This document shows, piece by piece, positions 1-64,000 of a stretch of 64,000 nucleotides of DNA (position 1 is the first letter of the stretch; each line of letters starts with the position of its first letter). The stretch spans positions 2,852,001 to 2,916,000 of the forward strand of contig CM065649.1 of assembly GCA_033220425.1 (NCBI GenBank). Reading direction: 5' to 3'. Source of the stretch: Lepraria neglecta. Taxonomy: Eukaryota > Ascomycota > Lecanoromycetes > Lecanorales > Stereocaulaceae. The notes beneath the pieces are model-generated. The model made no database searches. It saw nothing but the letters and a program-made list of their open reading frames with translations, and was not told the origin of the DNA. The translations under genes were made by a program, and so were the position numbers.

Positions 1-19
1 CGCGCCTAAATAACTCACT

Positions 20-745
20 ATGCCTCGCAAGCGTACCTCTGACGATGTCGACCACGTCATCCCCGACCCCAAGCCCTTCAACGCCCCCAAAACGCGCCCC
101 CCAGACCCCTGGCCGCTGCCAGACTACGAGCCCATGCATATTAGGCAACCATTCAGAACAGGCATCCATGACCTGCCTAGCAACGCCTCTATTAAGTCTC
201 CTTTTGCGATATTCAGCCTAATCTTTGACGTTTCTATACTCAAAACGATTACTGAGCATACTAATAAGTACGCCTCGCTGCACCAGCCAAATCCTACCGA
301 ATTTCCAAATCACCGCCCCTGGAAGCCTATAACTTAGAGGGAGCTCAGGGTTTATATAGGGAAAGCTACATCGAGAGTTCCGCACAGAGCTTATTATTGG
401 CTTAAATAAGCACTCTGAGCGTCTGACTCAACCTACTGTCCGATCTAGACCCCTAAGCGACTAAATCCACCAAGCCCACTAAGCCGAGCACCAGCTAGTA
501 CGCCTCTCTACTAAAGCTAAGCCTTGTAGAGTATATACTACAGCAGGGAGGAAGGTCAGGAGGTAAATTAGCAAGGCTATAAGCAAGCGGAAGACTCTTG
601 AAGAGCTAGCACCAAATTTAGTGCTACAGGGTAATTTGGCGGGGAGGCGCAAAGAAAGATCACCAAGGTCTAGATTTAGCTGCAATACTTGCCACATCTA
701 CCTGTATAACTATCAGACGTGTTGGAAGGACCATATAAGGCTTAT
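20..745 (+). pseudogene. piggyBac-type transposase relic, DDE core deleted
   Basis: Two ends of one transposase lie close together with the middle missing. The 5' part (20-337) starts with ATG and carries the entry of the DDE_Tnp_1_7 domain: a phenylalanine-rich helix, then EHTNKYAS, the typical TN-x-YA motif. The 3' part (about 480-745) reads EHQLVRLSTKAKP and ends in a Cys-rich finger, SRFSCNTCHIYLYN...CWKDHI. The same C-terminus recurs at 20945-21330 (SRFGCALCNINLY...CWSDHI), so both derive from one family. About 400 codons of catalytic core are absent. In-frame stops are of the TAA/TAG type. It is a dead, internally deleted copy. No TIRs were identified. Confidence 0.7.
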
Positions 746-868
746 TTATTGATTGGTGGACGGTGTAGTTTTACCTTTTCAACGAGGTGTTTACTTGGCA
801 ATACAGGGGATATCTTAAGTGGTATGATCACCTTAAGGCATGATAGTGGTAGATTAATCTCCTAGACG

Positions 869-1282
869 CTAATTGATATAGAATTTGAATTGATGGTAAA
901 AGACGCTGCCGAGACCTGCGCGCATATGATGATCATAGCTACGGCCAGGGACTTGATATGCAAATGGGCTAAGGCCTGCTCGGCCAGGGATATGAATGTG
1001 GGCGGCGGGCGGTTGCTGGTGGAGTTCCTCTTTATAGAGTGGGGGAAACTGGTTCGTGTCCCATGTTCGGTGCACCATCATTGGCTCTGGATATATAGGA
1101 CCAGGACCTTGAAGAGGCGGCTACTGTCTATGCCGCTCTCGATCATGATGATCGCGAACAATCTGGGTATGATCATATGCTCGATGGCTTTCGAAAGACG
1201 TTGGAGAGTCTATCACACTTGGTGGCAGATGCCCCAGATATGAACCATAGCTGCCGTAGCTGCCATAGCTGCCGTACGTCAT
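869..1282 (-). pseudogene. Small Tyr/Gly-rich hypothetical protein with one nonsense codon
   Basis: On the minus strand an ATG at 1282 follows a typical fungal 5' leader (C-rich, ending in ACCACACC). The protein opens with four tandem YGS units and continues in one frame for 138 codons to a stop at 869. The frame is interrupted once, by TAG at 1123-1121 directly after a CAG codon, which fits a CAG-to-TAG change. The product is rich in Tyr, His and Pro and has no domain I recognise. The nonsense codon could be a real loss of function, a sequencing error, or a natural stop giving a 53-aa protein. The opposite-strand frame at 890-1243 is its shadow. Confidence 0.45.
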
Positions 1283-1601
1283 GGTGTGGTATTTTCAAGC
1301 GAGTGCTGTGTTGAATGTAGATGTCCCGTGACTAGAGGTGTCGAGTGTTGGGATCGCTTGCTTGATTGCTGCAGGTGGTTTTGAATTGAAAGAAAAGACA
1401 AGTCGGAGATGTTTCGAAGGAAAGTATCGCTCGGTAATGTGTTGGAGCAGAGAGTGTGGGTCTTGAAGATGTGTCGAGTGTTGGAGGGATTTTGGAATGA
1501 GGAATGAAGAGGGCAAGGATGATGAGAAAGGAGGAAGAATAGGGAGAAATTATGACCTTATATATCCGCCCATAGATGAGTTATGGGGAGCATGTGTTAT
1601 T

Positions 1602-1700
1602 TACCCCGCTATTGCTCCCAGCTGTCATGCAGTCATGCAGTCACTCAAATGACGTGCTGGAACTGGTGAAGCAGAGTCTATCTTGTGAAATAGCGGGGTA
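1602..1700. repeat. Perfect 12-bp inverted repeat upstream of the Y/G-rich gene
   Basis: TACCCCGCTATT at 1602-1613 is matched by its reverse complement at 1689-1700. A second pair, GGTGAAGC/GCTTCACC, lies around 1661-1720. It could be the remnant of a small foldback element or a promoter hairpin. Confidence 0.4.
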
Positions 1701-2268
1701 TTATGCTTCACCAATTCATTGCATAGCCAGCGTTGCAGAGAAGGTGAATGCTTCGCTGGAGTAAACAATCATTTATCTATGTCATATACTAGAAGCTCTA
1801 TTGAAATGCGAAAGCAAAAGAAAAAGGGCTTATATAGCTCTTATACATGTGGTCAAAGATTGTCTTTCAGGAAAGAGAGGATACCGACAAAAGCAAACGA
1901 GCGAACAAAAACGCAACAAGCATCGCTGGGTGCCAACGAAACAATCAGCAGACCCGGGCTACCCCATCTCTATATCTCCTGGCAATGATGTTCTTCTCGT
2001 TAGCATCTCTCGACAGCTCTTGCTGCCACTATTTGGTGTGATCGCCCTCAAGCATCTGCACAGGGCATTCTAAGTCGGGGTTTGGGGAAAACAGGTAGCC
2101 GCACAGTTCTATTGGAACTCCCGAACAATAAGCTCACGCTCTTGGATTATGCTTTTTCACTGCCTCTAGCATCTCTTTTGCGTGACGCTGCTTCAATACC
2201 TTCTGCCGCCCGTGGGTCTCTAGGACTTGCTTCTCAACTGCGTCGAGGTAGGAGGCTGGATAGCGTGC

Positions 2269-3568
2269 TCATGCTGTGGTAGACGTATGCCGAAGATTGA
2301 ATAAAGGGAGTGGCGCTGTGTGGGTGATCTGATTAGTTTGGCTAATGCTGACGAGGACGACGTGCTCAATTGAGATGAGCAGGGCGTTGATTGCGTTTCT
2401 AGCGCCTTGGGCCTGACGGGACTGAATGATTTTAGCTATCTTCTCGGCCACGACACGAGGACGTGTGAGCTGTGTCGTGAGGTAGATAAGAGCTCCTGAG
2501 AACAAATAGATGACTTCAGGAGGTGAGGAGCCTGGTGGGTTATCCTCGAGATGGCTCCCGATACCGAGGTGAGCCACGAAGTCTGTGCTCCAATGACGCT
2601 TCCAGTCCGTGTCCCATTTACTGGGATCCTGGCTGTCTGTATCGTTGATAACCTGGTCCCAATAGAAATTGCCAACCCAGGAGAAGCCGTACTCGTTGCA
2701 GTCTAGCACTTTACGCGAGCTGACGAGCTCCAAATTTTGACTCGCCGTGGCAATGCATAAAATGGCGTAAGCTAACTCACGGAAGTAGAAATTGCTTGGG
2801 CTCCATCCAAGCAGAAGGCTCTCGAGGTTTGAGTGGTGGGCGCGTCGAAATTCTTGGAAGATCCGCGCATACTGAAGATAGGCGTGACCCAGCGAGTGCG
2901 GAATGTCTTTGAGGCCTATGAAAAAAGCCGGGTCAGCATCTTCGGTGATGAAACAAATGTTAAACATACATACTCTTAGGTTTAACAATCGTGATATCAA
3001 GCGAACCATACAACGCCACAGCCTCAGTCGACGGAGCGAGGAGTTTCAGGACAATGTTAGCCACACAGCCCTGAGCCAGACCAGGCAAGCGTATCGCATC
3101 ACCCTCAGCCGCTCTATCAACGATTGCAAGCTGTACCTCGCTATCTTTTGGAAGCTTGTCCAGCCTTCAGTGCGCTCCGTTTTTGATCGTGAGGACCTCC
3201 CTATCAAGATCGATAATATAATCCCATTAAGTAGCAGAATGTTGCAAGTGGGCAGGCACATATTTCGTCAGCTGATCAGCACCAGGAAGCTCTTTGTAGG
3301 GACCATCTGGATCTTTCTCCTTGTGCTCTGAGTTTTCATCGACGCGCTTGACGGTCAAGTATTCGTTTGGTTCCTGCAAACGCTGCTCGAGTTTCTGGCG
3401 TTGAGTGAGGAGCCACGCTCTATATGCTGAGGGACCTGATGGAACCGAGGGGATACTATCAACGATATTGACCCCTAAACCGTTTGGGTGGGCCTTAAAG
3501 TGCGCGCTTTGTATGAAGTAGCGGCCTTGATGCCGATATTGCACTGATTTGAAGGCTGGGACATCCAT
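2269..3568 (-). pseudogene. Hypothetical fungal protein, one intron, two nonsense codons
   Basis: The ATG is at 3568. Exon 1 runs 3568-2974, the intron is 2973-2916 (58 nt, donor GTATGT, branch GCTGACC, acceptor TTCATAG), and exon 2 is 2915-2269. Spliced length is 414 codons and the frame holds throughout. It is broken by TAA at 3229-3227 (HSAT*WDYIID) and TGA at 3169-3167 (NGAH*RLDKLP). The first fits CAA to TAA. The second could come from CGA or TGG. The WDYIIDLDREVLTI block resembles a family often expanded in plant-associated ascomycetes, with no function known to me. Exon 2 is a largely helical, Trp-rich region. Intact splice signals argue for recent inactivation. Confidence 0.55.
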
Positions 3569-3591
3569 CTTGAGGAGATTTAAGGTGGATA

Positions 3592-4035
3592 TTGTGCAGA
3601 GGAACGAAGCCCGGACGCGTTGAGAACTTAGTTGTCAAACACCTCACCTTAGTTCTGTTTATCCGGCTAACCTTCCCACTTTTATTCGTATTTGATAGTG
3701 AATGCCGGGATCAACCACATACACCTGATCTCGACTTGCAACAATGCCTGATATCATTAGTGTTATTGCTGCAACAATGGAGTTTCCCTGGGATAACCTA
3801 CCCGAAACAATAAACCTTGATGTTGGTGAACAACCTTGAGTACATCTCCCAGCCCAGGGTGCTTTTCCACACAGGAATAGCCACCTCACCACTCCAGCCA
3901 GCTCTTTAAGTCAAAGCCAGTACTTATGTATTGAACACCAAGTCCGGATTGCAACCTCCCAGGCCCTTGAAGTCACCTGTATCAAAACACCCTCCCTTGC
4001 CATCGAAGACAAAGCCAATATCTCTGCGCAGCACC
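3592..4035. other. Intergenic stretch, nothing recognised
   Basis: Only short overlapping frames on both strands, without a recognisable domain. It probably holds the promoters of the two divergent flanking genes. Confidence 0.4.
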
Positions 4036-4603
4036 ATGCCTCGCCACGGTATCATACCCTACCTCATCACAATCTTCCTCCTCGCCCAACTCCCCCTCCT
4101 CATCTTCGTTCTCCCTATCGCAATCCCACTCGTCTATCTGTTCGCCGTCCTCCCTACCAAGCGTCATTTCACGAACCTCGAACTACAGTATGACACGCAC
4201 CATCGCTCTGAGAGCTCCGAGACGACCGCCTCCGAGGCCGTTGAAGCAGAGAATGGTGCGGTTCCTGCCCCAGATGGAAGCAACCGGAATGGCAGACGAG
4301 ACTTTCAAGGAGCGGGATGACGGATCGAATCAGAGTGGCGGGGGCGTGACACCGACCAATCTTGCGGAGGATGACCCGAACGAAGGCTTGCTTTCGATGC
4401 CGATCAAGCGGAATGTGGGCAATATTGCGCAGGAAAAGAGCGTGGAGAGTGGTGGTAGAAGCGGAGTCGGAGTGATTTCGCACTACCGGACTTATACTCT
4501 TGATAGTCTGACCGAGTATAGAAAGGAGTGGAGCGAGATATGGATGGATCGGTGCCTGAGAACTCGGGTGATAATAGCGCTAGAAATGGAGATGAAGCGG
4601 TAA
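4036..4603 (+). pseudogene. Putative small membrane protein, frame broken near 4270-4310
   Basis: An ATG at 4036 opens a frame whose first 55 residues are very hydrophobic (about residues 6-40, likely one or two membrane segments). A Ser/Glu-rich stretch follows and the frame ends at 4320. A second frame covering 4190-4603 then looks coding: acidic, with PTNLAEDDPNEGLL, ending in a Tyr/Trp-rich segment (SHYRTYTLDSLTEYRKEW). The two could be one protein joined by a one-base indel around 4270-4310 or by an unrecognised intron. I know no homologue. The minus-strand frames here look like shadows. Confidence 0.35.
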
Positions 4604-4951
4604 GTTGGCAGTCCCTCACTTGGCCTTAAGCCGGCCTGAACGTGTTTTGGAATATGTAGAGCGGTGAGTTGGTACTTCAGGGCTTCGGGTTTTCATATTC
4701 TGACGACGTTCCAGCGTATGTCTTTGATTCAATAGGTGTTTTGAGCTGGAATGTGAGCAGCGTACTAGCAGAAGTCATTGTTCCTAGAGTGGTAAATTAG
4801 CATGACTCCACGTAGCTGAAACAAGCACCGTCGAAGTTTCCAGGAGGATAGAGCTCAACATTGCAATATTTTCTCAGTGGTTAAGCCGTGATCGTGACAT
4901 TTCCTGTGATTTTGAGCCAAGAACCTCTCTATTTACGTACTCCTGAAGTCG

Positions 4952-6229
4952 TCACTTAACAGTCTTCTGGATCCACCCATTAACATAAGAAGCAATGTCA
5001 TCACTATTCTTCTCTAACATCATATAATGCCCATTCCCCTTAATTCCCACACCCGGGAGATGTGTAAATGTCACATTCACGCCCGCCTGCTGCAGATACG
5101 AAACCTGACAGTGGTCATAGGTAATATGAATACTCGCCTCACTGACAATAAATAATTGCGGGACTTTCGCGATATTAGTCAACTGTCTAGGTGCGGGTGT
5201 CTCAGCTTGCAAGACGCAGCTGAAATTCGATAGCAGGCCGTCCGTGTAGGTCGTGGTCCCTACGGTAGCCTGGACCAGCTGTCTAGCGTTCGTGATGGGT
5301 GGATTGTAATTGAGAGGCGTATTAGCGATGCCGTAGGGGCGGTAGGGAATCGAGGTATTGGCGCCATTAGCAGCGTTGTCGTAGCTTCCGAAGGGCGTCT
5401 GGTCGCCCTCGACTGCTACGTGCGCAAGGACTAGATCCGGGCACTCGTCACTGGCTAGAAGGGCGTATTGGTCGCCGATGGAGTGAGCGATGAATGTAGC
5501 TGGGCCGATTCGGCGTAAGAGATCACACATGGCGGCTCGCATGATGGTTTCGGCTTGGGGACCTATGGTTATGGGACCGAATTTTGAGAAGTAGTCGTCG
5601 AAGATGGGGTCGCCGTATGTGCCATTCTATGAAAAGATAATGGTGAGCTCCTGATTGTTGAGAATAGAAGACATTTTGTCCGAAGCATAATTTACCCCTG
5701 GCCATTGCGTATGGAACCTCGCTTGATAGTACTTATTATAAAGCTGTGGAGCCGAGAATGCTACCTCGGCAATTTCGTAACCAATACCAGAGCCATCAGT
5801 GGATGTATATGCAGTCGATTCTGGACCAGAGCGTCCAACACTCCATTCGTCGACTAGGAATACTTCATATCCTTGGTTGAGGAAGAACGATGCCCAGCCT
5901 GTACCATTGTCTGGCTTGTTCAACCATACGATGCCTGAGATGTCTCCACCGTGTAGCATTATAATTGGATGTGGTTGCGTTTTCCCAGCTGCTGGCGTGA
6001 GTTGCTCTATGTATATCTGGTTTTGGAGAACAGTTCCTGTGGCTGTATTGTTGTAGTCACCTCCGACGTAGAAAACTCTCCTGGCGTAGGCGGCATCAGG
6101 GCGAACTATCCCAGCGGTAGCACCTTCACCTGGAGATACACTTGGGAGCACTGTTGCAGCGCGGGAGCCCAGGGCGAAAGCTGCGAAGAGAAGAAGTTTC
6201 TTGATCATATTGTCCTTTATGAGAGACAA
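4952..6229 (-). CDS. Secreted alpha/beta hydrolase (esterase/lipase-like)
   Basis: Exon 1 is 6229-5696 and exon 2 is 5626-4952. The intron is 5695-5627 (69 nt, donor GTAAAT, acceptor TTTTCATAG, phase 0), joining HTQWPG to NGTYGDPIFDDYF. The product is 402 aa, or 395 aa if translation begins at the second ATG (6208), where a clean signal peptide starts (MIKKLLLFAAFALGSRA); I favour the second. Visible hallmarks are the oxyanion-hole segment IIMLHGGDISG, the nucleophile elbow FIAHSIGDQ (Ser in H-S-x-G) and a C-terminal GHYMML with the likely catalytic His. Several N-x-T/S sites fit secretion. It belongs to fungal extracellular alpha/beta hydrolases of unknown substrate. The gene looks intact. 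Confidence 0.85.
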
Positions 6230-7110
6230 AAGCGGCGAAAATTCGAGTCAAAGATATGGTGGAATCAAATACACATTTATACCTGTCGACACTTCGCATC
6301 ATTGAAGCACTCCGAGTGTTTGTGGAGTCGCATAGTTTATCCCGCATATATAAGTCTGGCGCATATCGGGCTGAAAAACCGCTCGCCAGGGATGTGTACG
6401 TCGCTTAAAATGCGGGGCTGATGCTGATCACGCAGTATGCAGCTTGACTTCAGCACCTTGTGTATGCCATCAAGCACTTTCAATATCATTATACATTGCA
6501 CGGGTACTTGGATCAAGCGTAGTGAATGCTCTTTGGGATTAGTGCACTATTATTGCTTTTTAAAAATGTTTGGCTTGAATGGGTAAGTATGTCCTACCAG
6601 TCAGTGTGCTCAAGGCGCAGAGGCATACGTAGGTGGGCGGTGACTTTAGTGAACTGTGCTTGGTCAATTTCGCCTTTGACCAGGATCACTGATCATTCGT
6701 CCAAAACAGCAAACTGCCGAGGCTAAGGGACCGTATGGCTTCACGGGCCGATGATGGAGAAACATGCGGGGCAAGGACGCCTCATTCGTGCTGAATAGAT
6801 TAGGTCTCCTGGAGCCAAGCGACTCTTTCTTCCCGTGTTTGCAACCGCGTTTGACTCCCGAAGGATCTGAGGAAATGATCCCCACACCATCAGGACATTG
6901 AGGGATATGCACCTCACCGTAATTCCTCGACCTCGATGGTAGAGCCAGCCATTCAGAATGGAGTCAGATTGGGACGGACACGACATCCAAGCCCTTCGAT
7001 TGAGGGGATTCGTTAGCGTTGGTGGCGCCTGGGAAGATCTGCCGGAGGCTTGCCGAGCTCGTCAAGAACAAAAAGAAGTTCACACTAGCCGCCCAGAGCC
7101 CCCATTAATT
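6230..7110. other. No recognisable gene
   Basis: Short frames only (the longest about 80 codons) on both strands. The first ~150 bases hold the promoter and leader of the minus-strand hydrolase. Confidence 0.4.
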
Positions 7111-7132
7111 AGGCGCTAATTACGCTATTTAA

Positions 7133-7402
7133 ATGATTTACCTGCCTGTACGCGCCCCATTGCCCTCTATACAGACCTGCTCATTAATAAATGGGATAGT
7201 AACCTTCTCCCAGCCCTCCAATAGCAGCTCCATTAGAGACTGCTCGTCGCAATGGGGGCGCTTCTGGACGTATGCATTAGGCGCCTGCCAGCAATTCTCT
7301 ATGGGGGCAAAATCAGGTGACTCCGCCCATTTATGTGGTGGTTCAATGGGGTTGGAAGGTGTAGAATACGAAGAATTTAGTAGTTGTGGGGTACTAATTT
7401 AG
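7133..7402 (-). pseudogene. Tc1/mariner-type transposase fragment (C-terminal DDE_3 region)
   Basis: Read on the minus strand, this segment gives SPDFAPIENCWQAP, the SPDxNPIEN-W block around the last catalytic acidic residue of Tc1/IS630-type DDE transposases, then ELLLEGWEKVTIPFINEQV, the normal C-terminal continuation. Nothing upstream of the block is preserved and no TIR was found. It is a short dead fragment. Confidence 0.7.
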
Positions 7403-8439
7403 GGGCTTGCTTAGAGGCTGATCCTAGCGTGCTAGGAGCTACTGGCGCACCAATGAAGTCCGCCAGACACGACGACATCCCCTGGCTAGGACACGGCAGA
7501 GGCACGTAGATCCTTCGTCATTCGGGCCTTTCACAATCAACAATTTCATCCCATGATCCCACCGATCGAGAGGAACTTGAGCAGTCTTATGCTGAAAGAC
7601 TTCTCTCAGATCCCTCGCCATTGCTGGTCTTCTGGCTTGCGTTGGCCATCCCGCTTGTGACGACTTAGTGACGACTTCTAAGCATCAGGGATTCGCACTC
7701 ACAGCTATTGGAGCCTAATGTTTCGAATATATGGACTAACTATTTTCTACTTTGGCTAGCTCACGCGGCGCCGCCCGCAAAACTAGAAATCGGAACTGCA
7801 ACTACCGGGATAGTCACTACCTTGTTTAGGAACCGCGTGGCGCCACAGCCTTTTTGGACCAACTATGAGGTAAAACGTATCAAGCAAATTGACGCGGCGC
7901 TACCAACGGTGCTAGGAGCGTCATCTTACTCCGTGCTCTCTTTCTCAATACTCCACTTCCAGAATCTCAGCCGTGCCCAATTTGTGGAGGTGTGGCCGCG
8001 TGCCAGCCGTTCACCTTCTGCAATTAGATGGCACTCGTCATTCTTGTCAATGTGGCTCGTGTTTGCTCGCCAAATTGATCAATGCCTCGCTTCCGGAGTA
8101 AAGGAAGCCGGAGAATTTAGGGTCAATCAGATCCTTGTAGCCTCGTGGGACGGTGGGATTAACCTGGGATTAGCACCCTAGTCTAGGTAAGGATCCACCA
8201 AGTTGGTGGTGACTCAAAACCGTAGACATCAGGAGTGGGGAACCAACTTATATCATGATTATCCTCCTTGACCACCACAAGTGGTTGGCAAGTTGCTTTC
8301 TCTGTCTCTGTGCCCTAAAAGAAAAATACTCCTCCCCCAACGCTAGATAGCATACCGTGCCTATTGGGCTCATGTGCGAGCTTCTAGCATCAAGACCTCA
8401 AATCTTACCCTAATACCCTATTCATTCTAAATCGTCATC
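7403..8439. other. Gene-poor stretch with one anonymous frame
   Basis: The only long frame is plus strand 7708-8181 (157 codons). It has no recognisable motif and an odd, Trp/Arg/Ser-mixed composition, so I do not call it a gene. The last ~200 bases before 8440 are C/A-rich and probably the leader of the next gene. Confidence 0.35.
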
Positions 8440-9789
8440 ATGAACGGTTCAGCACTCGTCGGGCTCCCGCCAGCTAACCAGAATGACTGGTACATCGTCC
8501 GGGGCTTCTACCGCGGGTACGAGTTGCCAAACACGAATCCAGATATTGGCATCCCATTACTAGCAGCACCTCCAGGCGCACCCCACGGCCAGACTCGCGG
8601 ACCGCACACGATAGCCGCTTATTCTGTGCTAATATTCCTTTTGGTGACCATAACATCTGTTCGTCTGGCCCTGCGATTCTTCAAGAAAGACTTGAGGTGG
8701 GGCTTGGATGATTATGCCATAATATTTGGAGCGAGTGGAGCTATTACTTGGCTTGCCATCGCCATTGCTATGGTCCTGGTTGGGGGTGCAGGCCGGCATA
8801 TTTACGACATCACTTACGAGGAGCTCAACCGTTTCATCGATGTGAGTGTGGTATCCATGCCAAAGAGATTGCTTGACTAACAGATAGCCCAGCTCGCTGC
8901 AGCAGAGACGATGCTTTTCTACATATCTGTCGGCCTCATCAAAGTCTCCATCACGCTCTTCAACCGCCGCCTCACTGGTCTGACATCGAAAGCCTGGATG
9001 ATCTACCACAACATCCTCCTCGTCCTCATTGTCTCCTTCATCATCACGTCAATATTCATCCAGGTCTTCAAATGCCTCCCGGTACTACACTCGTGGGGAT
9101 TCTTAGGCTATGGCGAACCAGCTCAGCCAATCAAATGTATTACAATCAGTACGTACAGTCTCGCCTTGAACATCACCCATGTCATCCTAGACTTCGCGCT
9201 TCTCTCGGTCTCAGTCATCGTCTTCTGCAAAATGAAGATGTCGAAATCAAAGAGAATAAGACTCATATTCCTCTTTTCGATCGGAGCGGTGTCAGTCATC
9301 GGTAGCGTCAACAGGCAAATCATCACGCTACAAAACGCCTTGGATGTAACTTGTAAGTCATCCTTTACACCCTGCTAAACCGCACCTAATAATGCTTCTC
9401 GCACAGGGGAGTCCCCCCAAGCCGAAATCTGGACAGTCATCGATCTCTTCTTCGGCTGCATCGCAGCCAGCCTGCCCGTCCTCAACTCACTTATCCCCGA
9501 GAGATGGCGCAGCCCCAGTGTTTCGGTCCCCACATTTGTGTCAGAAGACCGACACAGATTTGCACAGCAGTCGAACGATCGACGCGTCGATAAATATGGA
9601 GACGACTACTCCTTTACCAATAGTTCTATTACGAACGAACCACAGTTCCACAGCGAAGCTATCTCGAAAGATAGCGGAGAGACGCTCAACAATCCTTCTC
9701 TTGGGGAGAAGGATTCATATGAGGATGCGTATGCGGATGGGACTGTTCGCGAGCCCCGAGAGCCCCCTAGGGATTCGGGATGGGTCTAA
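8440..9789 (+). CDS. PTH11/rhodopsin-like 7-TM integral membrane protein
   Basis: Three exons: 8440-8841, 8884-9352 and 9407-9789. Introns are 8842-8883 (42 nt, GTGAGT...CTAACAG) and 9353-9406 (54 nt, GTAAGT...CGCACAG). The product is 417 aa. It has about seven hydrophobic helices from residue ~60 to ~320. Family marks are RFFKKDLRWGLDDYAII after TM1, a Lys/Arg-rich loop (KMKMSKSKRIR) and an EIWTVIDLFFGCIAASLPVL final helix. The tail is hydrophilic, Ser/Asp-rich and probably cytosolic. This matches the fungal rhodopsin/PTH11-like domain (PF20684), often discussed as GPCR-like sensors; ligand and role are unknown. The first intron is at the short end for fungi. No sign of decay. Confidence 0.85.
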
Positions 9790-10671
9790 GAAACCACCCA
9801 ACACTGGAGCCAACGCACATTCATTGATAAGCACATGAATTTTGATCGCTCCCGCCAATTTGAGCATGGGTCTAGGACTGAAACGCCGCTTTTCTTTATT
9901 CTGCTGTATTACAATTTATCTTCTACCTGTACATATATTTATTTGCTTCTCTGCCACGATAACAAAAATGATTGAAAGGGAATGCAGGAACGGGCTATTT
10001 ATGACTACTGAAATACCCGGTCGCCGGCCACGTTTCGCTTGCCGGCGTTTCGCTTGGGGCATTTTGAGCGCTGGGTGTCATAAAGCCTGCGCTGATGATT
10101 TAGCTCAGATGTTCCGTCCCAGCCATGAATGTTTCCTGTTCCAGCCGTGAATTTCTGCAGTATATCTACCTCTTCGTAAATGGGATGCCAATTTACCAAA
10201 TAGACACTTATTCGACGAATTACACGACTTATTTACGAATGGAACTAAAAGTTATAGGTGCTTACTAGTGTCGATAGCTAAGACTTCGAAGGTAGTCGTA
10301 GCTCGTCCTTACTATCACGGCGCCGAAAGGGAAACCTTAGGGGGCTTACTGAAGCGATAAGGAGACCGAAGTGCCTGGAGCGCCCTTGGAAGGTCCTGAC
10401 TAATGAACTTATTTATGCCTGGGATGGAACATGGACTTGCGTATTGACACCTCTCCCTGACACATTTTCTCAACACTACTGCAAGATGATAGGCCTCTTC
10501 CAAATTTTTCATCCTTATTCTTCTCTCTTACATCGTCACTAATGCTACTTTGCATTTCTAGCAATCAGGGCCTGTTTGCAATCCAATGATAAATTATAGG
10601 GCAGAAGGTGTTGTTCATTGAGTTGATTAAAGAAGAAGAAGCTATTTGCATGCAGAGATTTTAAATAGTTA
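9790..10671. other. Intergenic, no gene recognised
   Basis: Holds the 3' end of the rhodopsin-like gene and AT-rich DNA up to the pogo element. Two minus-strand frames of about 65 codons (10005-10199, 10315-10512) show no recognisable feature. Confidence 0.4.
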
Positions 10672-12465
10672 ACGTAATCTACCCCCTAGTTGGCCACACC
10701 CCCTAGTTGGCCAGTACCTCCCACGAAAACGCGACTTTCAATAAAACACCAAAATGCCACCCAACCACAAAAGCGATCAGGAAGCTAGAAGTCTTCAAGC
10801 CATTGAAGCTACTCATAGTAATATATCTCTAAGTATACGCGCCGCAGCCCTCGCCTACGACGTCCCTCACTCAACTTTAACCAATCGTCTCCGTAGACAG
10901 CCAACGCGTTAATAATCCCAAATAGTAAATCGAAAGCTCCTCCCTACGGAAGAAGAAGCCCTTCTTCAATGGGTTCTATCTATAGGCGAACGGGGTTTCC
11001 ACCCCGGATCTCTGCTGTACGCAAAATGGCTGATATTCTTCTTTTAGCGCGCGCTGTATCCCCTATCGATATATTACCCACTATAGGCGAAAATTGGGTC
11101 CGCAAATTTATTAATCGTCATGAGCAGCTTTAATCGAAATATATATAGAAGTATAACTACCAACGGGCCTTATATAAGGACCCTAAGGCTATAAGTAACT
11201 GGTTTCGACTTGTGAAGAACACGCGGGCGAAATATAGTATCCCGGACGAAGACGTCTACAATTTTGACGAAACGGGGTTCCAAATAGGGGTTATAGGCAC
11301 TGCCAAAGTGGTAACAGGGTCACAAAGAGCCGGGAAAGTATTAGTTACACAGCCAGGGAATCGAGAATAGGTAACAGCCGTAGAAGCTATCAACGCCAGT
11401 AGCTGGGCCTTACCTCCTATAATCATCTTCGTAGGCAAGATACATCAGGCTGCGTGGTATAAGGCCCTGCCACCGCAGTAGACGATTACTGTTAGTGAAA
11501 ATAGATGGACCACTGACAAGATTGGCCTGATTTGGCTCCAGACCATATTCAATGAATATACAAAGGCCCGTACGGTTAGGCGGTATCGACTACTGATCTT
11601 GGACGGCCATAGAAGCTATATGCCCCCGAGTTCGATCGATTCTGCCTGGATAACGCGATTATAACTTTATATATACTACCGTATTCGTCATATCTGCTAC
11701 AGCTATTAGACGTCGGCTGCTTTTCGCCGCTGAAACGCGCGTATAGACATCAGGTAGAAATCTGTATGCAGCTTAGACGCAACCATATCGATAAGCTCGA
11801 CTTCTTGGAGGCTTTTAAACCTGCCCGCGCAGCAGCCCTGAACTTATTAAACATCTACAGCGGATTTTCTGCAGCTGGATTGGTGCCTTTTAATCCTGAG
11901 CGAGTCCTTTTACGTCTCCAGCTCAAGCTACGGACGCCCACCCCTCCTGCATCGGAGACGGCTATAGCAGCCCGCCAAACCCCCAAAACACCCTACACCG
12001 TGGCTCAATTGGCTCAGAATATACTACAATCAAGGGATTACTAAAACGGCGTTCGAAAAGCCCCCCAAGTCCGACGGAACGGGCGCTGAAGCGGGTGGTC
12101 AAAGGGTGTTAAATAGCTATGCATAACGCTGCACTTTTAGCCAGCGTCAAAAGCGCAAGCGAGAAACTCCTCGCTCATATATAGCTAGTAGGGGGGTTCT
12201 GACTGCGGAGGAAGGACAAGATCGAGTTAAAAGAGCTCAAGTAGCTGATAAAGCTGTTTTGAGCGGAGTTGCTGCGCAAGCTTCTGGCCGCGCGCCACCA
12301 AGATATAGTATATGTAGCTCGCTGGAGCATAATGCTAGGGTATGTCTGACACGTGTAGCTTGATTTCTAGTTGTAAATAGCTTAATTCTATGGAAATTTG
12401 TTGATATTTCATACGTTAGTTGCATTTCAGGGTAGAGCACTGGCCAACTAGGGGGTAGATTACGT
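10672..12465 (+). mobile_element. Pogo/Fot1-type DNA transposon, complete ends, dead transposase
   Basis: The element is 1,794 bp, bounded by perfect 25-bp TIRs (10672-10696, starting ACGTAATCTACCCCCTAG, and 12441-12465) and a TA duplication (10670-10671 and 12466-12467). Part of the left TIR is repeated just inside (10698-10712). The degenerate transposase starts at 10754 (MPPNHKSDQEAR). It has a psq-type helix-turn-helix (ISLSIRAAALAYDVPHSTL), a central region with many TAG/TAA/TGA stops, and a C-terminal knuckle-like segment near 12300 (RYSICSSLEHNARVC). Size, TA target and domain order fit the pogo/Fot1 DDE_1 family. The stop pattern fits RIP. The TIRs are perfect, so it may still be mobilised in trans. 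Confidence 0.85.
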
Positions 12466-12570
12466 TAAAGACAGTGCTGACTAAGTAATTTCCAACATCC
12501 ACGAATCTAAACTTCTCACACTGCCACAGCAGCCTCCAACACCGCGCGCAACGGACAAGTAAAAGGAGTC

Positions 12571-13160
12571 ATGTCTTGGATTCCCAAAGCAAGGTATCCA
12601 TCTTTGGGACAATCATCAAAGACTGCCTCCTCTACGTCCCTCGAAAGCTCTACGAGTGCGCTAAGTTCCTATCTTGGGACAAATATGACAGGATTAGTGG
12701 GGAGAAGTGGTTTATAACCTCGAATATCGATCCAACACTCTTCTTCCCCAGCGAAGCCAAGACGACGAGAAAGAAGACCATATTCGATACTCCGATAACG
12801 ATAGCAACGAAGCTTAAGACGGCACTAACGAGTCCAACGATTGCCCAAGACCCGGGGGACGATTTTGACGCCAAGAGGGAAGCGCAAGTGGCTCGAGATT
12901 TCGCCAACGACATCACTGCGAGTTTGCGTAATCGACTAGCGGAGGATTTCATGGCTGGACGGTGGTACGAGCTAGATGATTATGTTAAGATGGGGGAGCT
13001 GCAAAGTTTGCGGCAGATTTTATGGGAGCGGAATGGTGGGTTTGAGAGGACTGGACGGGCTAGTGAGTGGGTGAGTTTTTGTGATGAAGAGGCTGCGTTA
13101 GTGGACTGGGATGGGATCGAGAGGATAGGGCTGGAAGGGTTTTTCATGGACGACAAATAG
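12571..13160 (+). pseudogene. YVPRxxY family, copy 1 (start region frameshifted)
   Basis: First of four neighbouring relatives. The open frame (12576-13160) encodes GTIIKDCLLYVPRKLYECAK near the N-terminus and ARDFANDITASLRNRLAEDF followed by LRQILWERNGG in the second half. It has no in-frame ATG near its start. The only good ATG, 12571, is in another frame and reads MSWIPK; restoring a single T in codon 3 would join it to the long frame, so a one-base deletion (or sequencing error) is likely. Product about 195 aa, acidic at the C-terminus, with no membrane segment or known domain. Confidence 0.5.
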
Positions 13161-13466
13161 GCTTTTGTGGAGCGTGCTGAATAGGGGTTGAATGCTTGCT
13201 GTTACACATGATATAGGTCCCATTCTCTTCTACGCATACAACAACGAGAAACTTTACAACCTCAAGATGCAATGTTCAGATCATTTTTTAACTACTCAAC
13301 ACATCTCCAAAACCATCTACACTGTCTTTGATTGGAACACGAAATGATGTAGTCTCGACACATGTGCCATAACACGTTTCATTTCACTACTCAATGAGAA
13401 ATATATTTAACATCTATACTATCTAACCTCTACTCTCTCCTTACTTCTCACGCAACCACAGCAAAA

Positions 13467-14033
13467 ATGACATGCTACAAATACGGCGCCGAAGGTCGCG
13501 TCCCCTTATACCGAAGCAACCCATCCTCAACCTCATTCGATTCCCGAGTCAAGAAGCTCTTTACTTACGTGCCCCGTCAACTATACCGCTGTGTCAAAGT
13601 CCATTTTCAAAACCACCATGATAGTCTCAAGGAAGAAACAATCTTCGAATGTCGTGCTGAAGAGAAAGCCGGCACCGATCAGGCGATGGATAAAGTCCGA
13701 AATTCCCACGAGAGCAGCACTGTGGTTAACGGCTCGATATACTCCTACGATGGTAGTACTTGGACGGCGCCACGAGGCTCTGATGACAGTGACACCATTG
13801 CCGGAGAGGATACCTACTGGACACAGGATCAATTAGCTCGAAATCTCGCGGATCATGCTACTGCACATTTACGTCATCGACTCGCCGAAGAATTTTTCGA
13901 TGGGACCGTCCGCGATCTTGACGAGCTTGGGACTTTGGAGGAAGCTTTGTGGGAGCGGAAGGAGAGCAGACGCAACCAAGAGAGGAATCAGTTTTGGAGT
14001 GATACTGGAATGGGGGGTCGGGTTTACTTGTGA
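13467..14033 (+). CDS. YVPRxxY family, copy 2 (intact)
   Basis: Single-exon gene of 188 aa with a good start context (GCAAAAATGACA). It shares with copy 1 the N-terminal RVKKLFTYVPRQLYRCVKV block and the ARNLADHATAHLRHRLAEEF / LEEALWERKE block, with a divergent Ser/Thr/Asp-rich middle. No signal peptide, transmembrane segment or known domain. Same orientation and similar spacing as the other copies suggest tandem duplication. It is the only copy without an obvious lesion. The AT-rich 3' flank (14100-14350) separates it from copy 3. Function unknown. Confidence 0.6.
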   Translation: MTCYKYGAEGRVPLYRSNPSSTSFDSRVKKLFTYVPRQLYRCVKVHFQNHHDSLKEETIFECRAEEKAGTDQAMDKVRNSHESSTVVNGSIYSYDGSTWTAPRGSDDSDTIAGEDTYWTQDQLARNLADHATAHLRHRLAEEFFDGTVRDLDELGTLEEALWERKESRRNQERNQFWSDTGMGGRVYL

Positions 14034-14566
14034 TGGGATGTTTATAGTCTCGATGGTTTACTTATGGATGATTGCGGGGAGTTTGGGGGCTCAGAGTTGA
14101 AATTCCAGGGAATTTGGCGTAGTGCTGATGGTTATTTCAATACCGGGAACCTCTGCATGCATATAAAATCCTTGAATTTGACTAGATTAATAAGTCATGC
14201 AATTTAACAACTCTGAAACCTCTAATTTTAAATAATAATTAACTCTAAAGATTCTAGAACCGTACAGCACGCCGTTACTTTGTTGTTCCGGCCCTCTTTG
14301 CCAGATTACAACAAAATTGCGAGCAATGTCTAGATTCAGCCAATAGACTCTTTTCGATATATTTGTAATGGTACGATCGTTTGAACACCGCCGGGAAGAA
14401 AACATTCATATACTTTCTCCACGCTACTTCTTCTCCCTTCCTGCAACGTCACCAAATACTTCCCGTTGCCAACATCGGCGAACTCAACACACTCCCAACC
14501 CCGCATTCTACAACATAACCTCCCAACTTACATTCATTATTTCTCCATCACAAATACCAAGTAGCG

Positions 14567-14995
14567 ATGGCCTCCACCAAGACGCCAGTGGTACTGCTCG
14601 AAGAACTTTTCTCGGAATTTTACTTGATTGTGACTATCATTGAACCGACTGCGAACCTGACCATAACCCTTATACTCGTCACCGCCTGCAAAGCCTGCGA
14701 ACAGATCGCAAACCCATCTTCTCCGCGACAAAATGTACCGCCCGACGAACTCCTCACAGCAAGGTATCTCATCTCTGCCACCGGTTTTCTCTGTTCCCCG
14801 CAAATGGTATAAGTGAGTTACACGACCCTGCCCTCGCTCGCGACAGGTACCACTCAACGAATTGGTCTCACCAAAGTACCTGTTCTCAGCCATCGGCGCA
14901 AGCTTGCCAAAGTTCGTCGTATATGTTCCTCGCAAAGTGTATCAACACATCACAAACCTTCCTCTCCCATCGCGCAAAGTAATCCACGACCTATA
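14567..14995 (+). pseudogene. YVPRxxY family, degenerate copy 3
   Basis: Two overlapping remnants of the family's N-terminal module. The first starts at ATG 14567 and, after a frame change near 14790, contains FSVPRKWYK. The second, about 14855-14995, reads KYLFSAIGASLPKFVVYVPRKVYQ and ends at TAA. The blocks VPPDELLTARYL and VPLNELVSPKYL just before them also match each other, so the module was duplicated. The C-terminal LRxRLAE block is missing. Minus-strand 14537-14935 is a shadow. Confidence 0.4.
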
Positions 14996-15026
14996 ACAAC
15001 TATTCCCAGTACACCTGATCTCAACC

Positions 15027-15420
15027 ATGGGGTCCACCACCCTCGACATCCTTGTCTACGTCCCGCACAAATTCTATGAGCGCCTCAAAAAGCCCTCCGA
15101 GGTCGAACTCGCTCTCAAAGAAACATGTTCCTCGATGCTAATGCATAGCATGGCCATCCATGGTGGATCCCCAATGCTCAGCACTCAATACTCCGAAGAT
15201 AGTAGCACCGTCGTCGGTGACACTCCCACACGAGAGAAAGCCGAGCGCGCCATGATATGGAGGCATAGACAGGAAGCTCGAGACTTCGCGAATGGAATGA
15301 CATCTGATCTCCGCGGGACGGCATGGAGCGCCTTCTAGAAGGAGCTGTGACTTTGGACGCACTATCCCTTGTTTGCCACGACCCTTTGTATTATATATAC
15401 GATTCACCGTCATGGGTGCC
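15027..15420 (+). pseudogene. YVPRxxY family, copy 4 (frameshifted)
   Basis: ATG 15027 sits in a good context (ACCATGG). The protein starts MGSTTLDILVYVPHKFYERL and reaches RQEARDFANGMTSDLRG, aligned with the second conserved block of copies 1 and 2. The frame then shifts: the expected continuation (MERLLEGAVTLDAL, equivalent to RLAEDFMAG...) lies in the +2 frame from about 15323, and the original frame stops at 15336-15338. A one- or two-base indel near 15315 explains it. Confidence 0.5.
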
Positions 15421-16408
15421 GAATTTCACTAGACTAGCGTCGAGGTCAGTTTTCGGTACTCTAAAGCTAACCGACGTCGTCGGGGACTCGAAGGGCCCAA
15501 GGTTTGCAAGAAGGAGAGGATGGCAGAGGGTAGCGGCTGCTTTTCAATGGAGAACAGGACAAAGAATTGGGACAGAAAAAGCTGATACCTCACATATTGA
15601 GCGGTTTTCCCATGACATGTGCCATATTTGCTCGCTTCCTTGCAGACACAAAAACCCAGCTTAGACAGTTCGATCTCTGATCCTTTATCTTACCCGAGAC
15701 AAAGTTCCCAACACAGCTATGAAAACCCCAATCTGGGAGACCCAGCCATCTCTTCCTAGCTTGTATCCGAGACAATACACCCAATCTTAAACCGAAAACC
15801 CCATTGGACAAAACCCATCAAGCGTGTACCCGAGACAGTATACGCATGATTCTCGTTAGAGCCTTAATTGGAGTGCGCTTCAAACAGGTCACCTGAGATG
15901 CTGCTCAGTCAAGTAAGATCCCGGACAAATCAGTAAAACATAACGATGAGAGCCTGCTTTAGGATGTCCCAGATCTTAGATCGTGCTGGCAAGAGTTGAC
16001 GGAATATGGGAATGTTAGTTGAGAAGTGCTAGTGCGGATGTAGAACGGAGAACTTGACGCTAAGAGAAGTACTGATGAGTAGCTCTTTCAGTCCTATCTT
16101 TTCATTCAGGAGGGCATCTTCAACTTTTGTTGAGTACATCCAAATACCGCTCGCATTCCAGTTCAAGCATGCAAGCTTTGAATGTCCCTAATGCTATGTT
16201 TGTAAAGCGTTTTCAAAGGGCTTCGTACTGGGTAGGGTAGGCTCCTGCGTGGTCAAACAATCCGAAGAGTCGGAATCCCTGGGGTGTCACGTCTTTAATT
16301 CCAAACGCCCTCAACGCCAAAGCCAACCCCATCAATGCAACCAGGGTATCAGGATATAATATCTCTTTCTTCCCAAGCACCCTCAGCGCCAAAATCCAGT
16401 CCAATCAA
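15421..16408. other. Intergenic, weak ~65-bp degenerate repeats
   Basis: At 15690-15840 a motif of the form CCGAGACA(A/G)...AAAACCCCA(T/A) occurs two to three times with a period near 65 bp. No gene is recognised. Minus-strand 16213-16404 has no supporting motif. Confidence 0.3.
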
Positions 16409-18009
16409 TCACCCAAGGACATCATACCCACATATCTCATATAGCCTCCGCATGGACGCTGGATCGCATTTCTTTCTCATCATCTCCTCCTGGGCCCACT
16501 CTAAATCTTTCTCGTAGCTACCATCAGGGTCAGAGCGTTCACGCTCGGCTGCGAGGGCGGCGGTACGGAGGGCGGTGTAGCGGTCTTCTTCCTCCGAATC
16601 TAAGGGATTCTCGGTGGGCGTATATGTGCTGTTCACACTGTCTGGGGAGGGGTTGGCTTCGTCGTTATTTGCACTCTGAGAGATGGTGTCGAGCTGTGTA
16701 GGAGCTGGTGGGTCACTTAGGTTTGGTAGAGCGTCGGTAGTCTGCTCTGGCTGCCCTGAGCTATCACATTGATATTGGGAGGATGGAGTGGGAGGGGCGT
16801 TCGATTGGGTGGTGTTTGGCTCACACGCGGGATCCGGGGTGATCTCTTTGCCGTATGGGGTTGATATACGAGCACGCTTGTTCTGGTGCTCTGAGGAGAT
16901 GTAGTGGTCCCCTTCTTCCCGCACATCATCGAGCCTCCGGCGCTTAGGGGAGGATGCCGCCGAACCCGCCTTTGAAGGGCTTGTCTGGCACGATCGTGCT
17001 CCCGCTTGGCTTGTATAGCTCTGACATTCTCCTGGAGTCGCTTCGTATATTCCACCCTCTTGCGTCAAGATCTTGCGCGATATCTTCGGTTTAAGTAAGA
17101 AGCCTTCGAACATTGGAAAGATTGAGAGCGCAAGTCGGGCCAGCAGGAATTGAGGAACGAGCTTTTCCGATGCTTGAAGCTGTACGTTGTGGTATAGCTT
17201 CACTAGCTCGGTCGAATGGCTGAGCATGTGCAAGACGTATGGGGTTTTGCTTCTGGGTTCAGAAGGTATCTCCTTCTTTGGGACGAAGACGAATTTGATG
17301 CCATCGAATGCCTTATGAAGATCGGCTCGAAGGAGCATCATGTTATGGACGTCATCTATAGCCCGTTCGCCAGACCAATGACTGTTGAATATAAAGCCGT
17401 CTAGATCGTTGGCATGGAACCAAGCGCTATACTTCACGGGAATGATGTGGGCCTTCTCATAACTTTCCTCGCAGGCGCTTATCTGGCATCTAAAAGCGTC
17501 TCGCATACCCAGCGCTGTTATAATATCGCTCTTTGTAGTGGAAGGCAGGTAGGGGACAACTTCTGGCCATGAAGGAGGTAGGTTGTTGTGAGGAAACTTC
17601 CACTCGCTGAAGGCAGGAACGACTGGATAGAAGTTGTCTCGGCCACCTGGAACAAATTGGCATTATCTCTGACAGATATTGTTTAGGAGTAAATTCATTG
17701 GGTTTTACCTAATTCGTCTGGCAGAATGAAGTAGTATCGAGCCGATGCCTTGAGAACTTGGACTGGCGGTCCATTCCGGTCTTGTGTGAAGAAGCCATCC
17801 CAGCGATTCCCGGCAAGAATGCCGCATATTGTTTTGGCAGTATCGATATCAAAGCCGCCCTCTGGATCGTCGTATGCTGGCAGAGTCAGGAGACGGTCAT
17901 TGTCATCCTGGTAGCCTGGGTGCTTGATCACGATACTGTGATAAGGATTGGTGGAAACACAGTTCGCGTCTGGAGGGTCTTGAACCACTAGCTTGGTGCG
18001 AAGTGGCAT
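16409..18009 (-). CDS. HNH_2 endonuclease-domain protein
   Basis: Exon 1 is 18009-17709 and exon 2 is 17646-16409. The intron is 17708-17647 (62 nt, GTAAAA...TTGTTCCAG) and splices PDELG to GRDNFYPVVPAF in frame. Product 512 aa. Residues ~140-240 hold an HNH_2-type domain: CQISACEESYEKAHIIPVKY, then WF, then NMMLLRADLHKAFD, giving the His-Ile-Ile-Pro and Asn/His metal-site pattern. The rest (residues ~290-480) is low-complexity, Ser/Pro/Thr-rich with basic clusters such as PKRRRLDD that may act as nuclear signals. Such proteins are common in Pezizomycotina, with no established role. An overlapping frame at 16717-17055 is a shadow. The gene looks intact. Confidence 0.8.
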
Positions 18010-18319
18010 GTTGCGATACTCTTATCAACACTTTACAGTAGCGCTGTGCAAGTAGAGTGTCTGAGTGGTGCTGCTGTACAAGGTAAAGATGTAGAGTGAA
18101 ATAAGCCGTGTTACTACTGCCAAGCACTGCCGTTGCCGCGGTCAGGCTTAAATCCTAAGTCCATAACACATACCCTAGCCCTAAGCAACACCATCGAGAG
18201 CCTACAGCTGCAATTAACTGAGCCTCCAGTTCATTTCAACAGCAAGTTCTCTAGCGACTGCAATTGGATAACGCATGATTAAAGATCTTCCAGCCTGTCT
18301 AAGTGAGATACTATCTAGT

Positions 18320-18600
18320 CTCTGTCTCTGAAAACGAATACCTCCTTAGCCTCTACAAGCGAATGACCTTTCAGCCCATGAAAACGGAAAACCCTTCAAC
18401 ACTGCAAATAAAAACCCCTTCAGCTCCGCAAATGAATGTTACTCCAACTCCTGTAAGCGAGTGACCCCCCAGACTTTACAAATGTATGACACTTCCACGA
18501 TGAGATATAAATGATACTCAAGCCCCCGTAGAGAGATGAGCTGCAGATAGATGACTCTTGAGCTTCTACAACTAAACGATTGTGGGGCATTTGGAGCGCT
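18320..18600. repeat. Degenerate ~24-25-bp tandem repeat
   Basis: About ten diverged units with a period near 24-25 bp and a consensus like CTnCAAnnGAATGACnCTTCAGC, e.g. units at ~18350 (CTCTACAAGCGAATGACC) and ~18420 (CTCCGCAAATGAATG). It lies upstream of the divergent HNH_2 gene. Confidence 0.5.
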
Positions 18601-18960
18601 CGTATGAGACAGCGGTGATTGATGCTTATACTGCTGCTGATAATATGATCTGATAGATTATTTCACAGAATTTTGATCCGCTCCGCAGTGCCTTCTGATA
18701 CGTTGCGCAAATCATCGACCCGTTCCGCGACATCTGCAGAACTGTGCTCTTCCTCTCAACACTGTCGCCAGGTACGTCAGATTTTAATGGCGAGTTCGGA
18801 TCCGACTCTGGCAGTGGTGGTGAGGGAAGCTCATCTGGACTGGCTCTCGGCGGATTCAAATCAGACGCTGGCGCGAATGGGCATCTACAACGCCATCAAC
18901 TACTGCCGTTACAATTTTACATCTTCACAGAAGTGAGCTGGAATCTCATACTCTAGGCAA

Positions 18961-19318
18961 ATTGTTGTCAGCTACACCTACCTAACTTGAAGCATCTGAG
19001 CTACGATGTCTGTTGTCAATTCGAAAATTAGATGAAAGGGGCTCCATGTTTAAACTCCGGAGCCGTTATTGAGGCTATCAGCAATGTTGCGAAAACTCTC
19101 ATTACCCATGTTATATCGTTGCGCTTCTACAACCTGAGCGAAATATGGTATGATGGGCCGAGCATCATGATGGGAATAGACGGTTTGATGGATTTCTCGG
19201 GGCTCGAAAAGCTGAAGACTCTAGAAGTTTCTGCCGCTTTACTACTAGAATCGCTCGGTCCAACAGCTCCAGGATTCGCCTCTCGGCTCCCGGCTCCCCT
19301 ACGGAAGTCTTATGACAT
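18961..19318 (+). pseudogene. F-box/LRR-like protein fragment
   Basis: The plus-strand frame reads LPNLKHLSYDVCCQFEN, one TAG, then ...VAKTLITHVISLRFYNLSEIW and DFSGLEKLKTLEVSAALLL, finishing with RLPAPLRK. This is the layout of fungal F-box proteins with irregular leucine-rich repeats (LPxLxxL, LxxLKTLxV, LPxSLRxL). No F-box is visible upstream. The sequence changes abruptly after RLPAPLRK into helicase, so the gene was truncated by a mobile-element fragment. Confidence 0.45.
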
Positions 19319-20010
19319 TACCCCGGAAGACGCAGAAGTTGAATGGCAGAAGCTCAACACCGATCAACGCCTGGCCGCCGAAAAGATCATGGTGGCGGTG
19401 GATGAGAATGATAACGATAAATTTGGTATGGGCGCACTATTCTTTTTGAACGGCGCTGGCGGCACTGGGAAGACTATAGTCCAGTGACAGCTATTCTGAA
19501 GAAGCTCCGTTCTTAGAAGCGTGTTACTTTAGCGGTAGCCTTTTCAGGTATCGCTGCGACCCTATTAGACGGTGGACGTACTGCCTATTCGCGATTTAAG
19601 ATCCCACTGGACGCTGAGAGTACGTCCAGTTAAGGTATTCAGAAAGGGACTAATCTCGCAGAGTTGATTAAGTGGGCTTATATTATCTTCTGGGACGAAG
19701 TACCTATATAAAACTATTTCGCCGTTGAATACGTTAGCTATTCTTTACAGGATCTTTACTGTCACGATATGGACTGATTCTCTATGAGATCTGATTGGTT
19801 GGTTGAATATAATATGTGAGTTGCAGGATTTGATGTTGCAAATTCTGACTTATGCGGGCCTCAGCCCTAAATGGCTTGGCACCAAGTAAAGTCGTTTACT
19901 TTTACAGCGATTTCCGTTAGACCTTACCAGTAGTCCCTGGAGGGACCATAGGCGTTACTACTCATATCTATATCTAGAAGGCCGCGTTCTGTTACGGCTT
20001 GGTCTTTGCT
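19319..20010 (+). pseudogene. PIF1-like helicase relic (Helitron-type)
   Basis: Starts in frame behind the LRR fragment (LNTDQRLAAEKI) and includes the Walker A motif FFLNGAGGTGKT at ~19440-19480, then SGIAATLLDGGRTAYSRFKIPL, the Walker B region IIFWDEVP (~19690), and after a ~100-bp interruption SDFR-TLPVVPGGT (~19920). These are consecutive PIF1 helicase motifs as in Helitron RepHel proteins or derived repeats. Several TAG/TAA stops fall where Gln or Trp is expected, fitting RIP. No Rep domain or Helitron ends found. Confidence 0.7.
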
Positions 20011-20229
20011 TACTGTTTATGTGGATACGCGCTCCTGACTAGCGGTTGGCTTGGCGCGTCCTCAAGTACTTGCTGCCCTTCCTATATCTATCTTCTCTCC
20101 TTAGATATGTTCCCCTAGTCATAATACACCCCTATTGATTTGCTCTAGGCAGGCTTTTGACACGTTCTAGGACGAGGTAACTATTCTCCGCCTTACTACT
20201 AATATCCTACATCGACAGTTCCGCAAGGA

Positions 20230-20938
20230 CAAGGCTCTTGATGGTCCAGTCCAACACGTAAATTGGACCAACTACTAGACTTTGGTGGTTCGTGGTCCAG
20301 TTGAGATCTCAAACCGGACCAACTACTAAAAACCACTAAAAACCAGTAGTTGTTAATGGTTTTAAATGGTCCAAGTGCGGAAAGAAGCCGTACCTCACCA
20401 AAATTTAGTGCGCTGCGGCTTAAATTAGATGATAGGCAAGGGGTAGTAGGAGCTTCTGACAGCGCTGATTCAGTATTTGAACAGTCTATTATTAGTGAGA
20501 AATAAGATAAAGTTAGAAGTTGAAGAAGTTTAGTGTAGGAAGATTGAGAATAGTTTCCAGCGGGTAATCTTCGGTTTCTAAGCAGTGCGCTAACCTATGG
20601 AATGGTTCACCCCTGAGTTGCCAAACTGCCTGAGTTGCGACCCTGCCCCGGGTGGCCCCTGGAACAGACCAAAGCCACAATCTCCGGGCAGGGTAATAAC
20701 TCAGGCAGTTTGGCAACTCAGGGGGTGAACCCTTCTATAGGTAACACACCTAACCAAAAAAATCGCTGCACCAAAAAAACTATGGTCCAACCAGTTAAAA
20801 CCACCAACTATATAACTCCAACCATTTAAAACCGGACCACTAATATCTCAAACTGGACCAACTACGAGCCAAAAAAAGGCGAATTAACCAACTAACCAAC
20901 TATTTACTAAATAGTTGGTTGGACCATCAAGAGCCTTG
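20230..20938. mobile_element. hAT-type MITE, 709 bp, 8-bp target duplication
   Basis: Perfect 19-bp TIRs: CAAGGCTCTTGATGGTCCA at 20230-20248 and its reverse complement at 20920-20938. It is flanked by an identical 8-bp TSD, CGCAAGGA (20222-20229 and 20939-20946). An 8-bp TSD is the hAT signature. Subterminal regions carry many GGACCAAC/GTTGGTCC repeats in both orientations, as hAT transposase binding sites do. No transposase coding; the insertion lies inside piggyBac coding sequence. Confidence 0.9.
20604..20731. repeat. Long palindrome inside the hAT MITE
   Basis: Arms of about 50 bp begin GGTTCACCCCTGAGTTGCC at 20604 and end in the reverse complement at 20731, with one-base differences. 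The inner part pairs ACCCTGCC(C)CGG with CCGGGCAGGGT. The arms also contain a direct TGAGTTGC repeat. Complementarity weakens but continues outside the arms (CCTAT at ~20594 and ATAGG at ~20737). It is either a nested foldback element or the hairpin core of the MITE. Confidence 0.7.
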
Positions 20939-21562
20939 CGCAAGGAGCTTGCCTACAGTCTATTCAGATACTCTAAGTAAGAGACTAGGCCTATCTCAAG
21001 CACTAAGCCCCTTGCGGAGTACGTCTATCTAGCGTAAAAGTAGGAATACTAGGTTGTACGCCTAACTAGTAAGGCTGTACCTTATAAGGCATATATTTCA
21101 GCGAGCAGGAAGGCTACTCGGCATGCTACTATGCGAAAACCTCTAGGAGAGTTATCTATAAATACGACTAAGCGAGCTAAGCTACCCCCCAAACGCCCTG
21201 AAAGACCGCTAAGGTCTCGATTTGGCTGCGCGCTATGTAACATCAACCTATATGAGCATAAGAGGTGCTGGAGTGACCATATAAGAGCTATTCAGTAGCT
21301 AATGGGGTGGTGGAGTTGTTAATGGAGTCAAATTTTGCTGAGGCCGAGGGTCACCAATTTATGGGATAATGATGTAAGACAAACCTATCTCTTGCGTTTC
21401 ATTGACTCGGCTGAGACAAGATTCGCCAAAATGAGCTCATTGACAATCTACCCCACCTCGGCCGGCCTACACTTAATCAGAGTCGATATTTGCTCTTGTC
21501 TCATTAATTTCTTCTTCACGACGAGCTACCCTGATTGCTCGTACCCAAGGCTATTAAACATC

Positions 21563-24500
21563 ATGGTTCCATCGCCGAGAAGGCAGAATCCGCAGCGCCA
21601 GCCATTGACTGTTTCACTGCGGAAAATCTGCAAAGACTATCCGGCCGGGGCTGGCGTTCTCAGAGAGCTGCTCCAGAATGCCGACGACGCCGGCGCTTCC
21701 ACTGTCGTATGTGTTGACCCATCACTCCGCGCTTCTCATCGCCTATCTTGACCAGCTCTAGAAATTCATCCTGGACACGAGCTCGCACCCGAAATCGCCC
21801 GTGCTCGTCGACGGTCTTTCCGACTATCAGGGTCCGGCTTTGCTAGCCTACAACGATGCACTCTTCTCGGAGAAAGACTTCTCATCACTAACGTCCTTGG
21901 GTGACTCGAAGAAAGTTCAAGATAAGGCCGCAACGGGGAAATTCGGCCTCGGATTTAGCTCTGTAAGCTTCGTGCGCATGTTGTGTTGCTATTCGATGGT
22001 GACTAGTACTAGGTTTACAACTGGACCGATTGTCCATCAGTGTTATCGGGATCAACGTTACTTTTCCTTGATCCTCACCATTCTTGGTCCCGAATCTTCG
22101 ATCCTCCCGGAGGTCCGGACTATGAATTTCCAGCTTCTGCCATGGATGAGGCCATGGCCAACCAGCTGCGTTGCTTTTCCCTCATCAACTCAGGATGGGA
22201 ATGCCCTTTCGACGGGACTATTATTCGAATACCTCTCAGAAACACGTCGCAGGCCGAGCGGAGCGACATTTCCACGAGGGAGACATCTACACACGACGTT
22301 CGATCAGCGATGGACAGCTTCGCCAACGAGATGGGTTCCAACGGGTTACTTTTCTTGAAATCCGTTCAACGCATCGTTTTATCTATTGATAGCCAGCAAC
22401 TCGATGAAGTCGAGATTGTCAATAGACAAGACTTGGTTGGGTGAATCGATGTCCATGATTGCTGCGCCTGAGCTAACCCTCATAAGGCCGAAACAACGTG
22501 TTAAGGACATTCTAGATGGTGTCCTAAATCACGGAAACCTAGCCGGAGGCGAAGTCTATCACGAGGTCCACCTTCGACACCGAGCTCCGAAGCGAGAAAC
22601 TGTGAAGACTTTTGGTGTATTAAACTTCGTGGCCGGGTCGATTCCCGACGCTTCATTGGCAAGTTGGGCCGCGTCGGAGAAATTATTTCCTTGGGTTGCA
22701 GTCGCAGCTCCTCTCACGGTTCGTTTTGCTGCATCATCTGAACCGGAATCTGACAACGTCCAGGATCCTGGTAAGAGCGGGGAGCCGGGGCGCCTCTACT
22801 CGGTTTTGCCTCTGCCAATCCCAACCGGTCTGCCTGTTCACATTCATGGGCTTTTTAGCATCTCTGCAGATCGTTCCAGGCTACACGGACTTGGTGATAG
22901 TGGTGTGCACGATGATCGACCAGAGTCTTGGAACAAATTTCTCTTCAGTCAGATGATTCCGGGGGCTTGGGCAAAACTTCTTGTTAACGTCTGCCAAAAC
23001 TGTCAGGCGCAAGACCTCTTCCATCTATGGCCGACAACCACCTCCGAAGTCCATCGGTGGTGGTACGGCATGATTCGTGCGGTCATGGATATAGCTTCGC
23101 AAAATGACGACCCCGTGTGGTTCACAGAACTTGGATATGTGTCTTTGCAGGATGGACTCTTGGCTTCAGAGGCTATCAACGTCCAGCAAAAAAGAGCATT
23201 TCGAGAAGCTGAGCTTCGAATCATCTACTTGACAGACGAATTACTTGAAGAAGCCCGTCAGACACTAGGAGGTCGAAGTCTCCGTCCTCGAACAGTTTAC
23301 GAAGGTCTTCGACAAATTCGTAGCTTCGAGCACCTATCAAGCCAATCAAAGTTGGTAGTATTGGAATATCTTCAGCATGAAATTCCCCTGACAGACCTGG
23401 CTGCCTTGCAGATATTTCCTTTCAACGACGGAATTTTTCGTTCACTCACATCGCCACCGATTTTTCTACATCGTGATATCTTTGACAAGAAGCTTTTTCA
23501 AAGACAGCCGGACAGCACCTTAGACACCGATCAGGTATCGGGAGCCACGTCGAGCTGGCTTCATGAGCGAGCAAAAGAGGACGATTCGATCGTGCGTTAT
23601 CGAAATCCCACAGACCTTTGTGATTATTTCTTGAATCATATAGCCAATGGATCGAGCGACACACTTGCATTTGATAGGGAAGAAAGGTCAATGCTGAGTG
23701 AAGTCTGGGAGTGGATTATGCGACACTGCCAGGGAGATTTGCCCCTACCAGCCCTCGGATCTTTGTGGTTGGTGCCACTTCGCGATTCTGGCGTCCGAAA
23801 GCTGATCCCTTCGGATGTTTCAAATTCCGCTACGTGGTTTGAGAACGGCAAAGGGAAAGAAATAGCGCTCAAAATCATCGCTGTCGATCCCAGCAAAGCC
23901 CCTAAGCTCGTAGCGGATGATGCTTTGAGCGATGTGGCCCTACAATGTTTGCTTGCATTCGCAGAGAAAGAAAGCTTGCTTCGCCTGAAAGACGGAAACA
24001 AGCTTGAATACTTTCTGAAGTTCTTAGAAGAGGCGCGGATCCTGCTCCAGAACGCTACCGAAGACGTGAAAGACTCAGTCTTTTGTATGGTAAAGGAACT
24101 CTATCGGAGTCGGAAGGGTATTAACATCAACATCGACACCGACGTTTTGAGATCTCTCTGCATTTTTAAGGAGATTCAATGGCCGGTTGACGCAACGGGA
24201 TCGTCGACGATGATTCGATCCTCGACCGACTTGACGAGAAACGTCACTTTCGTAGGAATGAGAAAGCTTGTGCCTCTCCCGTTGTCATCGACCCAGGTCT
24301 TCCTCGAAGCCACTGACGAATGGGCACGCTCGCTCTTCGAAGATTTGAATCTAGTAAGATGCTTGGGCCAGATACAAATACTAGAAGAACTCGTCATCCC
24401 AGCTTTGCAAGATAGTAGCTATGAGCATATGACCTCGAAATTCCGTCTCGATGTTACCGAGATGCTCTTTCAAAATTACTTCCGACTCTCTACCTCCGCT

Positions 24501-27500
24501 CAAGCCTGCATTCCAAGTCTCCCGGTCGTTCCATTGGAGAGACGGAAAGAGGACCAAAGCCTGATTTTTGCTTGCCCCGTGGACGTCGTGGACCCGCATC
24601 AATCTGCGCTTGTGAGTCTTTACTTTGAAGATGAAATGACCGTGCCGGAAATGCATTTTTACCATCGATTTTCAGGAGTCCTCGTAAGTTGCGGGATGAT
24701 GAACAGGGTGGATGAGCGTCTCGTCCTCGACCGCATCAGCACCTATGCGAGAAAGCAAGTACCATTCGATGTTGTAGCTTCCCGAGCCGAGAAACTCCTT
24801 CAATCACCCATCTGCGCAGACAGCTCACGGCCCGATGAATTCACCCAGTCCGTTCGAAATTGTGTGTGGCTGCCAGCACAGAGTCCAGAAAGATCGCATT
24901 CCCTCACCAATTCTTTCGAATGTCGAGACAGTGACGAGGAGCCATTTGTCGGCCGTGTGTGGCACACCCTACCATTCCGGGTGGAGCAAAGCTGGAGATC
25001 GATATTGGGCTGGCAGAACCGCATCCAAGTGGACGTACTGATGTCTCAACTTGTCAGAAGCATAGACGCCTCGGACGTTCCTTCTGTTGAGCAAACACTC
25101 TTCTACCTTGATGGAAATTACGCGTTTGAAGATTACGTGAGACGCTTGTCGGGGTTGAACTTTATTCGGAGCAGCAACGGGTTGTTTATCAGCCCCGCTC
25201 AGGCGTGTCGAGACGGTGGCGAAAGGCTGATGCCGTATCTTTACAATGTGGATTCGCGATTCTGGAGTGATCACGTCGGGATCATGACACATGCAAATGT
25301 CCCTAAAATTCCGGACCTGGAACGGCTCCATGACGTGCAAAAAGCTCTTGAATCGAAGGGCGCTTTGGATGAAGCGGATCTTGACGTAGCAGTCGAAATC
25401 GCGCACATTTGGGGCTCTCAGAGCCCCGAATCCTTTTACAGCCTGAAAGTGCCAGATGACACGGGGTTGCTTGTGGATGTGTATAGCCTGATGTTCAATG
25501 ATGCGCCGTGGGTGTCAGACGTGAATCGTGCCGTGGCCCACCCAAAGCTCTCTCGAGCCATCGCGGACCGATTGAAAATGCAGCCTGTCAGTGACCTGTT
25601 GAGGAACGGGGATCTCGGTATATCAGACATCGACGAGGACGAGTTCAATCAATGTGAAGAGGTCGCCGACGGGATCAGAGATACTTTGGATCGTTATACC
25701 AGGGAGTCCACATTTCACGAGTATCTTGCAAACGCCGACGATTGCGGTTCTGCGTCTGCGGTCAACTTTTTGTTTGATGGGACTAGCTACAACACCGAGC
25801 ATTTGCTGACGACGGACTTGAACAGCCTCCAAGGACCTGCCGTGTTAATTCATAACGATGGCGGTGAGCAAGCCTTCATAACGCTGAATTGATAAGTACT
25901 GATACAGCTGGCATTAGTGTTCACGGAGTCGGATTTTGAAGGCTTGAAACATGTTGGGCGAGGAAGCAAACGCGACGACCCAACGACCATCGGAAAGTTT
26001 GGGAGAGGCTCTCAGACAATGTATCATTGGACCGACGTGCCGATGATCTTATCCGGATGTCATCTTCTGATCTTGGAGTGAGAAATCCACCCCAGTACAC
26101 GAAGTTCTTTTGACTGACGATCTCTCAGTCCTCTACGGAAGTATCTCCCATTCAACTATCGCACAAGGCAGAAAAAGCCTGGCGTCAAGGTCAAATATGC
26201 CAAACTCAAAACCACCTGCCAGGATCAACTTGCTCCATTCGAGGGTTTGTGGGGTTTCAACAGCGAACATGACTTCTACGCCGGCACTATCTTTCGCTTC
26301 CCCCTGCGCAGCAAAGGAACGGAGTCAGAGTTACTAGAATCTGTGCGCTGTCCAGATTTGACCATGACTATTCAAATATTTCGAAACTGTCTAGACGAGG
26401 CTCGTTTGACGCTTCTTTTCCTACGAAACATTAATCGCATCGACTTTTGCATCAGGCATGACGCGAATTTAAATTGGAGAGTCAGTCGTGGAAATTGGCC
26501 GGAGGGTGGCACGTTTTCTGACTGGGCTAATGTCATCGTGGAGCGTTGCAACTCGCAGGATAAAGTCATGTGTACAACGGAACGATGGTGGCGTGTGATC
26601 GTCGACGTGCATGACGCCCCGGCCGACCTTCAACATCGTCACAAACGAAGAATGAAATACGTGGAATGTGGAATCGCAGCCCGCGTTACGACGGATGAAG
26701 AAGCTACGGAACCTTCTTTGAATTGTCTGAAGTCCAGATTTTTCAATTGCGTCCCACTAAAATTCGAATCGACGTTACCTGTCCAGGTCCACGCCACATT
26801 TCTCCTCTCAGGTGACCGACAGAACATTGCCACTGAAGAGACCTCACAAGATGCCGGTTCTGAATGGAACAACTGGCTTCTGAAAAAGAAAATTCCACAG
26901 GTCTATCTTCAGTTTCTCGAAGATGTTGGAAGAAAGATCGGCCACGATGTGTATGGCTTTTTCCCGATCGAACCCAACAGAAGGCAACAAAGTCTGTCCG
27001 ATCTGGTCCGAGCTGCGTTTTGGGAAGAAGTCAAGTCTTCTCATCACCGATTATTCCCTGTTGTGAAACCCGTCCAGATCGAAGATATAAGGAAATACAG
27101 CGCAATGAGACCGAGTCGCCGCCAAGCCCCTAAGTTGGTGGAGCCTGGGCATGCCGTGTTTGATCTCATGGACAATCAAAGATCCCATGCATTTCGACCG
27201 CTGCTGTCAAATTGTTCGGAGAATCTAGTGTGCCCACCTTCGCGACTCGCCAAGCATGTGAGAAATGTTCCTCAATTCAACTTCGTGACACCTTCTCTCA
27301 TTCGACGTGTCCTACAATCCGACAAAGCCGTCCAGTATGTCGAAAGCATGATGCGAACGAAGAGCGACACCTTTTCTATTTTGTTATCGTACATCATCCC
27401 AGGAACCGATAGTGACTTCGTCGAGCTCGATGGTTGCACAATTCTGCCCCTCATGGATGGAAGTTTGGGAACATTATCGCTGAGGCCTGGGAACGCCAAA

Positions 27501-30056
27501 GCGAAAAACAATCACGCGATTTTCTCCGCGGGCGCCGAATGCCGCAGCCTATTTTCATTTGCGTCGTCACACTTTTCTCAAGACAAAGGGAACGAAAATT
27601 TTGTGGAAAAGATTTTGGGCTCGGGCCTGTTGAATCTTGAAAGGTTCGAAAAGCGTCACGTAGATGGGATGCTAAGATGCAAGGAATCTTGGGCAGTCGA
27701 TTCGACGTCGAAGAAGTGGCTGTCTGATTTCTGGGACTATATGAATTCGACTTCTGAATTGGCAGAGTATCCCATCAAACCGGAGCCTTTGGACTTGGAG
27801 TCTCTTCAGCATTTTCCTCTTCTTCTTTGTCACCGAGATGGCACGGAGACGCTGAAAAGTTTACACTATTTTCGAAATAATCCAGCCGTCCTGAGCTCGG
27901 ATATCGAAACACACGAGGATCTTTATGCTGACTTTTCAGAACTGGACATTGTCGACTCTAGAACCATCCCCGCGAGCTATCGTGAAGCTGAAAAATCCCT
28001 GTTGGATTTAAATTCGATGAATCGCTTTTTAAGGAGCGTAGAGATTGTGGCGAAGCGAGGTACTCAGAGCGTTACTGAATTTGTGAGATCCAGATTAAAG
28101 GAAAGGAACGTTGAGGTCTGTTGGCCCTAATTTTTGATTTTATTAAAACGTGCTGAAATGTGTGTGAAGACTTTACGAGCCATCGTCATGAGTTTCTCGC
28201 CCGGAGTTGATCCCTCGCTGTCCAAAGTTACAAACGATCTTCCTCTGTGGCGGCGTATCTCGTCTGAATATGGGTACCTGACCGCCAAGGAAGCTCTCGT
28301 GGCCCAAGATTCAGCGTTTGTGGTACCGTGGATGAATGACTACCATCGATTCACAGATGACAAGTCGCTTCGAATGAAAACAGTCGACAATGTCCGATTG
28401 CTGGAAGATTACGTCCTTCCAAATCTTCCGAAGCTAGTCGACGAAAACCGCAAAGGTTCATACCTTCGGCTGGTGAATACTATAGCTTACGAGCCTTCTA
28501 TGAAGCGGAAGAAAAGCAAAAAGAATAAGGCTCGATATTTAATCCCATTGATGGAGTATCGTCTTGCTGCCCGACAGGATGGTGAGCTTTGCCTTGCGTC
28601 TACTCTTTATGATCACAGCGACGCGGTCTTTGCCGCCGCTTTTCGCTCCGAGGCTTCAAGTAAGTTTTTGATGCCTGAGGCTCGATTTGATCTATCGTTT
28701 TGGCACGAACTTGGTCTTCGCCGTCGTGAGTGTGGCAAGTTCAAAGGGCCGCATTATCTGGCCTGTCTACACGCCCTTCAACGCCGATTGACCAGTACCG
28801 CGGACCCGCACTTGGCGGCTGACATTCCGGTCGTTCTCTACCCTCTTTGCGCGAATGATGGCTCCTTGAACGACTTGGGCCCAACCACATGGAGCGCCAT
28901 AGCCAAATCAGCTGTGTTTCCTGTAACCTTGGCGTCGGGAAACGAGCCCGAGTATCGTAGGGGTCGGATTGAAGCCTTAACGTCGCAAAAGAACACACTG
29001 AGCCTGGAGAACATCGTTCGACGTAAATTTGCTGCAGTGTGCTGGAGCCAGACGCCCTTCGCGCTTCATGAACCGTCGATCGCCTCGATTCAAAAAAGCG
29101 AGTTAAAGAGCCAGCCAAATTGCGCGATGGTGTGGGAACATTTGATGTTTCTTGCTGAATGCGCTCAGTCAGTCGAGGAGGCTGAAATTGAAAGCTTTGT
29201 AAGCGATCTTCAGAGAACCTACGAATTCCTCCATCTCAATCAGCAGGAGAGCAAAGATACGTTCAGCCACCCAGATGCGGCCATATGGTTGAACGTGGAG
29301 GCGACCAACTCGAATCTGATTCCCCATCACGTTCTTCAGTCATCGTGGACCAGCCTTGAGAACCTGATACTCGACAGTCCGTGCGATGCATCCCCCCTCA
29401 TGATGGTCCATCCGTTCTTGGGACGCTTTTCGAGTTTATTGAAAGAAGTTGGATGCAAATCCATGTATTATCCATCAATTGCGCTCCCCTCCTTGAATCG
29501 ATCCGAAACGGCCTTTGCTGCTGTACGGCAGCTGCGCGAGAACGGTATCCTTACCGATGTAAGGCTCGAGGCTGAAGGAAACGTGATTTCCGCTCATAAA
29601 GTCATCCTTGCCAGCCGATCTCTGTATTGCAAAAAGCAGTTCCACGGACCGTGGGCCTTTATTTCCGACAGCAATGTGAAGAGCAAAGTCATCAAATTAG
29701 ACGACATGACGTACGCAACTCTCAAGACCCTAGTGGAGTACTGCTACAACGAACACTTTGACTGGGCCGCTGGCATGCGAGTCAAAGAGGAAGAGGACTT
29801 GTCGGTAACTGCAGATAAGCTTGACGCGTTACTCGAAGTTCTTGTAGCTGCAGATCGGTGGCTGATGCCGGACCTGCATCTTGACGCCCACCGGCAGGTG
29901 ATCGCCGGCATCCGGTTCTTCGTTCGACCCGAAAATGTCAAACAAGTGGAAAAGGTGGCCGACGAGGCGAATGCAGAGGAGTTGAGGAAGTATTGCCAGG
30001 AATATAGCATCCGGAACGCGGAGGCTGTTTTATTGGCCAACGCGGAGACTGGATGA
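21563..30056 (+). CDS. Giant sacsin-like protein: two HSP90-like ATPase regions plus BTB domain
   Basis: Exons: 21563-21706, 21762-21962, 22013-22440, 22487-25863, 25918-26077, 26129-28115, 28170-30056; introns of 46-55 nt with GT...AG ends, all frame-preserving. Product about 2,727 aa. Residues ~15-140 are a sacsin-type GHKL ATPase: PAGAGVLRELLQNADDAGAS (N-box), GPALLAYNDALFSEKD, GKFGLGFSSV-YNWTDCPS. A second unit at ~1320-1440 reads EYLANADDCGSAS, GPAVLIHNDG-VFTESDFEGL, GKFGRGSQTMYHWTDVP. Residues ~2550-2640 form a BTB/POZ domain (TDVRLEAEGNVISAHKVILA). Sacsins are co-chaperone-like; BTB suggests cullin-3 or dimer coupling (inference). The last intron is doubtful: 28116-28169 (GTCTGT...GAAG) is atypical, in frame, and contains TAA at 28128-28130. 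The alternative is one nonsense codon. Start chosen at 21563; 21431 is in frame upstream. Confidence 0.85.
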
Positions 30057-31163
30057 ATGTGGTCAATGATGTCGCACTGAATTCATCACAGGGGTCTTCG
30101 CGTCTTAACTTTTTGGCATGGCTTTCGGTGGGCTGCGGCTGCCCATTCAATCTATCTTCCATTACTCAACCATTCCATAATGTTCATCGTGTTGTTGGAA
30201 TGATCTCCAGACCTCTGCATGCCTTCGGCGAGGCTGCATGGTCGAAATCCTTTGGTCATCAAAAATTGGTGTGAAATTGTATAAGGTTGAGATTAACACT
30301 TGGTACCATTTAAAACTTGGCACGCTGACTCCATCTGCAAGAAACCGTGACACGTTCTTCTGTGCGCATGTGATGCAAAAATCATCAGAGGCATTGGTCA
30401 CGTGAAATTGATATTCGCTGACCCAACTGCTCGCAAATCAGGAATCAGCAGGGTCTATTGAGGAAATGTCTATCCAACGGTCTTACAGGAGTCTCGATCG
30501 GAAACAGCTCGGGCGAACATCTCCACCGTGCCCCATCATATTGTCCCAAGGGGTTGTGCATCTTCCTCACCTTTTGCGGACTCCATCATTGAACCTGTTC
30601 TAGGGTAGTATAGCAATCGAATTTTGCGGCGATTGCAAACCACCATCCTTTGCGTAATGTATGGCATCTCTGCCGTTGCTGGGCTGGCAAGTTGTGATTA
30701 GTAGATAATAAGGCACGACGCTAGGATCAGTCTCATTTCAGAATCAATGGAGAGGCATATCATGGAGTTTGCTTTTTCAGCATATCGCTTTCGAGCGGCG
30801 GGTCCACCTCATCCCCGGCTTCAACCTACCTATAGCGCCTCGGGCCTTCTGCAACGGTGTTCCAATCATCATCGTCATAGAGCCGATAATAACATACCAA
30901 GTTTTCCGCCGCTGACTGCAAAATTCTACTCACCTCCACCGTGTGCGGACACGAGCAGCGGATGTACGTGACGAGAGACTTCAGATAGGGATCTGTGTAC
31001 CGTGTAGTGTTGTAACGAGAGTGCCGGTCAGCAGACAAACCCTTATGTGTGCGGAAAGAGAAATCGTTTGTTTGTAGAACAAAACTATTGATGGTCTTGT
31101 TTTTGAGGAGTATTGACGGGATTGTGGTTCCTATGATTTGCTATCTACACAATCTTGGACTCC
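30057..31163. other. Intergenic, no gene recognised
   Basis: A convergent region between the sacsin-like gene (+) and the RBR gene (-), likely holding both 3' ends. Frames up to ~79 codons have no recognisable motif. Confidence 0.45.
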
Positions 31164-33446
31164 TTAATCACCATATCCAGGATCATAGAAGCTACCATGC
31201 TCTGCGCTCATATGACCATATGTATCCGAGCTCATACCAAAAACCCTCATACATACCCAGCAGAGATGTGCCCCACAGGTTTTGCATTTTATGTGGTTGC
31301 AGCCTTCCGACTTCTGGATCGTGCACCCACACTTTGGGCAATCTCTCGCATCGTTCTTCTTCTTCCAATCAGCGAAAGCGTCGTCGCCAAGTATGGCACT
31401 TTTGTATTGGTCGCACGTGAGGCCTTCATGGCTGACGGCTCCGCACTTGGTACAGACCGAGGTGAGACACGTAGAACAGGTAAATATTTTGCCATCATCG
31501 GACACTTCATAAACCTGATCGCAATCGGCGGTTGGACAGTACTGATAGTTGCCTGGATGCGTACGGACGTGGCGCGTGAAGGACCTCTCGAGCAGTTTGT
31601 CAAGTTGATCCCGAGTCAAAGCAGCTTCAAGCTCGGTAAACGAAATGACAGCTTGACAGTTTCCCGAAGAGCCTAGGCATCTGATGGGAATATTGTCGTC
31701 ACCAGTCGAGAGGCACTGGTTTACAAAGCACTCCCTGTCGTACACGTGCCCGCACGGAGTTGTGAACGTTTCCGTAATATCACACCAACATACAGCACAG
31801 GTGAGGTACTCTTCGACGGTACTTTTGGTATCAGTAGTTGGACCGGACCCTTCCCGGAGAATGGCTCTTGCCCAATCGGCATCTTCAGGTGATCCATGTA
31901 GGGTAATTGTTTTCGGGCTTGTCGTGACATTGAGACGAGCGGCGGTCTTCCCAAGCTTTCTGACAATTTTTCGATACGCGGCCTGATGTGCTGCTTCGGG
32001 CACCTTACCATCCAGATCAATGTTGAACGTGGAGACCGCTAGATCATCAACAGTTTTTAGGAGAGCAGATTCAACGATAGCTCTGTTTGTTTCATTTCCG
32101 TACAAGCTCAAGATACATTTCCTGGCGTTGCGATAGATGAAGACATCGTGTAGCTTTCCAAGGTTATTCAAGTATGCCATGCCCTCTGTTTTTAGGAACA
32201 GTTCATGCCAGACGATGTCCCTGCCTCCTCTTGCCGTGTGCCCATTCAGAATCTTGTCCACTGCAGCTTTGGCCTTCCCCACTTCCTGTGCCGTGTTGGA
32301 GATAATATGAAGGGTGGTGAATCGGTGGGCTTTGTCCGTCGATGGGTAGGATTTGATTTCCAAATAGTTTTTTGAACGAAAGCTCTGCTGCACATTTGCA
32401 AGCTCCAACGAGATCGCAGAATACATCGAGGACAAGATCGAGACCTTCGCCTTGACCATATACGAAAGAAAAATCTTGGAGCCGCCTAGCTGAGGAAGCT
32501 TATAGCCGTTGAACTCAGTGATTGCTTTTGCGGCCTGCTCCATGGTTGAAAATGTTGCAGTTGCCTTGCTCTGGGCGCCTTTTGTACTCGAGGACATAGT
32601 CCAGAACTCAACAGTTCCTCTGGAAGATAAGAGCCTCTGTATGGCTTGGCCGATTGCTTCAGCGCTGGAAGAGTAGGAACTCTCTCCGAAAGTCACGCTT
32701 CGAGGTCGGCGTTGTCCGCAAGCCTCTTTCAACATCTTGGAGGTTGTCGATACATCCAGATTGCCTACTTTGACGTAGCACTGCCACGGTTTAGTCTGCT
32801 TGTTGACGGCCGTCCTGCATTCCAGCGTTCTGTTCAGGATCTTAGTATTGCCCAACTTCTGCGCAGCTTCATCCATGGACTGCGATGACGTGAACTCAAG
32901 AGTTGCAATCTTCGAGGGCTGGTACCAAGAGCAACTAACATTGCACATTTGTAGACGAGCTTTCGAGGCGGCAGCGGGTTCGATGCTGAGAACATCTCCA
33001 CCAGGACCGAATTTGACGAGAGCTCCACCTAGATCTCTAGCATTTGACTCAGTAGCCTTTGGAGGCTGCGCCTTTGGTATATCCTGGCTGTGTTGGCCGG
33101 ACTTTGGTTCAGAATGATCTTTTCTTGCCTGCTGTGGAATAGATTCATGCGCTTTCTCTTCTTCGCTTGTGGCATTATGCCGAAAGCGACATCTATCACC
33201 ATTCTTACATTTCCCTATGTTGAAATAGCGACAGCTGATTTCAGTCAATGGATCAGGGAAAGCAAACATGGGCGTTTTAGCAGGTCCTGTCGGATTACTG
33301 TCGGTGGTCCTATAAGATGGCACGAGATTCGGCGGACGAATGGCCGAATCAAGCTGCTCCTGGTTTGCTAGCTGAGTATGCTGAAAGTAGCATTGAGCAC
33401 CCCTTCCACAGCCGTTCTTACTAGAGAAGAATTTGCAGACAGGCAT
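31164..33446 (-). CDS. CCCH zinc-finger RBR E3 ubiquitin ligase
   Basis: Single exon, 760 aa from ATG 33446 (MPVCKFFSSKNGCGRGAQC). The frame opens further up to 33572, but that segment looks like a leader, perhaps with a 5'-UTR intron (GGTAAACTCACG...ACCAG). Order: CCCH finger at ~1-25, a second CCCH at ~70-95 (CRYFNIGKCKNGDRCRFRH), RNA-binding-like middle with RRM/KH-like segments, then a C-terminal RBR module: RING1 (CAVCWCDITETFTTPCGHVY), IBR (YCPTADCDQVYEV...CTKCGAVSHEG) and RING2 (CPKCGCTIQKSEGCNHIKC) with the active-site Cys in the GCNHIKC position. RBR ligases pass ubiquitin through that Cys. The CCCH fingers suggest RNA- or RNP-linked ubiquitination (inference). Intact. Confidence 0.9.
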   Translation of the reverse strand: MPVCKFFSSKNGCGRGAQCYFQHTQLANQEQLDSAIRPPNLVPSYRTTDSNPTGPAKTPMFAFPDPLTEISCRYFNIGKCKNGDRCRFRHNATSEEEKAHESIPQQARKDHSEPKSGQHSQDIPKAQPPKATESNARDLGGALVKFGPGGDVLSIEPAAASKARLQMCNVSCSWYQPSKIATLEFTSSQSMDEAAQKLGNTKILNRTLECRTAVNKQTKPWQCYVKVGNLDVSTTSKMLKEACGQRRPRSVTFGESSYSSSAEAIGQAIQRLLSSRGTVEFWTMSSSTKGAQSKATATFSTMEQAAKAITEFNGYKLPQLGGSKIFLSYMVKAKVSILSSMYSAISLELANVQQSFRSKNYLEIKSYPSTDKAHRFTTLHIISNTAQEVGKAKAAVDKILNGHTARGGRDIVWHELFLKTEGMAYLNNLGKLHDVFIYRNARKCILSLYGNETNRAIVESALLKTVDDLAVSTFNIDLDGKVPEAAHQAAYRKIVRKLGKTAARLNVTTSPKTITLHGSPEDADWARAILREGSGPTTDTKSTVEEYLTCAVCWCDITETFTTPCGHVYDRECFVNQCLSTGDDNIPIRCLGSSGNCQAVISFTELEAALTRDQLDKLLERSFTRHVRTHPGNYQYCPTADCDQVYEVSDDGKIFTCSTCLTSVCTKCGAVSHEGLTCDQYKSAILGDDAFADWKKKNDARDCPKCGCTIQKSEGCNHIKCKTCGAHLCWVCMRVFGMSSDTYGHMSAEHGSFYDPGYGD

Positions 33447-33866
33447 CGATATAGAGTGGGATGAGGACCTGGTGTTGGAGGTTAAAGACGTGAGTTTACC
33501 TTTTGTAGTTCGACGTTCCTCACTACCCCGCAGTCTCAGGGCCCACCAACACTCGGACAAGTCGATTAGCACACGACACTAGCTTACAGCTGAACAACCT
33601 GGCATCGCATGCATGGATGAGACTTTCATATGCAGTCTCACGTCAAACTAGTAAATTGAGATCTCGAGGTGTTTCGAAAATTTGCCACTGATGGGCATCT
33701 AAATGGACCCAACAAGACCAGAAGCAAATACAGCGGACCAGGGCGAAAATCATGCCGCAAACCCCGCATTATCGTGGCAGAACTCGAGAAGCGAGACACG
33801 GGCCAATCACACCTCCTTCACCACATAACAGAAAAAGTGTCATGCCGCTGACATGATACCCCAGCT

Positions 33867-34256
33867 GTGTTCGACGAGCACTCATTAATATCCCGGATGT
33901 ATGGAGACCTTGGATGTCAGCACCACCTTGTCCTAGAACGATACCATGAGAGACCAGACATTCCAGGTCTTACCCCGGTTGGCTTCGGAAGATGGGATAC
34001 GCTTCTCATCCAAGCACATCTTGAAGAAGAGTACGAAAGGCTACAAAAAGCCGTTCTGGAAATATCAATCAGCAATCCAGACGATACGAAAGAGAGGTTC
34101 CCGCAAGAAATGTCGTGGCGCTTGTTCCCAAGACACGGAGACCGCAGAATTCGTGACCGTATCGAAGACTCGATCTCAGAGCACGCAGTTGTCGAATTTT
34201 CCTTCTCGCTCGGGCCAAGAAGAGCTCTAGCCTCATCGCGACTCTTCACCTCATAG
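33867..34256 (+). pseudogene. DUF7514-like domain remnant
   Basis: The frame contains RPDIPGLTPVGFGRW, IQAHLEEEYERLQKAVLEI, SNPDDTKERFPQEMSWRLFP and RIRDRIEDSISEHA, matching my memory of a fungal domain of unknown function (DUF7514). The usual upstream half is not in frame and the protein ends soon after the domain, so it is probably a truncated gene. The opposite strand (33917-34306) is a shadow. Confidence 0.55.
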
Positions 34257-34507
34257 ATCCACGGTCGCCAAAACGACCTACGATCCCCAGAACCATCGCC
34301 GTTCAAAGCGTCAGACTCGTTCTACCCCCAGATTCAGCCTTAGTTTCTGCATACCTTCCCGCCCAGCTCGAGTGCGAACGAAAGCTACGCTCAAGCACTC
34401 CCTCTGATATTCAGTGGTACTTCGACAAGAACACACGTAAGCGTACCGAGAATGCGAAGAGGCAGGCAGAATGCGAGGAGCTATGGGGAGAGCCCGTGAT
34501 GAAATGA
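34157..34507 (+). other. Open frame without start, possible exon relic
   Basis: A third plus-strand frame stays open from ~34157 to TGA 34505-34507 and looks coding in its second half (VSAYLPAQLECERKL, then DIQWYFDKNTRKRTENAKRQ). It has no ATG and overlaps the DUF7514-like frame at its 5' end. It may be the displaced C-terminal part of that gene. Confidence 0.25.
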
Positions 34508-34904
34508 CTAGGCTGGTTCGTACGATGGGCCACCACCAAGGATTCTTGTAGGGCTCATATCGACTAGGTAGCTACGCGCAATTCACATCCATATGTTGCT
34601 ATGCTCTAGTAATATACACTCTAGACGACCTTTGTATGAACATCCACATCTACGCAGGGACACATCATCAGGAACAATCTTGCAGAACATTTGCACGAGA
34701 AATCGTGATTCAGGCTGGCCCATACTTTTGAGATAAGAGCGAAATACATTCTACCGTGCGTTTGCCGGTATCCTTCGACTTTGCTTTGCAATACAGAACA
34801 AGTTCTTTCAACGCCTGTGTGTCCTCCGAAGAATGTAGCTCTGCAGGGCCGAACCTTGACGAGTTGCCGGGTGGCCATTTTTGGACCAGCGAGTCCACCC
34901 TCCA

Positions 34905-35125
34905 CGTTAGGCCACCCAGGCGAATGGGCACGGAAATCTCCCCGAGGGCCCAAGGTGAGCCAGGGATCCAGGTGGATCAACCCTGAATGTTGGACCCCCT
35001 GCGAGAATGGGCTCGGGAAACCTCTCCAAGGGCTAAAGGTGACAACGGATGAGCCAGTGTTAGACCCAGCGGTTCACCTTGATTTCGGAGCTCCTAGGAG
35101 ACTGGGATCAGGAATTCTCGGCAGG
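34905..35125. repeat. Three degenerate ~80-bp tandem units
   Basis: Units start at about 34908, 34989 and 35060 with GTTRGRCC..., and the first two share GCGARAATGGGC-CGG and AAGG(C/T)..AAGGTGA. The third is more diverged. No coding potential. The segment 34508-35200 otherwise holds nothing recognised. Confidence 0.35.
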
Positions 35126-35200
35126 GACCTTAAAAAGGTCGTGACTTTAATGGTTTTCGATAAACTTAATTTCATTATTATTTTATCTGTGTATTACATC

Positions 35201-35922
35201 TCAGTTTATTTCACTTTTCCTTTCCTTTCTTTTTCGGCCTCCGCACGTCGTCCTGTTCCCATAATAAGTCCCAGTAATTTCTCTCAACAAATACTTTAGC
35301 AAACCTCCCTCATAAGCCTCCTCACGTGGAAAGACTCTTCCCGTCTTTAGAGTATACTCTTAGACCTTCCTCGGGTGCGAAGACTTGGAATTTACTGCGT
35401 TGCCTTGTGGTGTCAAGGAGATCGCATAGATTCACGTGGGTCTGAATCATGGCTTTCTCCATTTTTTAGCACTTTTCATGACACAAGAGCCGGGGAGTAG
35501 AGGGAAAAGATGAGAAAGATAGGAGCGTCGACCGTCAACTAGGTATAAGAGAGAACGACTTACGCACCTCCTCCGTGCTACTTAAGGTATCAGGAATATG
35601 TTCCACATCAACGAGCACGCACATCCTTCCCCAGGCCTCGATGTCATTCTCGTCGTCACTAAAGGTCATGTTGAACGCTTCCACCATTGCGATACCGAAC
35701 CTCCCAAACTTCATCCCGCTCAGCGTGGTGGTGTTGCTACTTGCGGGCCGGCCAGCCGAAAGAAGCGCATAAACGTCTATACTCATCGTATGAGGAGGTG
35801 GCGCGATTATATTCGAAAGCGCCGTAAAGGGCAAAAAAGGCCGCCAAAGGATCATCATCATCGGCATACGTACCGCGAACACGCGGAATAGATTGAGAGC
35901 GGGCTGCTGAGAATGGGTCCAT
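35201..35922 (-). pseudogene. Broken paralogue of the 41.2-kb C-terminal module
   Basis: Minus-strand ATG 35922 leads to DPLAAFFALYGAFEYNRATS and YRRLCASFGWPARK, then TAG, HAERDEVWE, and after a frame change RFGIAMVEAFNMTFSDDEND and DIEAWGRMCVL. A 3' part at about 35200-35450 reads THVNLCDLLDTTRQRSKFQV and, after a further frame change, GRVFPREEAYEGGLLKYLLREI, ending at TGA 35203-35201. The plus-strand gene at 41193-41896 has the same blocks in order. Lesions: one nonsense codon and at least two frameshifts. The sequence between the parts (~35460-35560) matches the intron position of the other copy. Confidence 0.65.
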
Positions 35923-37028
35923 TGAGGCGGAGCTGTTTGAATTTTATTCTACGCTCCATTTTCTTCCCCTTTACTATGGTTCAAAGAGTGCATGATATCC
36001 AAGTAGGGAATTTACAACACACTTAAGTGACACGTCGTCCATGCGCTTTCCACACCTTCCGCAGTCTTGATCGCAGATAGAGTAGTCAAGGTTGCTGATG
36101 TATGTATTAACTGGGAAAGAGTCAACGAACTACCTAGTGTGCTCCATGTCGAACTGCGGATCATGCGGCGGTAAAATCTTCTTAATTACCTTTCTTGGCT
36201 CCGCTGCAGTCTTTTCTTTCCTTTTCTGCGCTCTCCTCGGTGATTTAGAAGCTCATACAGTAACTGTTCCTACGTGTATACGTCTTGGCGTTCAATCCGT
36301 GACTCCGACTCTTTCTGCCACAATGCCTGCTTTTGCCACCGCCCCGGCACACTGCCGGTGCCCATGTAGAATGTAGGAATCCACCTCTTGCCTGCCGTCC
36401 ATGTGTCTTGCCACTTATCTCGCTGTCGTTGGAGGTAGGTATGTAGGTGGGGAAAGAATCAAATGCCATTGGAGCAGGCTCACTCTGTGGGTTGGTGTCG
36501 ACATGCTCATCTAGGATCGAGGATTCTGACTGGTGGCGCAATGGAGGCTCATGCAGGTGCGGGGACGTCATTATCCTCTGAATTGATTACTGCCTCCGAG
36601 AGATGAGCAGAGCTCCATTTTGGCCGGAATAATGAAACCCGCGAACAAGCCTCAAGCATCCCTCCCTGCTTCATCAAAGTCCCTCTTTAATACCGTGAAG
36701 TTGGATACAACCTTGAGATCCCGGTTCAATACTCACGTCCCGCTAGTAGATCCATCTGCTCTAGTAAAATATATTCGATACCGCTCAAAGTCGGCCGACT
36801 TTTGCTTTCTCCTTGATAACTGGCACGGTGTCCGACTTCCATTTAGGCTCCTTCCAAGGTGATGGATGACTTTCACTTTACATCTCAGGCACTCTCTGCA
36901 ATTATGTTGCCAGCCGTTGTTTCAGAGGTTGACGGTCGATGTAGATAAGCACCACACCGCACAGGATTGCTAGAATCGGAAGCGAAGAAGCTTTGACTTG
37001 TTTCCAGCGGATCTGGGCTTCAATCTTA
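35923..37028. other. Gene-poor stretch, nothing identified
   Basis: Opposed frames at 36092-36376 (+) and 36245-36571 (-) overlap. The plus one has a hydrophobic segment, but neither has a recognisable domain or convincing start context. Confidence 0.35.
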
Positions 37029-37990
37029 TTAGAGACGCCGAGAATCTGAGATTCTAATCCAATCCACTCCCCCCTCGCTGCCCCCTGGTGTTACGTGTAA
37101 TCCACCTCGGAGATCAATACGGGCTAGCACATGGTTTAGGTCCGCGGTGCTGGTATCAGTGGGCAGGACATCGATGATCCGATCGTAGAAGCCTTCCACA
37201 CAATGTCGAAGCATCTCACCAATGGCAGAATCGAGAAATCCGGCGGATGGATTGAAATCATTTCTGTAGATCGAGCGACTCAGGCAGCTCTTCCCAAAGC
37301 CGAGGAATTCCCTACCTGTCATTGCAGGGATGTCGATGTTCTGGCATAGTGTCAGTGGGTGGCCGAATTAGTGTTCTCACTCCTGAAGCTATACACACCG
37401 GCACAAGTGGATATGTAAATAGATGCTTGGGCGGTCCAACGCCAGGGCTAGCAAGCCTAGAAAGGCTATAACAGGTGCCCCAGCGCTAGGAAACTCCCAT
37501 GCCTAGGCGGCATAGACCTGGAGTGTAGATAGGCTATATATAGGCTATGTATAAGGTGCGGGTGGGCGGGAAAGAGCTGCTATGGCTCTGAAAGAGATGA
37601 ACTCGACTGAAGAGCCCACTGCTGGTGGGATGCTCATATAAATAGTGCTCTCAGGAAGCACGGATCTCTCGCTATGGCCCATGGTCATGGCGCATGGCTG
37701 AAACCGCATCTGATCATGAGACACACTAACCCACAGTCCCACTGTAGCGATTAGTCGACTATCTCCGGTGGAATGACTGCGTGCTGATTCGCATATTCTT
37801 CCGGAATGGTGAGTCTGGGTAGTGTCCGGCCATGGCTGGAGTTTGGGACGTTGGCTGTTGTGAAGGGTTGTTCGCGAGGTTCTGGTTTGAACGTCCTTGA
37901 GATGTAGAGATTTCGAATTGCAGGCTTTGAGGAGGCTGCAGATGTTGGAAAGAGAAGAGTATTCGAGTCGGAGAATACCCTTTAAAGCAC
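37029..37990 (-). pseudogene. Hypothetical gene interrupted by a 383-bp element
   Basis: On the minus strand, coding-like sequence from ~37985 (SDSNTLLFPTSAASSK, ISRTFKPEPREQPFTTANVP, RLTIPEEYANQHAVIPPEIV) meets the element at 37750. Past it, the frame resumes at 37367 with FGHPLTLCQNIDIPAMTGRE and continues to a stop at 37029. Excising 383 bp rejoins EIVD and FGHPL in frame with a TAA between them, as from CAA. No start codon is visible; a TAA lies directly upstream of the coding-like stretch. The family is not recognised. Confidence 0.5.
37368..37750 (+). mobile_element. 383-bp non-autonomous element, copy A
   Basis: Begins TTAGTGTTCTCACTCCTG and ends CCCACTGTAGCGA. It is about 90% identical by eye to copy B (46604-46986). 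Its first ~130 bp match 46987-47118 and its last ~200 bp match the right end of the recombinase element (to 57915). Near the 3' end is the palindrome ACAGTCCCACTGT, preceded by an inverted copy of the left tip (TTAGTGTGTCTCA read on the minus strand). The flank repeats TTAG, so either no TSD or a 5-bp ATTAG TSD is possible. A TATATAAGG-like box lies mid-element. Confidence 0.7.
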
Positions 37991-40510
37991 CACGACGAAA
38001 AGTGTTAACACAATTCTCTTGTAATGGTATTGTTTGGTCTCTTCTGGTAAGCGATATGTGAGTTTTTTGTTGTTGTAATTGCTTTTGTCTTTGTGGTCAC
38101 TGGTAATGTCATTGTACGAAACAATTAAATTGAACACATTCTCTGATTCGAAGATAATTGTTATCAGCAATGATCATTGTCGCAAACCATCAGAACCATC
38201 ATACCACCAATGCCTTTGCCCACACTCATTGTTATTCCTGGGCCAAAGCCACCTTTGAATGTGCAGATGATATCGTTGCTGGCGCCAGTCTGCCAGCGCC
38301 TAACTACGTCCCAATCGGCTGTGGCTATTGCAGCTTTCAGCCAGAGCCTACACGAGCAAAAACCATATCGCCCCTCGTCTCGCCCAATACTCCCAGATGC
38401 CAGTGCCATGACTAGGGTCAAGTTGGATCCAATCAGTCCTAATTCGGTCACCACTTTTGATCACTCCAGGGTACTTCAGTCTCCTTTAAGTAACCGCAAG
38501 GACTATGGTGCGGTATGTGACTCCAGAGCGCCACCGGCGTCACGATGCTCATTAATTGAAGAACTTCAAGCTCGGCCGGTCTTGAGACTTTGCACGGTCC
38601 TCAGCCCAATTTGCTTGCCCATCCTAATTCAGCCTAACCTTGCTTCAGCCCAGTGCATGCAGTTGATCGGCACTAGCCCAGCCGTCCCGTATAAGAAGCA
38701 CGGCTCTCCCCCGAAGCTCCTTCAACCTTTTCTTTCAGTATTCGGTAAAACTTAGTTAATAACTTCGAAAGGTCCCGGCTATATCTAAAGGCAAGATTAC
38801 TCGAAAGAAATTGCCGCCTGGGCGACTACCTGTAACGATATCTCTACGAATCACAAAATCGAAGAAGACGACCTCCCGCCCACCTCCCGTTAATATTTAT
38901 CATCCCTTTAGCAGCACTAGAACATTGGTCCCAAGTCTTCTCGAATATCTTACTATTCGAACCCTATTTCTATTGACGGTATTTCGCTAAACGACGAATT
39001 CGGTGTAGAGCGTGGCGTGAGGGTTAAACTAAAAGTCGTATTCATAGAAGAACGCCGATCTTGCCGAGGTCAGTATGAGTGCTATAACAAATGCGGCAAC
39101 TTCTTAGGGAACTAAAAATTCTCGCCGTCGTAAGTCCGAATTAAGGATCCTTAATACGGGGGAGCCGCGAGAAAGAAGGTCAGTGGAACCCTGGGTCGAC
39201 GCGGCCGAAGTCGGTATTATTGGAAATTAATCGTCCCAACTTCTATAGCGAAGGAACAATAGAGGACCAGTCTATAAGCAACTCGCTCCGCAAATACATA
39301 TCGCCAAAAATACTCATTCCAAGATAGGGGCCTCACAATCGACCACATAAAGTTTATTGGATGACTGCAAATCTGATGACTTTGCTTTAGATCGAAGATT
39401 GGGATCGCGATAAGATGATTATAGCCTATTGCTCTGCACACTAGCCTGCGTAACCCTCGTACAGACTCATCTATCAGGTACGATTGGTCCTTGTGGAAGC
39501 AAATGTCTACCCGGTAATGCCTCATTGGGCACTACCAAGAGCTAAGGACATGGCGGGTTGAAATCTATCCTCAAATGTTCCGCGGATGCAGGATTCCGTG
39601 AGCCGAAACTTACGCATGGGAGTGCATCAAGAATTGCTCATCATCACAAGCCGATGATCAAGACCATTGGGTATGATTCAGCGAATCAGCTGCTGCCCAA
39701 ATATTCCTGAGAAGGCAAAGGTTAGTGGAGCCACTGCAGCGATCGGAAGTAAAGATCCTTCCATGAGAATCTTCAAGCCTACTTGCCGAGGCACGAGTAC
39801 TTGGCGCATATCTCTTCCGCTATTATTCGCCTGGACAGATCGGGCCTACCATTTTCGGTCTCGTTGGTTATTAGAGAACACGAAAGTCACAGTGCTGAGG
39901 AGGTGCTACTAGCAGAGCACATTTCATATGTCGGAGGGGTTCGAAAGAAGATGGGAATTATAAGAAGGGATTGATGTGCACCGTGGTATTTGAGAGGCTT
40001 GTCCCGGTTTGCCTGTGTGGTGAATCGAGAGATCTAGAATACCGCAGCGCAAAGCGAATTTATTCCGGCTGTTCGTCTGGAAATCGAGTCCAATAGAATT
40101 TTGTTTACTGAAATTTACGCACCTGTTGTCTCCGTGCGGGGTAGATTCGAAAGTCTAAGTCGTATAGCCTTCTGGACCATCTTTTTTTCACAATTTGCTC
40201 TTCTAGAGGATAGAAGCAGGCCAACCTCCAGTGCTCGAATAATTACCTCCAACTCACGTATGACAACTTCCGTGTTTCCTTTAGGCGACAAATGAGACAA
40301 AATAGGCGACTATCTTCCAGACGGTCTGACTGCTCTCGGTCCTGGATCTCAGCTTGCTGTTAGAGGTAAGCACCCAGAAGCTGATCGCTACCCAAAGTAC
40401 TTCCATCTCTACGCCATTCTCGTCTGAGCTTTGTACAGGTCTGATGCCGACTAACTTCATCTGTTTCTCCAATACTCTAAACAGTATATGAACCTGAAAA
40501 GAAGCCAAAA
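37991..40510. other. Degenerate region, decayed coding remnants only
   Basis: 38177-38755 (+) is an open frame of 192 codons without recognisable features. 38760-39300 (+) contains stretches that look like former coding sequence broken by TAA/TAG stops and frame changes (ISLNDEFGVERGVRVKLKVV, ERRSCRGQYECYNKCGNF), of a family I do not know. 39300-40500 holds only short frames. Confidence 0.35.
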
Positions 40511-41089
40511 ATGCGCCCTTCGAGAAAAATATCTGCGTGTACGCTTTGCTCTTGTACGATGTCACCGAGTAATTTCCCAGCGCATATCAATGGAAGACGG
40601 CATCAACTGGCGTTAAGCAAGGTGGATGCGAACCTCCCACTGCTGTCAACAGTCAGTCGCGGCAACGATATTCACAGAAAAAGCTGGATTGGAAGCGATG
40701 ATACTACTTCTACTCCTATATCTTCAACCCTCCTCGGCGTTCATGGTTTGGTGGCTCCTCTTAGCTCTCTTGCTTCGGAAAATGTATTAAGATCTACAAG
40801 CTCTACGGAACCTGTGGATCAGGCGAAGAATCAACTGAAGAAACCGAAAAGTACGACGAATAGTGCTGCCCTTCTATCCACCTATACAGGCTTCGATAGT
40901 GTAACCTTCACTGATAATTGCGTTGGTTTCTTTATTGACACCTTACCCGGTAATCTAAGCAATAACAAATATTCCATCTGCGACCAGAACTGTGGATGGT
41001 GTGGGCAATGCATGGACCATTTGGCGAATGGGTATGTTTTCCCAACATTCTAACTGTTTATCATGTTGCTCTTATTTCTCCGAATAAAG
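40511..41089 (+). CDS. C2H2 (U1-like) zinc-finger protein, N-terminal part
   Basis: ATG 40511. The start carries a finger, CTLCSCTMSPSNFPAHINGRRH (C-x2-C-x12-H-x5-H spacing approximately), as in U1/matrin-type fingers. After a Ser/Thr-rich linker come GFDSVTF...CVGFFIDT and a second Cys-rich segment, ICDQNCGWCGQCMDHL. An intron at 41032-41089 (58 nt, GTATGT, branch CTAAC at 41050-41054, acceptor AAAG) leads in frame into GKDQAEKLLALLPLTLAKLT. That exon runs towards the module at 41193, but in a different frame, so both may be one gene with a frameshift near 41170. Confidence 0.55.
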
Positions 41090-41896
41090 GGAAAGATCAG
41101 GCTGAAAAGCTATTAGCATTACTGCCTCTGACCCTTGCCAAGCTCACTCTCAAGCCACTTCCACTGGGGCAGTTACTATTGGGGAGAGAAGCAACCCGCT
41201 GGAGACTTTTTTCGCGCTATACGCTCCCTTCGAATACAACTGCCTTGCCGCGTCGCATGACGAGTTCAGACGTCTATGCAGTTTCTTCGGCTGGCCATCA
41301 TATCACGTAGAGCCAGAGCATAAGGAACAAAAAGAAGCATGGGAGGGATTCCGCATCGCAATGGTGAAAGCATTCAACCTGACTTTTGGACACGATGAAC
41401 GTGATATTGAGGCATGGGGGAGAATGTGTGTGCTCACAGGTATGGAGGATGTACCAGAGGGCTTGGAGGCACGAAAATTGGTACACATAACATCTCTTGT
41501 TGGCGTCATGTTGAACTCCACTTTCGTACTTTCACTATTCGAGGATTTTTCGTCTAGGTCCGGATTCCTTTGTACAGGGTCGAAACTAATCCAATACAGG
41601 CTATGATCAATACGCACGTGAATCTGTGCGATCTCCTCGATACTACACGACAGCGTACTCGAGTTCATGTCTTTGCCTCCGAAGAAGAGTTGAGAGCATA
41701 TACCAAAGAGACAGGGAGAATTTTTCCGAGAGAGAAGGCATATGAGGGAGGGCTGCTAAAGTATCTGCTGAGGGAGATTTCTGGGAAATACCATGGAAAA
41801 AGAGGTAGGAATGACGCCTTTCGCCGGGAGAGAAGAAAGCATGATGATAGAAAGGTTAAAAGCGGTAGTCAAAAAGGAAGAGTGGATCACGAATAA
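41090..41896 (+). CDS. C-terminal module of unknown function, probably fused to the C2H2 gene
   Basis: From 41193 the frame reads NPLETFFALYAPFEYN, EFRRLCSFFGWP, EAWEGFRIAMVKAFNLTFG, DIEAWGRMCVL. A likely intron at 41481-41599 (119 nt, GTACAC...AATACAG, phase 0) leads to INTHVNLCDLLDT, ELRAYTKETGRIFP and AYEGGLLKYLLREI, ending in a basic tail at 41896. This block order is one I associate with a widespread fungal family of unknown function, sometimes behind zinc fingers. Exon sequence 41090-41192 belongs to the C2H2 frame, and the join needs a frameshift near 41170 or another splice. Confidence 0.55.
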
Positions 41897-42149
41897 GGGA
41901 AAGACCAGTCCAAAGATTTATAAGAACTCCTTCCTGTCATTTACGAAGCTTGTCAATGATAAAGATCAACCAATTGTCAAGGTGACTTTGAATTCTATTG
42001 GGTTCCCTTACCTGTTTTAGATCTCTAGTACTCTCGGGTTGTTCCCAGGTCGAGGATACTGTGCCTGGGAGAGCGTAGGTCCTAGGAGATTTGGCTTGGG
42101 AGAGCCAGTCTCCGCATGATTATTTCGGAGGGGAACGGGAACCTATAAT

Positions 42150-42215
42150 TAGGGTTGGGGGGGACCTATAATTGGTGGGGGGTCACAGAAGGGGCGGGGG
42201 GTTCCTATGGAAGCA
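42150..42215 (+). repeat. G-rich tract with possible G-quadruplex
   Basis: Four G-runs (7, 6, 4 and 6 G) within ~60 bases, the last two separated by a single C. Surrounding DNA has no gene. The GGGTTGGGG start looks telomere-like but there is no TTAGGG array. Confidence 0.35.
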
Positions 42216-42279
42216 GGATGCTCAATTTGTCAATATAACCACGCATTCCACTTCAACCTTCCTGTGGTATCTAGATTCT

Positions 42280-42550
42280 TTCATAAAACAAGCTAAGTCA
42301 CCATGCTTCGTTTTCTCAAATACAAGCACGGGCCAGACCTTCCATTATCGCATGAGGACATCCTCCTGAGCCTGCCTATCATTTCGGGGCTGGACATCTT
42401 CTTGGGGTCTGATGTCCCAGCACACACCTATCAGGTCGATGATGTTTGGATGACCGCGTATCTTAGAGAGACCCAGAATTGAGATCTGCGATGCTAGGGC
42501 TCGGTACGCAGCTAGTTCTACTTCTCGAGTGGCTTCTCGTATACACGACT
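42280..42550 (-). pseudogene. Kinase-domain fragment related to the 44-kb kinase
   Basis: Minus-strand reading gives ASQISILGLSKIRGHPNIID, LIGVCWDIRPQED and, after TAA/TAG-type damage, VWPVLVFEKTKHGDLACFM. The 44.2-kb gene has the same blocks (EVSILGHPAIRYHPNVANLE, GICWDVV, VWPVLVFEKTGCGDLNRFM). Only this N-lobe segment survives. Confidence 0.6.
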
Positions 42551-43801
42551 GAATGCAAAACTCATAGCCAGATTCCCCAACGACTGGCGTACCTCAGCCT
42601 ATCCGCCGACTCCCAACGCATCTAGAGCTGGTTACCACGTAACAAGAAGAAAGTCGATGTCCAGATTTTGACAAGCCTCTAAGAAAGATGTCAGGTCATA
42701 ATACACGCTATCTGATGTACTTGATTTGCCGGTTCTAATGGTTTATTAGAGCTTATACGTGATGAAAATTTGGACGTTTTATGAGACTTATTGAGTTGAT
42801 GAATTATCTAAGAAGCTCAGTGCATGCAAGTGTTTTATGCCTGAGACGGCTGACTAAGCGAATTTCCAACAATACGGCACACTACTTAGGCTGCCGAGAG
42901 CTTTAAGTTTGGGGTAGGAGTTGTTGCGAGATACGTGATTCAATTTTTAGGAGGACGCTCCACTGCAGCGCTGCTATTTCAAAAATGCTCTTGCGAGTTC
43001 TTAGTGAAACAAGATTTGTTCAAAAAAAGGAAGATGTCTTATAGGGTATGCCATTCCCGCTTAGGGATATATCAAGTAGATGATTTTATTGTATATAGCG
43101 CCTTGAATATCGCCGTTAACGTATATATAGGGTGGTGGAGAAGAATTTAGAAATTTGATTAACGTTTTGGTGGTAGAGTCGCTTAATGTTAGTGAGGTTA
43201 CCATCCATACAAGACCTTCCACAATATATTGCAATCGTTGTTGACAAAAATGCCGCAGCCTTTGAGAGAGCGTCCTTTTCAATTCCATCCGAGTGGCGCT
43301 ACGCTGCCACCGCGAGCACCTACATCCCTGGGTCATACCCACTGTGGCACAGCCCGATGTGGGGCCAATGACTAGAATTCAGCCTCATGCAAAACTCATG
43401 CGTAGAGAATCCCAGGTCAATTCTTTTACCTTTGAGTAGCTCCAGCTCAGATCAATTATTGCGCGCGATTTCCATTGTTCATCATAAAGGCATTAAAGGA
43501 AATCCGAGTCCACCACTTCAACAAAGCCTTGACTGGATTAGGCTAATTTGATCACCGCGGGACCGAATGACCGACGCCACCGAGACATTTCAGTGGCTAG
43601 AATGCGGGCACTAGGCTGACAACAACCATACACCCTTGCAGTTTGCAATTTTCCTCTGAGGCTAAAACCGAACTGGTCCTCGGCATCCTGTGCATCTCGA
43701 GGAAGGTGTTCAGACCAAGAGCACTTTGATCGACTTCATCGATATATCGACTTCGAGCTCCTTCAATCAAGAAAGTCTGATAAATCAGTCAAGTTTCCAG
43801 T
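42551..43801. other. Intergenic, no gene recognised
   Basis: AT-rich in 42700-43200 with short frames only. The last ~150 bases probably contain the leader of the kinase gene. Confidence 0.4.
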
Positions 43802-46603
43802 ATGTCGACAGTGTCCGACAGCGGCGGTAATGCTTTAGCTCTGATCACCTACACAAGTTCTGGAGAGACTCATCAAGCCGCGGGCTCGACTTCAAACAAA
43901 ATGTATGACTTCCTCGATTTCCTCGGGGTTGCCCAAAGTCTGAAGATTGACTTTCTTCCGATTAAATGGCAGCCAGCATTAGACAAAGTCGGCAAAGGTG
44001 GTACGGCTGAAATACGTCAAGCATTGACCAATCTCCAGATGACTTTTCTTTAGCATATGTGCTTGCTAATCAGTTCGTATGAGAAGAACCATGTTCATTG
44101 CATGCTAATGCTAACTCTATGGAGTCGCGTGCAGAAAGTAAATAGACTTTTCGTGCGCAAAATACTACGCTAACCGCTTTAGGCTTAGTGCAAGGGGCAC
44201 CGCCAGAGATTCCACTACATAATGCTAACGCTTTTACATTCAAACGTCTGGAGCGTCCTCGGTGTGCTCTAGAAGAGGCCCGAAATTTGCGTGCACTTAT
44301 AGCGGAAGTATCAATATTAGGTCATCCCGCCATCCGATACCATCCGAACGTTGCGAACCTCGAGGGCATCTGCTGGGACGTTGTCCTTGGTGGGGAGAAA
44401 GTTTGGCCAGTTCTAGTGTTTGAAAAGACTGGGTGCGGGGATTTGAACAGATTCATGACAACAGGCCCAGGAGAAGAGCTGGATTCCAAGAACAGACTTG
44501 ACATGTTGTTTGATGTTGCTCTCGCGGTTAGAGAATTGCATGCCATTGGTATGTTCTTACACTCTCCCTTTTTGGCGACGTGACTGAATAAAAGAGGTGT
44601 CATTCACGGCGACATCAAGCCTGAGAATGTTCTGATTTTCTCTGAGAACAATGGCCACTATGTGGCGAAAGTGATGGATTTCGGCTACTCTACTCTATTT
44701 GCAACAGATAGCGACCCGATTACAATGCCTTATTCGGAGCTCTGGACGGCTCCAGAACAGCATCATCGGGGGATCCTGCCTATACAAGCTAGGAAAATGG
44801 ACGCATACTCATTTGGCATGCTCTGCCTATGGCTTCTCTTCTACAACAAAGGGGCGAATCGAGATCGCAACTTCGAGAAGGATTTAGAAGATTCACAGAA
44901 GGAACTATCAAATCACACTTCTGAGTTGCTTAGAGCAACAGCAGACCTAGAAAACCGGGAAAAAGACAATATGCAAAAAGTCTTCAGGTCAACACTCGCC
45001 CAGGATCCAGCTGAACGAACAGCGAATTTCAATGAACCCTTGCAACTCTTATCACCACATAGGTCGGTACAACTTTTGTATCTGAAACGAGGTACTAACG
45101 AGAGACTAGAGCCTTGTATTTAGCAACCCCGGCGGACAGAATATCCATAACTCACAAGGATTTCCAAGTAAGTTTGACTCGCGGTATTAAATGACGCAGC
45201 TATACTTTGTACAGTGGAATAATAGTCTTTAGATTGCTCCATCATTATACCAGCTTATTGTAGCTCACTGTGGCGTACGCTATTACCTCGCAAAGTGCCT
45301 GAAGGAAAGGGGCGATCGACCCTCCACTACTCAGTGTCACACTTTGGACCTTGCCTTCTGTCATGAGCTAGGCTTGGGTATTCCAAGAGACATTGTTAGA
45401 TGCCGATCCTTGCTCAGTAAACATAACATACCAATCAGAGATCTAGAAGATATAGTTGAGCAATTGAAAAGAAACCAGCAACCACCAGAGTTTCAGGAAG
45501 GCAGCTTCAGAAGATTCTTAGAACAAGGTCATTTCGACGCATTCGATTTTAGTCAATAATACCGCGAAGAGCTAGGAATAAATGAAGCAGAATTACGATA
45601 TCGAAGAGAGATTGAAACGCTGGGATCTTCACTTGGGGATGATCATCGGATCGTTCAAGAATTAAGGCGACAATTGTCTTTTCTCATGAGTAGTGAAGGA
45701 AGATGGAAAGATGCGGAGAACCTGCAAGTTCGACTGATAGAACTTGACAAGAGAGTAACAGATGAAGGTCAATATGCAGTGCGCTTTGCCTCGTACTTGG
45801 CATCAACATACAGGAACCAAGGGCGGTGGAAAGAGGCCGAAGAGCTAGAGGCACAAGTCGTGGAGACGAGGACGAACGTACTAGGGGTAGAACATCTAGA
45901 CACGCTGACTAGCATAGCCAACCTGGCATCGATATACTGGAACCAAGGGCGGTGGAAGGAGGCTGAAGAGCTGGAGGTACAAGTTGTGGAGACGAGGACG
46001 AAGGTACTAGGGGTGGAACATCCAGGCACGCTGTTCAGTATGGCCAACCTGGCATCGACATACTGGAAGCAAGGGCGGTGGAAGGAGGCTGAAGAGCTGC
46101 AGCTACAAGTCGTGGAGACGAGGAAGAGGGTGATAGGAATAGAACATCCAGGCACGCTGACCAGCATAGCCAACCTAGCATCGATATACAGGAACCAAGG
46201 GCGGTGGAAGGAGACCGAAAAGCTAGAGGTAGAAGTCACGGAGACGAGCAAGAGGGTACTAGGGGTGGAGCATCCAGGCACGCTGACCATTGTAACCAAC
46301 CTGGCATCAACATACTGGACGCAAGGGCGGTGGAAGGAGGCTGAAGAGCTGCAGCTACAAGTCATGGAGACGAAGAAGAGGGTACTAGGAGTAGAACATC
46401 CAAGCACGCTGGCCAGCATAGCCAACCTAGCATTGACATATAGTAGCCAAGGGCGGTGTAAAGAGGCTGAAGAGCTAGAGATACAAGTTATAGAGATAAA
46501 CAAGAAGATAATAGGAATAGAACACCCAGACACGCTGACCAGCATAGCCAACCTGGCATCGATATACTGGAATCAAGGGCGGTGGAAGGAGGCCGAAGAG
46601 TTA
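43802..46603 (+). pseudogene. Protein kinase-TPR protein, 5' portion (split gene)
   Basis: ATG 43802. The kinase domain shows a Gly-rich loop (VGKGGTAEI), the ATP-binding Lys segment (FTFKRLE), VWPVLVFEKT, the catalytic loop IHGDIKPENVLIF (HGD instead of HRD), DFGYSTLF and TAPEQ. An intron at 44549-44596 (48 nt) is well supported; another near 44050-44200 is likely. A Sel1-like segment follows (DLAFCHELGLGIPRD, ~45344), then at 45674-46603 at least seven 42-aa TPR units of kinesin-light-chain type (NLASIYWNQGRWKEAEELEV...GVEHPGTL). Nonsense codons at 45121, ~45150, ~45227 and 45557 all fit CAA/CAG to TAA/TAG. The last TPR is cut at 46603 by mobile DNA and resumes at 57916. Probably a signalling protein; now dead. 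Confidence 0.75.
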
Positions 46604-46986
46604 TTAGTGTTCTCACTCCTGAAGCTATACACACCGGCACAAGTGGATATGTAAATAGATGCTTGGGCGGTCTAACGCCAGGGCTAGCAGGCCTAGAAAG
46701 GCTACAACAGGTGCCCCAGCGCTAGAAAACTCCCATGCCTAGGCGGCATAGACCTGGAGTGTAGATAGGCTATATATAGGCTATATATAAGGTGCGGGTA
46801 GGCGGGAAAGAACTGCTATGGCTCTAAAAGAGATGAACTCGACTAAAGAGCCAACTGCTAGTAGGATACTCATACAAATAGTGCTCTCAGGAAGCACGGA
46901 TCTCTCGCTATAGCCCATAGTCATAGCGTATGGCTGAAACCGCATCTGATCATAAGATATACTAACCCACAGTCCTACTATAGCAA
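46604..46986 (+). mobile_element. 383-bp non-autonomous element, copy B
   Basis: Same ends and length as copy A (TTAGTGTTCTC...CTATAGCAA). It sits in direct tandem with the left end of the recombinase element, which starts at 46987 with the same TTAGTGTTCTC. It differs from A mainly by C/T and G/A transitions, as RIP would cause. Confidence 0.7.
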
Positions 46987-47229
46987 TTAGTGTTCTCACT
47001 CCTGAAGCTATATACACCGGCACAAGTGGATATATAAATAGATGCTTGGGCGGTCTAACGCCAGGGCTAGCAGGCCTAGAAAGGCTACAACAGGTGCCCC
47101 AGCGCTAGAAAACTCCCAAACAACACCTAAATAACGCCCCCGTAGAGGGTTTCCGAGGAAGGCCTCGCAGGGTAGCTCCTAGCGAGTATCGCCAGTACTA
47201 GCGCTGCTAGTACCAACGTGATACTATAA

Positions 47230-47456
47230 GTATTCGCTCAGGATAAGTAACTATATATAGACGATAGGAGTCCGACTTCTATCGCCCTAGTAGCTAGATT
47301 TCTTCGTCACTAAGGCCTACCTCTTGTACAGAGGTAGCAGCCCCCCTACGGAAGGAGTATCCTGAATAATAACCTTCTACCCCGAGTAATATAAGTACTT
47401 AATAAAGGTAACTCGTAGTGATCTCCCTTATAAATATAGAGCCTCCTGTTACGAAC
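47230..47456 (-). pseudogene. Tyrosine recombinase, C-terminal part
   Basis: Minus-strand reading from the Gypsy junction gives YSGYSFRRGAATSVQEVGLS, DEEI-LLGR*KSDSYRLYI. This is the C-terminal box of tyrosine recombinases: the H-x-x-R motif (H now Y, as from CAC to TAC), LGRW (W now a stop) and the nucleophile Tyr in SYRLYI. It continues the recombinase region at 54182-54640 across the Gypsy insertion. Confidence 0.7.
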
Positions 47457-47955
47457 CACGTTGCGTGCGGTGGTTCTATGGATTGATTCTCAATGGGGAT
47501 GGAGGTGCAACCTGACAAGAGTATGAAGCAGGCTTCAAGTGATGCTAAGCGGGTCTGGTATATGATCAGATGATATATGTTCAGTGCCTAGCCTAAGAGA
47601 TCTATCGCATGTAGTAGACAATTGAATAGTAAGTTGAGCACGATGCTCCAAGTGGTGAGCAGTGCTCCGCATATATAGACATACGAAATCCATGCCAAGC
47701 ATTCTTGATCGCACTGATCGCACTAATCGCATCTACGCTCATTGCGACCACTGCGCTCATCGCTTAATATGCCAAGCCTTCCTGATCGCACTGATCGTAC
47801 TAATCGTATCTGCGCTCATTGCGACCACTGCGCTCATCGCTTAACATACCAAGCCTTCAGGGTCTGTCCGAGTCGGACACCGACTCGTCGACTCGAACTA
47901 TAACGGGCGCTACGCTCTATAAGCGTATCCCTGATCATGTTTCCTGATCGTAATA
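47457..47955 (-). repeat. Gypsy 3' LTR
   Basis: 499 bp, starts TGTTACGAACC and ends GATCGTAATA on the plus strand. It is nearly collinear with the 5' LTR; differences are mostly transitions. It contains duplicated CTGATCGCACTGATCG-type short repeats (47700-47840). Confidence 0.9.
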
Positions 47956-48255
47956 TTAGCTCCCTCTCCCAGATTTCTCGTCCCGAGAAACCATCCATCC
48001 TTTATACCACCCCGACGTACTAAACGTTCAGATAAACCGACCGTCCGCCGAACGGTGTTGGCCAGTAAGCTAAACGAAGTTATTATATAGCCGTGCTCCC
48101 GATGTGTTGCCAGCAGCAAATAGTACCTAATAGGTACAGGGTCCGACAGGTATTCTAACTATATAGGCAGCGGTAGGAAATATAACCTTATAGTATCACC
48201 CCTCGAAATATATTATATTAAGATAGAATAAAAGGAAGTATAGTTATAGTTAAAA

Positions 48256-48567
48256 AATACGCGCGAAGAGCTTAAGGATTATATACAAAAATTAATAGAG
48301 GAATCTATACGTCTTTAGACTACGCTGATATACCTTTAGATATAGTATAAACATCTTGAAAATAAAAAGCGGAAGATTGTAGACTAAGAGATATAGAATA
48401 TTAAGGAGTTAGAAGAAGACTAGCGGTCTATCCTAAGTATTCCTAATAATTAGATATTCAACGTCTCGTCCGAACAATTTGGCTTCCTAGCCGGAACCGA
48501 TTGGTCCTCCTTCCCGATTATTCCCGGAACTCCTATAGAAGGTCCTGGCAGTTCCGGAGGTTCTTAA
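48256..48567 (+). pseudogene. Antisense ORF in the Gypsy element (coiled-coil type)
   Basis: Opposite to pol and next to the 3' LTR, the plus strand keeps one frame: NTREELKDYIQKLIEESIRL, YKHLENKKRKIVD, NIKELEED, FNVSSEQFGFLAGTDWSSFP, IIPGTPIEGPGSSGG and stop. All interruptions are TAG/TAA, as from CAG/CAA. The first half has a heptad-like charged helix. A protein of this type (coiled coil then Gly/Ser/Pro tail) reverse to pol is, from memory, associated with other ascomycete Gypsy copies. Function unknown. Confidence 0.5.
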
Positions 48568-48599
48568 GGGGTTCCCAGGTGTTTTCGGTATCGTTATAC

Positions 48600-51500
48600 C
48601 CTTTCTATTTAACTAGATATTTCTAATCGACCTAATTTAGAATCGTCTTAACCTTAAACTCTATTTCTTCCTTAATATTATAGTAAAACATTTCTTAGAG
48701 AGGTATATTAGAGTCCGCTAGCTCTAAGAGTAAGATATAGAATACCGGATATACTTTGGCGTCAGGTAGTAATTAGAGTTCATAGTTAACTAGTCCTTTT
48801 AACCGTTTAATCAAGAATAGTCTAACCTTAATATAATCTAGTTTCTTACTTAGTCTCGTCGTCCTTATATTTTTTGTTAGGAGGTATACTTTATCCCCCT
48901 CTTTTAGCTGAGGAATATTCTTTCTTTTCTTATTAATCTATCCCTTTAACTTCTTATTAGAGCTCTTAATAGACCTTTATATATCCCTATATAAATTCTT
49001 TAGCTCTTCTACCTTAACTAAGGCTCTTTCTATATTAGGTCCCTCCCTTAGTTATAGAAATATATTTATATTCTTTCTATAGTTAGTAAAGAATAGGGTT
49101 AGTCCGGTTATATCTGACCGCTTATTATTATACGCCAGTTATACTATCGGAAGTAGTAAAACCTAGTTATCCTACTTCCGGTTTATATAATATCTCAGGT
49201 ATACTTCTATTATTTGATTTATACGTTCTATCTATCTATTAGTCTATAGGTAATATACTATTAATATCCAAAGTTTAGTTCCAATTACTACTATTAGCGT
49301 TCTCTAGTAGTTAGAAGTAAATAGTTTATCTCTATCGGATATTATCGACTTTAGTATACTATAATCCCTTATTAGCTTATCGAGTAGTATAAAGGCTAAC
49401 TAGTCTACCTTATATATCTCCTTGAAAGGTATTATAATTATATATTTTATAAGTTTATCTATAATAACTATAATCGAGTTAAAGGTATCCTACGTAGCTA
49501 GATCTTTTAAAGGTAGTAGTTTAACTATAAAGTCTATTATAATATCATCCTATAGTAACTCTAGTATAGGAGTAAACTATATTTATCCGTATTTAGCGTG
49601 TCGTATAGCCTTATTCTACTAGTACTTAATATATTCTTTAATATATTATTTAACACGCGCTCGAAGCTTCGGCGCCGCGTATCCTCGTCCTAGGAGTTCT
49701 ACTATTTTAGATACTCCTAGGTAACCTTATAAAGGGTCGTTATAGTAATCCCTAATTACTTCTTCGGTGTATTATTCAGGTAGATAAGTCCTCTCCTAGT
49801 ATTTAAGTAATATAGTATCTAGCTGATCCTTCCTTAGGGTTATTACGAATATATCGTCTTCGTAGGCCTTTACAATCCTATTAGTTATATCAGGTCCCGT
49901 TATATAAAGGGTTATAGCTAATACCTAGTATAGTACTAATAATCCGTCCGCTTCTTTCTTTAGGATTAGTCGCTCTATAATATTCTTCTCTTCTATATAG
50001 TCTAATCGCCTACTAAGGGCGTCTACTCGACTATTATCCTTCCCTAGGGTATAGGTTATCTTAAACTTATATTAACCTAGTAGTTCTAACTATCGGACCT
50101 ATTATCTATTTAACTCCTTTATTATTATAAAGTTAAGAAGGTTCTTATAGTCCGTAAAGATAGTTAAGTCTAAGTAGCTTTCTACGTATACTCGCCAGTT
50201 CTAAAGTATATATACTACGGCAAGTAACTCCTTATCGTATATATTATAGTTCTATTCTACTACTAACATCTTCCTTAAATAGTAGGTAACTAGATACCAT
50301 TTTTAGTCTTTTATCTAGTATAAGTATACTCCTATTACAAGATCCGATATATCCGTTTCGATATAAGCTAGCTCGTTTATTTAAAAGGTATAGAGCACTA
50401 GTAGATCCGTATATACTTTCTTTAATATATTAAATGATTTCTATTAGTCTTTTCCCTATATAAACCTAATATCTTTCTTCGTAATATCTATTAGTAGTAG
50501 TACCTTCTTAGAGTAGCCCTCGATAAACTTCCTATTAAAGTTGGCAAATCCTAAGAAGCTTTGTACTACTTTGACGTCCTATAGTATAGGCTATTCAGCT
50601 ATAGCCTTAATCTTCTCCGGGCTTATACTAATACCTTTTATACTAACTATAAATCCTAGAAACTCTACTAATTCCCTGTAGAATTCGCACTTTTCTAGTT
50701 TAAGAAGAAGTTTCGCTTATAATAGGTATCTAAGGACATCCTATATATACTCTATATATTCTTTCTTATTCTTAGAATAAATTAGTATATTATCGAGGTA
50801 CGCTATCGCTGTTCTAAGTATACTCGTATAATATTATTAACAAGTACTTAGCAGGTTACTAGTGCGTTGGTGAGTCCAAACGGTATTACTAGGTACTTAT
50901 AGTAGCTATATCTCGTTCGGAAGGTAGTCTTCTATTCTTCGCCTCCTTTTATCCGAATTAGATTATATATACCTCTAAGATCCAGTTTAGTAAATATCTT
51001 TGCTTTTCCGAGCCGATCCTATAGCTCTCCTATATTTAGCAATAGATATCTATTCTTAATAGTAATATCGTTCAACTTTCGATAGTCGATATATAGTCTT
51101 AAGCTTCCGTCCTTCTTCAGTACAAAGAGGATCAGGTAACCTACTAGTAATTTAGATTCCCGAATAAATCCCTTTTTGAGGTTCTCGTTAATATACCCGC
51201 GAAGTACTTTAAGTTCCTTTTCTAATAATATATAAATAGGTCTAAATATTAGTTACTTACTAGGTTCGAGTTTAATCTTATAATCCTATAGCTGGTACTT
51301 AGGTAATACTTCTATATTCGTCTCTTCCTCGAATAAGTGCGCCTACTTACTATATTCCCGAGGGACAGAGAGTATATTAGTTCCTCCCTTATCTCTTACT
51401 TTATTATCCCGCTAACCTTTACTAGTAACTATAGAGTTGGACTACCTTTTAGTACCGTCCTTATGCGAAGCTAAGGTAATATATACCTCGACCGGTCTTC

Positions 51501-53660
51501 GGTTTAACTTCTTATCTACTATTAAATACTACTAATATATAGGTATAATCCTAGTAATATTGCCGGATTAATCCATCTTGAGTACTCCTCGAGCCTAATC
51601 GATTATTAGGTTATACTTCTTTAACCAAGGTATTCCTAAAATTATATAATAGGTAGCTATCCTAATAACGTTAAAGGTAATCTCCTTATAGTAGTACTAA
51701 ATTATAATAGATAACAAAAGTATCTCTTCGTCTACCTTTCCTGTTAATAGTATTAACCCGTCGGCTATCTGAAGATTATACTAGTATAACTTCTTCTAAG
51801 TTAGTATTCCAGTTATCCATACCAGATCTTATAAGATGAAATTTCTAGTAGCTCCAGAATCTATTATCGCAACGGTCCGCTATCTATTAACGATCACCGG
51901 TGTTTTTATATATATATTATATTGCGCGGAATATAGATATTATTTGGGGGTTAATATATTGATCTCCTTATGGCTACCTCTACCACGAGGGATTACTCTT
52001 TTCCCTATACGGGGAGGAATCCTATAAGTTATTTCTCGAACTTGTATTTCTTGTAGTCATCGTGCAAATATATATACTACTATTATAGGTGGTACTAGTT
52101 TACTTCTAGACTCTAGCGTCTTATTTGGTTTCTATAGTATACTTCTTCCTCGTCTTTCTTATATAGGAAGTAGCTTAGTTATTATTTTCTTACTAAGTAC
52201 TAAAGGTATCTATCGTCCTTATACTTATAGTACTAGTAATTACTATAGGATGATTTTATCAGAACTCCCAGTTCCTTTCTATAGTTAATTCTATAATAGT
52301 CGTAACTATTCTCTATATACTATCTCTAGTAGACTTCCTTGTATTTAGGGTAATAGTAGTTATACCTGAAGTCTAAGACACTAAAATTGTTCTAGAATTC
52401 TCTTAGTCTTTCTTCCTCTAAGTATTCTCTTCTCTCCTTAGATATAGTAGATCTAGGTTCGGGTATTATTAGTAGTCCTTTTCTTTTGATTATAACTTCC
52501 TATTCCAATTCTTCCTCGTCCTAATCCTACTCGGGTTACTTTCCCTAGGCATTACTACTATCTCTAATATATAGCTTCCCTATCCAAGTATTAGCTTCAT
52601 TTATAAAGCTGTCGTCAGAGAACTCCTCGTCTCCCAAGTCAGATTCTTCTTCTAGTTACTAGCCGTCGACTTCGTTCTATATTGGTAAGATTCTGCTAGA
52701 ATCACTATCCTGGTCCTGTACCTTTTCTAGTACATTTAGCTACTGTCGATACACTATGTTTTTCGACTTGCAGTCTCTAGCGAAGTAGCCCGGTTTGCTA
52801 TAGCTATAACACGTGAGTGTTTTCTTTCTGCCCCCTTGCTGCTTCTTGCCCCTAGCTAGCCCTCTAAAGGCCTATTTACCTTTCTTCTCTATAAAATCCA
52901 GTTCTATTAGTACTAGTCTATAAGGGTCGCATTCTTTATAACCTAGGCGGTAGCTCTTCGATTTAGTAAAAAAGCTCGAGTATCCTATCCCGCCGACTCC
53001 TCCGTCGTACCTTTTTTCTATAGTCCTTTCAAATAACTTATCGTTAATTTCGATTACTTCTTCGATTAGTTTATTAAGGGTATTAAGGATAATCCCTAAC
53101 CTTATAAGTTCGTCCTTGATATTGTCCTTTAGACCTCTTCGGTATATAGTTATTAATACGTTATCGTCCTAGTCAGTCTTCGCTATATACTACTAGAACT
53201 ATATCGAATATTCCGATATAGACTTCTTCTAAGTCAAGTACTAGATAGTTCGTATTACTATATTAACCTCGTTGGATAGTCCGAATATACGGCGGATTTT
53301 AAGCCTGAATATTACTATACTTTCTATCTACTGCTTAATCTTACCGTCCTTATTATTATCTTCTATATACTTTTTTAGGAATAGATCAACCTATTTTTAG
53401 GCTCTTCTACGTAAGTAAGTAATAGCGAAGGTAGAATATCGTTATATAGGTATAAGGTCCCCTTAGAACTTTAGATATAATAATACCTAGGATAGCTATC
53501 CCTCGAGCTTGTCCCTCTCTCTATAGTATAAGTCGGGCTGGGCTATCTTAATATACCTGCTAAGTCCTTCGTTAATAGTAGGGCGTCTCTATCCGCTTCC
53601 TCCTCCTAAGGAGCTTAGGGTAGGTGCCCTAGGGTCTCTTAGTGTAGTACTTATCCTTAA
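48600..53660 (-). pseudogene. Gypsy gag-pol polyprotein, degenerate
   Basis: Minus-strand order: a Gag CCHC-type knuckle (~52790, CYSYSKPGYFARDCK, with Cys and His changed to Tyr as by RIP), an aspartic protease motif DSGATRNFI (~51850), reverse transcriptase (~51170-50800: [38 protein letters not shown]), RNase H (~50400-50130: ETDISDLVIGVYL, YDKELLAVVYIL, IFTDYKNL) and a less readable integrase region (~49700-48650). Many stops. This is Ty3/Gypsy order (RT-RH before integrase). Confidence 0.85.
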
Positions 53661-53672
53661 GGGTACTTAAAG

Positions 53673-54181
53673 TATTACGAACTATATTACGTGCGGTAGT
53701 TCTATAGATTGATTCTTAATAGGGATAGAGGTATAACCTGACAAGAGTATAAAGCAGGCTTCAAGTGATACTAAGCGGGTCTAGTATATAATTAGATGAT
53801 ATATATTTAGTGCCTAGCCTAAGAGATCTATTATATATAGTAGACAATTGAATAGCAAGTTGAGCACGATACTCTAAGTGGTAAGTAGTGCTCCGTATAT
53901 ATAGATATACGAAATCCATGCCAAGCATTCTTGATCGCACTGATCGCACTGATCGCATCTGCGCTCATTGCGACCACTGCGCTCATCGCTTAACATGCCA
54001 AGCCTTCCTGATCGCACTGATCGTACTGGTCGCATCTGCGCTTATTGCGACCACTACGCTCATCGCTTAACATGCCAAGCCTTCAGGGTCTGTCCGAGTC
54101 GGATACCGACTCGTCGACTCGAACCATGACGGGCGCTACGCTCCATGAGCGCATCCCTGATCATATTTCCTGATCGTAACA
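53673..54181 (-). repeat. Gypsy 5' LTR
   Basis: 509 bp, starts TATTACGAAC and ends GATCGTAACA on the plus strand, matching the other LTR with some transitions and small indels. Confidence 0.9.
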
Positions 54182-57100
54182 CCTCCCAGCTAGAAGAGGG
54201 GACTATTTAGTATAGTCTTCTACTTAAACAAATGGCGTAATACCTTAACTATATATACTCTATTACCGGAAGCTGCAATAGTAAGGGTAATACCCCGCCT
54301 AAAAGGGTCCGTTTTTAATACTAGGAGGGTGAGCTCTAGATGGTTCTCGTATAGCCTTACTAAGCGACGAGTCAGGAACCACTAGCTGAATTCGTGATTA
54401 TTACAATCTTTTGCGGTATAGGTAAACTCCCCTACACGGAGGAATACGGCGAATATAAGGCAAAAGGCCGTATATAATATTAAACTAGTCTCGTTATACT
54501 GGTTAAAATAAGGGAGGATCTATAGTAGTAGATCCTTAGTAATAGGACGTCTTTCTTTTATCCCGGCCTCGCCCTATAGGCGTTATATACCCGCTATTAT
54601 ATATTCTAATTATAGGTTATAAAATACTACGAGGCCCCTATAGCCTATATCTATATATATTAATCTGACGCCTGTCAAGTAGGCCTTAACTATCTTTACC
54701 TTGACCCGTTTCGTACTAAGATCTACTATCTAGCTAGCTAATAAGTTCACCGTCGCTGGGAAGAGAGGTATACTCCCCCTAAGTATATAATAGGTAATAT
54801 ATGACTGCGTTGGTATAGTATACGTTTTTCGGGTTTTTATTACTAACCCCTACTATAGGAGTCGAGCGGCTTCTCGTGGCAGTGCGGTCTAACTGTACTA
54901 CGATTATAGTAGGTCCCGCCCTGACTCGGCGGGGATATAGCTAGGTAACCTAGCTAAGGGTATCTATCAGCGATTTTTCGATATCGGAATCGCGAGAGGT
55001 TATTAGCCAGTTGGTTAGCTCCTGTTGGGATCCATTCCGGAACCAAATAGATGTTATATCTAGCCGTGAGTATAGCTATATCCCTTAGTAGGGCTATAGC
55101 TGGTCTACGGATCGAGGATTTATACAGCCTATAGATACAGGTATTATTGTCGCAATAAAGGGTTAATTTTGATCCCCGGAGTCGTTCTAACCATAGCTAT
55201 ATCGTGTAAAGAACAGCCTTTATTTCTTTGAATTATATATCTTTGCGACGATAGTATATAGTAACTAGTATACTAAAGACGTCCTGGACCGAGTATAAAT
55301 AGGCTAGGTGATTAAGAATGTAGCCCCCTATACCAAGCCTCCTAGAGGCGTCAGTCTATATATACTATAATGGTTAACTAACGACGTGACGTAGTAGTTT
55401 AAGGCCATTCTAGTCCTTTAGGAAGGTATACTACTATAGTAGATTAGCCCTTATAGCTGCGGTAATATATAGGATAGCTATTGGCCTCCGAATTATATTA
55501 AAAAGTCGCCTTAAGAAGGCCCTTCCTAGAACTACAATTTTAGTAGTAAATAATAGAAAACCGACTGCTGACTCAAGTTCCGAATATAGGATTATAGGCC
55601 TTTTAAGGAGGCCTTATACTATATTTCTTGCCCTGTCTAGCTTATCTAGAGGGAGTCGTACCTGTATAAGGATGCTATCGAATTCAATTCCTACAAAGTC
55701 GGCTTTTATACCTCTCGCATCCTTCGAATAGTTAACTAATAGGCCTAATTCGTTATATACTTAATCGAATTAATAGCTATATACGATAGTATTAGCTTAT
55801 AGTGCCAGAATAGCGAAGAAATCGTCCAAGTAGTATAATACTATAGCCTATAGTAATACTGCGGTTATAATCCAGTTAACCGCCTTCGTAAACAGGTTAA
55901 AGAGAAACGGTACTATATATAAACCAAAGGGTAGATAGCGTTCTTTCTAGTAGAAACTATTGTAGTAGAAACCTAGTAGCTACTAGTCTAAAGTAGCCAC
56001 TAGAATATGATAAAAGGCGTCTTTCAGGTCTCGCTTAACGAATTAAGCCCCTAGACCTTGTTACAGCAGCGTATCCACGGTATTATCGTATATTATATAC
56101 TCTAAGGTACCCTAATCATAAGGTATACTATTATTAACTGAGCTGCCGTATAGAAACGAGAGGTTATGAATACATCTCCAGCCCCTATCGTGCTTCAGGA
56201 CCAAGCCTAGCGGCAAATAGACGTACCGGGGCTCCGTCTGATAGTCTACTAGAGTTAACCGGTTATACTAAAGCTGTTTTTAAAGGTCCGCAGTTAATAT
56301 ATCTAGTACTACATATACTGATTGGTGGTTTTGACTAAGGTATTAGATGTCTATACCTCTATACCCGATTTTTGCCCCCTTCTAAAGAATAGCCGCTAGG
56401 GTCTTGGCGAAGGTTTGATCGGGGTGATTCTTTAACTATTTACACTAACTATCGACGCGCAACGGGCCCTGATAGGGTAGATCTGGATCGGATAGATCGA
56501 CGAGTGAGTATAGAAAACCTTCTACTACGTATAGTAGCGATATAGGCACCTGCGGGTACTCTAGGAGTCATTCCGACTTGGAAATTCGATTTACTAGTAG
56601 TATTAAGTTAGTGTTATTCGAGGCCGAGTTAGCCCTTGAGCACGTATTCGCTAGGTGATTCTACTAATATATAGAATAGATATGAAGATACCTGCAGCGG
56701 TTGTGTAGACAGTGGCCGCTATTAAATAATCTATACGTAAATAGGCCTGAAGAGGAGGATTTTAAGGTACTACTACCTGCGTATAACCTAGTATCGCCCT
56801 GTATAGATATCCTTCGGACTAAGAGGTCTGAGTAGCGTCTATTATCGATCGACTAGGCTACTAGATTATCCTGGCTACTCAGGATGTGTATAGTAATGAA
56901 CGCGTGATGGTATACGCGGATAGAGTCAAATTTATAGTATATATATAGCTCTATAAGGCGAAGGCGGTAGTCTGAAAGGGCTACCTATAACCGTATACTT
57001 ACTATAGGGTGCGTATAGTGATAAACGGCCTAGCTATATACCTCGAAATACTGCAGGAGGTATACTAACCTGTTAGTCTCCTGGATAGTATCGCTATCTA

Positions 57101-57650
57101 TACGATTAGTGTAGTTATAGACTAGCTTTATAAGGTATTCCGTTTTAAACGTTCCAAAGAAGATTTACTTAAAATACTTAATATTAACAGTATAATAGCG
57201 CTTATAAAGACTAAGAAAGGGTTTCTTACCTTTAGTATACCTGAAAGAGACTATTAGGCTATCCCCCTCCTCTAAGTCTATACTAGAAATAGATAAGTAG
57301 CGATAACGATGACGGCAACGGCGACTATATGACTTATAGACTCGATAGCGATCCTAGTGATCGCGCTAGTCCTTTAGCGCCGCCAGGCGGTATTCTAACT
57401 CGCGAATTTGATTATAGTAACTAGGAGGAGGTATTTCGTCGATAAGGCTTGGGCTGATAGTTCCCGAAGAGGTAGCAGATACCTGTAATTCGGGGGGGGT
57501 GTAGTATCCCTCCGAGTGGCTGTTTTGGCTTATTTACGGTTCTTGGAGGAGGTCTTGGGGGCCGTCTTAGAGGCTTTCTTAGAGGCTTTCTTAGAGGTAG
57601 CTGATTTACGTATAGCGACGGCTATAACTAGGTGATACTAAGGTGTTTAT
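54182..57650 (-). pseudogene. Retroelement RT plus tyrosine recombinase N-terminal part
   Basis: Minus-strand reading: a Lys/Ser/Ala-rich start near 57630-57540 (KASKKASKTAPKTSSKN), a long RIP-damaged region, then RT motifs YVYLPLGLV, WRCIHNLSFLYGSSVNN, LPFGLYIVPFLFNLFTKAVN, the catalytic YYLDDFFAIL (~55830) and DFVGIEFDSILIQVRLPLDK (~55660). Downstream, at 54640-54182, the recombinase begins: FLRVGEFTYTAKDCNNHEF with the first catalytic Arg, VRLYENHLELTL, LKTDPFRRGITLTIAASGN. The RT type (SSVNDGI/LPFGL/HYLDDF pattern) is that of DIRS-like elements, not Gypsy or LINE. No RNase H was resolved by eye. Confidence 0.7.
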
Positions 57651-57915
57651 ACTTAGAAAGAGGGGGGAAGAATGTGAGTATAGATGGGATGAAAGGATAG
57701 ATAGACTAATATATATATAGGCTTAATTGCTGTGAAAAGAACTGCTATAGCTCTAAAAGAGATGAACTCGACTGAAGAGCTAACTGCTGGTAGGATGCTT
57801 ATATAAATAGTGCTCTCAGGAAGCACAGATCTCTCGCTATAGCCCATGGTCATGGCGTATGGCTGAAACCGCATCTGATCATGAGATACACTAACCCACA
57901 GTCCCACTGTAGCGA

Positions 57916-58099
57916 GAGGTAGAAGTCATGGAGACGAGCAAGAGGGTACTAGGGGTGGAACATCCAGGCACGCTGCTTAGTATGGCAAACGTAGCGTCGA
58001 CATACTGGCACCAAGGGAGGTGGAGAGAAGCCAAAGAGCTGCAGGTACAAGTTATGGAGACGAAAAATCGGCTCAAGTATACTATAGCTAGTAGCTAGT
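57916..58099 (+). pseudogene. Kinase-TPR gene, severed 3' portion
   Basis: Continues the TPR interrupted at 46603: EVEVMETSKRVLGVEHPGTL, SMANVASTYWHQGRWREAKE, LQVQVMETKNRL, then TIASS and TAG. It matches the 42-aa repeats upstream. The frame is exactly continuous with 46601-46603 if the intervening 11,312 bp are ignored. Confidence 0.8.
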
Positions 58100-58496
58100 T
58101 AGGGGATAGATTGGTGACTATGATCAGGAACAAGTATTAAGTAGACAAGAAAACATAAGAGACAAACCATGAGATCGCGCCGTTGATAGTAATCTAATAG
58201 GTTGCGTTAATACATGCTTTTGAGACCAGGTTATCAGACTGACTCGGAAGACGGCGTCGTTTAAAAGGAGAGGAAGGGCTTAGCTGTAGATGCGTTGAGG
58301 ACGAACGTAGCTTTGTGGCCTATACATTAGAAGAAGTATCATTCAGCGTGTTAGGAGGAAAAGAGCTACGATTAACTTTTGGTGCTATCCTCGAAAAGAA
58401 GGGTCAGGAAGGAGGCCAAGTGAGGGGATAAAGCCATCGTTACGGCATGGTCGTTCATAAGGGACTTTGCTCGAAACAGTCTGCTAATTTAAGAGC

Positions 58497-58750
58497 CCGA
58501 AGGGCGATACGATTGGAAGATTGACGGAGCAAGATCTGGGGACAGGTCCAGAAATCGTCCTCGTGGTGGAATAGCTCTGAAAGTGCCTGGAGCGAGAAGA
58601 TTGGTGAAGGAGCTCTGTCGCGCTGCGAAGGCTCAGGGCGGATCCACTGTCTGGATCAACAGGGACGCATCACCATCTGCATTGAAACTTCCTTTGAACC
58701 TTGCGTTTCACGGGGATTGTGATGAAGTCGCGTCTTTGCTTTCGTGTTAG
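58497..58750 (+). pseudogene. Sir2-type deacetylase C-terminal fragment
   Basis: Reads PKGDTIGRLTEQDLGTGPEI and VLVV, then, after a one-base loss near 58568 (GGGA to GGA), GIALKVPGARRLVKELCRAA, GSTVWINRD, AFHGDCDEVASLLS and a stop at 58748-58750. The order (D-LLLxxGTxLKVPG, VxxN, GDCDExxxxL) is that of the C-terminal half of the Rossmann fold in Hst3/4-like fungal sirtuins. The catalytic HG region and zinc site are not found upstream. Confidence 0.55.
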
Positions 58751-61700
58751 ATCTGTTTAGAATACTTCCAATGGAAACCCGTTCCCTCGGAATATTAAAT
58801 GGCAAAGACGAGTTCGGAGTCGAATAAGCTTGAATAAGACATCCTATATAACGAACAGTGCTCTTATTCTCTGAGCCACCAAGACGCGTTATACAACGCT
58901 AGCACGATATCTTAAGAAAGTTAAGAATTGATAAGCGGGACGCTGACGTATGCCTGGATCACGGAGCCTTCTTAGCCAATTAGATATGTGAATCCTCCAA
59001 CAAAGTGAGTTGTTCAAACGCCTAGATTGAGAGACAGTCGTGGCCTGAACCACGCAGAGGAGACAATAAAGATCGGGCAGAAGGGGAGGACGATCGTGGA
59101 GTAGGACTGTGTTTAATGACAAGCATGTGACATTCGATTAATCTTAATAATCATCATTCAGCACGAACTCGAAGTTGTTGCCGCTGTAACATATTGATGC
59201 TGCATACAGATGATAGGATTAGTGCATCAATTTGCTCTCATCATAAGGTAAACCCTCCACGCCCCTGATCGAGTCCCTTCCGTGCCTGACTCATAGAACA
59301 GCGGCAACACACTCTCCGGCGACAGAACCAACTATCGCAAAGGATACCTGAGGATCGAATAGTCCTCGGCGGTTGATTTGTTCTTACAGCTCGGGGAATC
59401 AAAATGAAGGGAAAGGATGCTATGATGAGCAGGATGCAGCCTGCTGCTTGCTAGCTTCCTTGGCGCCACTGATGGTGCCTAGGTAATCGAACTCCCAGGC
59501 CACTCGGCATTTATGCGATCGCTGCAGAGCAAAAGGGGGTCGATGGTTGCAAGTTGCAAAATGTTCTTTGAGGCCTTCGTGAGTGTGGTTTGACCTTGAT
59601 TTCATCAAATATAGAAAGCCAGAACATTCATCACGAGATTCTTTGATGGCCTGTGAGGGACAAACACACCTAAGCGTCCTTATAAGTTTCCGTAGAATCT
59701 GTGCCCGTTATCCTGATGTTCATGGACAATCACCGCCACGACGATTCGTGTGCCTCGGATCTTGCCGCTTCTTCTGCCTCGCACTTCGCAATTCTTGCCT
59801 CCTTTCCGGGACTCAGAGCTTCAGGCGGTGTGACTTCCCGATTCCTCTTCCTGCAGTTGGGTGGGAAGCCAGGTTTTACACCTCGCTGAGCTCGCTTGAT
59901 CTCATGCCTTGTTTCGGCAACGTGTAGGAAAGAACAGAGTTGCCCGCATGTGATCTGAACGACGGCCATGCTCTGCGTTTGTTGAGGTACATCGGCGAAG
60001 CAAGACCTGGGCGCAAAGTCACGGAGCCGCAGCGACAATCCTTTGACCTTGAATAGTAAGCAAAAACGATCAGCATTAAGCTCGTGCCGAACTCGATTGA
60101 TGGTGAGCGAGTAGGGAGGATATTACGTCAGCTTCTTGATCACTAGACGTCTGCAGAAGAACGGCTCCTTTCTTTGCTGGATCCGGCACGAATCGAGGTC
60201 GCTAGATAGAAAGCGACGCCCCCTTAGACCCAACACCGTATTCAATTTCGAGCCCAAGGATCACGGCCATATTGCCGTCGGAACCATACATGTATTTATC
60301 GGCCAGCCTCGCCAACTCTTTATATTACTATAAATATAAAGTCTCGATAACGACGGAAGGATATTAAGAATCGGAGTGCGCAAAGGAGGCGTCTGGTATG
60401 TGCTTGGGATAATGTTCGTTGATAGGTTCATACCCATAGAGATGGATATCCGAGGTCGATTCGAATCGGACTAGATCAACAATAGCTGCAATATCCCTGT
60501 CCTCATAAGCAATATCGTTTAGCTGCAACCCGATCTTCTGAACAAGCAGCTCTATAAATATATCCTGGGTAGATGTTGGCTTCCTGATAATAAAGGAAGA
60601 AGTGTGTGGAGACCAATCGAACCTTGCGCTCGCATTGATACTCATCAGTGCCATTCGTTTACAACGATGGGATAGACTTTTTGACTTACCGGAGTTTGCC
60701 CAACACGTAGTCATGAAGCGATCCCTTTTCCTTGAGTATCGACTATAGCGTCTGGAACTTATCCGGCGTTATATTGAACATCGTCCAGGACCTTACCTCC
60801 TAGCATTCGTGATATAAGATCAGAAAGTCAAGGAGACAGTTGACCGTCTTTGATAGAGCCGTTGCCTAGGTTGATGGGTTTAGTGAAGACCTTGTGTGAG
60901 ACACCGACGGCTCGAGGTTTCTCTCCGCGGGGTTTAGATGACTTGCGAAACGTCCGAGATGTGATATGACTCTTATATTCAAGCATAGTGAGAAATGGTC
61001 GAGCTATCACATTCGCTTCACGGTCATAATGCGATACAGGTTGCCTTTGATGCAAGGAGTTGGCGTGGGCGTTTCCGCTAACCCAGGGAGCCTAGAGCAG
61101 AAAGGAGCTATAATTGCCGCCGAAACACCGAATTATGGCTCCGGCCTAGCCCGAAGGGATACCACTAGTAGTACCAACTCGTTTGGAATTGGCTGCTCGA
61201 CGCCTCCAATGACTTTGGAACAGCTTGAGGACGAAAAATGGACCGAAGACCTAGAGTATTGAGGAATAGTCGGCTCACCTAACGCAACCGCACAGGATGA
61301 GGTGGCGCTTTATGAGACTTGCGACATCGGAGAGTTTATCTTTGTGTTCCTTGACTTTCCTTCTTTTTTTTCATTGTGCAAGTGCTATCAAACGATCAAG
61401 TCTTCCTCCATACCATATGATCCATAAAGATGCTGTGCCGGTCACCTTCGATTGTGATTGCTCAACTTACAGCCGTTCCAGAGCTCGCACCAATGGTATG
61501 TCGTACTCTAGGATTCAGCTCTTCGTGTTTGTTCATCCACGCTCACAAGTATGCCTAGGCCGGCGGTTTCACAACAGGGCATGATCTGTCTGCTGACGAC
61601 TTGTTGCCTGCACCGCAAGTCTCATGATGCAGGAGACTCTGGACTTGGACGAGATGCACATGTACGATTTGAGAAACGTGTAGTACGATCTTCCGTTTAA

Positions 61701-61843
61701 ATTCTGAGTCATGTCATCGCGTGATCATTTGCCGGGCTCAAAAAGGCTTTTCACTCTTCATCCGTGTCTTATTCTTCCTTCATCCCTATAGCTAAACTCC
61801 AAATCTTTCACCAATAAACTACCAAGTCTCCCACACTGAAAAC
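58751..61843. other. Gene-poor stretch, no gene identified
   Basis: Best candidates are anonymous: minus-strand 60364-60714 (116 codons, acidic, ending DIHLYGYEPINEHYPKHI), plus-strand 60966-61262 and the opposed pair around 59583-60038. None has a recognisable domain. The last ~60 bases (C/A-rich) look like the leader of the next gene. Confidence 0.4.
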
Positions 61844-62536
61844 ATGCGGAATGAAGTCGTTAAAATGTTCAGGCTTCTTGATGCCGGCTCTGGCCGCCAT
61901 GGTACAAGGGGTCAACAGCATCCTCTAACAACTCGACACGGACGATTTCCATTATTCGATTATTGAGGAGCTGGTTACGGAGGAGGCAGTTACGGCTAGA
62001 GGATGCTAGGTAATTAGCATTACCGTCCACAAAGGCGCCAAGCCCAAGCCCAGCGCGAGCCTAGGTACTATCCTTACGATCCGAACCCAGACGATCCTGA
62101 CCAACCCTCAATGATAGCCAGCCATGTCAACAACCTATCCGATCACGAATACTACGCATTCAAAACCTGGTGGCAGAGCAGCCGCATACTGGATGAAGAA
62201 GATTTCCCTCTGAGAATTGACCAGGTCATCCGGCTGGAGCTTAGGGCCGATGCCCAGGGACGGCCTTATCATTTCTGCGCTGGGACCACTAATCATGCTG
62301 GAAACTCGCTCCCTCGTATCAGTAGCCCAAATTGCCGATGTCGTTATGGATGTCAGACACCTCTTTTCCAACCTTATCGCAATGAGCGAGATCAGTCACA
62401 TGCACAAGCTGGACCTGCTCCACCTAGAGCTCAGCCAAGAGCCCAACCTAGAGCCCACGTAGCTCGCGATCTTGAGCAGGATGTGGAGAAGATTGGGGAG
62501 AAATTCTCGGAACCTCGACGCCGAGATCATTGCTAG
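61844..62536 (+). pseudogene. Y/G/P-rich small protein, paralogue 1 (three nonsense codons)
   Basis: ATG 61844 after a typical leader. One frame of 231 codons runs to 62536 but contains TGA (~61964), TAG (~61997) and TAG (~62015), each explained by CGA/CAG to TGA/TAG. After GAGYGGGSYG come PRYYPYDPNPDDPDQPS, ASHVNNLSDHEYYAF and ADAQGRPYHFCAGTTNHAGN, then an Ala/Pro/Gln/Arg repeat (RAQPRAQPRAH). The neighbour at 63200-63898 has the same blocks in order. No known domain; function unknown. Confidence 0.5.
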
Positions 62537-63134
62537 TTGTTACTGAAGGTATGTTATGAGGACATCGCAGCACTCATCATACCTTACTAAGATTCTACGG
62601 GCCTGGCACCTTAAATCGTCTACGAGGCTAAGCGGATATGATTGCACTCGAGTGTTTTTAAGTAGCAGAAATATGGATATGAGTTAAACATTACATTTAC
62701 CTAAGGTATTCATATCTGAACAATAAATGTTAGGCCAAATTTGTACTACTTGACTCTTGAAAATGCTATGATGAAGCAGTTATGATTGTTTTATTGTTTG
62801 ATGCACTAAGCACTGTGTCAAAATTAGTAGACGTCTTTTGAACTGATTGAGATCCAGAAGCTTCACAAAGGAGAACGACACTTCTGATGACACTTTATGG
62901 CCTCGACTGCCGACTTCTTGACACTGGGTCTTCGATATTTCTAGTCTACACAAGGAGTGCAGGATGAAACTAATGACAATCTATTTCATCGGCTGTTAAC
63001 TTCATGACACCAGGCACTTCGACATTTCAAACGCATACATGACGCCTATTACACGAATCTGAGTCGTAGTTCTCCATTAAACAGGCACTTCGCTCTTCGT
63101 TCAACCTCCTTTCTTCATCATACCCAACTCTCAC

Positions 63135-63135
<1 letters not shown>

Positions 63136-63168
<33 letters not shown>

Positions 63169-63169
63169 C
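63136..63169 (+). repeat. (CAA)11 microsatellite in a 5' leader
   Basis: About eleven CAA units end ~30 bases before ATG 63200. CAA tracts are common in fungal leaders. The poly-Cys frame read from the minus strand is an artefact of it. Confidence 0.85.
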
Positions 63170-63199
63170 CTTTCTCCATCGAAGCAATATCTTGGAAAC

Positions 63200-63898
63200 A
63201 TGACTGGTTTCCGGAATTCATGACGTCGTGGTATCAATCGTCTCCCACGACAGCCCTTGGTGCCCCAACCTTTTCGAGGTAGTCCAGGAATGGATTACTA
63301 TCCTCACGAGCTCGGTATGATGTCGGGACGGGGGTTTATTTTTGCTGGTCCGATGGCTGGTCCGATGGGACCACCCATGGGATTTGGCCTTGGCTTCGGC
63401 GGTCCTAGGCACCACTTATACGATCCCAATCCCAGAGATCCCAATATGCCATCGCTTGTAGCAAAACACATCAACGGGATGTCTGATGAAGACTACCAAT
63501 ACCATGTGCAGAGCCTACAACGTAGATCCAGCCATCAGCAACACGGATCCAATCCTTCCGGTGGCCAATCCGCTGAAGAGATTCTTGATAAGCTAGTTCA
63601 GGACGAACTCGGAGCTGCGGCCATGGGCAAGTTCTACCACTACTGCCCCGGAAAGCTCGATCATCGAGGAAACCCTAGCCCTCGAGGCGATCACCATGAC
63701 CATTTCGGTGGAGATGGCTTTAATCGTGATGGCTTCTGCCCCCATGGAGGGCAACGAAATCCCACAGTAGCTCAACAGAATCAACAGCCTGCGCAACGTG
63801 GACCAGCTCGCGGCGGACCTGATCGTGGCGGACCTCCCGCTCCTCCCGCACCTTTTGGAGAACCAACTTATGGAGGATCTGCTCGTGAGATCGTATAG
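63200..63898 (+). CDS. Y/G/P-rich small protein, paralogue 2
   Basis: The best start by context is ATG 63200 (GGAAACATGACTGG), but codon 8 of that frame is TGA (63221-63223, as from CGA). Past it the frame is open to 63898. The next in-frame ATG, 63290 (MDYYPHELGMMSG), gives 202 aa and may be used. Features: a Gly/Met/Pro-rich N-terminus (AGPMAGPMGPPMGFGLG), the shared blocks PRHHLYDPNPRDPNMPS, AKHINGMSDEDYQYH and AAMGKFYHYCPGKLDHRGNP, and a Gln/Arg/Gly/Pro-rich tail (ARGGPDRGGPPAPPAPFG). Low complexity suggests an intrinsically disordered protein. Tandem duplicate of 61844-62536. Confidence 0.55.
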
Positions 63899-64000
63899 AG
63901 GCAAGTCTATAGATTAAAGTAGTTTTAGCAGTAGATGATAATATAGATACAGCTGCCTCAGGACTATAGCTCCTCCAGATCTCGCTTAAAAGCCTCAATA

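Follow-up and report, generated by a model that had tools for sequence, protein, structure and literature searches.

Organization of the insertion

The window, a stretch of 64,000 nucleotides of Lepraria neglecta contig CM065649.1 (positions 2,852,001 to 2,916,000), contains a TPR gene that is interrupted by a Ngaro-type tyrosine-recombinase (YR) retroelement, into which an LTR element inserted later. The insertion and its parts, as well as a solo unit of the same family, are listed below in window coordinates.

37368..37750, minus: solo 383-nt unit (A-spacer-B), same family as the 46604..57915 insertion
45560..46603, plus: interrupted TPR gene, part before the insertion (TPR_10, 1e-87)
46604..57915, minus: whole insertion, Ngaro-type YR retroelement with nested LTR element (terminal repeats; TPR seam fits at offset 0 only)
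46604..46735, minus: B2, outer 3' repeat, 132 nt
46736..46806, minus: spacer, 71 nt, in the A2/B2 interval; none adjoins A1 or B1
46807..46986, minus: A2, internal repeat, 180 nt
46987..47118, minus: B1, internal repeat, 132 nt
47255..47353, minus: YR C-terminal motifs FRRGAAT and SYRLY, separated from the other YR pieces by the nested element
47442..47446, unstranded: target duplication of the nested element, CCTCC, first copy
47447..54181, unstranded: nested LTR element, TG..CA ends, LTRs of ~505 nt at 91%
54182..54186, unstranded: target duplication CCTCC, second copy
54382..54519, minus: YR piece with LRVGEF (integrase matches obtained with the complete YR frame from another copy)
54954..55196, minus: RNase H-like piece (RVT_3 0.031, under cut-off)
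55821..56033, minus: RT core motifs RDLKDAF, LPFGL and YLDD (RVT_1 in a less mutated copy)
56664..56852, minus: ORF1 piece with a Cys/His-rich stretch (gag-like)
57736..57915, minus: A1, outer 5' repeat, 180 nt
57916..58098, plus: TPR gene, part after the insertion

Read along its coding strand, which is the minus strand, the window copy has the order A1-[ORF1, RT, RNase H, YR]-B1-A2-spacer-B2, corresponding to the Ngaro order of repeats, and its A2|B1 junction has the same sequence as both outer ends joined. The motifs named in the preliminary description were located on the minus strand, as claimed, both for RT (LPFGL at 55920-55934 and YLDD at 55821-55832) and for the recombinase (LRVGEF at 54424-54441, FRRGAAT at 47333-47353 and SYRLY at 47255-47269). 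Two of its boundaries had to be moved. Position 46987, given there as the start, corresponds to the A2|B1 junction inside the element, the edge of the insertion being 46604 (a position also mentioned in that description), whereas the nested element, placed at 47457-54186, extends from 47447 to 54181 within the recombinase gene, with its 5-bp duplication outside both ends.

Coding domains

The reading frames of the window copy are interrupted by many stops, and a Pfam scan of its own pieces yielded no match to RT or YR, only RVT_3 at 0.031. In a less mutated copy from the same genome the RT frame is open and matches RVT_1 above cut-off (2.6e-12), and an open recombinase frame of 342 amino acids matches two PHROG integrase profiles (1.6e-14 and 5.8e-12), while its match to Pfam Phage_integrase (1.9e-5, 24.9 bits) lies under the cut-off of 27.1. 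The recombinase is encoded on the same strand as RT and downstream of it. RNase H was detected weakly in another copy, where neither RVT_3 (0.0096) nor a ribonuclease HI model (0.00034) reaches its cut-off, and a homologous ORF1 piece in another copy matches zf-CCCH_10 at 0.014, also under cut-off. No methyltransferase, protease or DDE integrase was found in the scanned pieces and frames, the first part of ORF1 being represented by pieces only. No relative of the recombinase was found among the sequences of solved structures, and its single-sequence structure model has a mean pLDDT of 37. A search for relatives in viral contigs and prokaryote genomes confirmed none.

Repeats and copy number

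The genome comprises 42 Mb and is HET-rich, which identifies the host as a filamentous ascomycete. Internal junctions are present 50 times genome-wide, while the junction pattern read backwards, used as a control, gives no match, so the element in the window is not a product of chance. The junction reads GCGATTAG in 47 of the 50 cases, GCAATTAG in two, including the window copy, and GCGATTAC in one; with 47 junctions reading alike, A2 and B1 are not linked by a variable coupling sequence of 2 nt. Matches to a 35-nt piece of the spacer identify 143 spacer units, which, set against the 50 internal junctions, leaves ~93 solo units of 383 nt. In 30 copies A1 and A2 agree across 180 nt, and in 29 copies B1 and B2 across 132 nt, in each case except for one RIP-like column. 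The ends of the element are identical in all sampled copies in which they were located, and no other termini were encountered; the ends were located by similarity, by which badly degraded ones would escape.

Insertion sites

At offset 0, the seam that forms in the TPR gene upon removal of 46604-57915 agrees with the four repeats upstream of it at 50-61 of 70 positions, compared to at most 28 of 70 at the 12 other offsets tested. The phase of the 126-bp repeat is thus restored, and the proposal that excision rejoins the TPR frame holds. For one solo, three empty sites are available, each exactly equal to its joined flanks. At these two sites with an empty control, insertion took place without duplication or loss, in agreement with the earlier claim that no target duplication is present, and no such duplication is seen at the empty sites of the one insertion examined.

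In a survey of 50 insertions, flanking matches of at least 3 nt were present in six cases, with 1.6 expected from shuffled pairs, observed and expected counts being otherwise close; two of the six belong to one insertion proven clean by its empty sites, and the other four are unexplained. The insertion sites favour TAGT adjoining the insertion point, which constitutes a weak half-site, and no target half-site of Ngaro is mentioned in the papers that the literature searches brought up. In 29 of 49 targets, the ends of the element share no base with the target at the insertion point. No support was obtained site by site for a palindromic core in the target with a spacer of 7 nt (p 0.92); among the 11 spacer lengths tested for such a core, only 3 nt stood out (64/196, p 0.002 before correction).

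RIP and the origin of the solo units

The sampled long copies bear the CpA-to-TpA mutations of RIP. RIP-type changes are present in all 29 sampled long-copy units, in which CpA/TpG transitions account for 682 of 737 differences. An altered 35-mer is found in 5 of 63 solos versus 24 of 37 long-copy units (Fisher, 2e-9). The solos that were compared consist of the 20 top-scoring matches, followed by 8 of 20 further places, picked to include three mutated spacers. Among the 20, 12 are identical across 383 nt at different sites, whereas seven of the eight others carry 4-44 differences to the commonest solo (the eighth, L104, has no gap-free alignment to it); solos are therefore not all identical, nor do they represent a single burst.

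The solos most likely originated when new long copies recombined internally, before RIP took effect, and were then mostly spared by their length of 383 nt. A similar contrast between RIP-mutated full copies and mostly unmutated solos is described for crapaud and grenouille of Podospora in the excerpted account (PMC10787394), although these are LTR rather than YR elements. Solo AB repeats of Ngaro elements, which the solos described here resemble, are reported in Cafeteria in the consulted part of PMC8547959.

We can speculate, with the odds leaning clearly the other way, that the 383-nt A2-spacer-B2 unit is instead a non-autonomous Ngaro passenger, born from the split direct repeat and spreading independently as a mobile element of its own. 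RNA started in A2, which is the internal counterpart of A1, would span only A2-spacer-B2, and such a short RNA might be copied and circularised with the help of a long copy, then inserted as a short element ignored by RIP. The ~93 solos compared to a reciprocal form (without A2-spacer-B2) at only 3 of 40 body ends, the identity of 12 top-scoring solos at different sites, as well as the rarity in solos of the RIP marks present in long copies, would all agree with such mobility. However, a circle formed from a solo would have no internal junction as its template. Recombination of A1 with A2, for which 180 nt of repeat is available, also yields this product, and the divergence among the further solos is greater. 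If such a passenger did exist, its short form would escape RIP and would represent what remains unmutated of the family in a RIP-competent fungus.

Somewhat less probable still is an origin of the solos through the recombinase itself. It would act on the internal junction and the outer A1 end, which would be the same up to the crossover, whereas the other outer end adjoins host sequence. This would account for solos outnumbering body-only forms, since identical ends are joined in just one of the two deletions that are possible, and the need for a working recombinase would place its action before RIP. Ordinary recombination could nevertheless produce the same result, and since 29 of 49 targets share no base at the insertion point, identity may not matter to the recombinase. 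Apart from the one RIP-like column in each repeat, no fixed differences between A1 and A2 by which crossovers could be traced were found.

Comparison with known elements

The elements described as Ngaro in Basidiomycota, animals and Cafeteria share with the one described here the A1-[ORFs]-B1 A2 B2 arrangement of repeats, as well as RT-RNase H followed by YR, with no methyltransferase found, according to the excerpts of PMC3783388 and PMC8547959. They differ in that the host here is an ascomycete and most of the sampled long copies are RIP-damaged; the 71-nt A2/B2 spacer is recorded for the present family. The element very probably belongs to the Ngaro group, has precedents in Ascomycota and is not the first there. 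In the accounts available in part, Neosartorya fischeri was found in 2013 to carry a Ngaro remnant in one truncated copy without terminal repeats (PMC3783388), and Zymoseptoria tritici in 2015 to carry one complete Ngaro family of 23 kb (PMC4502367). By those descriptions they are likewise Ngaro-type, but unlike them the present family has 50 junction-bearing copies and ~93 solos. The remark that such elements are rarely described in Ascomycota fits this literature, consisting of the 2013 remnant, the 2015 family and rows in repeat tables.

The domain order had been likened to that of DIRS/Ngaro, and the likeness stands for Ngaro, with its direct A-pol-B-A-B repeats, while it fails for DIRS1, with its inverted ones. 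DIRS1-like elements do share RT, RNase H and YR, together with insertion without duplication. The consulted part of PMC3266345 describes DIRS1 with inverted repeats, a methyltransferase and, in a proposed model, a 3-bp junction identical to the target; here, the repeats are direct, and no base is shared at 29 of 49 sites. Membership in DIRS1 is ruled out, since the terminal repeats are direct, not inverted with internal complementary regions. PAT-like elements combine a methyltransferase with split direct repeats, and no methyltransferase is present in the scanned pieces.

Crypton elements are characterized by clean insertion and a YR gene, both of which are found here, and a DNA-only transposon of that kind might lie next to an unrelated RT fragment. 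Such an arrangement is nevertheless highly improbable, as the genome contains similar numbers of RT and YR pieces (51 and 55 matches), which in 16 of 22 paired copies lie together in a bounded unit of ~4.57 kb, and as split direct repeats are present. With RT inside the same unit, the element is not a Crypton, whose YR comes without RT. The presence of a nested LTR element is real, and the nearest solved RT sequences are, weakly, CaMV and an LTR-type RT/RNase H chain. A misreading, owing to that nested element, of an ordinary LTR (Gypsy) or LINE element can nevertheless be dismissed, since 16 of 22 paired copies have the ~4.57-kb length expected when no element is nested, no target duplication is seen where an empty control exists, and the recombinase matches integrase profiles.

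The identification as a tyrosine-recombinase retroelement is thus borne out by the RT and recombinase profile matches, the split direct repeats, the TPR seam and the empty sites of the solo. The assignment to Ngaro is supported by the domains, the repeat architecture and the clean insertion; a review cautions against classing YR elements from structure alone (PMC4157794), and the RNase H matches under their cut-offs, as well as the Phage_integrase match under its own, count against it. Overall, the insertion is very probably a copy, damaged by RIP, of a Ngaro-type tyrosine-recombinase retroelement present in multiple copies, a judgement that extends to the cycle proposed here and to the origin of the solos by recombination. 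In that cycle, RNA running from A1 to B2 would be reverse transcribed, its ends would be joined with the internal B1|A2 junction copy as the presumed template, and the resulting putative circle would be inserted cleanly by the recombinase at weak TAGT half-sites. The element was presumably active in the past.

Documentation of YR retroelements in Ascomycota is poor, and this family supplies ~140 units within a single genome. Their ends are fixed, their half-site is measurable, and true empty sites exist. The same 383-nt sequence is also found in two length contexts, alone, where it is mostly free of RIP, and inside ~4.6 kb, where it is RIP-mutated in the copies sampled. Therefore, the rule by which a Ngaro recombinase inserts and the dependence of RIP on length are both directly testable in Lepraria neglecta.

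Repeat layout and coding content of the element

The element at 46604–57915 has direct repeats at its edges. Comparison of 30 copies of A1 and 29 of B1 divided these into three segments: A of 180 nt, B of 132 nt, and a spacer of 71 nt. On the coding minus strand, they are arranged as A1-body-B1-A2-spacer-B2, the A-pol-B-A-B order of split repeats described as the defining trait of Ngaro (PMC3783388); VIPER elements are described with a repeat order in common with this layout (PMC6681497). The copy in the window contains stops throughout, although motifs are recognizable in the minus-strand order RT, RNase H-like, and tyrosine recombinase (YR).

Features of the element copy in the window
56013–56033, minus strand, RT motif RDLKDAF
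55920–55934, minus strand, RT motif LPFGL
55821–55832, minus strand, RT motif YLDD
55008–55037, minus strand, RNase H-like motif stretch
54424–54441, minus strand, YR motif LRVGEF
47333–47353, minus strand, YR motif FRRGAAT
47255–47269, minus strand, YR motif SYRLY
47447–54181, nested LTR element (LTRs of ~505 nt, 91% alike; TG..CA ends; target duplication (TSD) CCTCC)

One less mutated genomic copy has longer open frames, taken unrepaired. They comprise an ORF1 tail carrying a Cys/His cluster, an RT (RVT_1, 2.6e-12), and a weakly matching RNase H, whose frame is overlapped at its end by a recombinase frame of 342 aa. This recombinase matches PHROG integrases (1.6e-14 and 5.8e-12), Pfam Phage_integrase at 1.9e-5, which is below the curated cut-off, and in NCBIfam XerA alone, weakly (0.053), with no match among the sequences of solved structures. 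The closest RT sequences of solved structures are those of CaMV (0.0038) and of a chain named Reverse transcriptase/ribonuclease H (0.0094). In the element pieces and frames scanned, neither a methyltransferase nor a protease or DDE integrase was found.

The nested LTR element interrupts the recombinase gene of its host. It is AT-rich and broken; three pieces of it gave no meaningful match in Pfam, and it is called Gypsy by eye only. The 5-bp duplication left by a DDE integrase is seen here side by side with the clean insertion of a YR element.

Insertion sites

The genome carrying the window (C4:2852001–2916000) comprises 42.0 Mb in 11 contigs, with 150 scored matches to the HET domain versus none in 14 control genomes; many HET domains are a hallmark of filamentous ascomycetes. 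Sacsin and BTB domains occur in long open frames at 22359–30053, and the open frame at 16409–17662 contains an HNH_2 endonuclease domain. The interrupted gene, containing 126-bp TPR repeats (TPR_10 profile, 1e-87), is broken at 46603/57916. Directly upstream of the broken frame and on the same strand is a protein-kinase domain piece (44584–45120), which may form one gene with it.

The preliminary description proposed a seamless insertion without TSD, and both points were borne out at the two sites that have controls. With 46603 joined to 57916, the sequence fits the four upstream repeats at 50–61 of 70 positions, and 12 other offsets of the seam give at most 28. Three empty counterparts of one solo, a lone 383-nt A-spacer-B unit, correspond exactly to its joined flanks. 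This solo, with the same flanks, is found on C2 (L106) and C3 (L109) in two copies of another repeat mutated by RIP (CpA-to-TpA type mutation of repeats), at least three copies of which lack it; it reached the two places as a passenger of that repeat. The duplication-like ATAG/ATAG around it predates the insertion.

Among 50 insertions surveyed (22 long copies and 28 solos, L104 excluded), flank matches of 0–2 nt were observed in 44, close to the 48.4 expected from shuffled pairings, and matches of at least 3 nt in six, in excess of the 1.6 expected. Two of the six represent the single L106/L109 insertion, and the other four, namely three with CTA on both sides and one of 6 nt, have no empty site in the genome for comparison. 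In the last (L111, C6:3258825–3259257) GTATGC is present on both sides of the solo, unlike the clean junctions elsewhere.

The flanks of the insertions deviate from random sequence: in a set of 49 distinct paired sites, positions +2 to +5 are T in 33, A in 29, G in 28, and T in 24, position −1 is a purine in 38, and at least three of the four TAGT bases occur in 19, versus 3.5 at control offsets. Bases 2–5 of the element's own end are also TAGT. Whereas a 3-bp identical junction has been proposed for DIRS1 (PMC3266345), target and element ends here have no base in common at the insertion point in 29 of the 49 sites.

Copies of the element and their mutation by RIP

When the genome was searched with the body ends, 54 and 52 candidates came up, of which 40 were scored in each case. 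The copies have common ends: among the plus-strand loci, 18 copies start at an identical base and 18 stop at an identical base. A pattern search of both strands yielded 29 left and 30 right flanks. All ends were located by similarity, so that strongly degraded ones would escape. The RT and YR pieces matched 51 and 55 times, a few copies contributing two matches. The internal B1|A2 junction, which marks long copies, occurs 50 times (45 exact, five with one mismatch; nine of 59 rows, with 2–3 mismatches, were dropped, being read as outer ends adjoining host DNA). Since the spacer pattern occurs 143 times (reversed pattern, 0), about 93 units are taken as solos, a few of which may belong to rearranged copies. 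Both ends were available for 22 copies, of which 16 are 4554–4573 nt long, one is 4190 nt, and five are 10.6–13.5 kb, including the window copy owing to its nested element. The junction is missing at three of the 40 body ends scored, which belong to the long copies L017, L112, and L113; in each, B1 adjoins other DNA directly. Having no A2-spacer-B2, these three are the reciprocal form of solos.

With the commonest solo as reference, the 383-nt units of 29 long copies have 737 differences, 10–53 per unit. Of these, 682 are CpA/TpG transitions; among the rest, 42 are C>T or G>A changes and 13 are of other kinds. The 29 copies come from a set of 30 loci chosen as closest to the window, one of which lacks the unit. 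The top 20 solos, a sample biased toward best-scoring matches, have six RIP-type and six other changes in total, 12 being identical. A second sample was made up of eight further solos plus the one in the window (37368–37750), which has seven differences, two of them RIP-type. L107, L110, L111, and the window solo carry 1–2 RIP changes and 3–9 others, L105 carries nine RIP changes, L108 24, and L106 and L109, located inside another repeat, 39 each; L104 gave no gap-free alignment. In a less biased test of the 100 of 143 spacer units listed (C1 to part of C7), admitting no mismatch outside four ambiguous RIP sites and thus excluding units with other changes as well as later contigs, a RIP site was changed in 24 of 37 units with the junction versus 5 of 63 without (Fisher p = 2e-9). 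Together with the individual counts, this indicates that solos, both young and older, were mostly spared RIP. Such sparing is usually explained by a RIP length threshold of ~400 bp, which is not strict, and a like contrast between full copies and solos is reported for Podospora LTR elements (PMC10787394).

Possible origin of solos and relation to Ngaro elements

In the Ngaro scheme, the joined ends are preserved in duplicate at the internal B1|A2 junction, which can serve as template for a circle that the recombinase inserts. The layout described here is consistent with this accepted scheme, from which we infer the circle and RNA steps: the junction would template circle formation from the element copy, and the recombinase would insert the circle. 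The simplest source of the solos would be A1 × A2 recombination before RIP, and a recombination of A1/A2 type has been proposed for the solo AB repeats of Cafeteria (PMC8547959). Solos outnumber body-only forms, which leaves room for solos made by the recombinase, or for solos as a mobile short form.

In Ascomycota, Ngaro is described from Neosartorya fischeri as one truncated copy (PMC3783388) and from Z. tritici as a single complete family (PMC4502367), and it has rows in repeat tables for Sporothrix and Hortaea and in a comparison of Dothideomycetes (PMC9281073, PMC7601665, PMC7181583). A nematode study cautions against classing YR elements on structure alone (PMC4157794). The sequence points to a further Ngaro-type element, which, in view of these earlier reports, would be an addition to a kind already on record in Ascomycota.
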